Below are positions 1-64,000 of a stretch of DNA of 64,000 nucleotides, in pieces (the stretch's first letter is position 1; each line of letters begins with the position of its first letter). Made by a program: the position numbers and the translations under genes. Under the pieces are notes generated by a model, which saw nothing but the letters and a program-made list of their open reading frames with translations, was not told the origin of the DNA and made no database searches. Where the stretch lies: assembly GCF_000003815.2 (NCBI RefSeq), contig NC_049997.1:6473204-6537203 (forward strand). The letters are read 5' to 3'. This DNA is from Branchiostoma floridae (lineage: Eukaryota > Chordata > Leptocardii > Amphioxiformes > Branchiostomatidae).

Positions 1-259
1 TAGAATATCTATTAAAAACAATAGACTAATTTTATATTTCTACTAAAAGCACAAAATCCCACCATCATACAGAACCTGGGACAGTTCATTAACCTCTGCC
101 TTCAAAGAAGAAGTCAAACCCGATAATAGTATTCATTATATCCTCATATAATAGTTGATTAGACGCTAGTTTTATGTACCACACTATCTACTTCTCTTAG
201 TCTTTGATGTGAAATTAGCCTTCGGGCATGATTTTGCAAATAAACATGATATGAATTAA
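1..259 (+). mobile_element. LINE 3' terminal fragment, copy 1
   Basis: Non-coding. The stretch from about 112 to 250 matches 2887-3080: both have a 'gtcaaaccc' start, an 'ataatagta' or 'caatagtaatg' run, then 'gaaattagcc..gggcatga' and a terminal AATAAA-like tail. In the second copy this follows a reverse-transcriptase C-terminus directly, so I read both as the 3' UTR of one LINE family. The RT part of this copy is missing or off the window. Positions 260-870 hold nothing I recognise. Confidence 0.5.
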
Positions 260-870
260 AAACGATGCCAACCAGTTTGTTTCACGTTTAATGTAAAGTA
301 TGGCCAAGAATTAAAAGTATTTCAGAATATGTACACAAACGATATTGACACATTCAATTTCATAGAGAAATCATAAAAATTCAATAAAGCACTCGGTAAG
401 TTACAAATTGGATATAACACGTTAACTAAGACAGCAAAAAATGTTGCATGAACAAACAATAGCTCTGTCCAAATGCAATTGAAAATGAACGTCAGCTTTA
501 TGTTCTTTTATACCGGCTTGCTGTTGTTCCGTACCAGGTGAAACTTTCTGGCACTCGGAAACATCTGTGTATGAATACGTTTATGAAGGTTAGACATCCA
601 GATAAGCAATATTCAACAACAGATCTACAACGTAACCCCACCTTAAACCGGAAGGGAGGACTCCGCGTAAAACTTTCCAGTACTTGGGACCCCGCCTTGC
701 ATCAGAAAGGACAATAGTTTTTCCTATAGTGTTGTCTGACCATAGGAACTATCCTAACATGATTTACATTTGAATAACTTTTTGCATATGACCCTAACGA
801 TCTAGTGCTTAAACCATTTTTTTCTTAGTAGTTAGCTGTACTTGTATGGAATTGTTCTGCTAGTTAATTC

Positions 871-925
871 TACTGATGCTGAAGAAGAGTGATGGATGTC
901 ACTCGAAACGTCCGGACGTAAATAT
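871..925 (+). other. Hammerhead-ribozyme-like hairpin motif
   Basis: A CTGAAGA core-like block (879-885) is followed by a 6-bp stem with a TGGATG loop (888-905), then GAAAC and a short self-complementary helix ACGTCCGGACGT ending in GTA (906-920). The order CUGANGA, stem II, GAAA, short stem III, GUH is that of type I hammerhead ribozymes, including those of Penelope-like retroelements. One extra A lies between the core and stem II, and I see no good stem I. The motif may be degenerate, or simply a conserved retroelement 3' sequence. Confidence 0.25.
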
Positions 926-1008
926 CCGTTTTTTTATCCAGTTGTAGAGATTAAATTGCATTTGAATTTGTATGAATCATCTGCTGCAAGTATACAAAAG
1001 TAACGGGT

Positions 1009-1316
1009 TCCGCACTGGTGTTCCAGTGCTGAATCAATGGGTCGAATCGGCCTCAGCACTGGTTTTCCAGTGCTGAAGAAACGTCAGCACTGGTTTTCCA
1101 GTGCTGAACGGCCTTGTTCCAGTGCTGGAGCTCCCTCAGCACTGGAATTCCAGTGCTGAACCTAATGCGAGCACTGGATTTCCAGTGCTGAACTTCTCCG
1201 AGCACTGGTTTTCCAGTGCTGGTTTTCCAGTGCTGACAGGAGGGCTTTGAGTGCTGAAGCTGCCTCAGCACTGGATTTTCACTTCAGCACTGGTGTTCCA
1301 CTTCAGCACTGGTGAC
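1009..1316. repeat. Array of short inverted repeats (CAGCACTGG / CCAGTGCTG)
   Basis: About ten copies of the 9-mer CCAGTGCTG and its complement alternate along 300 bp. Most are paired around a 4-6 nt loop ('gtttt', 'gaatt', 'gattt'), so each unit folds into a hairpin. Spacers of about 8-25 bp between hairpins are unrelated. This differs from an ordinary minisatellite, in which the whole unit repeats. It lies just before the acceptor of the candidate exon at 1369. Confidence 0.85.
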
Positions 1317-1368
1317 AGAGGAGACCGTTACTTTTGTATATTTGCTCATCTGCTTCCACATTCTCCAG

Positions 1369-1488
1369 GAGCGCAAAGAGAGGGAAGATGCCGAGTTGAC
1401 GAGGATGATGCTGGATATACAGCGAAAACAGGACGAACTGGACAGGGACGTGCTGGCCATGTTGCGCAAAGCTCGACCACCTAATTAG
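1369..1488 (+). CDS. Candidate 3'-terminal coding exon with coiled-coil character
   Basis: A pyrimidine-rich tract ending 'attctccag' precedes an open frame of 39 codons ending in TAG. The peptide starts ERKEREDAELTR and ends LRKARPPN. It is rich in E, R, D, K, L and M with heptad-like spacing, as in the C-terminal helix of Myb/SANT-like or MADF-type nuclear proteins. No upstream exon is recognised; it would lie to the left of or outside the window. Codon composition looks coding, but this is a single exon and could be a relic. Confidence 0.35.
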   Translation, partial: ERKEREDAELTRMMLDIQRKQDELDRDVLAMLRKARPPN

Positions 1489-1528
1489 CGAGAAAACTTA
1501 CTGCTCAGCGTAAGTATTGTTTACTCCT

Positions 1529-1826
1529 GTAAACGGCATCCTCCTATGCAGGGACATCCAACAGCCAAACCGCCTGTGTGGATGAACCCTGCTCTTTTAA
1601 CCGTCACTCTTAGTTCCTGTGGACGCCTCCCCCAACAACCAGCTGCCAGCCAATCAGAGGAGAGGCTTTCCGATTTCAAAATCCGGGTCTCGCATATATA
1701 AGGCTAAGCTCATTAATACTTATAAGCACGGCGGTAAGGAACTAAGGGTGGCGGCTGAAAGAGCAGGGCACATCCAGACAGGCAGTTTGGCAGTTGGATG
1801 TCCCTGCGTAGGAGGATGGTAAACGG
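1529..1826. mobile_element. Inverted-repeat (MITE-like) element of about 300 bp
   Basis: Arms 1537-1584 and 1771-1818 are reverse complements over 48 bp with about four mismatches. The outermost bases (GTAAACGG at 1529 and GGTAAACGG at 1818) continue the pairing only roughly. The core holds a promoter-like segment, described separately. No transposase is present. I did not find a clear target-site duplication. Confidence 0.65.
1650..1702 (+). promoter_or_regulatory. CCAAT and TATA box pair inside the inverted-repeat element
   Basis: CCAATCAG lies at 1650-1657 and TATATAAG at 1695-1702, spaced as in RNA polymerase II core promoters. Downstream is a possible splice donor ('ggcggtaagg', about 1730). 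No coding sequence follows within the element, so a transcript would be non-coding or would splice outward. Confidence 0.35.
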
Positions 1827-1968
1827 ATGGTCCACAAGACAACTAGACCTAAGAAAACAGCCGACTTGTTCCAATTACTGTCCATAATACACAATGACGT
1901 CAATATATCATACAAAAATCGTGTTTTTCGGCACTAACATTTTTGTTAAAACTAATACATTCATTCGA

Positions 1969-2303
1969 TCAGGGCTCGAAACTTTTTCTGCATACCTGCA
2001 CTGGTGCAGGTAACATTGAAAATTACCTGCACCAGACAAATTTTACCTGCACCACTCTGAATTTAGGCAGTATGAATCATACTAAAATTCTTCAGGAACC
2101 GTTGCTATTTATTCTTTTATACTTTTTAGGTGGTAACAGTCAATGCAGCTAATATCAATCCATAAATACTTCATAGGACATTTGTGTATAAAACCCAGTA
2201 CATGAACCAGTGCAGGTTAGGTGCAGTGGACACCGGAAATACCTGCACAGCTCCAATTTTACATGCACTAATCTTCATATGCAGGTGGTATTTCGAGCCC
2301 TGA
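1969..2303. mobile_element. MITE with 'TCAGGGCTCGAAA' termini
   Basis: The element opens with TCAGGGCTCGAAA and closes with the exact complement TTTCGAGCCCTGA at 2291-2303. Inside are repeated 'acctgcac' and 'gtgcaggt' motifs in both orientations. Length is about 335 bp with no coding capacity, so it is a non-autonomous DNA transposon. Positions 2304-2620 hold nothing I recognise. Confidence 0.75.
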
Positions 2304-2622
2304 CATTATTGCAAGTCTGCAATAGTCATTTGCACTAAATGATGTTATGTCATTCATTCCAGCTCAAAATAAAGCAGAGTGCTCCATCTCGTTACTATAA
2401 GGTGATCGTGCTGCTGCTACCATCAAGACCTTTTTCCAACGTACACGTCTTAATTATAACTTACCTATACCTACTTTCCTAGTCTCTTGACCTCCAGCTC
2501 AAATTTGACAACAAATACTTTAAACCAAAGGTATTAATTCTTTATTGACCTATTTCTTTAATTCTTTATTGATACTTTTATTGATCTATTTCATTCAAGT
2601 ATTCTAGTCATTTTATTTACTC

Positions 2623-3087
2623 AAAACTGATTGCATTGGAATTGAAAAGCAACCTGCTCATGAAAGAATCTGTAAGCAGTGCACAACGAATGCAGTGGAA
2701 AATGAAAGACATTTCATCTGTGAATGTCCCCGATTCGATGCTGAAAGAGACACACTGTTTGAAAGAGTGTCCGAAATCACACCAAACTTTTCATTAAAAA
2801 AACAAACACAAAAGACACACTCACAGCTAAGATCATTGAATCAATCTATCATAGAAATGTGGGACATTTCATTTTCAACTGTTTAAAAAAAAAGTCAAAC
2901 CCCGCAATAGTAATGTAGGTTTAAGAATCGTATTCGATATTTTGTATGTACATGTACATACAATCAGTTACTATTTTTATGTTAGAATTTACATTATCTA
3001 CTGTTTTCCAATCACTTCATGTATTTGAAGTTCACTTGAAATTAGCCCCATGGGCATGAATTGCCAATAAAACATTTCACTATTGAA
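2623..3087 (+). mobile_element. LINE 3' end: reverse-transcriptase C-terminus plus UTR, copy 2
   Basis: An open frame from about 2623 to 2886 encodes a Cys/His zinc-knuckle-like tail (ICKQC, then ENERHFICECPRFD), typical of the extreme C-terminus of many LINE reverse transcriptases. The 3' UTR follows (2887-3080), is shared with the fragment at 1-259, and ends in an AATAAA-like terminus. The element is 5'-truncated. No other domain is left. Confidence 0.65.
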
Positions 3088-3781
3088 TGGCATTCTGATC
3101 ACGCAGAAGGTAAATGGGTCAATTGACTTCATTACAATGAACTCTATTCTACCCGAACGCATGTATGTATGTCAAATTGAATTGTACTGTAACAGTTGAC
3201 AATAACTACCACCAAGAACTTATCAGAGAGCTACCATAATGATTTTTGTGCTGTTGTATTGTGACAAGGAAACCAACACCATGTGTCTAACCTGTTTTTT
3301 CATCCTCTTTGTATCCATCGTTACTTGTCAATTATACCTGGCGCCATAGAGAGCAAAACACTTCAATCTGCATTGGAAGTAAGTCACATGCATTAGATAG
3401 TCTGACTATGCTATGTAAAAGCATGAACGTACCAAGTAGACCTCCATGACCTAAGTATCAAGTCACATCCGGGCACCAAATTGCAACGCTCCCCCCGAAG
3501 TAAAGCTTTAAATGGGTACTGGGTCGTGCTTGTTTGCGCCACTTTGCAAGAGACAGGCGCAAACAACACGCCAATTGGCGCCAATTTGTCACAAGGAAAG
3601 AGTTAGACAGCTGATCAGAGTTAGACATAATTTCATTCCTCTTGCACACAGGCATCTATATAGTATTACATAAAATCTGCTCCACGCACATTGTAAAAAA
3701 TGTCTACTATTACACATCAAATGGCTTAATATCAAGGTTTAATATCAATGAATGGCACTTCTCACTCACTCCAACAACACC
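3088..3781. other. Intergenic stretch without recognised features
   Basis: AT-rich. The short open frame on the minus strand near 3458-3655 has no family resemblance, no splice context and no upstream start signal. I see no gene here. Confidence 0.5.
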
Positions 3782-3853
3782 TTAAGCCATCTTTAGGTTT
3801 TTAGCCTTGAAGACAGGCTTGAGCACATGGATTCCCCAAATGAGGTACCAGCC
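3782..3853 (-). pseudogene. Relic of AGMO terminal exon, copy 1
   Basis: Read on the minus strand, this gives GWYLIWGIHVLKPVFKAKN then a stop a few codons on. The functional AGMO end has GWYMM..IWGIHFLKPTFKAKS. The match covers the last 20 or so residues and the local flanking sequence ('cacttctcactcactcc' on the plus strand). There is no matching acceptor and the rest of the exon is unrecognisable. Confidence 0.75.
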
Positions 3854-4132
3854 TATCACTTCCAAGTCATGTATATTCAATAATTATATCATAATTACTA
3901 TTTTTAAGTACAAATCACAAGTTTGTGAGAGATTCAGTACATAATTTACAACTTGTGCATAGATTTTAGATACATTTTGCATTGAAACTGCTCATCTAGA
4001 CCTCCCAAAAGGCCTTTCTTAATAATACCATTAAATTTCCATCCAATCTTCTGACGGAATATAATTATGCTAGAATGAAGTCACTCTCACTAACTCCATA
4101 TAACATTTCTGCCAGAAATATCTTGATACATC

Positions 4133-4168
4133 TCAAAAGCTTTTAGTCTTAAAGGTAGGTTTAAGAAC
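4133..4168 (-). pseudogene. Relic of AGMO terminal exon, copy 2
   Basis: Only the last codons survive: the minus strand reads VLKPTFKTKSF then TGA, against LKPTFKAKST then TGA in the live gene. The plus-strand flank ('agaatgaagtcactctcac') also matches the flank of the real last exon ('agaatgaagccactctcac'). Confidence 0.7.
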
Positions 4169-4462
4169 ATTTATACCAGTGTACAGCAGACACCAAGTAA
4201 AAGGCAGCGTGCGTATCATGGCATTCATGAGGTATCAGTTGTGAACAATTACTACTGTATCTGAAGTTTTGGCAACTTATCTTATGATAGTACATGTACA
4301 TTAATAACCATTTGTGCTAACATGTAGCTACAAAGATGCATTGATACTGCTCATTAAATTTGAACCGTCTATGGTATCATCCTTGGAATCTAGTATAAAA
4401 CATTAGGTTCTGTCAATCAATGAATGACACTTCTCACTCACTCCAAAACACCTTCAGCTATC

Positions 4463-4534
4463 TTAAGAACTTTTAGCCTTGAAGGTGCGTAAATTCAGAA
4501 AGTGGATGCCCTAAATCACAGCTGACATATCATA
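4463..4534 (-). pseudogene. Relic of AGMO terminal exon, copy 3
   Basis: The minus strand reads DMSAVI, an in-frame stop, then GIHFLNLRTFKAKSS and a stop. This aligns with MMSAAIWGIHFLKPTFKAKST of the live exon, with the Trp codon turned into TAG. It is the relic nearest the functional exon, about 280 bp beyond its stop codon. Confidence 0.78.
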
Positions 4535-4815
4535 CTAACAGTTTGTTATCAGTTTTACATGGAAGTCATGTATACTAAGAAATCATATTATCATTACTAC
4601 TTGTAAGTACAAATCAGGAGTTTCTAAAGTATCACATCAATTGAAATTTGTGCGTAAAATACATAACATTTGCATTAATATATCTATACTGCTCTTCATC
4701 CTAAACCTCTCAAAAGGCCTATCATAATAATTCCATTGAACTTCCATCAAACATTGTGAAAGGATATGCCAGAATGAAGCCACTCTCACTCACTTCATCA
4801 ACACCTTGATACATC

Positions 4816-7800
4816 TCAAGTACTTTTAGCCTTGAAGGTGGGTTTGAGGAAGTGAATACCCCAGATGGCAGCAGACATCATGTACCAGCCTAACATGGCG
4901 TTCAGCAGTGGAGAGGGCAGCAGGACCGCGGGCGACCCCGACAGTCTGGTTGCCACGTCAACCAACACGAATGTCAGGCAGCGCGTGAAGTCTACTACTG
5001 GTGCACTTGGCCTGAAAAAAGTATGGCACCGATTGTTAAAACCTTTCACCGGAGAGCTGTATATTGTATGTTTCACATTAATTGACATTCTGTGAGCAAT
5101 TTGCATTGAGAATGGTAACAGAACAGTTACCAACATGTTGCTAGGTACAATGTATGAGGAAGTTGGCTGTGTCTAAGAATTTTCTAGCTGATAAGTACTA
5201 GTAATTTTATCTTCACGCACAAGTTAGAGGTCCAAGCATTCAATGTCAAACTATGATAATATGATGTAACAGTTACATACTTCCTGTCCATGATGGCAGC
5301 CACACACACCAGAGTCCAGACCACAAACATCACCCTCCCCAACATGGCAGCCATAGTCAGGGTCTGAGGATATTAAAATGCATTATAAAAGGGAAAAAAC
5401 ATACATTTTAAAACAATTACAAACAGGAAATACAGGGACTTCTTTTCTTAGAGACACTGTAGAGTTTAAACATTAAAAACCCCAGCAAAACTGCACAATC
5501 ATTTCAAAAATTTATCCAAAACTTTAGCCCAAGGATATTGCAGATTGCCGCAAGGGAAAGAGACTCTAGAAAGAAGCTTAAAAAAGGAAATTACGAACCT
5601 CGAAGTATATCATTAAGGGAATGAACAGTATTCAGTTAGAAGCAAATATCAAGAAATGTAAAACTCATATTTGTAAGAAGCCATCTATAGCTACATGCAT
5701 CTGTCTTCACCTACCTTAACAACAGCAAACAGTTCCTGGTACAAAACCATGGCCAGGAAAAAATGTACAGCCACGTAGACGGACCAAAGGCTGGATACCT
5801 TGCTGTCATACATTGGTTCTGGATACTTCACCTAATAAATAAGGCAACATAAACAAAAAGGCTTCTTTAGAGTTTGTAAGAGCAAAAGACGTGACATCAA
5901 TGCACATCGACTCAACGTTATGAATTCGAACAAAAGAACCAGGCAAACAGTTGAACAGCTGTTCGAGTTTTTGATAGCAGCAAGTGAGTTCCAATTGTTC
6001 GAATCAAAGTATAGAGCCCCGTACTGTAAAATACGGAACGGTCTGAACACAGATATCAAACGTAAATACGGCCTGGATATGATATAGGTCTTAGACGAGT
6101 ATCATTGTATTAATTGACTTATTACTGTTGCCTTACAATCGTACCATGTACAAATGTCGTGCAATAAAGTTCATTCAATCATTCATTATAAATCAAATTA
6201 CCTTAGGGATGTCCTCGATACAGCCCAGGCGAGGTTTCCCTGGTGCCCAGCCCGGTCCCTTCCACAGTACCGACAGTTTGTTGGTCAGGCCTGGAGTCGC
6301 CCAGAATGTGTTCCAGATATGGGCGTAGTGGCAAACCTAGAGATGGGAAACAAGTCATGGATGTTTCTTTTCTTTTGCTTAACCAGTAAACCACCTTAAA
6401 ATGATATGCAGCAGTTTTGTAGCAATTATAAGCTACCTTTGTATTGTTCATGACACCGCAAATACAGTGTAACTATGCATTTTCAATGTACTGCTCAGTG
6501 ACTGCACTGTAGAATCAATGGAAGGTTTATGATTTTGTGATTTTATTGAGTTTATGTACATTAAGTAATTATCTCACCTGCACCCAGATAGGGTCCCATG
6601 TGTTGAGTGGGTGCGTCAGACCATACACAACCTTCTCTTCTTCCTTTGCAAACGTACCTAAGTGGGTATCACAATCATAACAGTCACTATATGGACATGT
6701 TAGATAAGAATGTATTATTTTCATCTATCTATGCATCCAAGCAGCCTGTATACAGCACATCTCAAGGAATGTTAGGAAAATACCTGAAGATCTAACAGCT
6801 ATCACACAAAAATTAATACACTAGAAGGTCACATCATTTTCATACCAATAAGATTAAGGCACTTACCAAATATCCTGTCAAAGATGATCAGAGTGCCGCC
6901 ATAGTTCTTGTCAATACAGTATCTGTTCCTTCCTTATTTCGAGGAAAGAAAAAAATTCAAAGGTGAATATACTAAAGTCACTATAAGAAGTGTATAATAC
7001 AGTCAAGTAGATGCAAAAAGCATTGACTGTAAAAAAGATAAGGCTAATGTACTAGCTTTTGAAGTGCAAGATACCAGAATGCACAATAGTTGATTTGAGA
7101 CTTTCCTAGTCTGATTCTTTATGGAAATACAATGCATTAACTGACCATGGTGTACCCTGTGGTGACTGGGAGTGTTCAGTATGTACTCCAGGGGCCCTAG
7201 AGACGTCACCAGCTGTAGAATGAACATGTACATTGGAAATGTAAGCTTGGTGCTGTGATTTTATCTGCCAACAGTAGGTGTAAGTAAGTCTGATCTCTTG
7301 ACTACACTTTATTCATATCATTTTTTTGGTTAGCTTTCATAATTATATAATTATCTATTTATATATTATATACAAAAATATAGGTAATATGTTTTGCTTT
7401 TGTTAAGTTATAATTGTGATTTAAGTTGTTTTATAGTATATATCTGTAGTTAAGATATGTACAGATATTTGTACTGTATTTTTGCATATGTTGTGAAGGA
7501 CATGAGAAAGATTAGTATACACATTTTGTTTCACTAATGGAGTTTCCTAATAAACATAAATATCATTATAAAAACAGTGTCTGTGAATGAAAACAATATA
7601 ATGCATAATAATGTACAGTGTAGAGATTTTTTAACACAGAGCTTGGGGAAAAAAAAAGTTTTCCACAATTCCAGAAATTAATGAAGTCCTTAATTACCTC
7701 AGTATGGATCCAGAACTGATATAACAAGTTGAACTGTTTGTGAGCGGAGAAGGCCGCTGGGGGAACCAGAAAAGCCAATGGGAGATAGGAGAACTGAAAT

Positions 7801-10800
7801 CAACAGTAGTCATAGTTAATACAATTGATAGCTAGAATCTTCTACACTGCCTTGAAACAATCAATCTTTTATTTGTTTTTAGAAATATCAGTTGAGAAAA
7901 ACACATTTACCAATTTCAATCTAGATTATATAATATGAGATTTTGAAAAAGTTACATGTACAGCTCCAAGGATTCAAAAGCTCATGGGAGTTATTGTGTT
8001 TTTGTTTGTTCGTTTGCTAGTTCACCTTTATCTGAGGGGCAACCTATGCATGATCATTGCTTTTAAAAACTTTTACGGATAACAATTAAGTGGACAGAAG
8101 GTGGTTTCAAAGAGAAGTATCTTAAACATTTTTAATAAATGCCCAACAAAGGCACAAAGTGTACTTACCCAGAAAGTGCCGACTAGCTGCGTGGTGGACT
8201 GTCTGAGTGCTGTTGTCAGGTTGTAGTCTTCTGAACTGTGATGAACCTGATGTGCTGCCCACAGGATGTTCACTTCTACAGCAGGAAAAAAAATCATGAC
8301 GATCTGTTAACATCCTCTTGAGCTATTAAAGTCTGAAATAAATTGGCCCTGATGCAGTTCCCTAAAAACTGATAGTGAGTGAGTGAGTGAAACTTATACA
8401 ACATAGTAAGTACTTTATACCCCAAGTCAAGAGCTATAAAGTATATGTTAGCCAACTGTCTTTTTAGTGATAAATTATCTACACATTTGAATCGCAAAAC
8501 AATTGAGACAGACATAAATTTTCTTAAGTTTCAACTGCAAGATATTCACAGTTGTCATCATTGATTTACTTTTAAATAATCTACAGTCTTCAACAGTGGT
8601 GTCTACTACTGCTTTTAGTTTGTACCTATATAGAAACAATTTTACAGGTATGGTACATGTATTGGTCTTTAGGTACACAGCCTATAATAGTTATTCAGGC
8701 AGAGACTTACTATTAAGTGTAAAGTTGCCAACTGTGACCTATACGTACCATGTGACATCCGATGTAACCAGTAGTAGCCAAACTCCACCAGTATGAAGGC
8801 AGTCCACCAGGTGATGGGAGAGTCCCAGGGTAGGTCCACCAGCCTGTAGTTCTCATACACCCAGATGTACACCATCAGGTAAACACCCTTGGAAAACAAT
8901 CTACGAAGAACACAAAAATGAGACCATAAGTTGAAGTCTATTTCTCTCAAAAGTAGATCAGTTCTGTTTCCTATTTTATCTTTTGGACACTTAAATCCTA
9001 ACAGACAAATGATGTCATAAATTGGCAAAGTACATACTCCTAGAATAAAAACAAGATGTTTTCTAGTTTATCTTTTTGGACCTATTAACATGTAACTTTT
9101 GCAAGCCCTCGTCTTCTTTATGTGAAAATAATTTTTTTACTATCAAACCACATACATAACTTTTATAGGTGACTGCCTCTACATACATTCATATATGGAC
9201 CAACTGAAGGTTAACATAATATCATTTATTTGCTCGAATATTGAAAATATTTATTAATGCAATCCAGTTGTTTTTTCTGTATATTGCATATTGCATCTTT
9301 TGGTAGAAGTGTATTTAATTGATGAGTATTTCAACATTCAGCATGACTTACTGAGACATTTGCTGGAGCATTCCTGCCGACATGGAGCTTATTGAGTCAT
9401 TGAGGCGGGTGGGCGTCTGCTTGTTCTTCAGAGAGGCCACAAACAACTCCAGAAAGATCATGCCAAAAAAGAACGGTGATGCCTGGAAACATTTTGGAAA
9501 AAAAAACATTTTGCAAACTTGAAAAAGCCATAGTTGAGGATACAAGGCATTTGGGATAACATACTTCAACCTCTATGGTACTCCTAGATCATTCAGAAAC
9601 TGCACTGCACCCTCTAGCAAAGCACGGGAAACTGCAGTATTAGAAAAACACACAAGCACACACTGAGAGAGAAAAACGGACTGACACACACAAACACACA
9701 ATGTGACATTCACAAACACACACACATTCACACGCACACACACTTATAAAATTGCCCTAAATTTATAAATCTTTAGACATTATTAATCTCAATGGGCTCT
9801 CAGAGTGTCACAATCTTTAGTTTAAGTCCCAAGGGATTGAAGATGGTGATTATTATCTTAAGTAATTTCTCTCCCTTGGGACTAAAACTAAAGATGTGTC
9901 ATATGATATAGAGTAGAGTAAAATAGTCAGTAATAATAATAATAATAATATCGGGTGTATTTGCAGCCAGTGCCATAGGCAGGTACCCAATGTGTTGAGT
10001 AATGAGGCTGTTTAACGTGGTCGAGGCACCTCCTCGAGCACGGGACCCCCGTTTTACGTCCCTCCCGGAAGACGATTTCGTGGAAAGCTTCGTGAGGCTA
10101 CAGCAATCCGGACGTCCTTGGTTGGTCTCCCATCCAAGCACTGTCCGGACCGCGCGTTGCTTAACTTCCGAGATCGAGGGATCGGGTGTACCAACGCGCC
10201 ACGCGGCCGTAGCTATAATAAATTTATTAACGGTTATCTAAATTACTTCACTTCTAAACCTTAAAAGACTTTGTGATTCTGTGACCATGTACAAAGATGT
10301 CCAAAGATGCATAAGGGAGATTTGTGATAACGCTCACATATGTAACTTATGTATGCAGAATATCAGCTTTGTTGACACTGGGCAAAGTACTAACGGGGGG
10401 GATCCAATGTCCGGTTACTGTTCTAAGTGAATGCGCATGGCTTTTGCCATCGTACATTTTACTGAGAACCCATCAAAAACAAGTCAAGATCTTGTTAACA
10501 ACCATATAACTGTGATTGAAGCTGTGCAGACATACATTTCATTTAACGGCAGCAACTACCGAACTGTAGTTTGATAGCGCGCGAAACTATTGGCAGGTTT
10601 TGACTTGCGTTTCAGTAGAACGTTCTAACACAAAAAGGGGGTCCAAACTCCGATAAGTTAACAACCAAGCCATCTCTCTATATTTTTAAGCGTCCTATGC
10701 ATGCAAAATAACACTTAACTTCTGCAATACTATTTTTTGTCACAAATGTATGCAATATTTTGAATTACGCTGCATATTTAAATACGTTTAGTTACAAGGT

Positions 10801-11884
10801 TTACCTCTAACGGCGAAACCAACCTGTCGCCAAAAATGAAAATGGCGGTACATTTGTTTACATCTGCCTGTGATTACACTTTTTCACTTTCGGCTTCTTA
10901 ATTTCCCGCTTTAACCTCGTTTTTAACAGCAGAGATGACTACAGGATTTCTTTAGTCGGTAGGGATCGATGTTCTTGAATGATCGGTACTCTACTGACGA
11001 GTTGACTAACTCCATCGTGTTGCGCATCGCTCGGCTTCCAGCATAGGTGATCGGCAAAGATGGCGGGGGGTGACAGGGCCGGGAACATGCGGCATAATTT
11101 AGCTCCGATTATCCAACTATAAAAGCAAAGACACGGAATAGCTGTGCTTCTTTAGGAAGTCTTATAGATATCCTTCTCATCTGTGGTGGTATCTTTTCAC
11201 ATTTCGTATTTGACGATGAATAATTTAAGAGTTTCCCGGGCCATGTTCTCGATATGTTCGCTCGTCAGCATGCACGGAAGGCGTCAAACTTGTGTACTTT
11301 TTTCAATCGTTATCTGTTGGGGATTACCAACTTGGACACATACTCTGACTTTTCAGATATTTACAACAAGGTTTAGTCCATAACAAGTTGTACTTATCAT
11401 GTGCAGACACTTATGCATATCTCCGCAAAAATGATTTTAAAATCCTACCGGACTTTGGACCCCTACCGGACATTGGACCCCTCCCGGTACTATGGGACTT
11501 TCATAAGTTTTAAATAAAAACAAATTCCTTTAGCACTGAACAAAAATGAAATAGCCAACGTGTAAAGCAGCATAACGACTAGTTTACTAACTTGTAACTA
11601 CATGTACTTGCAAGTCAGTGAAGTTTAGCTGTCAAAGCAAAAAAGTTTTCATTCACGGGTCAAAGTTCGAAGTGTTTTGAGGTTTTACGCAACGAAGAAA
11701 CAAACGACAAAAGACAAAGTTTCGGGACAAAAACCTGTGCCACATATTTGGGAACCTCCTCCACTGTTCGGAACGACGTTTCGTTGGGAGTGACGAGGTA
11801 GAAGATCCGCCGAACCCCTGTCAGGACCGACGGTCCGTCTTTTCCGGCGAAGACCTCCTGAATTTTTAGGTTCTCTTCCGCCAT
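4816..11884 (-). CDS. AGMO: Alkylglycerol monooxygenase, 12 exons, 459 aa
   Basis: A membrane-bound di-iron, tetrahydrobiopterin-dependent oxygenase of the fatty-acid hydroxylase superfamily. The family cleaves the ether bond of alkylglycerols in the ER. Exons in gene order: 11735-11884, 9352-9482, 8749-8900, 8169-8275, 7698-7793, 7146-7212, 6867-6932, 6578-6657, 6202-6336, 5715-5831, 5281-5363, 4816-5011. Total is 1380 nt with every junction in phase. The histidine motifs are complete: HRMSH (140-144), HQVHH (153-157) and HHRVHH (229-234), followed by YCIDKNYGG and the KGPGWAPGKPRLG block typical of AGMO. Hydrophobic helices flank this core. Human AGMO is 445 aa. I chose ATG 11884 (good Kozak context, AAGATGG); an in-frame ATG at 11911 would add 9 residues. 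The donor of intron 1 is weak (CAG|GTTTTT). Intron 1 carries a SINE. Confidence 0.96.
9643..9744. repeat. Imperfect CA microsatellite
   Basis: A run of CACACA blocks broken by single changes, in intron 1 of the AGMO gene. Confidence 0.8.
9808..9901. mobile_element. Short hairpin element
   Basis: Arms 9808-9837 and 9870-9901 are complementary ('ctttagtttaagtccc' against 'gggactaaaactaaag') around a loop of about 32 nt. It is a MITE-sized fold with no coding capacity, in AGMO intron 1. Confidence 0.55.
9931..10215 (-). mobile_element. 5S-rRNA-derived SINE
   Basis: On the minus strand the first 100 or so bases (10215 to about 10110) resemble 5S rRNA: GCTACGGCC at the head, CCCGATC..CGATCTCGG, AAGTTAAGCA (box A region) and TTGGATGGGAGACC (box C). 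An unrelated body follows, then an (ATT)n tail at 9950-9931. This is the layout of SINE3-class elements with a type 1 pol III promoter. It sits antisense-to-plus within AGMO intron 1, in the same orientation as the gene. Target-site duplications were not clear. Confidence 0.85.
10216..11734. other. Rest of AGMO intron 1
   Basis: No exon or element recognised. The open frames here lack splice context and family resemblance. Confidence 0.5.
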
Positions 11885-11917
11885 CTTGGTTTTAGTTATC
11901 TGGTGACGCAATATTCA

Positions 11918-11977
11918 AGCAGATGTTGGGACGGGACGATAACATTCATCTCCGAGCAGATGTTGGGACGGGACACG
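11918..11977. repeat. Two copies of a 20-bp repeat upstream of AGMO
   Basis: AGCAGATGTTGGGACGGGAC occurs at 11919-11938 and 11958-11977, 34-93 bp upstream of the AGMO start codon. The AGCAGATGTTGGG core also resembles the termini of the MITE at 18730-18867. It may be promoter sequence or transposon debris. Confidence 0.7.
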
Positions 11978-13599
11978 CACAACTCTTATAACGAGTTAGA
12001 GAATGTTTTGATTTTTGTTCCCGAAAAGGGACTTTGTTTTGTACGATTTTGATTTTTGGCGACGCCTCAGGGGCGGAGGCATTCTACAGTATTACGATTG
12101 CTTTGAAAATATTCCAAAAATTGCACGAATGCATTCCCTAGGGAATTCGTTTTGAGGTAGCCTTTGCCTGTTTGGTCTTTTGTCGGAACAGAAATGGCCT
12201 TTGTTGCTTGGTATTTTACCGTCACATTATTTACTGTTTGGGGCAATTTGCTTCTTTCAGCACAAAAAAACATTGTCATAATCAATGCATTAAGTACGTT
12301 TTTATGTTTCTGGCAATTGAGATTTATATCACAACCCTCAATCGCTCTTTTGGTGTTCTTTGAGAGAAATAGGAACACTATATTAAAGCTTTAATGTTTA
12401 AAGTAGTTTTTTTTTTGTTTCACCTGTGAACACAGTCGTATTTTGAATTTACTAAATCTGATTTGAAACAATTTTTATTTGCAAGATATTTGTAGAAAGC
12501 AGAAAAGGCCATGACTGTCCACATTTTAAAGACTACTCATTTCCAAAACAAACGATCCACACAATTGCCTATACCTTTCATTTCATCTACATACCGTTTA
12601 TGATCTGTATTGACGGATCTTTTTTGACTGATCTGTATGTAACAGTTGTCATATAGTTGGTGATTTCCCGAATATTTCAATTGTCTATATCCAAGTTTCT
12701 AGCAATTTGTGAAATTTTAATGGGTATTCAGATTTTAATGGAATTATGCCTGTAACAAAGTGTAAGTAATACGTAATTCAGCCACCCCGGCTGCAATGTA
12801 TTTACAAATAAACCATTCATCATCATCATCATACACATCATATATACTTTTACCATATCTCAAGACACAAACACAAGAGAATATAAAACCTGGCAGAACA
12901 TGGCAAAGATGCGTCATTCCTATAACTTTGGATTTACTTCTATAACAATGACACCTGGTAATACATTCAAGCAAAACATTTCTTTTGTAATTCTGTTGAC
13001 CTTATAATAAATTGTTTGCATGCTAACAAAATTCCTGGAACTATAGAGTCAAGCCTGACTACATGTGCATTGACTTCCGTTTCGTTGAGGTGATGGATTG
13101 TGTTGCATTGTAAAGCTACGGTTACTATCAATCTGATTGCCGTCCAAGTTCAACTATTAATTTCTTGTGACTGTTGTCGTTGTCGCCTTGTAGAGCTGAA
13201 AGAAATAATATAGAACAGGTTAGGTATAGTTGACGGACACAAACATATTCCATGATCAATATGTCAACATGAATGAATCCCTATGGGTTTCTTTAGATTG
13301 CTTAGCTGTCAAATGTCTTTTTTCACAATCAAGAAATAAAGGTTCGAAAAAACGAAGTGCCCAGATCAACCAACACCCAACATCCACTCATAGGTTTGTA
13401 CTAGTTTTCAATGCTCCCGATGTTTGTGCATTTAAGCCCCCTTGTGCCTTTAAAGGTCCATTTTTAACCCACCATTCTGCCCACTGTTACCTCTATGACT
13501 TTGGATACTGAAACTATATGAGCAATAAGAACAATGGGGTAACAAACCTCGCTGTTCAGGAAAACTGTTTGAACAGCATCCGTCTGTGTAAACTTGTTC
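11978..13599. other. Intergenic DNA with a LINE or SINE tail
   Basis: About 12740-12832 ends in 'aaataaaccattcatcatcatcat', a 3' terminus typical of CR1/L2-like retroelements. Elsewhere, overlapping open frames on both strands at 12067-12394 look like chance reading of AT-rich DNA. No gene is supported. Confidence 0.45.
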
Positions 13600-14961
13600 T
13601 CATGACAAGCTGTGAGATCTGGCAGTTGGGCCATCTTCCCATCCTTCCGGTATGTTGTAATTCCTTGTGAGAGAAAAAAAGAAAGGTGTGGAATTACTCC
13701 CAACTTTGGCTTTACAGTAATTGCATACATCTGAATCCATTAGTTGTCAGAAAAGGTTTGGGATTGATATAGCATGTAGTGATATATCCAGTGAAAAACT
13801 ATATCACCCAGCATACCGCGTTTCTGTTTTGTTATAGGGCTGTACTGCTCTTAACAGTTCCTATCCGGACTTCTCGAAATGAATGATGTTACATTCTTCA
13901 TAAATCACGATGAGTCATTGACGGATCTCTCTCTTTCTTCTTTATGAAAAATCTCATGTGTACTGGTCAGCCCCATGCAGTTGCAAAAGAAACAATTGTG
14001 TACTGAGGATACGTACCTTCCGAAGGGATTTTCTTTCAAACTTTTCATTTGAAACATCATGCCTTCTTCTCATATTTTGGCTAAAGATACCCCTTGGCCT
14101 TTAATTCAAAGGCAAGTAACAAATATCTTCATCTTCGTGAGCACACGTGCGGTACTCAAGTTGGGCATTGAACAAACTATCTTATATAAGCCCTTCACAG
14201 AGGTCACAACACATGTGCGGCGAAAGAAATTCTAGGAAATATGTCAATGTACATAAAAATTAAATTCTTGCTATACATTCAAGATAAACATGTTAACGCA
14301 CTCAACATATAAAGAGGGGAATGTGGGCTCTGATATCTTTACTTACGCCCCTACATAATCAAATTAAATCCAATGACATATAACACAAAATTTCCTTAAG
14401 TGTAACTCCAGAAAATGTGACAAATTATATTTTGACAACAAATTCGTTTGCAATCAACGCTCACTATGATAGCATCCATAGAATTATTTGGTACGCCCTA
14501 TCCCTAGCATGCGGCTAAACATCTGCATCGCAGGTGTGCCCCGCCCCCCATGACCTAGTGATTTATGAGTTAGCACGTGTTAAGTTACGCAGTTGGCCAT
14601 GGGAAACAAAGCGAACAAAGACTTTTCCCCAACAGCATGCTATCCTGTCTAGTAAGCGAGAGTATTCATTGCACAGTTTCTTTTTTTAATTGGTCTAACT
14701 TAGGGGTGTCTGTGGTAAAATTCCTTGTCATGTCAGCCAAGGAGATGGTCTGTCAGTTAGCTCTAGAATTTTGAAGAAACAGAACAGTCTAGCAAGCAGG
14801 CTAACCCTGGGTAGGTTCGTCGAGACAACTAGAACAATTAGAAACAACCACATAATAGTTTGGACAAGGATACGAAATATATGAAGCTGGAAAATGATGA
14901 TCACTCACCTTTTGTGCTGTTCTGTGTCCGTCTGTCCCCAAGAAAACTCGGCCAAAGCCAT
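13600..14961 (-). CDS. Weak candidate: two-exon small protein, 38 aa
   Basis: Exon 1 (14909-14961) opens with ATG and ends in a strong donor (AAAAG|GTGAGT). Exon 2 (13600-13663) follows a CT-rich acceptor ('tctctcacaag') and continues in frame to TGA. The peptide begins MALAEFSWGQTDTEQHK and includes IPEGWEDGP. It matches no family I can name. Other frames through exon 2 stay open longer, so the true frame is uncertain. The 1.2-kb intron holds no recognised feature. It lies 1.7 kb upstream of AGMO on the same strand. Confidence 0.22.
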
Positions 14962-15458
14962 GATTGCCTGAACGATGATAGACTAGAAGCCTGATTACGT
15001 CTGCTCCCATCCAGTACGTCTGCTCCCATCACTGGAGGGTCTATTGTGTTCACTCAAAAGTTCTCGAATGCTCTTCCCTATCTCTGTGCTCCGCCTTTGG
15101 GTTGATCTAACATGTAAACACCCAATAAGGTCCACCCTTCTCTCCTCCCACTTTTACTCCCAACAAATAACGTCCACCCTGCTTTCCACACAAATCTCCG
15201 CCCAGCTGTCTGTCCATCTGGTCATCAATCATTGCACTTGTGGTAATTGTACTAACACACAGCTATCTACATGTTGGTAACATTCTATGAATTTATTTGG
15301 AGACACGATTAGCTTTTACAATGTCTATAGCATCTGTATTCTTCCTGTTATCCTATATTCATCAATATCCATGGAACAAATCTAGATAACACACAGCCAC
15401 AGGCAAATATCATATACAGCAACTTTTCAAAAAAGTCACAAAAAGTAGGAAGTCTACG
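14962..15458. other. Intergenic stretch with a short tandem duplication
   Basis: 'cgtctgctcccatc' occurs twice at about 14999-15031. Nothing else recognised. Confidence 0.5.
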
Positions 15459-16707
15459 TATATAAACTCGGCACAAAAAGTTTGGAATATAAACTTTGGC
15501 TGATCATATTTCCGTTGTTTCTGCATCAATTTTAATGTGTTATATATCAAAAGAAAGCGTGTGTGATTTCCTTTCACACGGTATCAAACTCCTTATGATT
15601 ATAAATTCGTGGAACGAGCACCAGGGCTACTCACGTCAGTGGGTCACGAAAAAAAAGTGCCCAAATTTCAATTTTTGTGTTCAACTCTGTATCATCCTGC
15701 TGGTATGGGTGCGGTGTCAAGGATTCAATCTGTCCTTTTTTTCACGTAACATCCAAGTTTATCTTTAACATTTGATAAGAGTATATGTGCCTTTTTGGCT
15801 GTTGAATGACCGAATCGAGGTGTGGAGGCGGCAAGGAGAATACCACGCTGATAGTCGTTCGGATAGGGCGTAACAGCGCGTAGCACTTGGTGTGGTGTAT
15901 GTATGGCTGCCACGGGAAAAACAAGGTTCAGTATCATCACAGACAAGTCAACCTTAATGCTGTGAGATACAGGGCACCATTCTCCATTCAGTCGAAATGT
16001 CATACCGCTCAGATATGAGGCCGAATAACATTCTGCAAGAATGCACCGCCTGTTCATGCACACAGTCTGCAATAGACCTTGCTCCGTGTGGACGGGCGTT
16101 GTATAGTCTAACACTTGCAGAATTGCATTTGGTCCCACACTAGCACACGTTGCTGACGTGGTATGACATTGCAACTGAATGGAAAATGGTGCCCTGTATC
16201 TCACAGCAGCAAGGTTGACTTGTCTGTGATGATACTGAACCTTGTTTTTCCCGTGGCGGCCATACATACACCACACCAAGCGCTACGCGCTGTTACGCCC
16301 TATCCGTACGACTATCAGCGTGGTATTCTCCTTGCCGCCTCCACACCTCGATTCGGTCATTCAACAGCCAAAAAGGCACATATACTCTTATCAAATGTTA
16401 AAGATAAACTTGGATGTTACGTGAAAAAAAGGACAGATTGAATCCTTGACACCGCACCCATACCAGCAGGATGATACAGAGTTGAACACAAAAATTGAAA
16501 TTTGGGCACTTTTTTTTCGTGACCCACTGACGTGAGTAGCCCTGGTTCTCGTTCCACGAATTTATAATCATAAGGAGTTTGATACCGTGTGAAAGGAAAT
16601 CACACACGCTTTCTTTTGATATATAACACATTAAAATTGATGCAGAAACAACGGAAATATGATCAGCCAAAGTTGATATTCCAAACTTTTTGTGCCGAGT
16701 TTATATA
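15459..16707. mobile_element. Foldback element with 548-bp arms and Tc1-like remnants
   Basis: Arms 15459-16006 and 16159-16707 are reverse complements with only scattered mismatches around a 152-bp loop. Both ends read TATATAAACTCGG inward. Each arm, read toward the centre, carries decayed Tc1/mariner transposase segments: VWRRQGEYHADS, and on the minus strand the stretch MVWCMYGRHGK followed by VNLAAVRYR, which fits the Tc1 pattern MVWGGI..GKT..NL.A.RYRD. Stops and frameshifts break any full ORF and the loop encodes no intact catalytic DDE core. It looks like an inverted duplication of a degenerate Tc1-like element. Confidence 0.85.
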
Positions 16708-16955
16708 AGATCCATGAACAATGGGACAAAATCTAATTTCCTTACAGCAAACTATTCCATGTGTTAGACGTTCTGTGCAGAAATTGTTCAGTTTTGAGCA
16801 TTTAAATTTGTTCTGGGTTTCAGAGAGCGGATATTTTCTGACTTTGAAGATTTGGTCTGATAACAGTGATCTTGCATTGTGAGTAGTTTACATATTGACA
16901 CTGATGGTTTGTTTTCATGACTCATGAACATTCACTAAGTTTTCTGCTGGATCAT
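16708..16955. other. Spacer, nothing recognised
   Basis: No coding, RNA or repeat signature seen. Confidence 0.5.
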
Positions 16956-17210
16956 GTTTTTCAAGTTTAACGGCACTAACGTTAGCATCTGCAGTAAACT
17001 GTAAAGAGTCTCTGGACCCGTCGGACCTGTCGCATCCAAGGGTGATCCTGGCCGCTCTGTTTTGTATCGCTTGAAACTTGAAGTTGTTTTTATCCTTAGA
17101 TGTACCCAGCCGTGTCAGTACCAGCTTAAATCAGTGCCACCTTCTGTTTGCGTGGATCTTGACCATGCTGATATTGCATTTCTTTGCTGCATAGCCTATT
17201 TGAGATTCTA
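16956..17210 (-). pseudogene. LINE reverse-transcriptase C-terminal relic
   Basis: The minus strand reads LVLTRLGTSKDKN then FQAIQNRAARITLGCD, the 'LQ..QNRAARI' signature found after the RT thumb in CR1/Jockey-type LINEs. An in-frame stop interrupts it upstream and no intact domain remains. Confidence 0.6.
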
Positions 17211-17262
17211 ATGTAAGATTTAGATTTATTGATGTAAAAATTGCGTCAACAATAACGTGACA

Positions 17263-17444
17263 GTGGGTACTAGTACCTGTTTTAAACACTGTCCCCTAAG
17301 CATAGGATCCAGTTGTACAGGTGGTGTTGCGAGTGGAACGTTTCCACAGATGTCCCGATCAACTCCCAGTACTAAGCTTGTCAGTGGGCACCTGTTTAAC
17401 ACTGTCCCCTGAGCTCGGGTTTCAGTTGTACAGGTGGTGCGAGT
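17263..17444. repeat. Two diverged tandem copies of about 70 bp
   Basis: 'tttaaacactgtcccctaag' to 'gttgtacaggtggtg' at 17281-17327 recurs at 17395-17438 with changes, and the flanks are also similar. Origin unknown. Confidence 0.6.
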
Positions 17445-17639
17445 GTTATGATTTAACAGACACAGATGTCCCCACGGGCACGGTATACTGGAATGGGCTT
17501 AATTCGCTCCAGATGTCCTACAGCTGGTCTGGCAGTCTGTGCTTTGGGACTCTCAATGGGCTACTTAGGGTCACCAGTGTGACATTGTCAATCGGCGCGG
17601 CCATGAGGCGATTAATCCCATAATAAACCAACATCTTAT

Positions 17640-17860
17640 CCATATGAAAATGAATTCCACTTCGTTGTGGATTATTCTAGATATAATACGTTACGTCGTA
17701 AGTTATTAACATTTCTAGAATCAAGTAGATCAGATTTTAAGAGACTAAATGCTACAGACAGATTTGAATGTACAAATGTATATAAATATAAATTATCTTC
17801 AATGGCACAACGCAAAAATAGGCAAATATAAGAGATAGCTTTGTTATTAGAAAATACACT
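17640..17860 (+). mobile_element. Decayed LINE-like fragment, related to 54931-55143
   Basis: FKRLNATDRFECT here corresponds to FKRLDATDRFTHS at about 55017. The 'gcaaaaataggcaaat' stretch and the following 'gctttgttattagaaa' also match. This copy has stops and frameshifts. The family looks like the C-terminal tail of a retroelement polyprotein. Confidence 0.5.
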
Positions 17861-18729
17861 GACACTCATGATAATCCCCGCTCGATTGAAATTTGATATC
17901 GAAATTTATGCTAGCATTTATTGTTATACATGTTGTAGTAATAAGGATATTCAGTCTTACCCAATACCTTTATTTCACACTCTGTGTAATAGTTGCTGCC
18001 ATGCATTGCACCGTGATTCATTCATTCATTCATTCATTCATATACTGTCAAGGCACAGACAGTCCACATCAGAGACAAAGGGTGTCTATAACAGCAGAGG
18101 TCTTAATAAAACAAACAAACAAACAGCTATTCCATCGTAACCTTTCGTCGCCTGTGTTTTTATAAACGCCATGCTTGTTTCTATTGCGCGCAATGCAAAA
18201 GCGTTTATTTATTTACATCTGCTTCGAGATGAGGACCTCTTGCGGTGACCGCACAAACTGCAGCTATGCTTTGACCCATGGCTTTAATAGCTGTTAACAT
18301 GCAATATATCTACAGCGCTATACTCGTTTATGAAGAAAGTTTGAAAAACAAAATTCCTGCCACCTTGACAATTCGCCTACGAGTCTTTATCTTCTCTTTT
18401 AAGTGCACTATTTTGACCTAGATCGTTGTGCGCCGCGGATGAATATTTGCGTTCTTCGCCCCGTACTGCAGTTCAGGAATCAGGAACGTTTCGCCACTTC
18501 CACATATTAGTTGGGGCTAGGAGCAAATTTAAGGTACTTTAAGACCAACGCCAGGCCAGCTCAATATCCTCAGATGCGCTCAAATCTAAGTCGGTAAGTT
18601 GATCACATTATAGTATTACTGTAGACCTTGTGAACTTGCTCCGAATGTGGAAAAGACTGGCGAAAAACGTTCTAGCGTTCTGTGACCCGTGGGTGACCCT
18701 AACAGACTATGACCCAGTGAGCCGTCTCC
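17861..18729. other. Intergenic stretch with a CATT microsatellite
   Basis: (ATTC)n lies at 18017-18041. The remaining open frames, including overlapping ones at 18616-18845, are not supported as genes. Confidence 0.5.
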
Positions 18730-18867
18730 AAGCAGATATTGGGGGTGGAAAATCTCTTTGCACTGCATCCTGGCTTTCCCCCGTAGGCACCCTACCTCGC
18801 ACCCTGCCATATTTAGGAAGCTTTAACAGTCAGAAAACTTGGTAAACTTCCACCCTAACATCTGCTT
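18730..18867. mobile_element. Small MITE, about 138 bp
   Basis: The left end AAGCAGATATTGGGGGTGGAA (18730-18750) is nearly complementary to the right end TTCCACCCTAACATCTGCTT (18848-18867). No coding capacity. Confidence 0.6.
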
Positions 18868-18973
18868 TGAGAATAGACACAAGTCAGGTGGTTTCAACTA
18901 AAGGGGGCGTGGTCCATGGGTGTTTTATCTGACGTTATAAGGTTTTGAGGGGTGTGATTATGAAAACTTTTTC

Positions 18974-18980
18974 TATAAAA
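18974..18980 (+). promoter_or_regulatory. Conserved TATAAAA upstream of AKR copy A
   Basis: 'ctataaaaagtatttaaact' here is matched by 'ttataaaaagcatttaaact' upstream of copy B (32511 onward), and 'gggcgtggtccatggg' is shared just before it. Conservation may only reflect the segmental duplication, but the position 5' of the UTR exon suits a core promoter. Confidence 0.3.
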
Positions 18981-19340
18981 AGTATTTAAACTGTGTAAAA
19001 AAACTGAAACCCATATGTTCTTCTTCACCAAAGCAGGTGCCATTGAACAGCTTAGTCTACAAGCAAAATGCAGGAAATAGTGTTTCAGAGGGTCTTGATT
19101 TAAAAATTTTCTGGGACCCAGACCCCCTAGAAATGACGCGCAACGTCACGCCATACCTTTGGTGCTCTGAATAGGATTCCCATTCAAAATCAAGGGGACT
19201 GAAAATGATTTCAGGCTGGCTAAAAACCTGATTAGTACTATTACTGGTTTAACTGTGGAAGTATTTGAATTGATATGAATTTATTATTCCATTCCCAGGT
19301 ACTGTAGAGTGTAGTTGAAGTTGAGACGTCAGCTGCAGAC

Positions 19341-22300
19341 ATGACCTGGCCTGCTGTGAGGCTGTGTACGGGGGCGTCCATGCCACTGCTGGGTCTGGGG
19401 ACATGGAGGGTAAGTCTCACCACATCACGTAAAGTTTCACACATTTGTGAATCTGGCTTGCAAACCATTTTTGCTGGCCTTCTTTGACTAAGCCTGCTAT
19501 CCAGCCATATTATAACTCCCAGGTCTCTTCTGTCCTCTCTGAAAACACAGGCGAGCCTTGGGAGCTATAATACGGCTGCATATACCAGGTTAATTTTGAC
19601 TACCATAAGTATGTCCGGGTTCTGGCAAGGGCAGTTGAACATGCCCTACACTATATGCTTAAATGTATCCCCTATGCTGTGATTTCGTTGAGTGGCTTGG
19701 GCCCCTACCCAAGGTTTCAGCCAACCAGCAATGTTTCAACCCCCATTTTGGGGGGGGGGGACACAATTGGCCATGAATTGAAAATTTAATGAATGAATGA
19801 ATGAATGACTTTATTGTACATTTGTGCTCAAACAAGCTAAGTACAGGTCGTAGCGCTTTACTAAGTGATAATGATATGGACTGTCCTTACATGCAATCTC
19901 TATCCATCTTTCTCTTCCGCCTTCTCTCCATTCCTCCTGCACATGCGTGTACACACTCTCTTCCTCCTCTTTCTCTCACTCAATATTCCTGATGTATTAG
20001 ACTAACATTATTCTGACTACTATTTAATATAAGATCATGATGTTCTGTATCAATACTTTCCAGGCTAAACAGAATGAGTGTTACCAGGCTGTGAAAACAG
20101 CCCTCCAGATGGGATACCGGCACATCGACACGGCCGAGTTTTACCAGAATGAGAAGGAAATTGGTCAGGCTCTCCTGGAGCAGTTTACAGCAGGACTGAA
20201 GAGGGAGGAAGTGTTCGTAACAAGCAAGGTTTGAAAAATCACATGTAACATTTAATTTCTAGCATAAAACTTGCTAAGGCCTTCACATCTTTTATCTGCT
20301 GGTAGGGGAAATGGTCAAAAACAATCAATTAATTTTGTTGCATAAATTGACTTCTAAAAGGACGGGAGACCTGGCGCATCCCCATCTTGTAATTAGCCAG
20401 CAAAAGGGTAAATTGTCACCCCGTAAAGGGCGGTAAAACCCCATCATGTGTATACATGAGCGAACATGTGTGATCACCTCGACCGATGATGATGATGATG
20501 AACTTCTAAAAGGTTTATGCCTCCATAGATGATCATATGGAAGGCTACAATTATGAGATTGAGATCTTTGTTCTTGTTCTAATTGTTTGAATACTAATGA
20601 GTAGGGGCATTTAATTTCTGCCATACAACTTGATCAGACCCTCACATTGTTAGGACATATCTAAGGGTACTTACACATGTAGCTACAGGTGGGGAGTCAT
20701 GGTCAAGAACAATCAGTTTAACTTTCATTCAGTTTGTCGCACTTATAGAAGGTTTTATCACTCCATAGATATTTCACTGAGGTATGCTTATAATCTTTGA
20801 TTTCTTGTTCTATATTATATGTTTGCTCATGATCAGGGTGAACTCTATCACATGTCAACATCTTTCTTATTTTCAGTTATGGAACACCCGGCACCACCCC
20901 GATGACGTCCTGCCAGCCTGTCAGAGGAGCCTAACCGACCTGGGACTAGACTATCTGGACCTGTACCTCATGCACTTCCCGGTGGCATATGCGGTAAAGA
21001 TCATGGCATCTTTTATTTTGACAAATTTCTATCTTAAACATCTTAGTTTGCCACTTTGCTATGTGGTAGGTTTTAGGACACACTCTGTCTCTTTTTCAAC
21101 CTTGTAGATCTTGTACTGGAGTTCTCTTGTCATGTGACTTAAATGAATAGAATTTTTTCCTGTTTCAGTCCTGAAAAATTAGGGTTGGTAGGTAGGGATT
21201 TTTTTTCTGTGATTATTTTTTTCTGCAATTCTTTTTAAACTTTGGCCAAATCTCTAGTGATACATCACAGTTTACTGTAATTAAGTAAGACTGAAATGCA
21301 CGAGGACACTTATATTTTCAAAGCCAAACTTTTAAGTTTTTTGTATAATGGTTACAAGTCAGTGGATACATTTTATCCTAAATATTAGAGATGTCTTAAT
21401 ATATACTTCAGGGAATAGTTCTCTGCGTTTAGTAGAAATCTTTAAATTTTGACCATTTTTTTGTGGGGGACTAAAGTTGTACTCAGAAGTTTGTTATTAC
21501 TTGCCACAAAGTATATATCATGATTATGAATGCCAAATGTGTATGAAAATAGCCACCAGCTGAGAGCTCAACTTGTTTTTTGTTTACTATGCATGTTGTT
21601 GTTGTTGTTTGTTTCTTCCAGAGAGGAGACAACTTTCTACCGTATGATGACAAGGGACAAGCTTCTACAATGGACATCCACTTCATGGATACATGGAAGG
21701 TGAGATTATAAATTAATAAAGATTATCAAGACAATAAAAGCTTTATAAGGAAAAGTTATGTTGTGTTACTAATTACAGTCCTGAAAAACATTGAGTTGGT
21801 AGGTTGGGAATCTCTCTTTTTTTAAACTTGTCTGAAATGATCTAACAAATACTAAACTAACAATGTAAAAAAGGAATGTATCAAAACACTTGTATTTCTA
21901 ACATCATATTGTAATATACAATTATACTACTTTACTAATTGTAACTGCAAATTTATAACACAATGAAAACCTCCTGCAAAATTAACTCCTCTTGAAATGG
22001 ATTTGCATGTACTTTATTACATACTGTACATGTACATGTACATGATTGTGTATACAAATGTACCTTTTTTAAAAAACTTTTTTCAGGCCATGGAGAAGCT
22101 TGTGGATGCAGGACTGGTGAAGGCCATCGGTGTGTCCAACTTCAACATCTCACAGATGGAGGAGGTTCTGACCAATGGGAGGATCAAACCAGCTGTCAAT
22201 CAAGTAAGATCCTCCCAGAATTTTACCTTATAAGGTCACTTCAATTTGATTTGAACATTCTGACCAATGAGAGGATCAAACCAGCTGTTAACCAAGTAAG

Positions 22301-24498
22301 CTCCTCCCAGAATTTTACCTTATAAGGTCACTTCAATTTGATTTGAACATTCTGACCAATGAGAGGATCAAACCAGCTGTCAACCAAGTAAGCTCCTCCC
22401 AGAATTTACCTTATAAGGTCACTTCAATTTGATTTGAACATTCTAACCAATGAGAGGATCAAACCAGCTGTCAACCAAGTAAGCTCCTCCCAGAATTTAC
22501 CGTATAAGGTCACTTCAGTTTTGATAATGAACATAATTTGACCAATGAGAGGATCAAACCAGCTGTCAATCAAGTAATCTTCTCCCAGAAGTCGGTATCA
22601 GCATACATAGTTTTAGGGAGTGAATCTTGTCAGATTCTAGCTATAACTTTCCTCATAGCCCTCATTATATGACACAATAAATTACTGCCACAAAAATGTA
22701 TAGGTGTGGCTTGATACAAAGTTTAAGCCTGCTTCATCCATATTGCTATTTTTTTTTAAATCTACAGGTTGAGAGTAACCCGTATCTTGGTTGCCATCGG
22801 TTACTGGAATACTGCACAGCCAAAGACGTGGTCCTGACAGCATTCTGTCCCTTAGCAAAGCCGGGGTGAGATGGACAGGAATAATGTCTGTGGTGGTTTA
22901 GTAAGAAAATAGAAATACCAGCAAACAGAAAAAAATTTGCACAATCTTCTAGTTTACGTCCGTCGAGTTTCCATGGCCAGTAGATCTGAATTCATCATGG
23001 ATTTTCAGAATAAGTATTGTATTAGCAGGGCATCATCAAAGTTCTGACAACGTAACAGAAAAAAACTAGTGCAACTAGCACAAAAGATGAAACTCCCAAC
23101 TTGTCTTTTATATACAATGTATGTAGCTCCTCAGCCTCTTTATATTTAAAATCTCAAGATCATTACTTGATATATTCCTCATATTCCTTGCAGAATCTTA
23201 TGGTCATATCCTACTAGATATTTTGAGAGGCAACTGATCTATATCAGAATATTGTTTGTGTTTTCAGATCAAAGGAAGCAGAACAGTACGGAGTAGCTTC
23301 CCTGCTTCAGGACCCAGTAATAATGGAGATCAGTAGGAAACATGGGAAAACACCAGCACAGGTGATTGAATATATCATTGGGTTGAATAGAATCATCCAT
23401 TCACTTATTTGTTTGTTTGTCCTTTCACTGATCACTCTATTAATTCTATCATTAATCAATTGCATAATTCAGTTATTAAGAAATGAGTTCATTTGTTTGT
23501 TCATTTATTCATCAATTTGTTCATTAATAATCATTCATTTATTCATTCGGTTCATTCATTCCTTTCAATTTGTTGGTTCGTTTGTTCCTTCATCTGTTCC
23601 ATTATTCATTAATCACTTTTTGTTCGTTCATCAATCAATTAGTTCACTCATGTATTCATTAGGCAATAAGAATCTTCATTCATCAATAAGTTTGATCATT
23701 CATTGTTTTTTAATCAATTCCTTCCTTCCTTCATCATTTTGTTTGTTTATTCATTCATTGATTCATTTGCTAGATTATCTGTCCATTCATCCATTGATGA
23801 GTTCATCTAACTATTCATTCATTCATTCATTCATTAGTTCATCTATCCATTCATCTATTCATTCACTCATTCCTTCATTCACTCACTCCTTCATCCCTTG
23901 TCCCAGGTGTGCCTGAAGTGGCAGGTACAGAGGAATGTGGTCGTTATTCCCAAGAGTGTCTCACCTGCCAGGATACAGGAAAACTCTCAGGTGAGCTACT
24001 TCAATGCTCAAAATACACACACCTTGCACACTTGCAAATGCAACTACATTTTGCATATATTGTGTAAGATATCGAATATCACAAGAATTTCCCCCTTTCT
24101 CCCTTTGACAGCTTTTTGACTTTGACTTGAGTGAAGATGATATGGCGGCCATCAACAGACTGGACAAAAACGGCAGAATGGTTTGGTTTCAACCGTAAGT
24201 AACGTTACATGGACCAAAATTTTGAGTGAGTGAAAAAAAAAGTTTACCTCAGTTATGGTACTGGATTTAGACTCTTGCAGAATCATACAGACATGATTCC
24301 TTAGTTTGCTCTACTCGGGTGTTTTGCAGATGATGTCATAACAGGAAAAATGTAACGATGTACCTGAGGAAGTTTGAAACAGAAAGCGGTAGCAGGGAAA
24401 CATAAGTCTGCTAACATCTGCTTGGAGTTAAACATTTTTCTCCTTTTTTCTACAGGAGTGAGACACATCCACTCTGGCCCTTCAATGAAGAGTTCTAA
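19341..24498 (+). CDS. Aldo-keto reductase (AKR1-type), copy A, 10 exons, 315 aa
   Basis: A cytosolic NAD(P)H-dependent carbonyl reductase of the aldo-keto reductase superfamily. Exons: 19341-19409, 20064-20228, 20877-20993, 21622-21699, 22087-22203, 22768-22865, 23268-23361, 23907-23990, 24112-24194, 24456-24498; 948 nt, all junctions in phase. The catalytic tetrad is Asp45 and Tyr50 (HIDTAEFY), Lys78 (FVTSK) and His111 (LMHFP). Cofactor residues are intact: GVSNFN with Asn161, Gln182, and [13 protein letters not shown] (Lys262, Ser263, Arg268). The C-terminus [10 protein letters not shown] is AKR1-like. An acceptor directly before 19299 suggests a non-coding 5' exon upstream. Introns 1 and 2 carry small insertions absent from copy B. 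The substrate cannot be told from sequence. Confidence 0.95.
19490..19592. mobile_element. Short inverted-repeat element in AKR-A intron 1
   Basis: Arms 19490-19525 and 19553-19592 are complementary ('gccatattataactcccagg' against 'ccttgggagctataatacgg'). Copy B lacks it at the matching place, so it was gained in A or lost from B. Confidence 0.6.
20361..20501 (+). mobile_element. 141-bp retroposon with (GAT)n tail and 11-bp target duplication
   Basis: The insert is flanked by perfect copies of ACTTCTAAAAG at 20350-20360 and 20502-20512. It ends in (GAT)n. Its start, 'gacgggagacc', recalls 5S rRNA box C, so it may be a 5'-truncated 5S-type SINE. It lies in AKR-A intron 2. Confidence 0.75.
22166..22590 (+). 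repeat. Tandem repeat spanning the exon 5 splice donor, AKR-A
   Basis: About five copies of a unit near 97 bp. Each contains the last 38 or so coding bases of exon 5 ('accaatgrgaggatcaaacc'), the donor CAAGTAAG, and the next 50 or so intron bases. The first copy is the functional exon end (donor after 22203); the others follow in the intron. Confidence 0.9.
23380..23890 (+). repeat. Low-complexity (ATTC)n-derived intron 7 of AKR-A
   Basis: Dense imperfect ATTC/CATT units fill most of intron 7. The long open frame across it is an artefact of this composition. Copy B has the same feature in its intron 7. Confidence 0.85.
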
Positions 24499-24510
24499 GC
24501 TATGAGCTTT

Positions 24511-24662
24511 CAGTACCAAGGACAGAGCTCAGTGCTTGGACAACAGGAACCTCCAGTCTTCAGTACCAGGGACAGAGCTCAGTGCTTGGAACAGGAACCT
24601 CCAGTCTTCAGTACCAGGGACAGAGCTCAGTGCTTGGACAACAGGAACAATCCAGTTCTTCA
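24511..24662 (+). repeat. Three tandem 48-51 bp units in the AKR-A 3' UTR
   Basis: 'ttcagtacc..ggacagagctc' to 'aacctccagtc' occurs three times right after the stop codon. Copy B has a single unit at 38365-38414. Confidence 0.85.
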
Positions 24663-24773
24663 CAAATGGTGTCAGCTCCGGATCCTAGCAATTGAATACA
24701 ATTAGGCCATGTTGATTTTGTTGTATGGATGACACCCACGCATGCACCAATTGTCGGCCGTTTCCAAAAGTAA

Positions 24774-24779
24774 AATAAA
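24774..24779 (+). terminator. AATAAA polyadenylation signal, AKR-A
   Basis: AATAAA lies 276 bp after the stop codon, in a segment ('gtttccaaaagtaaaataaa') conserved in copy B at the same relative place. Confidence 0.6.
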
Positions 24780-26359
24780 AAGTTTTCAACCAATAAAGGC
24801 AAATCATACAGAGCAGGATCAAAATAAGCAAATATACGTGTATGCCATGTATTGCAAGAAAATGTGAAAAAAATATTAGAATGTTCCAAAGTCAAAGAAG
24901 AAGTGAAAGAACAAAAATTGAGAATCTATTGTTCAGTATACTATATTCTGTGTGTTCAGTCATTTGTTCAACCTTCCTGACCACTTAGATTTCATAATGA
25001 AAGTAAAGTTTTTTGGGGGGGTCAACCTTTTTTTTTACTTTTCTTCTTTGCCCGCTCGCATCAGTTTTGCCAATTTTTGGGGTTCCAAGAGGACGTCATC
25101 CATATCATCAAGTCAACATGGCCTTAGCATGCTCTCGTCAATCGTCAGTTATATGTACACAATGATCTCTTTTGTTTGATGTTGTTGTATTATCTGCTCT
25201 CACAATAAACTGGATATTGAGTAAGTAACCGTTACAGTCATGAAATGATGTAACCTGTATAAAGTACAGTGGATTTATTCCTGTACTTACTGAAAGGTCC
25301 ATCTGTTGAGGAGTATAAGTATATTTTAACAAGGGACCCTAATTCTTGTGTTAGACTGAATGTCTGGAGATATTTCTTAATGATCATATAAATCACGAGA
25401 ATTATAGTTTATGGATAGGGGAAAATTGATATGATCTCAGAGATATCAATTAAAGATTACAAACAGAATCATTGTCTTGCATCAACAGATTTTATTGTGT
25501 GGAATTTGTGACTCAAATAGAGTGTTCCAATCGATCTTACCCTTCCAGAGTGGCATGGCACATGGTGGAAGTCTTCAGCTCTGCTGTGAATTTTGGAGCG
25601 TTGGATACAGGTCTGTTCCTCTATACCGTGCTGACCGTCAGTACAATCCTGTCCGTGACGCCAATGTTATGTTCTTGCTCCATGAATTGTAAAGAACTGG
25701 CCGCACACTAGACATTTTTAAGAGCTACATGGTTTATTGTCCTTCCTCCAGGATTCTTTGCACCAGAATGAGGTAACAGGACTAGTCTACTTCTAAAATA
25801 GGGGTGTTTGAGTAGGAGTGATCACATGGTTCACAGTAGGTTCATAACACAGGGGGTATGCTCCCCGGGAAAAATTTTGAAATCTTGACCCTCTGAAATG
25901 CTACTTCCTGAATTTTTCGGCACATTTTCCCGACAGACTAAGCTAGGTTAACGACATTTTCATCAAAATTGCACATGGTTATAGCTTACAGGACTGAGAG
26001 CGACGACCTCCACCCTCGAAATACTAGTACCATTTCGAGGTCGGAAGGCACGAGCTGTTGTAAGATATTATATAGTCCGAGAAAATTTTGAAATCTGGAC
26101 CGTCTGAAATGCCATTTCCTGCGTTTTGAAGGACAAGTTTTGCTGGCAGATTCTATTAGGAAGGAAAGTTTTTATGGGCGACGACTATCGTTTTTATCCC
26201 GATCAAAACTCAAATACGACGCACTTCAGCCAACGAACACGTAGTTTGACAAGGCATGGCATACTTTAGCGTCAACTACGGCGTAGTTCACACAAATGGC
26301 TCTAATACGATTTGACTTTTCCATGTACGCCATAGTTGCTTGCAGTACGGTCTGACTCA
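24780..26359. other. AKR-A downstream flank and dispersed repeat
   Basis: 24780 to about 25530 matches the flank after copy B. From about 25850 to 26160 two diverged copies of a dispersed motif ('aaaattttgaaatct') occur; it is also seen in reverse orientation at 30500-30950. No gene recognised. Confidence 0.5.
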
Positions 26360-29300
26360 ACAATGACATTTTAACTTCGAGGTGCTTAAGATCAGATCTT
26401 TGGTATCCACGATGAAGTTCAGTGTTCTATGCGTAACTGAGACTTGGCTAAGTAGTGAAATTGTTGACCGTGATATCGAACTGGAAGGGTACCAGGTGTA
26501 CCGCAAAGACAGGAACAGACATGGAGGTGGCGTCATGATGTATGTCAGTGATTCTCTGTACACGACAAGACGTGGTGATCTTGAGAATGACGAGATAGAA
26601 TCTATCTGGTGTGATGTGACCAAAGCCAATACCAATCTCTTAATCAATTGTTCATATCGCCCGCCATCAGCAGATGACACATTCTTTGACCTATTCGAAA
26701 CTCAGATTCAGAAAGCAACGGACCAAGCACATGCTGTTAAAGTGATCCTCGGAGATTTCAATGCAAAGAACAGCAACTGGCTTAACAGCAACACAACTGA
26801 CAACCCGGGACGTCAACTTGACAACATTTTCATGAACCATGGTCTAGAACAGGTGCTTCACGAACCGACCCGTGGGAGGAACTTGTTGGACCTGATTGTC
26901 ACCTCCCATCCAGTAATGTGTCACCAAACGGGCACCTTAGCTCCCCTTGGTGACTCTGATCATCTTGCAACAGCAACTGCGCTCAACCTAAAGGCAAACC
27001 ACCACAGCGGAAAACGCCTCGTCTGGTTGTATAGCAAGGCGAACATTGAAACCCTTCACCAACACATTGCAGCCGCCCCCTGGGATATCAACCACGTTTT
27101 TGACTCCATGGACGACATCTGGGATTCATGGTACAACATGTTCATTGCCATATGCAAACAACACATCCCTCACAAGTTTGTCTCTACCACTAGGACAGCA
27201 AAGCCCTGGATACATTCTAACAAAGAGATCAAAACAGCTATCCGTAGAAAACACCGCTTACACTCCAGAGCGAAACGGATAAATACTGAGGTAACGTGGG
27301 CCACCTACAGAAGACAAAGAAATCTAGTGACTGCACTCACAAGAAGGGCCGAGTCAGCTTACATTGAGGAACTCGTGAATGATGTGGAGACTGGCAACAC
27401 CAGGCGATTCTTCACATATGCTAAATCTGCTCTGGGAAATACCTCAACGGGTATCCCAGCTCTTAAAGTCGGTTCAGCCATACTGGAGACTCCGGAAGAA
27501 AAGGCTAATGCCCTGAACAATTTCTTCATAAACCAGACTGATCTTCCCGCTAGGAATGACCCAGCTCCAACATTCCACCCGACAACTGTCCCGGGAACAG
27601 TCTTGGATTCTGTTCAGCTGTCAGTTGAGGAAGTACGACAACAACTAAGTTCTCTGAAAGTCGGAAAGTCATGTGGACCCGACGAAATATCCCCCAGGCT
27701 CTTACGTCTAGTAGCAGATCCGATCTCAGCTCCTCTAACCTGCCTGTATAACAAATCTCTCCAACTCGGGCAGGTACCTTCGGAATGGAAAAAAGCTAAC
27801 GTAACCCCCATTCACAAAGCCGGTAGCCGCCACCTCTCAAACAACTACAGGCCTATATCACTACTGAGCGCAGTGTCAAAGGTTATGGAAACCCTGGTGA
27901 ACAAACGTCTAATTGCCCATATAAACCCGATACTGACTGACCACCAAAGCGGATTTAGACCACTTGACAACACCGCACTGCAGCTGTGCCGACTAATGGA
28001 GGAATGGACCGACGCCATGGATAGAGGACAAATTGTAGGCTGCGTATTTCTTGACCTCCGAAAGGCCTTTGACAAGGTCTGGCACGCAGGACTTCTTGCT
28101 AAATTAAAAGCATACGGGATTAATGGCCCCATGCTCAACTGGTTCACCAGCTATCTCTCCGATAGACGACAACGTGTCGTCATTCAGGGAGTAGGCTCCG
28201 AATGGAAGTCTCCATTAGCCGGAGTGCCGCAAGGATCCGTCCTCGGACCGACACTTTTTATACTTTACATCAACGATCTGGCCACTAGCCTTACACAGTG
28301 TCAAACAAACCTATTTGCCGACGATACATCACTGTCTTCTTGCCACCGCTCTATCGACAGCGTAGTCGCATCACTAAACAGTGAGTTGAGCTCTGTGTCA
28401 ACCTGGCTTTCAAAATGGAAACTAGAGGCTAATATAGACAAGTGCAAAGTCATGTTTATTACGTCTCGCGCCCTTCCTCGATCGATTCCTCCTGTGATCC
28501 TAGGAGGAACTGTTTTACAGGTTGTCACCAGTCATAAACACCTAGGCGTCACTGTCACAAATACCCTGTCCTGGTCAACACACGTAGAGATCATCTCAAC
28601 AAAGGCTAGGCGATCATCCGGACTACTATGTGCTCTACGGAAGAAGATTCCGAAGAATCTACTTCTCAGGCTATACACTATGATCACAAGACCAAGTCTA
28701 GAGTATGCTGACATTGTCTGGGCCGGCCTTACCAAACGTGACCAAAAGATCCTGGAATCTGTCCAGTACCAAACCACCAGGATTATCAGTGGTCACTTCG
28801 GACTACCGTACCCTTCATACGAACGTCTCTACTCCGAACTATCCCTACCGTCACTACAGTACCGACGCAAGTTCCATACGGCAGTAACCATGTACAAACT
28901 GTTGAATGGACGTTGCCCCCCACACCTGCAAAGTCTGCTTCCTCATGCACGAGCGTCTGCTATCGACTCCCGCTACCCCCTAAGAAACAGTGAACATTTG
29001 ACTACTCCTGCATACAAGACTACACGATCTCAGAGAACATTTGTGAGCAGAGCAATTTCCCTCTGGAACTCTCTCCCCAGTAGTACCCGTACAGCTAGCA
29101 CCATCAGCTCCTTCAAAAATAGACTGCGCACGTCGCCTGATAACAAATACTCTGTAAACGCTTGATAAAAAAAAAAAATTATGATAAAGCATATCATAGT
29201 TTCCTAATAGTCATTGTATTACTGATAGTAGCTATTGATGGCAACAACTACTGTTCCTACTGAACGATCTGCACTGTAGAACGTATACATTATAGCGTTC

Positions 29301-29590
29301 AAACGTGTTAATCGCTGACTAACTAGCCTTATATAGATAACCGAGTAATATCATTTGTATCATAGACTGACATTCTAGATCGTACGACTGCTAGTCAAGC
29401 TGTAAACACGGATCACCTCTGTAGTCAAAGTTACATGTATCGTTAATACTGTTGTATATTGTATACTATTGTATAACGTATATTGTAATGTTACCAGGGC
29501 TAGCCCTTGATAATAGCCTCAGGCTAGTTGGGTAGCCCTGGCTGTATTTCTCATGATTATACAGCCGAATAAATCAAATCAAATCAAAAA
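26360..29590 (+). mobile_element. CR1/L2-like LINE, second ORF intact, 5'-truncated
   Basis: The body is a single long ORF (described separately) followed by a 430-bp 3' UTR. The UTR ends with a stem ('ccagggctagccc' against 'gggtagccctgg', 29496-29541) and an (AATCA)n tail at 29570-29590. A 3' hairpin followed by short tandem units instead of poly(A) is typical of the CR1/L2 group. No ORF1 is present. Confidence 0.88.
26382..29165 (+). CDS. LINE polyprotein: AP-endonuclease-like plus reverse transcriptase
   Basis: 927 residues without an internal stop. The N-terminal EEP endonuclease has ETWLS (residue 20), GDFNA (about 124) and SDHLA (about 191). Its first strand ('N.RSL') is cut short, since the frame enters at LKIRSLVSTMK. 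The reverse transcriptase has the YRPISLLS segment, QSGFR, LDLRKAFDKVWH, GVPQGSVLGP and the catalytic FADD (about 645). The C-terminal tail has LEYADIVWAGLTK and ISLWNSLPSS. The enzyme family nicks target DNA and primes reverse transcription there. The start codon is uncertain because the element is truncated. A long intact frame suggests fairly recent insertion between the two AKR genes. Confidence 0.92.
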   Translation: MLKIRSLVSTMKFSVLCVTETWLSSEIVDRDIELEGYQVYRKDRNRHGGGVMMYVSDSLYTTRRGDLENDEIESIWCDVTKANTNLLINCSYRPPSADDTFFDLFETQIQKATDQAHAVKVILGDFNAKNSNWLNSNTTDNPGRQLDNIFMNHGLEQVLHEPTRGRNLLDLIVTSHPVMCHQTGTLAPLGDSDHLATATALNLKANHHSGKRLVWLYSKANIETLHQHIAAAPWDINHVFDSMDDIWDSWYNMFIAICKQHIPHKFVSTTRTAKPWIHSNKEIKTAIRRKHRLHSRAKRINTEVTWATYRRQRNLVTALTRRAESAYIEELVNDVETGNTRRFFTYAKSALGNTSTGIPALKVGSAILETPEEKANALNNFFINQTDLPARNDPAPTFHPTTVPGTVLDSVQLSVEEVRQQLSSLKVGKSCGPDEISPRLLRLVADPISAPLTCLYNKSLQLGQVPSEWKKANVTPIHKAGSRHLSNNYRPISLLSAVSKVMETLVNKRLIAHINPILTDHQSGFRPLDNTALQLCRLMEEWTDAMDRGQIVGCVFLDLRKAFDKVWHAGLLAKLKAYGINGPMLNWFTSYLSDRRQRVVIQGVGSEWKSPLAGVPQGSVLGPTLFILYINDLATSLTQCQTNLFADDTSLSSCHRSIDSVVASLNSELSSVSTWLSKWKLEANIDKCKVMFITSRALPRSIPPVILGGTVLQVVTSHKHLGVTVTNTLSWSTHVEIISTKARRSSGLLCALRKKIPKNLLLRLYTMITRPSLEYADIVWAGLTKRDQKILESVQYQTTRIISGHFGLPYPSYERLYSELSLPSLQYRRKFHTAVTMYKLLNGRCPPHLQSLLPHARASAIDSRYPLRNSEHLTTPAYKTTRSQRTFVSRAISLWNSLPSSTRTASTISSFKNRLRTSPDNKYSVNA

Positions 29591-30239
29591 ATCAAAACGA
29601 GGCCAATACGTTGACTTTTTTAAAATGCCACAAGTATCGAATTTCCGCCATATGCCAATATAAAATCATAATATGTCCTCGTCAATTGTGCAAATCATGT
29701 ATTTGTACAAATGATACCTAACGATACCTAACGATATATCTCCCTTCTCAGCTACAAATGTCAAATGTATGAGAGTTACATGTATGAGAGTCCTTATACA
29801 TGCGTGCGACTATGGAATGTATTAGGATATATTATAAAAACGATGCATTATACAAGTTAGATCCTGATTTGCACAATGTGTATTTACGTTTCCCACTGAC
29901 CTTTGACATTTGGCCTTAAGTCAATAAGTGAGAGACAGGTGAAAAGGTTAGGTAGGATCTACAGACAACGTCTGACAGGTTAACCGGTTAGACAGCATTT
30001 ACAGATCACTTGTAACCCGGACAGGTCAGCGCTGCAAGCTTGAGGATCTCTCACGCTGTCACCGAAGTTGACACTGTCACAGGTGGGAATTCGAACATAT
30101 TTACAGTCCAGATTCCAGGTGAAGGAATCAAGCTGTCTTTTGTCGCCGTGAACAGGGTTTGAAAAGCTTCATATCATGCAAGTTATCACACATACACGTA
30201 GCTGTTGTTTTCTGATGTCTCTTGATTATATATAAGAGG
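29591..30239. other. Intergenic stretch, nothing recognised
   Basis: AT-rich DNA with short local repeats ('tacctaacgata' twice near 29720). No gene seen. Confidence 0.5.
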
Positions 30240-30475
30240 GTCTGCATGCTCTTTTCCGTAAGGCGTAGGCAGGCCTTTTAATTTCGCGTAATTCGTAGGG
30301 AAGCTATTTTATTTCACGTAATTCGTAGTGAGGATGGAAATTTGACTGTAAAGTGTAGCCAGTGTATTTCACGTAAAGCGTAATCTAGCCTAAAAATTTC
30401 ACGTAAAGCGTAATCTAGCCTAAAAATTACCCGTAAATCGTAGCCTGGTCTCCCAAATTTCACAAGTCGAAGGGT
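30240..30475 (+). repeat. Minisatellite with CGTAAAGCGTA core
   Basis: Seven or so diverged units of about 30 bp share 'atttcacgtaaagcgta' or variants (cgtaattcgta, cgtaaatcgta). Two adjacent units at about 30368-30425 are identical over 29 bp. Confidence 0.85.
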
Positions 30476-30499
30476 AGTCTACCAGTGAATTTAGCCCCT

Positions 30500-30950
30500 C
30501 AAAACACGGGAAATTGCGTTTCAGATGATCAAGATTTCAAAATTTCCCTTGCAAATCCTTTCACATTCGGTCATCGACAAGCCAAAATATTTATCGGGGG
30601 CCTCGCCCTCACCTTTTGCCGTTAATAGGAATGTTATTGAAGGTAGCTAGCTTAGTCTGGCAGCAAAATTTGCCTATCAAAATGCAGGAAATATCATCTT
30701 TGGGTTCAAGATTTCAAAATTTCCATGGTCCTCCCGTTGCGCCGCCTCGTGCCTTTGGCGCTCGAAATGCTGAAAATATGTTGGGGATGTGACGTGTCAA
30801 CCTCAAACACCTTTTTTGCTGATAGAAATGTCATTAGACTTAGCTTTATATAATATCCATCAAATCAAAATTTTCTTACAAAAACTCAGGACGCGGCGTT
30901 TCAGGGGGTAAGGATTTCAAAATTTTCCCGGACTTCCCTTCCCCACTATT
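30500..30950 (+). repeat. Diverged tandem copies of a dispersed repeat
   Basis: Three units carry 'caagatttcaaaatttcc' or variants at about 30529, 30706 and 30911, preceded by 'gaaatatcat' or 'gcgtttcag' motifs. Related copies occur at 19080-19140 and, inverted, 25850-26160. Confidence 0.55.
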
Positions 30951-30954
30951 ATTT

Positions 30955-31200
30955 TTGTGACATGACCAAAGAATTGTTTCTAGAGTATTCGCTTTTTTAT
31001 TATGTTTATTAAGTAGTGATCCGCTCCCAGCCCTTCTAACAGAGTCTTTTATGCGATGGTCAGTTCGCAGTATTCTGTAGCACTTCATCTCCAGGACCTG
31101 GATTCTGCGGCTGTCACTGGCGTGTAGCCCTGACTCATAGTCATAAGTTACCACGTACACATAACACGGGCAGTGCTTACAGGTTACATCTAGAGTTCGG
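30955..31200 (-). pseudogene. RT-type retroelement C-terminal relic
   Basis: The minus strand encodes DYESGLHASDSRRIQVLEM then KCYRILRTDHRIKD. This matches the 'Y.SE.W....RRL..FEM.CLR.IL' pattern at the end of RTE/BovB-like reverse transcriptases. No RT core is left. Confidence 0.65.
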
Positions 31201-31271
31201 AGGGCTGCACGAGCTGTTTCTAGGCGTATACTGACAGCTAAGCTGGCTATTTGTTCTATTGTGTAGGGCAT

Positions 31272-32119
31272 GAAGTACTTAGGTCCTGAGAATTGTAGTT
31301 GTTCTTCTCGTCAGGTGGCTGTTACTTGAATGGGTCTCTTGGTTACAGCCATTATATAAACATTCTTCCAAAATTGCCCCTAATTGCCATGCCCCCCGTG
31401 ACCTAATACTGGTAATTTACTTGCACAAAACCCTGAACTGTGCATCGAGTGGTCACTTGCAGCCACAGTTTTCTCAATATCATAAATCAAAACATGCCTA
31501 TCATTTCGGGTTTAACTTTCTGGTGGCCTGTGTAACGTCACTGTGTGACATGAAAACGTTCAACACGAGTACTATCCAGATACGTTAAGTTGTTGAAAAT
31601 TTCCATCTAATTACGGACAGACTACTATAGTTACATATGCAAAAGGCTATTATCTCCTTCATTCGTGATTCATAATCACCGGTCTGACCAGTTTTTAGGC
31701 ATAAAGGCAGCTCCGAGTCCTACTTCCTACATACCAGACCATCTAAATCTACACGGGCTGTTCTCGGCATTGACAGGTAAAACTGCAGTCAAACGTTTAT
31801 CTTCACTATTTGTTTGCATTGTAGTAGTTTCGTACTCTACAGAACGTTTAAATCGGTAACACCAATTCGGTAACATTTGTAACTTGTTCTTTATGTATCC
31901 GGATTTTCTTGTCCGGCTTAACTTGGTCACTCCCAATCCCTACATCCGAATGCCTGAGAATGCAGAGAATGAGTTAAAGCCTGTGTAGGCTTACGTGTGT
32001 TCATAACAACACCTACATGTATCTACTCGTTGATTTGTATTTTAGTCAATAACAGAAAAAGCAAGACAGAACATTCAGGCCGACTCTAGTATGTGGTTCA
32101 TCTTTACGCTTGACAGGAA
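31272..32119. other. Intergenic stretch, nothing recognised
   Basis: Short open frames only, without splice context or family resemblance. Confidence 0.5.
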
Positions 32120-32255
32120 AATTGGGCAACATCTTTAAATAGCGTAAACCGTTGCCAGCCTTTCTGAAATTAGCGTAAAACGTTGCCGGCCTTCGTGAAT
32201 TTAACGTAAAGCGTTGTCGACCGTCCCGAATTTAACGTAAAGCGTTGTCATGACC
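32120..32255 (+). repeat. Second minisatellite sharing the CGTAAAGCGT core
   Basis: Four units of about 33 bp read 'aatttaacgtaaagcgttgtc' or close variants (gcgtaaaccgttgcc, gcgtaaaacgttgcc). The core is the same as at 30240-30475 but the rest of the unit differs. Confidence 0.8.
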
Positions 32256-32512
32256 CTCCATTCAGACCCTCATATAAAGCGACCAAACCTTGCCCTCAGG
32301 GAATTCTTCTGGTTTAAAATGGCGATACGCTCGAATGTTTATCTTGTTCTCGGTGTAGTGTATTTGGGAGAGATACTTGTAGTGTCACGGTGTCAGGTAT
32401 AAATTGGTGGGGTAAGACGCTGTAGTCCAGACACAAACCACGCGTGGTTTCAACAAAGGGGCGTGGTCCATGGGTTGTTTTATTTATATGAAAACTCTTT
32501 TTTATAAAAAGC

Positions 32513-32519
32513 ATTTAAA
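32513..32519 (+). promoter_or_regulatory. Conserved TATAAAA upstream of AKR copy B
   Basis: Counterpart of the motif before copy A, in a conserved upstream block that also holds 'ggggcgtggtccatggg'. It lies about 180 bp before the start codon. Confidence 0.3.
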
Positions 32520-32689
32520 CTGACATTACCTTTCCCACATTGAAATCGTCCTATGATTATTATGAAATGTGAAGATCATTAGTTGTCCTGAAGTGAAAGT
32601 CAGGTTAGAAAAAATCTTGCTATTGATATGCATATGGTATTCCATTTCCAGGTACTGTCATTCAAGTCTGAAAAGTCTGAGTTGCAGAC

Positions 32690-35600
32690 ATGGCCTGGCC
32701 TGCTGTGAGGCTGTGTATGGGGGCGTCCATGCCACTGCTGGGTCTGGGGACATGGCGAGTAAGTCTGAGCACATCACATAACCTTTTACACATTTGTGAA
32801 TCTGGCTTGATTTTGCTACTTTCACTATCAGCCTAATATTGTCAATGCAATGGCCTAGTGGGTAGAGTGTTCGCCTTGCATTCGGAAGGTCGTGAGTTCG
32901 ATCCCGACCGAGTCATACCAAAGACTATAAAAATGGTACATGCTGCTTTCTCTGCTTAGCACTCAGCATTCGGGAAAGAGTATGGAAGTTGAACACACAC
33001 CACTACCAGTGGACTAGCCCCCTGCTGTAGTGATTGCGTTGTGTGTGGCCCAGGGCTAACGAAACAGAGATGGGCACCGCCCTATGCGCCAGAAATGGGC
33101 ACTGTCTTGGCGCGGGAAGGGTTTAACTTAACTTTTTAACTAATATTGTCAGGGTTCTCGCCAGGGCAGTTGAGCATACCCAGATCCCCTACGGCCACAT
33201 GATTTTTTTGGCCCCTACACAGTCTCTCTCTCTCTTTCGCTTTCTCTCTCTCCTTAAATTCTCTCTGAGTCTCCTCCCCAGCTCCCACCATCTCTACCTC
33301 ACTCACTGACACGTCACGAACACACAAACACACACACACACACAGACACAGACACATTCACACACATACACACACTCCTTTTTTTACTCAGCATTCCTAT
33401 TAATTTTGTCTTTATTCTGACTGCTATTTAAGATGGTGCATCAGTGCTATCATCAATGTATCAATACTTTCCAGGCTAAACAGAATGAGTGTTACCAGGC
33501 CGTGAAGACAGCTCTCCAGATGGGTTACCGACACATCGACACGGCTGAGTATTACCAGAATGAAAAGGAGATCGGTCAAGCTCTCCTGGAGCAGTTCACA
33601 TCAGGACTGAAGAGGGAAGAAGCGTTTGTAACAAGCAAGGTTTGAAAAATCACATTTAATTTCTCAGCCATACAACTTAATCAGGCCTTCTCATTCTTAG
33701 TACAAAATTGAATCACATGTTGATAATTGTCAAAGAATGCTTTCAGACCTGAGTACTACCCGGTAGTAGTGCAAGTTTAACTCAACATATATATATAATA
33801 GTCATATTCATATGCTTGTTAGTAGAAGACCTTACAAAAGTTGCTACTTTTATTGTGTCAATAAAGATTACTACTACCGTATTACTACATGTATATCTGA
33901 GGGTAGGGGAGATACAATATAGTCAAGAACAATAAATTTCTGGTTTCATTCATCACATCTGTCTTCAAAAAGGGGATGCACTTAATCTGTCAATTGATTA
34001 TGATTGCAAGAAAGGGAATAACAGACCACAGCTGGGGTTGCAATGTGGGGGGGTGTGGTTCAGCAGGTGGGGCTAGTTCATTTCTTATTGCTTGGGGTTC
34101 TATTTAGGTGGGGACAGTCCATTTCATGCTGCAGGAGGCACTGTTCAGGGGTGGATACAGTCCATTTCTTCCTGCAGGAGGGACTGTTTAGGTGGGACAG
34201 TCCATTTCTTCTTTCAGGATTGAGTGTTCAGGTTGGGACAGGCCATTTCTAACTGCCCCACCTCCTTGCCGCACCCATACTACAAGGGCTGTATGTGTTC
34301 ACACCTGCCTTTGACATTACCTAGCTACAGTTTCACCAGACATTACTTACACTTAAAAGCGAAGCTGTGTGTAGGTGTGTGCACATACTTATCTCTAGTT
34401 TTAATGTTTAGTTGTGGAACACCCGGCACCACCCTGATGACGTCCTGCCAGCCTGTCAGAGGAGCCTAACCGACCTGGGACTAGACTATCTGGACCTGTA
34501 CCTCATGCACTTCCCGGTGGCCTATGCGGTAAAGATCCTGGCAGCTTCTATTTTGACGAAATGTTTCAACAGTTTTACAGAACTAAGTTTGCTACTTGGT
34601 GAGCTTTTGAGACACACTCTGTCTCTTTTTTACCTGGTAGATCTTGTCTTGGAGTTCTCTTCTCACATAACTAACGTATGAAAATTTTTCCCTGTTTCAG
34701 TCCTAAAAATTAGGGTCGGTAGGTAGGGATTATATTTTTTCTTTGATTCTTTTTAGACTAGTGATACAATGCAGTTGAATTAAGCAAGACTGAAATGCAC
34801 GAGGACACTTATATTTTCAAACTTTAGTTTTTTGCATAATGGTTACAAGTCCGTGGATACATTTTTATCCTGCCACAAATATAAGAGTTGTCTTATACTT
34901 CAGGGAATAGTGATCTGCATTAAGTAGAATTTAAGTTTTTTTGTGGGGGACTAAATTGGTACTCAGAATTTTGTTACTTGCCACAAAGTATATATCATGA
35001 TAATGAATACCAAATGTGTTTGACTATAAGTTATCACAGCCACTGACTGAGAACTCAAATTGTTTTTGTTTACTCTGCATGTTGCTGTTTGTTTCTTCCA
35101 GAGGGGAGACAACTTTCTTCCATATGATGACAAGGGACAGGCTCTTACAATGGACATCCACTTCATGGATACATGGAAGGTGGCATCATTATACTCAATA
35201 AGATTATCAAGACAATAAAGCTTTATGAGGAAAAGTTATGTTGTGTTTCAACTTATAGTCCTGAAAAACATTGAGTTGATAGGTTAGGATTCTCTCTTTT
35301 CTTTAAATTTAGATTTTTGTTGAAATGATCCAACAAATACTAAATTAACATTGTAAAAAAGGAATACATCAAAACACTTGTATTTTTAACATTATATTGT
35401 AATTATACAATCACATATTATACATTGTATGTGCATATCAATGAAGTTCAATACATATTCTTACATCAACTGTTCACAGCTGTAAAATACAGGAAGTATG
35501 TGTAGAGAGGTCCAGGAATACAGTTAGTAGCAGTTACGTTTCCGATGTATTACTACTTTACTACTTGAATTGTTTCAGCTGCAATTTTTAACACAACATC

Positions 35601-38355
35601 CTTGGCACTCCTCTCCTTTCCACTCCTCTTTCCACTGAAAATTAACTCCTCTTGAAATGAATTTGCAGTACATACTGCATATGTACATGATTTTGTATTT
35701 TTTTAAACCTTTTGTCAGTCCATGGAGCAGCTTGTGGATGCAGGACTGGTGAAGGCCATCGGTGTGTCCAGCTTCAACATCTCACAGATGGAAGAGGTTC
35801 TGACCAATGGGAGGATCAAACCAGCTGTCAATCAAGTAAGCTCCTCCCAGAATTTTACTTTATACGGCATTTCAATTTAATTGAAAAGTTCTGACCAATG
35901 GGAAGATCAAGCCAGCCGTCAATCAGGTAAGCTCCTCCCAGAATTTACCCTACAAGGTCACTTCAGTTTAATTTGGCCAATGGGAGGATCAACCCAGCCG
36001 TCAATCAAGTAAACTCCTCCCAGTGTATAGCAGTCTCCTCTCAAAAGTCTGTAAACAAAGTTTTATGGAGTGAATATTGTCAGATTCTACTTTTCCTTGC
36101 AGCCCTCTATTATGACATTGTCAGACATGATACAGTAGATTTCTGACACAAAACAAAGTGTGGCTTTAAGCCTGCTCCATTGACATTGCTAATTTTTTTT
36201 TCATCTACAGGTTGAGAGTCACCCATATCTTGGTTGCCATCGGTTACTGGAATACTGCACAGCCAAAGGCGTGGTTCTGACAGCATTCTGTCCCTTAGCA
36301 AGGCCGGGGTGAGATGGACAGGGATACTGTCTACAAATTACTGTGGAGGATTGTCCAGAAACTAGAAATACCAGCAGACAGAATAATTTTTGCACTGTCT
36401 TCTAATTTAGATCCTTCGATCTTCGATGGCCAGTAGATTTAAATTCATCATGAATTTTCAGATTTATGTGTAGTAATGTATTAGCATGGCATTATCAATG
36501 TTCTGAAAAGGTAATAGAAAACTTGCAACCAGCACAAATGATAAAAATCCCAACTTGTCTTTTATATACAACATGTACATGTAGGTAGCTCCTAGCCTCT
36601 TTTTATTTAAAATCTCAAGATCATTATTTGATATATTCCTCATATTCCTTGCCTTCTTATAGTCATATCCTACTAGATATTTTAAGAGGCAACTGATCGA
36701 TATGAGAATATTGTTTGTATCTTCAGATCGAAGGAAGCAGAGCAGTACGGGGTAGCTTCCCTGCTGCAAGACCCAGTAATAGTGGAAATCAGTAAGAAAC
36801 ATGGGAAAACACCAGCACAGGTGAATGGATATATGATTGGGTCATTCATTTATTAAGCAATAAGTTCATTCATTCATTCATTCGTTCATTAATCAATTCC
36901 TTCCTTCCTTCATTCATTAATCAATTCCTTCATCTATTCATTCATTGATTTGTTCATTACTGAATTTTTTCATTCATTCATTCATTACTTAATCAATTAA
37001 TTAATTCATTAATCAATTTGTTCATTCATTGATCAATTCCTTCCTTCCTTCATCAATTCTTCAATCTGTTCATTCATTGATGTGTTCATTACTTTTTTTA
37101 TTCATTAATCCATTCATTAATCAATTAGTTCATTCATTCATTAATCTATCCATCCATTCATTTGTTCATCCATTCTTTCATTGATCCATCTATTCATTCA
37201 TTCATCTGCCCATTCATTCATTCAATATATACATCCATTCATTCATTCATTCATCCATATATCTATTCATTCAATCTATCCATTAATTCATTCATTCTTT
37301 CTTCACCCTTCCCTTGTCCAGGTGTGCCTGAAGTGGCAGGTGCAGAGGAATGTTGCGGTGATTCCTATGGGTACCACACCTGCCATGATCCAGGAAAACT
37401 CACAGGTGAGGTACTTGTAGAAAGGTACAATTGGTAACATACAGATTACTGTAAATGTAGAAATGTTTGCGGTAGTTTTTTTTTTACTTCACCGTGAACT
37501 TAAAACCACCGCGAACATTTTTCTATTAAAGGATGTGGCTGCAGTCTATGGCGCTACCGCGAACACTCCATTTTTCCGCTACCGCGAAGTTAAATCCCCG
37601 CAAACTGTAATACAATTACAGTACCTTACACAATGAGAATATGTAACTTACATTGAAAGTGTTACTTGTCAAACTGTACTCCAGAAAATCAGATAGCACT
37701 CCGCTCAAGCAAATGTATCTGATTTCGGAATGGTTTAGTTGCCAAAATCATATCCAGTTACTTGAGTAACTGCTATTTGTCATATTAGAGGAATAGACTT
37801 TTACATAACTCTTGATTTACTTGTACTTTTAAGTAAGTAAAATCCCTGGAATATTTCAGGCATACAGGTGAAGTATCGTCCTGGTCAGCATTTATTAGTT
37901 TTAGTATTGTCATGGGAAGTGTACATGGAGAAATTCCTTTTTTTCTCCCTTTGACAGCTTTTTGACTTTGAGTTGAGTGAAGCCGAGATGTCATCCATCA
38001 ACATGTTGGACAAGAACGGCAGAATGGTTTGGTTTCAACCGTAAGTAACGTTAGATGGACCAGAATTTTTTTTGTTTCCCACATTGATTTCCTTTACCTC
38101 AGTTATGGTACTGGATTTAGACTCTTGCAAAATCATACAGACATGATTGCTTAGTTTGTGCTGTTTGGATGTTTTACAGATATCGGGGAAACGGTAATAA
38201 TGATTTACCTGAGGAAGTTAGACACAGGAAAGGGCACAAGGGAAAACTTGACAATTTAGTCTGCCACCATCTGCTTGGAATTAAACATTTTTTTCTCCTC
38301 TTTTTTTTACAGGAGTGAAACACATCCACTCTGGCCCTTTAATGAAGAGTTCTAA
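32690..38355 (+). CDS. Aldo-keto reductase paralogue, copy B, 10 exons, 315 aa
   Basis: Same exon plan as copy A: 32690-32758, 33475-33639, 34412-34528, 35102-35179, 35719-35835, 36211-36308, 36727-36820, 37322-37405, 37958-38040, 38313-38355. All junctions are in phase and there is no stop. The protein is about 93% identical to copy A (some 22 changes). The catalytic Asp45, Tyr50, Lys78 and His111 are kept. However, the cofactor loop [11 protein letters not shown] is changed to [11 protein letters not shown] (Lys262, Ser263 and Arg268 all lost), and GVSNFN is GVSSFN (Asn161 to Ser). In AKR1 enzymes these residues hold the NADPH 2'-phosphate and the nicotinamide amide. The fold should be kept, but cofactor use is likely altered or lost. 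Intron 1 holds a SINE absent from copy A. Confidence 0.93.
32845..33139 (+). mobile_element. tRNA-derived SINE with 12-bp target duplication
   Basis: Flanked by perfect CTAATATTGTCA at 32833-32844 and 33140-33151. The head (32846-32914) is tRNA-like: TGGCCTAGTGGGTAGAGTG (box A) and GAGTTCGATCCC (box B), with a TGC anticodon position. A non-tRNA body follows. The matching point in copy A intron 1 has no insert, so it landed after the AKR duplication. Confidence 0.9.
33219..33395. repeat. CT and CA microsatellites
   Basis: (CT)n-rich 33219-33255 and (CA)n 33325-33375, in AKR-B intron 1. Confidence 0.8.
34060..34255 (+). repeat. Minisatellite of about 45-50 bp in AKR-B intron 2
   Basis: Units share 'ggtgggacagtccatttctt' and 'gcaggagg.actgtt'; about five diverged copies. 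Confidence 0.8.
35798..36022 (+). repeat. Tandem repeat spanning the exon 5 splice donor, AKR-B
   Basis: Three copies of the exon 5 end plus donor ('aatgggaggatcaa', 'cagccgtcaatcaagtaa', 'ctcctccca'). The arrangement is as in copy A but with fewer units. Confidence 0.88.
36840..37310 (+). repeat. Low-complexity (ATTC)n-derived intron 7 of AKR-B
   Basis: Imperfect ATTC/CATT units fill the intron up to the exon 8 acceptor. Shared with copy A. Confidence 0.85.
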
Positions 38356-38514
38356 GCTGTCAGCTTCCAGTACCAAGGACAGAGCTCAGTGTTTGTACAA
38401 CAGTCCAGTCCTTCACAAATGGCTCTTGACGATCAAATATAATTAGGACATGCTGATTTGTTTATACGGATGATTTCTACTTGCGGATCAATTTTTGGCC
38501 GTTTCCAAAAGTAA

Positions 38515-38520
38515 AATAAA
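38515..38520 (+). terminator. AATAAA polyadenylation signal, AKR-B
   Basis: Positioned as in copy A, 160 bp after the stop codon, in a conserved 3' UTR block. Confidence 0.6.
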
Positions 38521-39216
38521 ACGTTTTCAACCGTATTGTAGATTGTACAAAGCATCTTCAAAATGGGCAATGTCGTGGATTGCAAAAAATCGGAAAACGC
38601 ATACATTCCTGAACTTAGATTTTATAATGAAGGCAACTTTTTTGGGGGGACAAACTTTCTTTATTTGCATGCTCCTATCAGTTTTGGGGTTCCCAGAGGA
38701 TATCATCCATATAATCAAATCAACATGGCCTTAGCATCTTCTCATCCATTTTCTCATCAGTCAAATGTTGTTTTGTAATCACCCTAACTGGTTACTGAGT
38801 ACGTAAGCATCATTGTCATGAAATGATGTAATGTATAAAGTAGAGTGGATTCATTCCTCTACTATATGTAGTTGAAGGGACAATCAGTTGAGGTGTATAG
38901 ATATATTACAGTAAATGGCCCTATATCTGGTGTTTGATTTATTTATGATGATATTTTTACATGTCATACATGTATAGATTAAAGGGGATAGAGGAAGAAA
39001 TTTGTATGATCTCATGCAGAGAATGACAAACAGAATCATTGTCTTGCACCAACAAACATTCTATTGTGTGGAATTCGTGGCTAAAATAAAATGTAGAAGT
39101 AGAAGTTTCACCATACTTGAAAGTTATTTCTGAGTGTGCAGTTTTCTGTAGTGGCAGTGTGTGGGGGATCTGTTTGTGAATTAAACCTTTGAAGGGAAAC
39201 ACATTGTTTTTCAACT
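38521..39216. other. Downstream flank of AKR-B
   Basis: Alignable by eye with the flank of copy A (24780 to about 25530). No gene seen. Confidence 0.5.
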
Positions 39217-39660
39217 TTTTTTTTTAATCAGTACAAAAGGACCTGAATATTTACATCATACTGATGATATGCCCATACAATACAAAGTAAAGCAGTCATA
39301 CGTCACATTTACATTACAGTAGCCTCGAACATTAAGCACACTATTGTGATCCAAAAAACGTTTACATTAGCTCATATATACATCCCAAAAGCGTCTTCGT
39401 CAGCTCAATATACAATCATATACATATACAATGAAACTAGCTCCGAGTATTATAGTTTAAAAGAAATTTGTTAACAGCTGTCTTGAAAATGTTCATGTCG
39501 GGTCTTGCTGGAAACACTGACGCTGGAAGTGAATTCCAGAGTCTACTAGTCCGTGGTACATAAGATGATAGATGAAGTTGGGTATTTGATCTCGGTACAT
39601 TAACAAGGTATGGGTGAGCTCTTGTGGATGATCTGGTTACTCGTGTCCCGGTTGCGCGTG
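39217..39660 (-). mobile_element. LINE 3' end with poly(A), minus strand
   Basis: The minus strand encodes a C-terminal RT tail (VTRSSTRAHPYLVNVPRS, then SRLWNSLPASVF and FKTAVNKFLLNY) ending in a stop. A 3' UTR and a poly(A) run (T-run on plus at about 39220-39230) follow. It is 5'-truncated. Confidence 0.7.
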
Positions 39661-39865
39661 TCCCCTTTCCTCTACTTTTTTCTGCAAATAAAAAAGGTCA
39701 ATGACCTGTACCAGACAGCTGTCACCATGGTTACTGGAGGTGTGTCAAACATCCTGTGGTACCGTTGTTACATAATGTAGCAACTGGCAGCTAGGGGAGA
39801 GTCAGAGGGGCTAATGTCTTCATACACATCAAATTTGTTTATAAAGACCATATTAAGGTAAACCA

Positions 39866-41188
39866 ATGATTCTTACCCCACCTTGGGTGATAAACATTGT
39901 AAAGAAAGAAATGTTTACTTTCCTGTGGAATGGTAAAAAAGATAAGATTAAAAGAGATGTTGTTAGCCAACCTATTGAGCAGGGAGGATTAGGCCTGACA
40001 AACTTAGATCTCCAAAGACAAGCCCTACTTGCATCCTGGATACCAAGATTAGTGACAAATGACAACGCAAGATGGAAAGTTATTGCGTTAACATTTATAA
40101 ACTCCCTTGGTCAAGACAATTTGCTATTGCATATGAACTTTACTTCTGATAAAGATGGTCCTGACATGAGTAAATTCCCCACATTTTATAAACAGGTAAT
40201 ATCAGCCTTCCACTCTGCTGGTGGAGGAGGTAAGAACAAACCCTCTAGTGTAAGTGAAATAATGGGTGAAACTATATGGTGCAACAAATATATAAGGTCA
40301 CAAGGTAAAACAATTTTCTTCCCAACCTGGATAAAAAATGACATAATATTCGTAAAAGACATTTTCCCCTTAGACAGGTTCATGTCTCTAGATCACTACC
40401 CTCAGCTTAACCTTAACACAAGACCTAATGGTATTATTGAATATATAACTCTGTTTCAAGCTATACCTCTTACATGGAAGAATGCAATAAGAAACCATAG
40501 AGGCCCAATTCCTTATCGAAGATTAGAGCTTAACACCCTTACCCCACGTATATTTGATGGTAAAACAACAAAACAAATCAAAAGCAAGAACACCTGCAAA
40601 TTGTTTTATAATGCATTAGTGCAGGCACAGGCCAAGGAACCAACATGCTGTAAAAAATGGCAATCCACATTTCCTACTGAAACCCTGGCTTGGGAAAATA
40701 TCTGGAGATGGTTAAGCACACAGACCTGTATAGACACTAAGTTAGCAGAGTTAAACTACAAACTATTACACCGAATATTACCATGTGCACACAATCTGCA
40801 CAAATGGGGTATCAAAGATGAAACGGGACACATATATGATGCAACATGTACACTATGTAGCAGTGGAAGCATAGAAGATTATGAGCATATGTTCTTTAAA
40901 TGTGAAAGACTGTGTAATTTCTGGGAATTAGTGAACACATTTGTACCCTTGCCCAACATAAAAATTACTTTGCAGGAGATTTTATTTGGAAAAATTGATC
41001 ATTTGATAACTGCTAAAGACCAGAAAAATAGAACCTTTACTATTACTGTGGCTAAATGGACAATCTTTAAAACTTGGATCTGGCATAGAAAAGACCCACA
41101 CCTGTGCATTACTAGCCTCTTTAATGTCTTTGAAAAGGACTTCGAAGAACGGATATCCCATGATAGACTGACAGCCAATGTAGATTGA
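39866..41188 (+). CDS. L1/Tx1-type ORF2 C-terminal fragment, 440 aa
   Basis: No stop across 440 residues. The start has FLWNGKKDKIKRDVVSQPIE and GGLGLTNLDLQ, the segment after the RT palm in L1-clade elements. Near residue 330 a CX2CX9HX4C cluster (CTLC..EHMFFKC) matches the L1 C-terminal cysteine motif. The endonuclease and catalytic FADD are missing, so the product could not retrotranspose on its own. The first ATG is probably not a real start. Confidence 0.85.
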   Translation: MILTPPWVINIVKKEMFTFLWNGKKDKIKRDVVSQPIEQGGLGLTNLDLQRQALLASWIPRLVTNDNARWKVIALTFINSLGQDNLLLHMNFTSDKDGPDMSKFPTFYKQVISAFHSAGGGGKNKPSSVSEIMGETIWCNKYIRSQGKTIFFPTWIKNDIIFVKDIFPLDRFMSLDHYPQLNLNTRPNGIIEYITLFQAIPLTWKNAIRNHRGPIPYRRLELNTLTPRIFDGKTTKQIKSKNTCKLFYNALVQAQAKEPTCCKKWQSTFPTETLAWENIWRWLSTQTCIDTKLAELNYKLLHRILPCAHNLHKWGIKDETGHIYDATCTLCSSGSIEDYEHMFFKCERLCNFWELVNTFVPLPNIKITLQEILFGKIDHLITAKDQKNRTFTITVAKWTIFKTWIWHRKDPHLCITSLFNVFEKDFEERISHDRLTANVD

Positions 41189-41340
41189 TTGTACAAATTT
41201 TCTATTGATAGTTTAGACTTCTCCATTTTTGATCATAGTGTAATATCAGACTGTACATATTCCTTAAGGTTCCCCAGATGTACTACATGTATTTATCTCT
41301 TCTAACTGTTCCACTACCCATGTACTGCATGTAATTCGTC

Positions 41341-41595
41341 CAGACACACCAGTATATGTTATCCCTCCATGTGCAATGGTACTCGACTGTACAGAATCTA
41401 GTCTTAGTTGTTGACAAATGTACTGTTGTTGTTGTTGTTTATAATAATAAAAAAAAAAAAAAAAAAAAACAGACACACCAGTATATGTTATCCCTCCATG
41501 TGCAATGGTACTCGACTGTACAGAATCTAGTCTTAGTTGTTGACAAATGTACTGTTGTTGTTGTTGTTTATAATAATAATAAAAAAAAAAAAAAA
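41341..41595 (+). repeat. Tandem duplication of the LINE 3' end
   Basis: 41341-41469 and 41470-41595 start alike ('cagacacaccagtatatgtt'), run through (GTT)n and end in poly(A) of 21 and 15 A. They appear identical apart from tail length and one AAT unit. Confidence 0.92.
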
Positions 41596-41873
41596 CCAAG
41601 GAGGTCCCTCTTTCAGCCTCCTTGTTGCTGTTGCTTTGAAATCTTTATACATCCTGGTTTTGTTATGCATATAGCTAATTGTTAGATGCAGGTGGATATA
41701 TAATGGAGTAAATGTGGCTCGGATAATACAAACCCGGGAAATCGGGGTCTCTCCAAAGTTACGCTCTGACCCATCCCTTTGCAGTTCTGATGCTATCCGC
41801 TAGAGTGCAGTACTGTGCAGTATGGCGTTGTGATAACTGGTCACGGTAGTCACACATTGGCCGAATAAGTTGA

Positions 41874-41967
41874 CCACTGGTCCAGCATTGTTCCACTGGT
41901 CCAGCATTGTTCCACTGGTCCAGCATTGTTCCACTGGTCCAGCATTGTTCCACTGGTCCAGCATTGG
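41874..41967 (+). repeat. Five tandem 19-bp units
   Basis: CCACTGGTCCAGCATTGTT repeats five times, nearly without change; the last unit ends in 'gg' instead of 'gtt'. Confidence 0.95.
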
Positions 41968-42487
41968 CAACTGACAAATCATTTCATCCCATCAGACTGA
42001 TTTCTCAGTACTGGAGCTGACTTGCTTCAGTATCTAGTCGATTGTCTCTCTATACATTTAAATCTTGGTGATTTGTGATTGAGAGTTGATGAATGTTCTT
42101 TTTTTATGAGAGCACGTCTAGTCTGGGCGTACTTTCCATGTACCTTGAGTTGAGAAGTCCATCTAACGTTACCCACTTTGCGACCCCCGCCCCGCCCCGC
42201 GAGTCTGAAAGAACCAATTTGCAACGCGTATGAATATCAGGAAGTGAGGCAGGAACCCAACAGCCATTTGCGCCTAAAATACGAAATTTCATTAGTTTTT
42301 GGAGTCTGATTAGAAAATAAAATATTACATATATATTTCAGTATATGATAGTCAGTGAGAACGCGAATCTGAACCCTTTCATGTTTTTCTATGCTAAGGT
42401 GTCCCGCACTAAGTTTTGCGGAAGAATGTTTGTGAACAGTCTTCAAACTCGTACCCAGAGTACCCTGTATACACTCTCTCTTTTTAC
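41968..42487. other. Spacer, nothing recognised
   Basis: No exon with splice signals and no repeat family identified. Confidence 0.45.
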
Positions 42488-42581
42488 ATGACTGTCCTGG
42501 GTACAAGATTACCTCGAAACTTTGGACCCAGAGAGAAAGAGAAAGCTTCAGAAGTGCAACTTGCGAAGAAAAGTCACCCAG
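42488..42581 (+). CDS. Candidate orphan first coding exon
   Basis: ATG followed by 31 codons rich in Lys, Glu and Arg (MTVLGTRLPRNFGPREKEKA...) and a strong donor (CACCCAG|GTAAGG), phase 1. None of the next recognised exons takes phase 1, so it does not join the ankyrin gene directly. It could be an alternative 5' exon or chance. 42582-43923 holds nothing else I recognise. Confidence 0.22.
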
Positions 42582-43923
42582 GTAAGGCATTTGTTTAAGA
42601 TTTTCAAAGACTACTTCCCGAAAATAATGGTTTCAAAAACTTATTATATCAACATATAGGTCTATTTTGGGACTAGCTAATCTATTTTGAAAGGAGTTGT
42701 CATGTTAGCGATACGCAGACTTCTACCTACATATGTATAATGGTACTTCCGCCTACTCACCTGTTTTGTACCGATGTCTGCGCAATAAGTCTTGCTCAAA
42801 CATATTGGTCACTTTTCTGAATGAAAAAAAAACTTATGAAGAAAAGAAGATAGAGGATCAGACGCTTATACATTAGTTTATTTAGTTAATGAATAATGTA
42901 TGATAAGGTAACGTTATTCTAGCTACAGGACTCACAAAAAAACTAGCGCTAACTTCTGTAAGAGTGAAAGAATGTTGGTATTTGAATGTGATATTTTTTT
43001 GCCGAGGAGACAGCTTACAATATTATTCTGCTAGTTTGTAAGAAATTAGTATTTATTTCTCGGTAATCGGAGGACATATGGTGGGGAAGGGGGTACTTTA
43101 ATACATCCGGGTCACCTGGGAAAAGGGGGATTCCCCGGTTGCCAGGCACTTACTGTGACGTACGTACCCTCAAACAAACTCTGACCAGTGTTGCTATATT
43201 GATATATGCGACCGCAGTATAATTCGATCATCACATGATTCTTAGTAAATTTTATCATTACATGTGATACATGTACACTTTTAAAAATTGTATTCGTCTT
43301 TCACCCCCACCTAACTCCTTCAGCTTTGACCCCGTCGTTCCTTTGCCCTCTGCGTAATTCCGCTGGCCCCACCCTTCCGCTTTGCTCCCAATGGCCGCCG
43401 TCAACCCGAATGGAACGAAGTCGACACGGACAGCGTTTAGAAAGTAACAATAACGATTGCACAACAAAAAGTGAAATAGTCTATGTTTCCACACACATTC
43501 TGGGGCAACTTTCTGTTGAAATATACTGCAATTGCTTGCAAATACTGCCTGTCTAGTTACATTATGATTCTGCATGATAGTACTTGAACTTCCTAAATGG
43601 GGTGAATCAATTTCGTGGAGGGGAGTGTTTTGATTAGTCACAGTACAGTAATTAAAACATTGGATTTAACTTAAAGCTTAGTGCATGAAGTGGTCAGCTC
43701 GAAAATCAGAAACATAAAACCACCTCCTAAATTTTCAGAGTCACAGTATCATACATGTAATGTACTATGTGATGGCTCTACTCTTGGTTTGTTGTTTTAT
43801 TTGACGCGGGCTGCAGGCCAGACAAACCAAAGGCATCATTCCTGTACTCCTGGGACAAACATGGCAGGAATGAGCTGAACTCAAGTTTTCCAGTTGGTGT
43901 ATACCCTTGTTAAGCAGTTCATA

Positions 43924-46900
43924 ATGGCTGAAAAACGGCTGAAGCAGGTATGTTATTTGTTTTTATTTTTCTGTTGTTTTTTAAATTTCTTTTATTCTTG
44001 TGCGTAGGTCAAACTGCTGTGGCAAGGTAGCTTCCTCAACCCATAGAAAGCTTCCCCTCGGCAGGGTTTGAATTCGAAAATAGTAGAGAGCATTAATTCT
44101 ATATTTCATGATAATTTGTTTGATGTTGTAGCAATGATTGTTTGTGTACTAGCACTTCATTGTATGCGGCAACCTCTTGTTGATCTTACATATACATACA
44201 ATATTTACCTGTTTGTACTTATCCTATTATAAAAATTCTTGCAGTTGCGACAAGTACTAGACTGTTTTGTTTTACGATTGTTTTGTTTTTAACTTTCACA
44301 TTTGTCAATCAACTATTTTTCTATCATTGAAGATTTTTCATATAATATACATTTGTCCTGAATGACACTTGATAGCTTTTGCCAGGCAAGCGTAAGCTTG
44401 CGTGGCTAAAAAGACAAAATAAGTGCCCGTCAGTAGGAGAGGGGTACGACTACAAGCGTTCAATGCCAGTCTGACGTCGTATACATATCTACAACAACAT
44501 TTAAATGCGCCGCCAGTGTACCTTTGGGCACAATTTTTTTGCTAGTTGTGGAACGGCACCAGGACTGGTGTTCAGTCTGTATCTATACTGCACTACAGGC
44601 CACTACAGTCGCTCGGCTCGTTGGCTAATAGTATGTTATTTCTGTTGTTCTTTTGCTTTTGTTTTATTCAAATTCATTTAAAGAGCATCAGACAAAGAGC
44701 ACATATGCTTATATGAGTCTTCTGCTCAATAAAACATAAAAAAAACATAATAGACAGAGTCAACAAAGAGAACTTATGAACGAACTAAAAACAAGATAAC
44801 GGCAGTACAGACACAAGGCCGCAATTGAATTGAAATAAGTGAATCGTCCAGTCTTTGAAATGTAACATTAGTTAAACAAATGGTTAAGAATTTGACAGTT
44901 TATGGATTGTGGGAGGGAAGGGCTGTCGACGTCCATAAGCAGTAGGGTACAGTCAGATGAAGTAAGGGGGTCAGATGAGAGTATTTTTTCTAGGTTTTAT
45001 CTTCTCTCCCCCTTTATGCTAAGATTTAGAACTGTGCCAATGTGTGTCGTTTTCTGTCACAATTTCATCTTCACCATTGACGTATGGGATCGTGTGGCGC
45101 AATCATTAAGGTGTTTGACCCAGACCCCAGAAGTAACGGGTTCGAAACCGCTGATGTGTCACCGATCTTGTGCCCTTGGGAAAGACACTTTACACGACAT
45201 TCCCCACTTCACTCAGGTTAAAATGAGTATCTGGCTTTGGTTAGGGCCATCTCTGGATAGGACGTTAAATGGAGAGCCACACCTCGAGCACTTAGAGAAA
45301 AGAGTAGTGGTCTTCCACGGTGTGAGTGGTTCAAAACCACTAGTCCCATGGTTGAACCTGGGGCAATTACTGTCGTATTGAGGTCACCTGAGTGGCGCTG
45401 AATGGCAGCTCGCTCCAGACCTTTGAGATTTAGCCCGCCTATTGTAAGCTCTGCGCAATTCAGCCGCTGGCTGCGAAGAGAGAGTAACAATAACTATTAT
45501 TATTTGTGTGGCCAGCTTTTTTCAAAAGGATTCGTTATTGATCTACAGACACTGTGTGATGCTGCTGAACGCGGTGATACAGTCAGAGTGAAGCAGCTGA
45601 TAGAGGAAGGAGCCAATCCTAATAATGCTGCTGATGACCATTTGGTATGTGACATCATGTCCTCTGTCCTCTGATGCATTTTGTAGATTTTGTTTGTGTC
45701 TGACACATGACAATATCATGATTTCAACTATCTTCGAATATGTCGGGACATGGCATCATAATCATATAAGGGGGAATTATAAGGGCGAGACTAATGCATG
45801 TATGTAAACACCATGCATCATGTTGTAATACTTGTGATTGATTGATTGATAGAAAAATAGAATGATAGAAGGTAAGAAATGTGAACAAACGTGTTTTTCA
45901 GTAGTCAATGATGCAAGACAATACATGATACATTAAATGATGTCGATACAATGCTTTGAAACTTCCTTCACCCTCTCTTATTATCTTGTAATACATGATA
46001 CATTTACACTGTCTACACTGTTACGCTAAATTGAAGACCATCTAACTGTTTTACAGAAAAGGACTCCCCTGCACCTGGCAGTTGAGAAAGGGCACCATGA
46101 AACTGTATCAGCTTTACTGGCAGCTGGGGCAGATGCGAATATCCAGGACTATGAGGTGTGTAGATTTACTGTCACTTTTCCCTTTAAAAACAGCATGTGT
46201 GATGTCACATTGATCTTTTCAAAGTACTTCCAACAGAATCATAGTTGCGATGTGTACGTGAATGTGCAAGTTGTGGAACGGCACCAGGATTGTTGTCCCT
46301 TAGCTTTTCACCGGACAATCTACCGTTACTCTCAAGTAGACTGAGACGGCTGTAGTCTCATTTATTGCTGAGACTCTCCTTCCAACTATCTTCAAAAACT
46401 CAGCCTCTAAGATTGCTTTATTTCTCTGGAATTGATAACTTTGTTCCTAATAACACTTTCATACACGTTGCGCCTTTAGACAGGCAGTCATTGGCCTACA
46501 TTTTTAATCAATTTGTCTACGATGTTTGACAAATTGTCGTGCAATTATCCGGCATTGGTGAATTTTCGATGGACTAATAATTGAGTAAATGGGAGCCGGT
46601 TGGGGATAGCTACAGACAGATGGAATATTGCTGTCACATATGGTCTGAAGCTTCCCAGAGCTCCCTAATATGTCTCAAAAGAGTACAAAACCGCGTACGG
46701 AATCATGTTGGGAGTGACTTGTTCACTACATTACAACCCCTCTCTCAAAGACCTAACTTAGCAAGCCTGGCGCTACTCTACTTCAATGGTAAATGCTCAG
46801 CAGAACTTCACTCTCTCGTACCTCCACAAGGAAGGACACGTTTTGACACTTCCACGGAAGCAAATCATCCCTTCTTCCTCCATAAGTCACCTCTTAATAG

Positions 46901-49900
46901 GAAGTCCAACGCCGATACTTTTGTTCCTAGAACTACATCATTTCGGAACAAGTTTCCACGGGATTGTTTCCCTTTGGGGTACAATCTAAACGTTTTCAAA
47001 TCAAAACGTCTGTCGTCATAATTCTGTGAAGTAACGAAAAGGTATGAGAAGCTCCTTAAGCCTTGTTTAGTGGTGAACCCTAAGCATAAATTAGATTGCC
47101 TGTTGTGATACATCATATTTTCCCATTGTACCGGTGCCACGCATAATTTCACATACATCTTGTGAAGCATCAAGTTAACTATAATGTATCAGAAAAGTTT
47201 GTTTTTATGTCACCAATGCAGCTGTACTTCGGTCCATCCTGTTGCCATACTGACTGTCATCTGTTCTATTTTACAGCAAAGAACTCCCCTGCACCTGGCA
47301 GCTAAGAGAGGCCGCAATGAAACTGTATCAGCTTTACTGGCAGCTGGTGCAGATGTGAATGTACAGGACAGGCAGGTGGGTAAAATTGTGGTTGTGTATC
47401 ACATGTTGCAGTGGTATCATGTGAAATTCCACTTTCCATAATTTAGTTGGATATTTCATATAAGTCATTTAATTCCAATTCAACATCATTCTGTACTTCG
47501 TTTGTGCGAAGTTTGTTCCCAATTATCAAAGACCACCTGATCTGTTTTACAGCAAAAAACTTCCCTGCACCTGGCAGCTGAAAAAGGCCACCATGAAACT
47601 GTATCAGCTTTACTGACAGCTGGTGCAGATGTAAAGGCATGGGACATAAGGGTAGGTTGATTGATTGTTGTAATACAGCACATATTCCTGCAACTTCAAG
47701 GAATATTTTACAATGTCACTATATTTCGTTATGATTTTCTAGAGGCAGACTCCAAGTAAACTACAATGTATCAACAATATTGTTATATTTCATTCCATCG
47801 AGTTGTCCTACCGTATGATGTTTTTCTTTCACGGCAAAGAACTTCGCTGCACCTGGCAGCCCTGTATGGCCACCATAAAACTGTAACAGCTTTACTGGCA
47901 GCTGGTGCAGATGTGAATAGACATGACACGTTGGTAGGTAAATTGACTGTTGCAATACAGCACAATGCCCCTGTAACTTCAAAGAATATATTACAATGTC
48001 ATCACTTTTGTAGAGGCGGTCTAACTGAAGGCAATGTATCAAATTTGTCACTGACACAATTGTATGTGTTTTACAGCGAAGAACTCCCCTGCACCTGGCA
48101 GCTGAGAATGGCCAACATGAAACTGTATCAGCTTTACTGGCAGCTGGTGCAGATGTGAATGGAAGGGACAAGTGGGTAGGTAGATTGACTGTTGTGATAC
48201 ATGTTTGTATTTTTAGCTTCGCCAAGAAGATTATGTTTTTGCCTGACTTGGGTCTGTATGTAGGTCAACAGGATATAACTCGAGAAATTGTGGATGGAAC
48301 TTTTTTTATTTTTTGCAGATGTGTAGCGGTTGTTGAAAGGCATGCCTAGTTCGAAAATGGGTTACCTGGCGTTTTCCTACGGTACATTAGCGAGCTTGGT
48401 ATTTTTTTTTGTTTTTTCGGGAAGCATAAGTCAAAATGTAGCTGGGCGATTTCCACGATATTTGGCAGGTGTTTAGCGCTTGTGGAAAGGATTGTCATGT
48501 GCAAGAATGGTTTAGCTACCTTTTACCTATGGTGCTGTAGCTGGCTTTGTATGTAAGTGCGTTTGTCTGTATGCAAGATAACTCGAGATGTTCTTGATGG
48601 ATGCTAATGATATTTAGTTGATAGGTAGGGGACACAGAAAGGAAGGTCAAGTTCGATAATGGGCCTCCTGGCGACTTGTTTTGGTACTGCAAGTGAGCAT
48701 CAAAGTTTGCGCCTAAATTTTCCAGAAGTGCCAGGTTCATGATTTTTTAATGGTGGATAGCTGTTGGTACTAGGAGTCAATGGTCTAATTTTGGGCCCCC
48801 TAGCAGCTTGTTTGGAACTGCAGTGGGTCTTATAGTTTGTAGCTTTTAAGAAGGATAACTGCAGAGGAGATTGATGGATATTTTTTGTTTTTGGTAGCTA
48901 GGTACTTTGGTTGATTATCAACATCTATTTGATATAATTACTTAGGGAAAGTTATCCAATTAACAGAAATAAACAGTGTTTTCTATATACAGATGCATCT
49001 CATTTTGACCTATATTTAAGGACACAGCTGTTTGCCAGATGTTTTGCCTGAGAAGCCTTGTGACCTGGACGCCCTAACACTGTGAAAATCCTCTTGACAA
49101 GCATGAAATTCTGATTGACCAGGGATGCTACCACTGAGGTCATCTTTGGTCACAGTCCAATGCCCCCTATCATCAATACTATTAGGCCAGGCTGGAGTCT
49201 GGTAGAGACTACATGATTTTAACAAAGCACTATGAAAGTTGCGCTAGAAAGTATCACAACAGTGTACATAATTCCATTGTCACCAGTTGGCCAAGAAGGT
49301 TATCTTTGGAAGCATTTGTGGGTTTGTGAGGAACACAAGTTCATGCAGTCATCTGCTATTTTGGTAGGTACTATTTAGTAATACATGAAAAAGACCTTAA
49401 AGTATTAATAAAGGCATGATTATTTGCGAAGGGATGTGTTCGATGAACTCTAGTTCAACTTGATCTTGTATAGGTAGTCTTAATCAGCTGCAAGTTATAG
49501 TACGAATGCCTCGAGTAGAATCAAACTCCAGTCTGTCCTCATGACACGTGTTATACAGAAAATGACTCCCCTGCACCTGGCAGCTGAGAATGGCCACCCG
49601 AAAACTGTATCGGCTTTACTGGCAGCTGGTGCAGATGGGAATGTACAGGACGATGAGGTGGGTTCATTATTTTTTGTAGGTTGACCGTTGCTGTGCATCA
49701 CATGTCCTTGTACCACAATAGTATACATGATCAGTCTCATGTATGATGCAATTTGATAATGTGCGCATTTCCTCAAACAATATGTCACATACGGTATTCA
49801 TTCCATGCTGTTACCATGCTGAACAGTTAAATTCTGTTGACTGCCATACTGAATACGATATGAAATGTATTACAGCGAAGAACTCCCCTGCACCTGGCAG

Positions 49901-52900
49901 CTGAGACTGGCCACCATAAAACTGTTTCAGCTTTACTGACAGCTGCTGCAGATCTAGGTGTGAAGGTACAGGACATGTTGGTAGGTTGAATGACTGTTGT
50001 GTTGGCTCACTCGTTTCTATATCAGCATGTACATCGGTATGATTTTTAATACATTGATCTTGTAGAGGCAGTCTGTCAGCTGCAATTTAGTAAAAATGCC
50101 TCCTACAGAATTATACCTAAAGTATGTCTATCCTGACACACTGAAGACCACTGACTTTTCCAGCAAAGAACTCCCCTGCGCCTGGCAGCTAAGAGAGGCC
50201 ATCATAAAAATTTATCAGCTTTACTGGTATCTGGTGAAGATGTGAATGCACAGGACAGCGTGGTAGGTGGATTGACTGAAATGTTTTGGACTATACCACC
50301 TTGTAAGTACAATTTAGTGAAAATGTAAATGTCTCAGACTTAACGTAACTTTAAACTTTTGATACTTTACATTATGTAATGAAATGATATCTAAATATTT
50401 CAAGGAGACATAAAACGGTTGTAGTTAAGACAAAGTCAAAGACATTAAAACTACGACGTGGGTTAAAAAATACTCTAGTTATGAAGTAAAATCCAATGTA
50501 TGTTCTCTGTTGTATGACATTTTGCAAATAATCATGTCATTACAGTCATCATGTAAAAGTTCATATTTACCTTGATCATAAAACATTGTCAGAAACCTAA
50601 ATGTACTAAAGTCCAGCCTGCCAATATGCTGAAGAGATCTGATGTGTTTTACAGCAAGGAACTCCGCCGCACCTGGCAGCTGAGAAAGGCCACCATGAAA
50701 CTGTATCAGCTTTACTGGCAGCTGGTGCAGATGTGAATGCACGGGACAGGCAGGTGCGTGGATAGACATGTTGTGCATCACATTATCATGTGAAATTTCA
50801 CCTTCATTTTCACTTGCACCTTTAAGTTTGATACAAAATAATTTCATAATGTAATGCTGAAGACCATCTGATGTGTTTTATAGGGAGGAACTCCTCTGCA
50901 CAGGGCAGCTGAGAAAGGTCACCACGGAACTATATCAGGTTTCCTGGCAGCTGGTGCAGACGTGAATGTACAGGACACATTGGTGGGTGGATTGGATATC
51001 ATACAAAATGTGCGATACAACCTTTACCTTGAATCACCGCTAATGCCATGTTGAGTTGATTATATTGACGATATCCTCTGGCTCTGGCGACCCCAAAACA
51101 AATGATCAGGTCGAGTTTCATGTATGCACCAGGACCTGAACCCGACCTAGACCTGAATTTTCAGTATCGGTACACACTCCTACCAACAATAGATTTTTTA
51201 GTTTAAATTGTTCTTTTACGTCTTTTCTTTTACTTGAGATTTACTTTGTCATACTATGGCATTTGTTATTTGTTTACAGATATTTATTTTTCAATCTACT
51301 GCATATATTTTCCCATTCTACAGCTGCTTTGTACGATTTACAGAATCAAAAAAAAATTATACGCGCGGGGATGTCATGACTTCGAAAACAATACACAACA
51401 CTTAGGTTGAAAATGTAGAAAAAAGAACATGGTGATCTTTAGAAATGTTCAATGTCAGTAATGTTCATAAGCTATGATTGATTAAAAATACATGTGAAGC
51501 CTATACTAAGGTCATATTGCAAAGCATTGAGTCCACCTTTGGGGGCTTCGTCCAGCCATAGTGGACGCTGTCAAAATCTAACTCAACAACTAAAATGTAT
51601 ACAAATGCCACTGACACATTTTAGTCTGTTCATTCTGTTGCCATAATGAAGACCACCTGATGTGTTTTACAGCAAAGAACTGCGCTGCACCTGGCAGCCC
51701 TGAATGGCTACCATAAAACTGTATCAGCTTTGCTGGCAGCTGGTGCAGATGTGAATGTACATGACTCTGAGGTAGTTACATTTATTGTTGTCATGGTAGC
51801 CACGTGTCATTGTAATACATGCATTAGTATCATATATGATATAATTTAACCCCATCTAGACTGGCCTATTTTGACCCCCCCTCGTAATTTCAAAACGGCT
51901 TGGGTTTGCAGACAATGATGTGCTAGTAAAGTTGAATATTTGTTTTTGCAATTTTGGTGTCAATATGACGTAATATCACGTAAGTATGACGTCATCATGC
52001 AATTTTCTGGGCTAAAAACCGTTTAGATTGGGAATTTCCGGTATAGTTAATACTTAATGTGTTTGTTTAATGCATTTAAGGGTATATTATTGATTGTATT
52101 TTACCTTTGCTAATAAAATGTTGCGCCATTTTGGATTTTGACCAATGACGCCATCAAATTAGCAGCATAAATTATGAATATCTAATCATAAATGTAACAT
52201 ACAATTACATAAGATGTTAATAATATATATAGAGAAGTATGTGTGGTCTGGCAACAAAACCTTGAAACATCATTATTCAAACTGAAATTGGTAAATTTGG
52301 TAAAATAGAACTGTCAGAAACCCGTTGCCATGTCAAGATTTTTTGTACAATTATTTCCAACAATATCTTAGGAAAGTCACAAAGTTCCGTAGTCCTAGTC
52401 GTTCGGCAGTTATACGACGTCAAAGTTGGCGCAGGCACTTTTAGCCTTCCCCCGTCTAGCTGGGGTTAACAACGTAGGCGTTTTTTCAACCAGTGTGGTG
52501 AATCACATTTTTCTGAAGACATCTGTTTTACCGCAAGAAACTCCCCTGCGTGCAAGATTCCACGCTCATTTTGTTGTCTCTGAGTCAGATATAATTTAAT
52601 GAAAATTCCTCAGAAATAACGTTATTAGTTTTAACTTTTGATACTTTCATTACGAGGCGACATGACATCGAAAGATTTCAAGTAGAAATGAAAACAACAA
52701 TGTTGGTCTTAGCTAAACTTCCGGATTCCCTCCCTCTCGACTTTGAGAAAGAGCCTGTTCAGAAGTACTGTGGTATGACGTTTACAAATAATTCTGTCCT
52801 GTGAGTCATCATGTTAGAATTCATGTTTGCATTGAGCAGCATTGTCACCAAACTAAATGTGCTTCCGTCCATCCTGCCAATTAATATACTGAAGACATCT

Positions 52901-55900
52901 GATGTGATTTACAGCAAGGGACTCCCCTGCACTTGGCAGCTGAGAAAGGCCACAATCTAATTGTATCAGCTTTACTGAAAGCTGGTGTAGCTGTGAATGT
53001 ACGGGACACATGGGTAGGTATATAATGTATTCATGTAGGTAGGTTAATACACTAGACTGGTATAATCAGTTCAGTTCATCATCGGAGAGGTGACACCAGA
53101 GAGGAAAACGTCAACTATGACAAACTTAGAAAACTTGGTCCTTCGGCTTTGTTTTCATTATGTTTTTCCAGTGAGGCTTAGTTTTTCCAGTGAGGCCTAT
53201 TTTTTTTCAAATCCGAGAACCAACAGATTAAATGGTGTGGCCCTAATTCTCTCTCTCTATAGGCCAACTGTAATGTAGCAAAATCAGTCAATCCTGGTTA
53301 AAGGAAGACAATTGATATTTGATTTTTTTTACAGCAAAGAACTCCCCTGCACCTGGCAGCTGAAAAAGGCCGCCATGAAACTGTATCATCATTAGTTACA
53401 GCAGGTGCAGATGTGAATGTACAGGACCATGAGGTAGGTAGATAGATAGACTGTTGTTGTGCCCATGTTACACTGTATTATCATGTGAGATTTCATATTA
53501 AGTTAGATATTTTAATACAAAATAATGTAAATGCAATCAATATTTGTATTGTACTCAACTCTGCATGTTGCCATACTGAAGACTGCTATGTTTTACATGC
53601 AGGGAAAAAGTCCCCTGCACCTGGCAGCTGAAAAGGGCCACTATGACACTGTATCAGCTTTACTTAGAGCTGGTGCAAATATGCATATACAGGACAAGTG
53701 GGTAGGTGGATTAAATATCACACAAAATATGATATGCAACCTTTATCTTGAACTACCAGTAAGACATATTTATTATTGATATTCATTTTTATGTGTGACT
53801 TTAAAAAGAATACATAACACTTGTCATTTGAGGTGCAGAAAAGTGGAGCAATTGAAGATCTTTAGAAATGTTAAATGTCATTAGTGATGTTCGCAGCATT
53901 AGATGTGATTGATTGATTGAAAATAATTGTGGAATGATTGTAAACTTAAAGGTTTTGCACAGCATTGATTCCACTTGGGAACGCAAACAGTTGGGGGCTA
54001 GTTGCTTCTTGCCACAGTGGACTTAACACCTCTAGCTATATCTGATCACCTTACTGTTGTTGAACTCAAACTGAACTGTAGTTTTGAAGGAAAAGTTGTG
54101 AAAAATGTAGACTGACCAAGGTTTCCAGGCCACAGTGGCAATTATTGGCCTGGCCTTCCAGTGTCCGATAATTCAGTGAAATACAGCCTAATTGAGCAAA
54201 CATCATGCAAAATTGGACTATGATCAAATTCACGTGTTAGTAGAGGTTATTTTGTTTTATGTTCACTCATGGACTATATCAATGTCTTTGGTTCACCGCA
54301 ACACTGCCTTATAACAGATTACAAGTACCCATACCACTTTATTTTTTTACATTTAATGAACTTGACAGGAACATGGTTAGATGGTTCAGTTAAAATTTGC
54401 TACGTCCAGTTTAATTCGGGGCTCCCAGTTTCATTCCTAGAGTGACCTCCCAAATCTCAGCAACACCGTTCTCTTATCATTTTTACAATCAGCAAATCTG
54501 CGAAATTCCGATTGTCGTATTTTGTACAGATCTGCTCGAGTCTTCACTGGAGCGGTGTCTTCTCGGTAATTTACGAATCCGTTAAGTCCGAGGGTTATAC
54601 ATAATTGTAAGTTTCCAATGGCTATGCGTAATTATGCATAAGGTTCCATGGGTCATGCATGCTTATGCTTGTGCCAAGTATTATGCATAGCCATTGGAAC
54701 CTTATGCATGGTTATGCATAACCCTGGAACCTTATGCATTGAATATGTACAGTTATGCCAATTTAGACTAATCCCCAGGGGCTCTTTATTGGCTGCTACG
54801 TATTTCTTACACCGATTTTACTTACAGCTTATGATATCAGCCCACCTGGGTGTATGGCTGCTGAGATAAGGGTATAAGGGTGGTCACTACAGAATAAATC
54901 AGGAACTCCCGAATTAAACCGGAGGGTGTTTTGACTGTTCTTAGACATATAAGTTCTAGATACACTAGTTTACGCAATGAATCATTCACGTTTCACGAAG
55001 CAAGTACAACATATTTCAAAAGACTCGATGCTACAGACAGATTTACACATTCATTAAGATGTCAGAACTCCAATAATGCAAAAATAGGCAAATGCGTCAA
55101 GGACTGCTTTGCTATTAGAAAGAATATTGAAGCTAATGGTTAGCCTACTTCATTATGATGACCATGACTATATGAAGACCATCTGACATTTTTTTCAGGA
55201 AAGGACTCCCTTGAACCTGGCAGCTCCAAATGGCCACCATAAAACTGTTTCAGCTTTACTAACAGCAATTGGTGCTGGTTTCAACATATTAAGTCAAGTT
55301 GAGGTATGCAGATTGTCTATTGTGGCACATTGTACATCAAACTCATTTTACTGTATTTGTATTGTGTACTTTCACTTCTGTGCTACTGTTGACATTGGCA
55401 TGTACAGTATACAAACATGTACATCACTGTGTATACTAAACATTACTATTGTGCAGAAAAACTCTCTCCTCGTCAGTGCAGCCAATGACGGTCACCATAA
55501 AACTGTATCAGCTTTACTGGCAGCTGGTGCAGATGCGAACACATTGCCACAAAGTGAGGTATGCTGACTGGTGATTGCTTAATGCTTTGGTTTAAGTGCT
55601 ACTGGCCTATGTTGACACTGTCAACAACACTAACATGACATTGTTTATTTAACACTGTCTGTATTTGTGCACATCTATGCTACTATACTCAAGACTATCG
55701 TATTTGTTTTACAGAAACACTCTTTTCTGATCAGTGCAGCTAAGAATGACGACCATAAAACTGTAAGAGCTTTACTGGCAGCTGGTGCGGGTGTAAATGT
55801 ACAGGACAGGCAGGTGGGTCGATTGACTGAAGATTGACTGCTCCTCACGTCTACTAACACTGTCACCAATAATGCTTCTGAGAACCAGTTCATCCTGGTG

Positions 55901-58900
55901 TCTTACCGAATACCAACGAATGCCTTTTAAAGCAAATGACTTTCCTCTACCGGAAAGCCAGAAGGGCACGTCTTGTGTAGTCTGATGTAGACTTCTAATC
56001 TCCCTCCTTGGTACTGCAGAGACTCAGAAAAAAAAAACTGCAGTGTTCTTCTCTAAATATTCATCATCTTCTTCATCAGAAAAAAACACAAAAAGCACAC
56101 GTCACCTGAAAAAGTAAAGAAAATGATATATTTTATATATATTTTTGTAAAATTTGTCAACAAATGTATTATTTTCAGAAGAACACTGCAGTTTTGTGAA
56201 CTTTGATAACCATTTTTGATGTGAATATTTGTATCGATGTTCCACCTATGTTTATGAAACAATTTTTTGCAGAATTTAGAATAATTAGAATTCTCATGGA
56301 CTTCTTTAGCCAGTTTACAATTCAAGAAGAAATTTTCCGTGTGTGTAATGTGCAGCCACAGTTAAAATCATTATCTGTTCAAGACTGTTGTTTCATGTAT
56401 ATTGAAAACATGTTTTAAAAAGACACTCCAAGACACACCAATACTTGCTACACCATAAACACCATGATGGCTGGGACCAGACTGAGGTCTCGTAGTTTAC
56501 GTTGAATTTAGGTGGTGATTTTATAGTACCACCATGGTCTTTACGTCGACTACAATGTAAAAAAAAATGTCACCAGCACAATTCTACTTTCTGTTACCAT
56601 ACTGAAGATCACCTGATGTGTTTTACAGCAAAGAACTCCCCTGCACCTGGCAGCTGAGAATGGCCACCATAAAACTGTATCAGCTTTACTGGCAGCTGGT
56701 GCAAATGTGAATGTACAGGACAAATGGGTAGGCATAAAAGAATTGTATTCATGTAGATTGACTGAAATGTCGTGAATCACATGTTCACCACTGTACCGCA
56801 CGTACACCATGCTTGCGTTCCCTCACATTTCCACTTGTTAACACATCTTTTGTAATTCTAGTCAATTACATTATGTACATAAAAAATGTCACCAACAATG
56901 TACTTCAGTACGTCCGGTACCATTGCCATTCAACTTTTTGAATCGCATCTAATGTGTTTTACAGCAATGGACTCCATTGTACCGGGCAGCCCTGTATGGC
57001 CGAAATGAAACTGTATCAGCTTTACTGACAGCTGGTGCAGATGTGAATGTACAGGACAGACAGGTAGGTAGAATGTCTGTTGTGATACATGTGTACAGTA
57101 TACATCACATTTTTCCCACTGGACCGCTATGTATGATTTCTCATTAAGCTTTAGTACAAAGCTAAAGTTTTTCCAACACAAATTTATACATGGATCGGAT
57201 TTTCAAGGACCACTGTCGCATTCTTGAACATCAATACTGATGAACAATCACTTCAGAACGTAAACTTACAAGAGTTACAAACACGTGATCTTATTGACAT
57301 GTGGTCTTCCGGAAACGTGACGTCAGCAATTGGTCAACCGTACCAGGTTGTTTCTAACTCCACCGTCTCTGTTCAGTGATGGCTGGTGTGCCCTGATGTA
57401 TATGGCCTCCTTTATACCTCTCATAGAGTGTTAAGGAACCAGGTTATCCATTCAAAGTGACGTTCTTTCTACTAGGGCAACTCGCCTTCACTGCTTATAG
57501 TTACACAAAAAGATCTCCTGTCTTCCTCGAATCGTCTTTTGATTCTTTGCTCTCCTGGTCTTTTCGTTGTCACACATAATCACTTCTTCTTACACGAAAC
57601 ACATGAAATACACTCACACTCACACACGTTTTCAGGCATGCATCGGCATTACGCAACCATCAACGTATAATTACGAAAAAAACACTCTTCACGAAACCAA
57701 CTTAATGAAGTATAAACATCCACTGCAAAATGTAAAAAAGTCACTAGATTCATTGTCTTCGAAAGACCTACGAACATACCAAATATCAAAACAGTCCATC
57801 CAGACATACCCCGGTTATCTTGCGGACAGACGACGACCACCCGGACATAGAAACAGTAATCGCTAAAAATACGTTTCAATATATCAAGAATGTCCTTAAC
57901 GCAATTGTACTTCATTCCATCCTGTTGCCATACTGAAGACCATCTGACGACTGTTTTACAGCAAAAGACCCCTTTGCAACTGGCAGCTTGGAATGGTCAC
58001 CATGAAACTGTATCAGCTTTACTGACAGCTGGTGCAGATGTGAATGTACAGGATGATGAGGTAGGTAGACTGTTGGGGTGCATCACGTACATTTTGCTGA
58101 CTTTTATCATGTGAGATTTCACTTTAATTTTGTAGTTTGGTATTTAATGAAAAGTCATGTAATCAACATGCATAGTCCACCCTGTTTCCATAACAAAGAC
58201 CACATGATGTTTTTTTCAGCAAAAGACTCCCCTGTATTTGGCAGCTGAGAGAAGCCGCCATGACACTATATCAGCTTTACTGACAGCTGGTGCAGATGTG
58301 AATGTACAGGACAAATGGGTAAGAAATGTGGTAAAATGTGGTGATTCACATGTTCCCCAAAGTACCACATTCACCATGCTTGCTTTCCCTCGCCTTTGCA
58401 CATCTTTTGTAAGTCTAGTCTACATTATGCATATAACAAAATGGAATAGAATGGATGAGATGGTAGGTAGAGCTACATTATTTTATTAAAATGCCTCCGA
58501 CAGAATCATTCCCTAATCTATTCTGTCATACTGCAGATCACTTGTAAACTACAGTACATTCTGTTGCCATACTGAAGACCATCTGATGTGTTTTACAGCA
58601 AAAGACTCCTCTGCTTCTAGCAGTTGGAAATGGCAATCATAAAACGGTATCAGCTTTCCTGGCAGCTGGTGCAGATGTGAATAAACAGGACGATGGGGTG
58701 GGTAGGTTGACTGTTGCTTTGCATCACATGTTCCGGTACAAGTGTTTCAGTATCATGTAAAATGTAATTATATAATTTATGCATTTCTTCAAACAGTATT
58801 GTCACATTTTAAGTCATTCAGTCCATTCTGTTACCATACTGAAGTCATCTGATGTGTTTTAAAGCAAAGAACTCCCCTGCACCTGGCAGCTAAATATGGC

Positions 58901-61900
58901 GACAATGAAACTGTATCAGCTTTACTGGCAGCTGGTGCGGATGTGAATGTACAGGACGGGCTGGTAGGTTGAATGACCGTTGAGTTGCATCACTAGTTTT
59001 GTTCCTATACCAGCATGTATTTTGTTTTCACTTGGATCTTGTAGAGGTAGTCTCAATTATCTGCAGTTCAGTCAAAATGTCTCTAATAGAATTAACATTG
59101 TACTTCAACTTATTCTACCATATTAAAGACTGATCTCTTTTGCAGGAAAGAACTCCCCTGCACCTGACAGCAGAAAAAGGCCGCTGTAAAACTGTATCGG
59201 TTTTACTGACAGCTGGTGCAGATGTGAATGCACAGGATGGGCAGGTCGGTGGATTGAATGCTTACAGCACATGTTCCTGTACCTTTAAGGAATATTGTGG
59301 AATTGTCATAAATTTTGTACGGTCGTTCTAACACAGGTACTATGTATAAAAAAATGCCACACATTTGAACATCCTATGGCAATACCGAAGACCATATGAC
59401 TGTTTTACAGCAAAGGATTCCCCTGCACCTGAGAATTGCCATCAATTATATTTACAGCTGGTGTAGATGTGAATGCATGAGGTTGTGTACCAGTTGCAAT
59501 TGTTATCTAATTTGATAATGTAGTAGTATTTCCTCAAACAGTATTTCCATGTAAATCAGTGTGTTCTGATGACATACTGAAAAGATCTGATGTATTTTAC
59601 AGCAAAAAACTCCCCTGCACCTGGCAGCTGAGAATTGCCACCCTGAAGCTATATCAGCTTTACTGGCAGCTGGTGCAGATGTGAATGCAATGGACAATAA
59701 GGTACTTTGAGAGGTTTCAGCTCTAGATCTGTACTTTCTTGGTTCTGCAATTGCAATCTGTTAACAATGCATGTAATGTAAGATATATCGAATTCTTACA
59801 CAGCCATACTTTGCTTGAAGGTGTCATATTTTTTCAGGGTAATTGCCCCCTTCATTATGCAAGGGCAGAAGATTACTCAAAAAAGTGTGTGAAAGTACTG
59901 CTGCAACATGGAGCTGATGAACATGGCCAGAAGGAGGTACATTTATTTATTGAGCTTTTACTAAAAGTAACCTTTCCATAGTCAAGGAATAAGCATACAA
60001 ATGCTACTTCATACACACAAAAAATCAAAATAGTTTTGCCAAAAACAATAGAGGAAGTTCTGGTAAGGTGGTTTCTGCTTTCCTTGCTTTTAGGTAGGCT
60101 TTATCTGGAAGAACATTAGGCCATACCAAATTTATTTGTTGCTTCTCTGGTGTTTTTTAGAAAATAATTGGACAAACAGGTCAAAACAAAAAATACAAAT
60201 ATATTTTTCACAAGGTCTGGGGCTTATTATGACAATAAATAACACAAAATGACACGTTTACGCAATGCATCCCTTACATTGATTTGTTACTAATGTTCTG
60301 AATGAATGCACTGTTTTCAGACCGAAATTTTGTGGCTCTGAATACCAATATTTACAGGTTGGTGATATCAGAATGTGAATTATTGTAGGGGAAACGTTTT
60401 TTATTGTTTTGAAAAAAATGACAGTTGGGTTCGAGATTCAACAAAAAAATTGTGTGGCTTTAAGTTTTTAGAAAAGTCAGACTCTATTTTTAGAAGATTT
60501 TGTTCCCCATCTTACACTGAGATTTATTCTCATTAATCTCAACTCAGGAAACGTTTCTCGTGCCACCATCATTAAAATTATGTATATTGAATGACCATTT
60601 ATATTTCTCTATGTTAAACTAAATATATCATGTAGTGTTATTCAAGACTCAAAAGAGACTACCCTTTGTCTGGTAACATAACAATTAACAACCTCTCATT
60701 TTTAGGACAGATGCAAAATGTCATGTAATCGTATGGCATATGCCATTCAGTAAATCTTCAGTCATTTGTGATAAAAATAACACGTTTAGATCGTAGTTAT
60801 AAAAAAACATGCTTTGGGATGCCAAATTATCTGTGCCAAAAATTTCTAAACTAGAAAAATTGCCAATCGTATCATTTCAGCTCCAAAAGAGACAACTGAC
60901 AGATGACACAGGCGAAGCAGAGAGCAAGAAGAGTAGCGGTATTGGTAACAATAAAACTTTTTTTAACGAACCAAACTAATCAATCAATAATTTCTTCTGA
61001 AATAGATTGGTAGTAGAATATAGATTCTGAAATCTAGAGATAGATAAGAACCAGGTTAATCATATTTGTACATTATCTTCTAAGAAGTTAGTGGAGTCTA
61101 AATTATGCTTTCCTGACAATCAAGTTAGCTTGTTCATTGAATGTCAGATATTTTGATTATTGAAAATTATTGAAACTCCAGTCATTGTTAACCTTTATGC
61201 TAGCTCCCTTCCCCTTCATAGATATTGTCGTTGGATCATTTCTACATATGAAAACATCATCACGATGGTAACTCTTCTAGACTTGGAGCAGATGCTGGGC
61301 ACAATTCTCAGCCGGCTGGAGGAGACAGATGTAAGGCTGCTGATGCGGGTGTGGTCTGCACGTACCGGTAAACAGGAAATTCCACGGACAGAGGCACCAG
61401 TTGACGTGATGAAGGGCATGATGAGGAGTGAATACATCACAACAGGTGTGCATCCATTTTTTTCTAAGGCAATCAACAATTATACTGAAGTTGTAGTTGT
61501 TGATTTCAGATATGCACAAACAAATTCAATTTGTAAGACAATGTTACCATTTCAGGAGACCTCAGAATCCTGCAAAAGGACATGGTAGCAGCTGGGATCA
61601 GCTTTCCTGCGATTGTACGAAACATTCCAGGTAGCTCAACTTTGGTTACTAATCATATCTCTGTTGGAAAGAACTATGAAATGCTATGTACTTCAGGCTA
61701 AGATAAATGTGAAATCAAACAAAACCAAGAATTCTACGACCTCCGCCAAATGATTTCGAGTAAAGTGTTAATGTTGTCCAGTGATTTTTCAAATATGGTC
61801 CTCATTTGCATAAATTGTCATAGTTGATCATCTTCTCCCCTCAACTAGCGTAAATTGTTCAAATTATGTAAGTCGTTCCTATAAATTTAGTGTTTCGTCA

Positions 61901-63827
61901 TAAATTATGTGACTGTGACAGTGGTTTGCTTCATTTATGTATAATAGTGTTCACATTCATGCTGCAAGTGATTTCCTCCTTTCCTTCTAATGTGAAATAG
62001 CCCTCTTGGATCATGATTTACATTGTATGAGCTGTACCGTCATTGTCTATTTACAGCTGCTTGCTACCATTGGGAAGTAACAATAAGCTTTGAAACATTG
62101 ATGATATAGTAATGGTTTTGACTTGCTAGCTAACAGATTGGTGATTATAAAACCAACGTTTGATTATAAAACCAACGTTTGACTCAAATATTGTGTTTGT
62201 TTTCTAATGAAGATGCCAATGTCTTGTAGGTGTACCAGAAGAATTGAAGTACACAAGGACATTAGAGGCTACAGTTGGACCCACAGGTGGAGAGTTGGAG
62301 ATTTCTGGGTTTGTCAAACTTGTCGTACCACCAGGCGTCCTTCAGCAAGACACAATGGTAACCATCTCAACTGTAGATGTTGCGGCTATCCTCAGGGATC
62401 CCGAGAGCGTAAACTGGCTCTCCGGCTATCCCTGGTCCCTGGGTGAGGATGTCTGTCCTCGTGAGCTACTGGATCAGGTGCTGTTCTCCCCAGCTGTTGA
62501 TATTAACCTACATGGTGCACAGCTGAGTGGATCAGTGGAGGTGCAGACATGGCGACCTCCAGGTTCTGAAGGGATGGAGTGTCGTCTGCTGAAGCATCAC
62601 GATGAGGAAGGCTGGAGGGATGTCACAGCTTCAACTATTTTTCAAGCATCTCAGGAGAAAGTGTCAATTTTTCAGTACACCTTCAGCCCAGACATTATTC
62701 TCTGGGTTTCTGTGCCTATTGTAATTGTAGTTGGAAAGATGATGGTTGAAGCACTATCATCAAGAACTCTGGATTGCCATTTTGCAGCATACACCAAGCC
62801 TGGTACAGATGATACACAATTTCACGTTGTCTGTAGAGATCGGCGCGTTGAGGCAGATGATTATCTCCCAGGCTTCACCATGTGTGGCAGCAATGCAGCA
62901 ATGTTCGATCTTGTGAATGGGGATATACTTGACATTGCAGTAAGTGTCCGAGGAGGACAAAGCCATTCCAAGCAGATGGAATTACGGTCCAAGCAGTGCC
63001 GTGACAAAAACGGCCAGAATATACAACTCTTGCTGGACCGACTTAATGGAAACCGTGTTAAGGGCGAGGTGGATGTCAAAAAAGTTCAAGTGCCATTAAA
63101 TCGGACTGTATGCCAGTTCATTTTCAAGGAGGTAAAGTGTGATATAAGCAGATGATGAGTCTTTTTTCAGTGAAGGCTGTTGATTGCATTCTGTTGAATG
63201 TCACTAGAGTGTATTTGACCTTCCCTGAAACTGAGATTATGTAACAATATGCAACAAAGTAACAAAGTGCAGAAAACGATAATGTTAATGATGACGCCAG
63301 CAAACCACCTGTGCAATTACATGCTTACACCACACCACACTATAGTTTCAAATAACGCCATGTTCTTATCATTTTATCAATATCACTCAGAATCCGTATT
63401 TGTTATTTCAGGAAGGTGGTACCTTGCAACGTAAGTGTACATTGTTATTTGAGCCATAGATTTCTTGACAATGTTATGAATGCTTGTAGAAAATTGACCA
63501 ATCTTTGTCAATTTACCTTTGATTTGTACTAAAAGGGTTGTTCAAGTATGTATAAAATTTGAAATTTTAATATGAATGAAAGCTTTTTTCTGAATTTTCA
63601 CTGTTTCTTAATAATGTTTGGATGCTTGAATTTGCCATTTTACGCACATATTATAAGGGGACGACAACTATACACCAACAACAAAAGCCCGATCTTGTAA
63701 AAGATCTATCATCGACCCTGAGCCAGCTACGGTGCCAAGAAAGAAGAGGAGAAAATCGGGACGTCAGAAGAGAGATGATGGAGCAGGCCCCAGTGGTGTC
63801 AGGTTGGATTCAGGAGCTACAGGTTAA
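43924..63827 (+). CDS. Ankyrin-repeat/ZU5 protein, about 35 exons, about 1367 aa
   Basis: Exon 1 is 43924-43947 (MAEKRLKQ), exon 2 45549-45644 (divergent capping repeat). Single-repeat exons start at 46057, 47277, 47553, 47835, 48077, 49559, 49876 (105 nt), 50164, 50655, 50884, 51673, 52915, 53335, 53603, 55199 (105), 55457 (102), 55715, 56629, 56965, 57962, 58220, 58599, 58865, 59146, 59603 and 59838; all others are 99 nt and all are phase 0. The consensus is TPLHLAAEKGHHETVSALLA then AGADVNVQD. Then come linker exons 60881-60944, 61281-61445 and 61556-61630, the ZU5-containing exon 62230-63131 (GFVKLVVPPGVL), a 19-nt exon 63412-63430, and a last exon 63658-63827 with a basic PRKKRRKSGRQKR. 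Ankyrin repeats bind proteins; ZU5 occurs in ankyrins, UNC5, PIDD and NLRP1-type proteins. The exon at 47835 lacks an AG acceptor. The last two exons are less sure; reading through 63131 gives a stop at 63155. Confidence 0.88.
45086..45507 (+). mobile_element. tRNA-derived SINE in intron 1 of the ankyrin gene
   Basis: The head has GTGTGGCGCAATCATTAAGG (box A region) and GGGTTCGAAACCG (box B). Next comes a body with 'cttgtgcccttgggaaagac' and 'ggttaaaatgagtatctgg', then a tail ending in 'aataactattattattt'. It lies about 40 bp before the exon 2 acceptor. Confidence 0.8.
46581..47024 (+). pseudogene. LINE reverse-transcriptase C-terminal fragment
   Basis: The open frame includes LEYCC-like MEYCCHIWSEASQ, LKRVQNRVRN, a middle segment, FVPRTTSFRNKFPRDCFP and YNLNVFKSK, ending in a stop. 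This is the thumb and tail of a CR1/Jockey-like RT. It sits in the intron between ankyrin exons 3 and 4 and is 5'-truncated. Confidence 0.78.
48210..48900 (+). repeat. Diverged tandem units in an ankyrin-gene intron
   Basis: Units of about 150 bp share 'aactcgaga', 'gatggat', 'gaaaggaaggtcaagttcga' or 'gaaaggcatgcctagttcga' and 'gg.cctggcg..ttgttttggtactgc'. About four copies, origin unknown. The rest of this 1.4-kb intron (to 49558) shows nothing else. Confidence 0.6.
51772..52914. other. Long ankyrin-gene intron with a truncated repeat-exon
   Basis: Contains the start of a former repeat-exon at 52534-52550 ('caagaaactcccctgcg') after a T-rich tract, but the acceptor is 'accg' and the rest is lost. 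No other feature recognised. Confidence 0.6.
54613..54740. repeat. Interleaved inverted repeats built on TTATGCAT
   Basis: 'ccaatggctatgc' (54614) pairs with 'gcatagccattgg' (54684). 'ttatgcataaggttcc' pairs with 'ggaaccttatgcat', which occurs twice more. The block folds into several alternative hairpins. Origin unknown, MITE-like size. Confidence 0.65.
54931..55143 (+). mobile_element. Retroelement tail fragment, related to 17640-17860
   Basis: An open frame with FKRLDATDRFTHSLRCQN and KIGKCVKDCFAIRKN. The less decayed of two copies in the window. It lies just before the ankyrin exon at 55199. Confidence 0.5.
55932..55979 (+). pseudogene. Dead ankyrin repeat-exon
   Basis: After 'ttttaaag', the sequence 'caaatgactttcctctaccg' matches the start of the repeat-exons (caaagaactcccctgcacct) but runs into TAG after about 15 codons, with no donor at the expected place. 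Confidence 0.6.
57064..57961. other. Ankyrin-gene intron, nothing recognised
   Basis: Open frames at 57567-57915 on both strands overlap each other and lack splice or family support. Confidence 0.5.
59411..59481 (+). pseudogene. Ankyrin repeat-exon with internal deletion
   Basis: A normal acceptor (ttttacag) and start (caaaggattcccctgcacct) are followed by loss of about 28 nt in the middle. The remaining 71 nt would shift the frame of everything downstream. It is probably skipped or dead. Confidence 0.75.
59937..60880. other. Intron after the last ankyrin repeat
   Basis: AT-rich, no exon or repeat family recognised. Confidence 0.5.
61631..62229. other. Intron before the ZU5 exon
   Basis: A short duplication, 'gattataaaaccaacgtttga', occurs twice at about 62140-62181. 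Otherwise nothing recognised. Confidence 0.55.
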
Positions 63828-64000
63828 CAGCTGCTGATTACAATTTGCTTTTGATTACTGAAAAGTAAAACTGCTGTTAGGCAAATTTAGCTTACAGAAT
63901 AGCTAAATATTCAACTGACCATGACAAGAAAGGCAGAATTTTTTGTGCATGTGTTTGTGAAATTTCCCTACAGCTCCTTATGTGCCTTATGGCATTAAGT
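63828..64000 (+). other. Probable 3' UTR of the ankyrin-ZU5 gene, cut by window end
   Basis: No AATAAA is seen before the window ends, so the transcript end lies beyond it. Confidence 0.4.

Follow-up and report, generated by a model that had tools for sequence, protein, structure and literature searches.

The window, a stretch of 64,000 nucleotides of Branchiostoma floridae DNA, carries on its plus strand (45549-59936) an array of 27 exons that each encode a single ankyrin repeat, as the initial annotation had proposed. Exon length is nearly constant (99 nt in 23 of the 27, with two exons of 105 nt, one of 102 nt and one of 96 nt), every length is a multiple of three, and all 27 exons are in phase 0, so that the earlier statement that any of them can be removed without loss of frame holds for the full set. 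A GT donor is present in all 27 exons and an AG acceptor in 26. When the start exon is joined to the array, the resulting 28 exons read through 903 codons without a stop, and Pfam matches the array with Ank_2 (E 5.1e-198) and, above its cut-off, with Ank, 21 stretches passing individually. The conserved intron ends that had been described were also recovered, with strong string matches up- and downstream of most core exons. Measured against the 2413 AG and 2461 GT sites of window positions 1-42000, with the caps left out, 18 of the 25 core exons reach or exceed the 99.9th percentile in their match to a 27-nt upstream string, and 19 of the 25 do so for a 19-nt string downstream. The features of the locus are collected in Table 1.

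Table 1. Features of the ankyrin-exon gene, in window coordinates.
Feature	Positions	Strand	Remarks
Start exon	43924..43947	+	MAEKRLKQ; starts at ATG 43924, ends phase 0 at GT donor; inferred from frame and donor
ANK exon 1	45549..45644	+	96 nt; N-terminal cap repeat
ANK exon 2	46057..46155	+	99 nt
Mobile-element-like piece	46620..47091		dispersed, intronic
ANK exon 3	47277..47375	+	99 nt
ANK exon 4	47553..47651	+	99 nt
ANK exon 5	47835..47933	+	99 nt; acceptor GG, not AG
ANK exon 6	48077..48175	+	99 nt
Young mobile element	48209..49455		most of a long intron; 96-98% identity in most copies among matches listed
ANK exon 7	49559..49657	+	99 nt
ANK exon 8	49876..49980	+	105 nt
ANK exon 9	50164..50262	+	99 nt
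ANK exon 10	50655..50753	+	99 nt
ANK exon 11	50884..50982	+	99 nt
ANK exon 12	51673..51771	+	99 nt
ANK exon 13	52915..53013	+	99 nt
ANK exon 14	53335..53433	+	99 nt
ANK exon 15	53603..53701	+	99 nt
ANK exon 16	55199..55303	+	105 nt, donor GTATGC; alternative 99-nt reading with donor GTTGAG possible
ANK exon 17	55457..55558	+	102 nt; first helix degenerate
ANK exon 18	55715..55813	+	99 nt; first helix degenerate
ANK exon 19	56629..56727	+	99 nt
ANK exon 20	56965..57063	+	99 nt
ANK exon 21	57962..58060	+	99 nt
ANK exon 22	58220..58318	+	99 nt
ANK exon 23	58599..58697	+	99 nt; exons 23-25 form a block resembling 49548-50278
ANK exon 24	58865..58963	+	99 nt
ANK exon 25	59146..59244	+	99 nt
Dead ANK exon	59412..59480	+	inside intron; internal deletion and stops; E 1.5e-7
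ANK exon 26	59603..59701	+	99 nt
ANK exon 27	59838..59936	+	99 nt; C-terminal cap repeat
Linker exon	60881..60944	+	ends phase 1
Conserved unnamed module, exon 1	61281..61445	+	DLEQMLGTILSRLEETDVRLLMRVWSARTG...; without Pfam match
Conserved unnamed module, exon 2	61556..61630	+	without Pfam match
Weakly ZU5-like exon	62230..63131	+	~300 aa, conserved; Pfam ZU5 E 0.0043
19-nt exon	63412..63430	+	inferred from frame and splice sites
Basic linker exon	63658..63822	+	
Death-domain exon	~64169	+	just past the window, locus L023; Pfam Death E 7.1e-15

The array forms the front part of the modelled gene, which continues into the ZU5-like exon and the Death-domain exon. The ZU5 match of the window copy is weak (17.7 bits, under the Pfam cut-off of 21), and the Pfam scan of this exon returned this single ZU5 and no UPA match at E up to 1. 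At E up to 1, a profile search of the ZU5-like part matched none of 177635 sequences of solved structures. A structure predicted from the single sequence had a mean pLDDT of 34.4, too low in confidence to use. Pfam was run on the exons of the array, the module, the ZU5-like part and the Death domain, and found no NACHT or NB-ARC domain there.

The array also bears marks of loss. The acceptor of exon 5 (47835) is GG, and an in-frame fallback acceptor was ruled out, the first codon being CAA and the nearest AG on both sides out of frame, so that skipping of at least this exon is likely; judged on these signals, the exon is probably skipped or dying. A dead ankyrin exon lies inside an intron, and mobile-element sequence is present in two long introns. 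The initial annotation had noted neither the lost acceptor nor the dead exon, and it did not mention the start exon, the intronic mobile-element sequence or the C-terminal domains.

Blocks of one to three exons align with one another through their introns at similar divergence, which supports the earlier claim that the array grew by duplication of exon-plus-intron units. The three-exon block at 49548-50278 matches 58588-59260 at 70.8% identity over 746 bp with the introns aligned, and the self-alignment of 47258-47959 with 47534-48201 is shifted by one unit and likewise runs through introns. For 12 such blocks, which overlap one another and were picked from among the matches listed, exon third-position divergence is 0.07-0.34, intron divergence over aligned columns is 0.16-0.29 and exon identity is 0.79-0.88. 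The register-shifted and multi-unit blocks would fit unequal crossing-over as the route of growth. In a comparison of exon with intron grouping, introns group by array (nearest relative in the same array for 38 of 56 against 19.2 expected, reached in none of 5000 shuffles) and exons do so less (28 of 56 against 19.1 expected; 98 of 5000 shuffles). Within the array, the similarity of exons correlates weakly with that of their flanks (546 and 149 of 2000 permutations equally extreme), and neighbouring units are barely more similar than distant ones. Taken together, these results mean that trees of the exons do not follow the history of the units cleanly. The most similar pair of units of at least 200 bp in the window array is 79.7% identical over 246 bp; no near-identical units were found in this array, with no pair above ~80% over 200 bp, and a recent change in its length is therefore not indicated.

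The window gene (C19 plus) lies head-to-head with a paralog of the same plan on C19 minus, which has both cap types, the module and a ZU5-like exon, together with a Death-like match (35% over 80 aa). Repeat number, which in the initial annotation could change by gain or loss of exons, does differ between the two, with 27 repeats in the window array against 12 intact core repeats and two caps in the paralog. Relatives of the N-terminal cap occur in C19 minus and C172 as matches of 24 and 26 residues, and both loci carry a similar C-terminal cap. The family comprises arrays on C19 (both orientations), C172 and C176, with fewer matches listed on C9, C4 and C191. The exons of C176 cluster apart (3 label changes versus 29.8 when shuffled), and its donors score better on their own consensus (10.7 versus 9.2 of 14). 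C172 was ruled out as an alternative haplotype to the C19 array, since the flanks differ and the best array alignments listed to C19 plus have ~68-82% identity. A long-intron anchor common to the two C19 genes was also ruled out, one mobile-element family being present in both. This mobile-element sequence lies within ~30-40 bp of an exon donor. Among the literature titles and abstract openings listed by a search with most subscription journals outside its coverage, none names a published description of this array.

Selection on the repeats was evaluated over 42 exon pairs among 89 exons (from 104 scanned rows) at five array loci. Over all 42 pairs, concave-face dN/dS is 2.27 (1.95-2.62) when synonymous rates are pooled, and 1.48 (1.16-1.95) when they are taken locally; core and basal positions stand at 0.68 and 0.67, and random sets of eight positions were as high as the concave face in 1 of 10000 draws. 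With local rates the signal comes from C176 (1.73, 1.25-2.52), because in the C19/C172/C9 group, which holds the window array, the local-rate concave value is 1.13 (0.84-1.55), which is not significant, and the convex value is 1.58 (1.13-2.49). Taken alone, the window array has a concave value of 1.67 (1.06-2.74) with the pooled rate and 1.05 (0.59-2.37) with the local rate, and random position sets were as high in 793 of 10000 draws. A count without transition correction at seven binding positions gave 0.92 (0.54-1.67) for the C19/C172/C9 group and 1.60 (1.09-2.31) for C176. The fast-evolving binding surface anticipated for this array is thus partly supported, the concave excess being significant in the pool and in C176 and, with local rates, not significant in the window's own group or array. 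At the synonymous rate, the pairs of the two array groups would be expected to hold 10.8 and 8.0 changes to a stop, whereas one of 103 kept rows contains stops, the row scan itself being biased against them.

On balance we lean towards a single gene whose product is an intracellular receptor or adaptor built on repeats, in which a 27-repeat ankyrin solenoid diversified by turnover would serve for recognition and the ZU5-like module with the Death domain for signalling. The interior repeats are self-contained exons between phase-0 introns with common ends, and misaligned recombination could therefore add, remove or move whole repeats with the frame unharmed. Distinct first and last repeat types cap the array, and its interior has passed through block duplication, partial loss (the dead exon and the lost acceptor) and diversification. 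As selection would preserve the core of the ankyrin repeats and, over the family as a whole, alter concave-face residues, repeat turnover would give a shifting binding surface that feeds a constant Death-domain output. Germline turnover would be the main source of diversity, with splice variants possible. The protein is presumably expressed as modelled from the DNA, and we infer that it signals through its Death domain and recognizes non-self or variable self ligands.

The same anatomy could belong to an old and now stable scaffold or cytoskeletal adaptor of the ankyrin type, which grew anciently, has a fixed repeat number and varies at its variable positions because every repeat holds a fixed partner of its own; we consider this rather doubtful. 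The canonical ankyrins ANK1-3 have about two dozen (~24) ankyrin repeats, many of them in 99-nt exons, followed by a tandem ZU5-UPA (two ZU5) and a Death domain. The order of 27 ankyrin repeats, a ZU5-type part and a Death domain recalls this plan, and a stable scaffold would also agree with the ceiling of ~80% identity between window units, with the non-significant local-rate concave excess in the window's group and with purifying selection on the ZU5-like exon (dN/dS 0.37-0.51, six pairs among four copies). However, the tandem ZU5-UPA was not found at E up to 1, the single ZU5 is weak and its sequence matched no solved structure at that threshold. The repeats, in addition, are near-copies that remain similar in DNA, as the exon identities in the 12 blocks indicate, the paralog has about half the repeat number, and the pool has a concave excess.

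It is less likely still that diversity arises chiefly by splicing, with exon skipping and inclusion yielding many isoforms per individual, as is reported of the exon arrays in brown-algal LRR and TPR genes. Frame-neutral removal of all 27 exons, the similar intron ends and the expected skipping of exon 47835 all favour such a design, but uniform phase 0 would equally be left by duplication alone. Drift of the array towards a pseudogene seems quite improbable. An overall repeat dN/dS near 1 (1.15, 0.94-1.44, in the C19/C172/C9 group), the lost acceptor, the dead exon and the young intronic mobile element are what decay would leave; against it stand the absence of stops from the 27 window exons, although the 10 C19 plus pairs should hold 4.8 changes to a stop at the synonymous rate, the pooled values below 1 at core positions and the constraint on the ZU5-like exon.

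Several known systems resemble the window gene in part. PIDD, NLRP1 and CARD8 are ZU5-UPA proteins that cleave themselves at a Phe-Ser pair in ZU5. The window gene resembles them in having a ZU5-like part flanked by a sensor and a death-fold domain and in its Phe152-Ser153 pair, kept in three of four paralogs, but the C8 copy has Phe-Cys and UPA was not matched at E up to 1. ZU5 autoproteolysis is mentioned in the literature (PMC8195603). In the brown-algal LRR-ROCO and NB-ARC-TPR genes, as described, every repeat occupies an exon of uniform length and phase, exons are duplicated and shuffled, the repeats evolve under diversifying selection and splicing is alternative; these genes are candidate immune receptors whose signalling part does not vary (PMC11378527, citing Zambounis 2012). 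The window array shares with this description the one-repeat exons, the constant length and phase and the duplicated units. Diversifying selection is significant in the 42-pair pool and in C176, and with local rates it is not significant in the group or array of the window. Its exons are 99-nt ankyrin units in phase 0, unlike the 72-nt, phase 2 LRR exons of ROCO genes (PMC11378527), and they are joined to ZU5-like and Death parts in an animal rather than to ROC-COR or NB-ARC in an alga. The brown-algal receptors are the closest design, working alike, with the window gene not a member, its modelled parts being ankyrin, ZU5-like and Death and not LRR-ROC-COR or NB-ARC-TPR. The closest evolutionary regime is that of fungal NLR ankyrin, TPR and WD repeats, for which repeat-number change, concerted evolution, high internal conservation, demonstrated population polymorphism and positive selection mostly on the ankyrin concave face are reported (PMC4986451, PMC1805685). 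Repeat-number change, concerted repeat evolution and, in the pool, concave-face selection in ankyrin repeats are common to both, whereas the high internal conservation and the demonstrated polymorphism belong to the fungal repeats. The fungal proteins also have NACHT or NB-ARC domains, of which none were present in the exons scanned here, and a layout of one exon per repeat is not among the features cited from these papers.

We tentatively suggest, as a possibility short of probable, that in an invertebrate chordate families of ankyrin-exon arrays generate receptor diversity in the germline, and perhaps by splicing as well. Exchangeable one-repeat exons would diversify the concave face under selection, and the signalling output would be kept by the capping repeats together with a ZU5-like/Death module that other front ends share; this would give the exon-shuffling receptors of brown algae a counterpart in animals, built on ankyrin repeats. 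If true, animals too place one recognition repeat in each in-frame exon, so that recombination can rebuild the binding surface with the signalling part left unchanged. Lancelets are highly polymorphic, with one SNP per 34 nt reported (PMC12373286), and variation in the number of repeats, the choice of exons and the binding of ligands could therefore be measured directly. The family members across C19 (both orientations), C172, C176, C9, C4 and C191 would serve as natural replicates, and the diversification of intracellular receptors in invertebrates would become a testable question in a chordate.

The ankyrin-coding stretch of the window (45549-59936) comprises 27 exons, of which 23 measure 99 nt, two 105, one 102 and one 96. 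All lengths are divisible by three, phase 0 is kept throughout and the splice sites are regular (GT donor 27/27, AG acceptor 26/27), and the 27 exons, the 23 of 99 nt and the uniform phase reported in the initial annotation are therefore exact. The conserved intron ends quoted there are also real, reaching at least the 99.9th percentile of control sites upstream of 18 and downstream of 19 of the 25 core exons. The single irregular acceptor, GG at exon 47835-47933, represents a real loss, a polymorphism or an assembly error; frame and donor are intact, and the closest AG is out of frame on both sides. A profile scan of 264 kb returned five partial ankyrin copies besides the full ones: one in this array (59412-59480, with a deletion and stops) and four in the paralogous array on the opposite strand (C19 minus), of which one is weak (E 0.024) and one is part of that array's known damaged exon.

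Upstream of the array, ATG 43924 starts an 8-residue exon that joins in frame. Downstream, the intron phase shifts to 1 around the linker, module, ZU5-like exon and basic linker, and a Death-domain exon lies directly past the window end (Death E 7.1e-15).

Features of the ankyrin gene, ZU5-like copies on other contigs (C6, C8) and aligned block pairs within the array
Feature	Position	Description
Conserved unnamed module		downstream of array, after linker
ZU5-like exon	62230-63131	902 nt
Basic linker		after ZU5-like exon
ZU5-like copy elsewhere	C6:488299-489207	
ZU5-like copy elsewhere	C8:7947-8861	
Block pair	49548-50278 vs 58588-59260	3 exons, 70.8% over 746 bp
Block pair	47258-47959 vs 47534-48201	one-unit shift
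Block pair	47226-48025 vs 58548-59332	67.8% over 828 bp

Self-comparison of the window's array reveals blocks alignable across both exons and introns. In 12 such blocks, some overlapping, divergence is 0.07-0.34 at exon third positions versus 0.16-0.29 at aligned intron bases, where gapped alignment flatters intron identity; this similarity makes it most likely that exon and intron were copied together, and the proposal that the array grew by exon-plus-intron units is supported. Adjacent units are barely closer than remote ones and the exon-flank correlation is weak, suggesting that many unit moves are old or overwritten. The most similar unit pair of at least 200 bp shares 79.7% over 246 bp, and the top pairs reach 87.6% in C19 minus and 86.6% in the array on contig C172. 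According to PMC1553488, exon shuffling can explain repeat growth in some families only.

Insertions in the introns mask the unit pitch. A young mobile element (48209-49455) has most of its listed copies at 96-98% identity, scoring having covered 40 of 2967 candidates. A second insertion, 46620-47091, resembles a dispersed element. An older member of the first family occupies a similar post-exon place in the minus array (C19:6448441-6449263); both members begin within ~30-40 bp past an ankyrin exon donor. Elsewhere in the window, an open frame of 932 codons (26367-29162) encodes endonuclease and reverse transcriptase domains and is presumably a non-LTR type element, a 443-codon frame (39857-41185) has a weak zf-RVT match under the cut-off, and similar units of 91-92 bp are repeated in tandem at two places (22166-22590 and 35797-36023).

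Sister arrays were located in the assembly (431 contigs, 513,431,437 bases), in which the window spans C19:6473204-6537203. C19 minus lies ~64 kb away, head to head with the window's array, and carries 12 intact core repeats plus one damaged exon, both cap types (the first only as a 24-residue match), the same module and ZU5-like exon, and a Death-like match. C172 has 10 core exons in a single run and both cap types, with further exons beyond transposase-like open frames (loci L011/L012, C172:728456-731320) that look like a hAT element; the C-terminal module was not found in the 120 kb read (5026 N within). A model built from the exons of contig C176 gave 49 near-full-length matches there in 18.5 kb, covered in three pieces; another 10 kb yielded no match. 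Additional single-exon ankyrin matches occur at C176:224800-286500 and 351100-355300; where read, C176 exons are denser than the window's and their concave-face signal is stronger. In a tree of 89 exons, of low resolution with its 99 columns, C176 is separate (3 label changes versus 29.8 shuffled), and the window's array (C19 plus; 14 versus 20.5), C172 (10 versus 11.5) and C19 minus (9 versus 10.5) are intermixed; all labels together gave 21 versus 43.2. Clustering by array is stronger for introns (38/56) than for exons (28/56), with ~19 expected in both.

The ZU5-like exon has 13 match rows genome-wide. All four copies match the ZU5 profile at E <=1 (best 0.0015), the window's copy scoring 0.0043, under the cut-off, and a sequence search with this exon matched no solved structure; it is a weak ZU5 candidate. 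A Phe-Ser pair is conserved in three of the four copies. COR-A (E 2.1e-14) and Roc pieces (weak, under the cut-off) lie 5' of the C6 copy and a Death domain (E 4e-5) 5' of the C8 copy, and thus one C-terminal module appears to be shared by different front ends (ankyrin array, Roc/COR-A, Death), which order and strand suggest belong to the same genes. This placement recalls immune and cell-death adaptors. For the ZU5-like exon, dN/dS is 0.37-0.51 (6 pairs, 4 copies), by a formula slightly unlike that for the ankyrin exons.

Surface classes for the ankyrin repeats were taken from PMC8415598, in which position p equals exon position p minus 1. From 104 scanned rows, one (short flank) and 14 (irregular length, no donor or a poor score) were dropped, and the remaining 89 exons formed 42 nearest pairs free of overlap; in the flank comparison and later analyses exon 55199 was taken as 99 nt rather than 105, and exon 47835 was included. 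Rates come from simple counting, with recombination and selection on synonymous sites outside the model. With the pooled synonymous rate, dN/dS was 2.27 [1.95-2.62] for the concave face, 0.68 for core, 0.94 for convex and 0.67 for basal positions; with the local rate it was 1.48 [1.16-1.95] concave and 1.30 [0.92-1.87] convex. C176 alone gave concave values of 2.45 pooled and 1.73 [1.25-2.52] local. The C19/C172/C9 contig group gave 1.95 [1.48-2.51] pooled and 1.13 [0.84-1.55] local, with a local convex value of 1.58 [1.13-2.49]. For the 10 pairs of C19 plus, the concave face gave 1.67 [1.06-2.74] pooled and 1.05 [0.59-2.37] local, and the convex face 1.53 and 1.33. The anticipated fast-evolving binding surface is therefore supported, as a concave excess, for the pool and C176; in the window's array the excess is not significant with the local rate. 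At the seven positions randomised in DARPins, dN/dS was 2.04 pooled and 1.26 [0.83-2.11] local for the C19/C172/C9 group and 2.29 pooled and 1.66 [1.25-2.37] local for C176; counted initially with no correction for transitions, the two groups stood at 0.92 and 1.60.

Brown-algal one-repeat-per-exon receptors, as described in PMC11378527, share this design, and fungal NLR repeats (PMC4986451 and PMC1805685) the same regime; the window's gene is not classed as a member of either. The most economical account is a receptor or adaptor built of repeats, in which interior ankyrin exons and their introns would turn over together as units. Selection probably favours change in the binding face of these units; the account also includes capping repeats and a Death-domain output that would stay constant. 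Ankyrin genes are already known to carry one repeat per 99-nt exon, and what is unusual here is thus the combination, in an animal, of near-copy units, a difference in repeat number between paralogs, a pooled concave-face excess and a putative Death-domain output.
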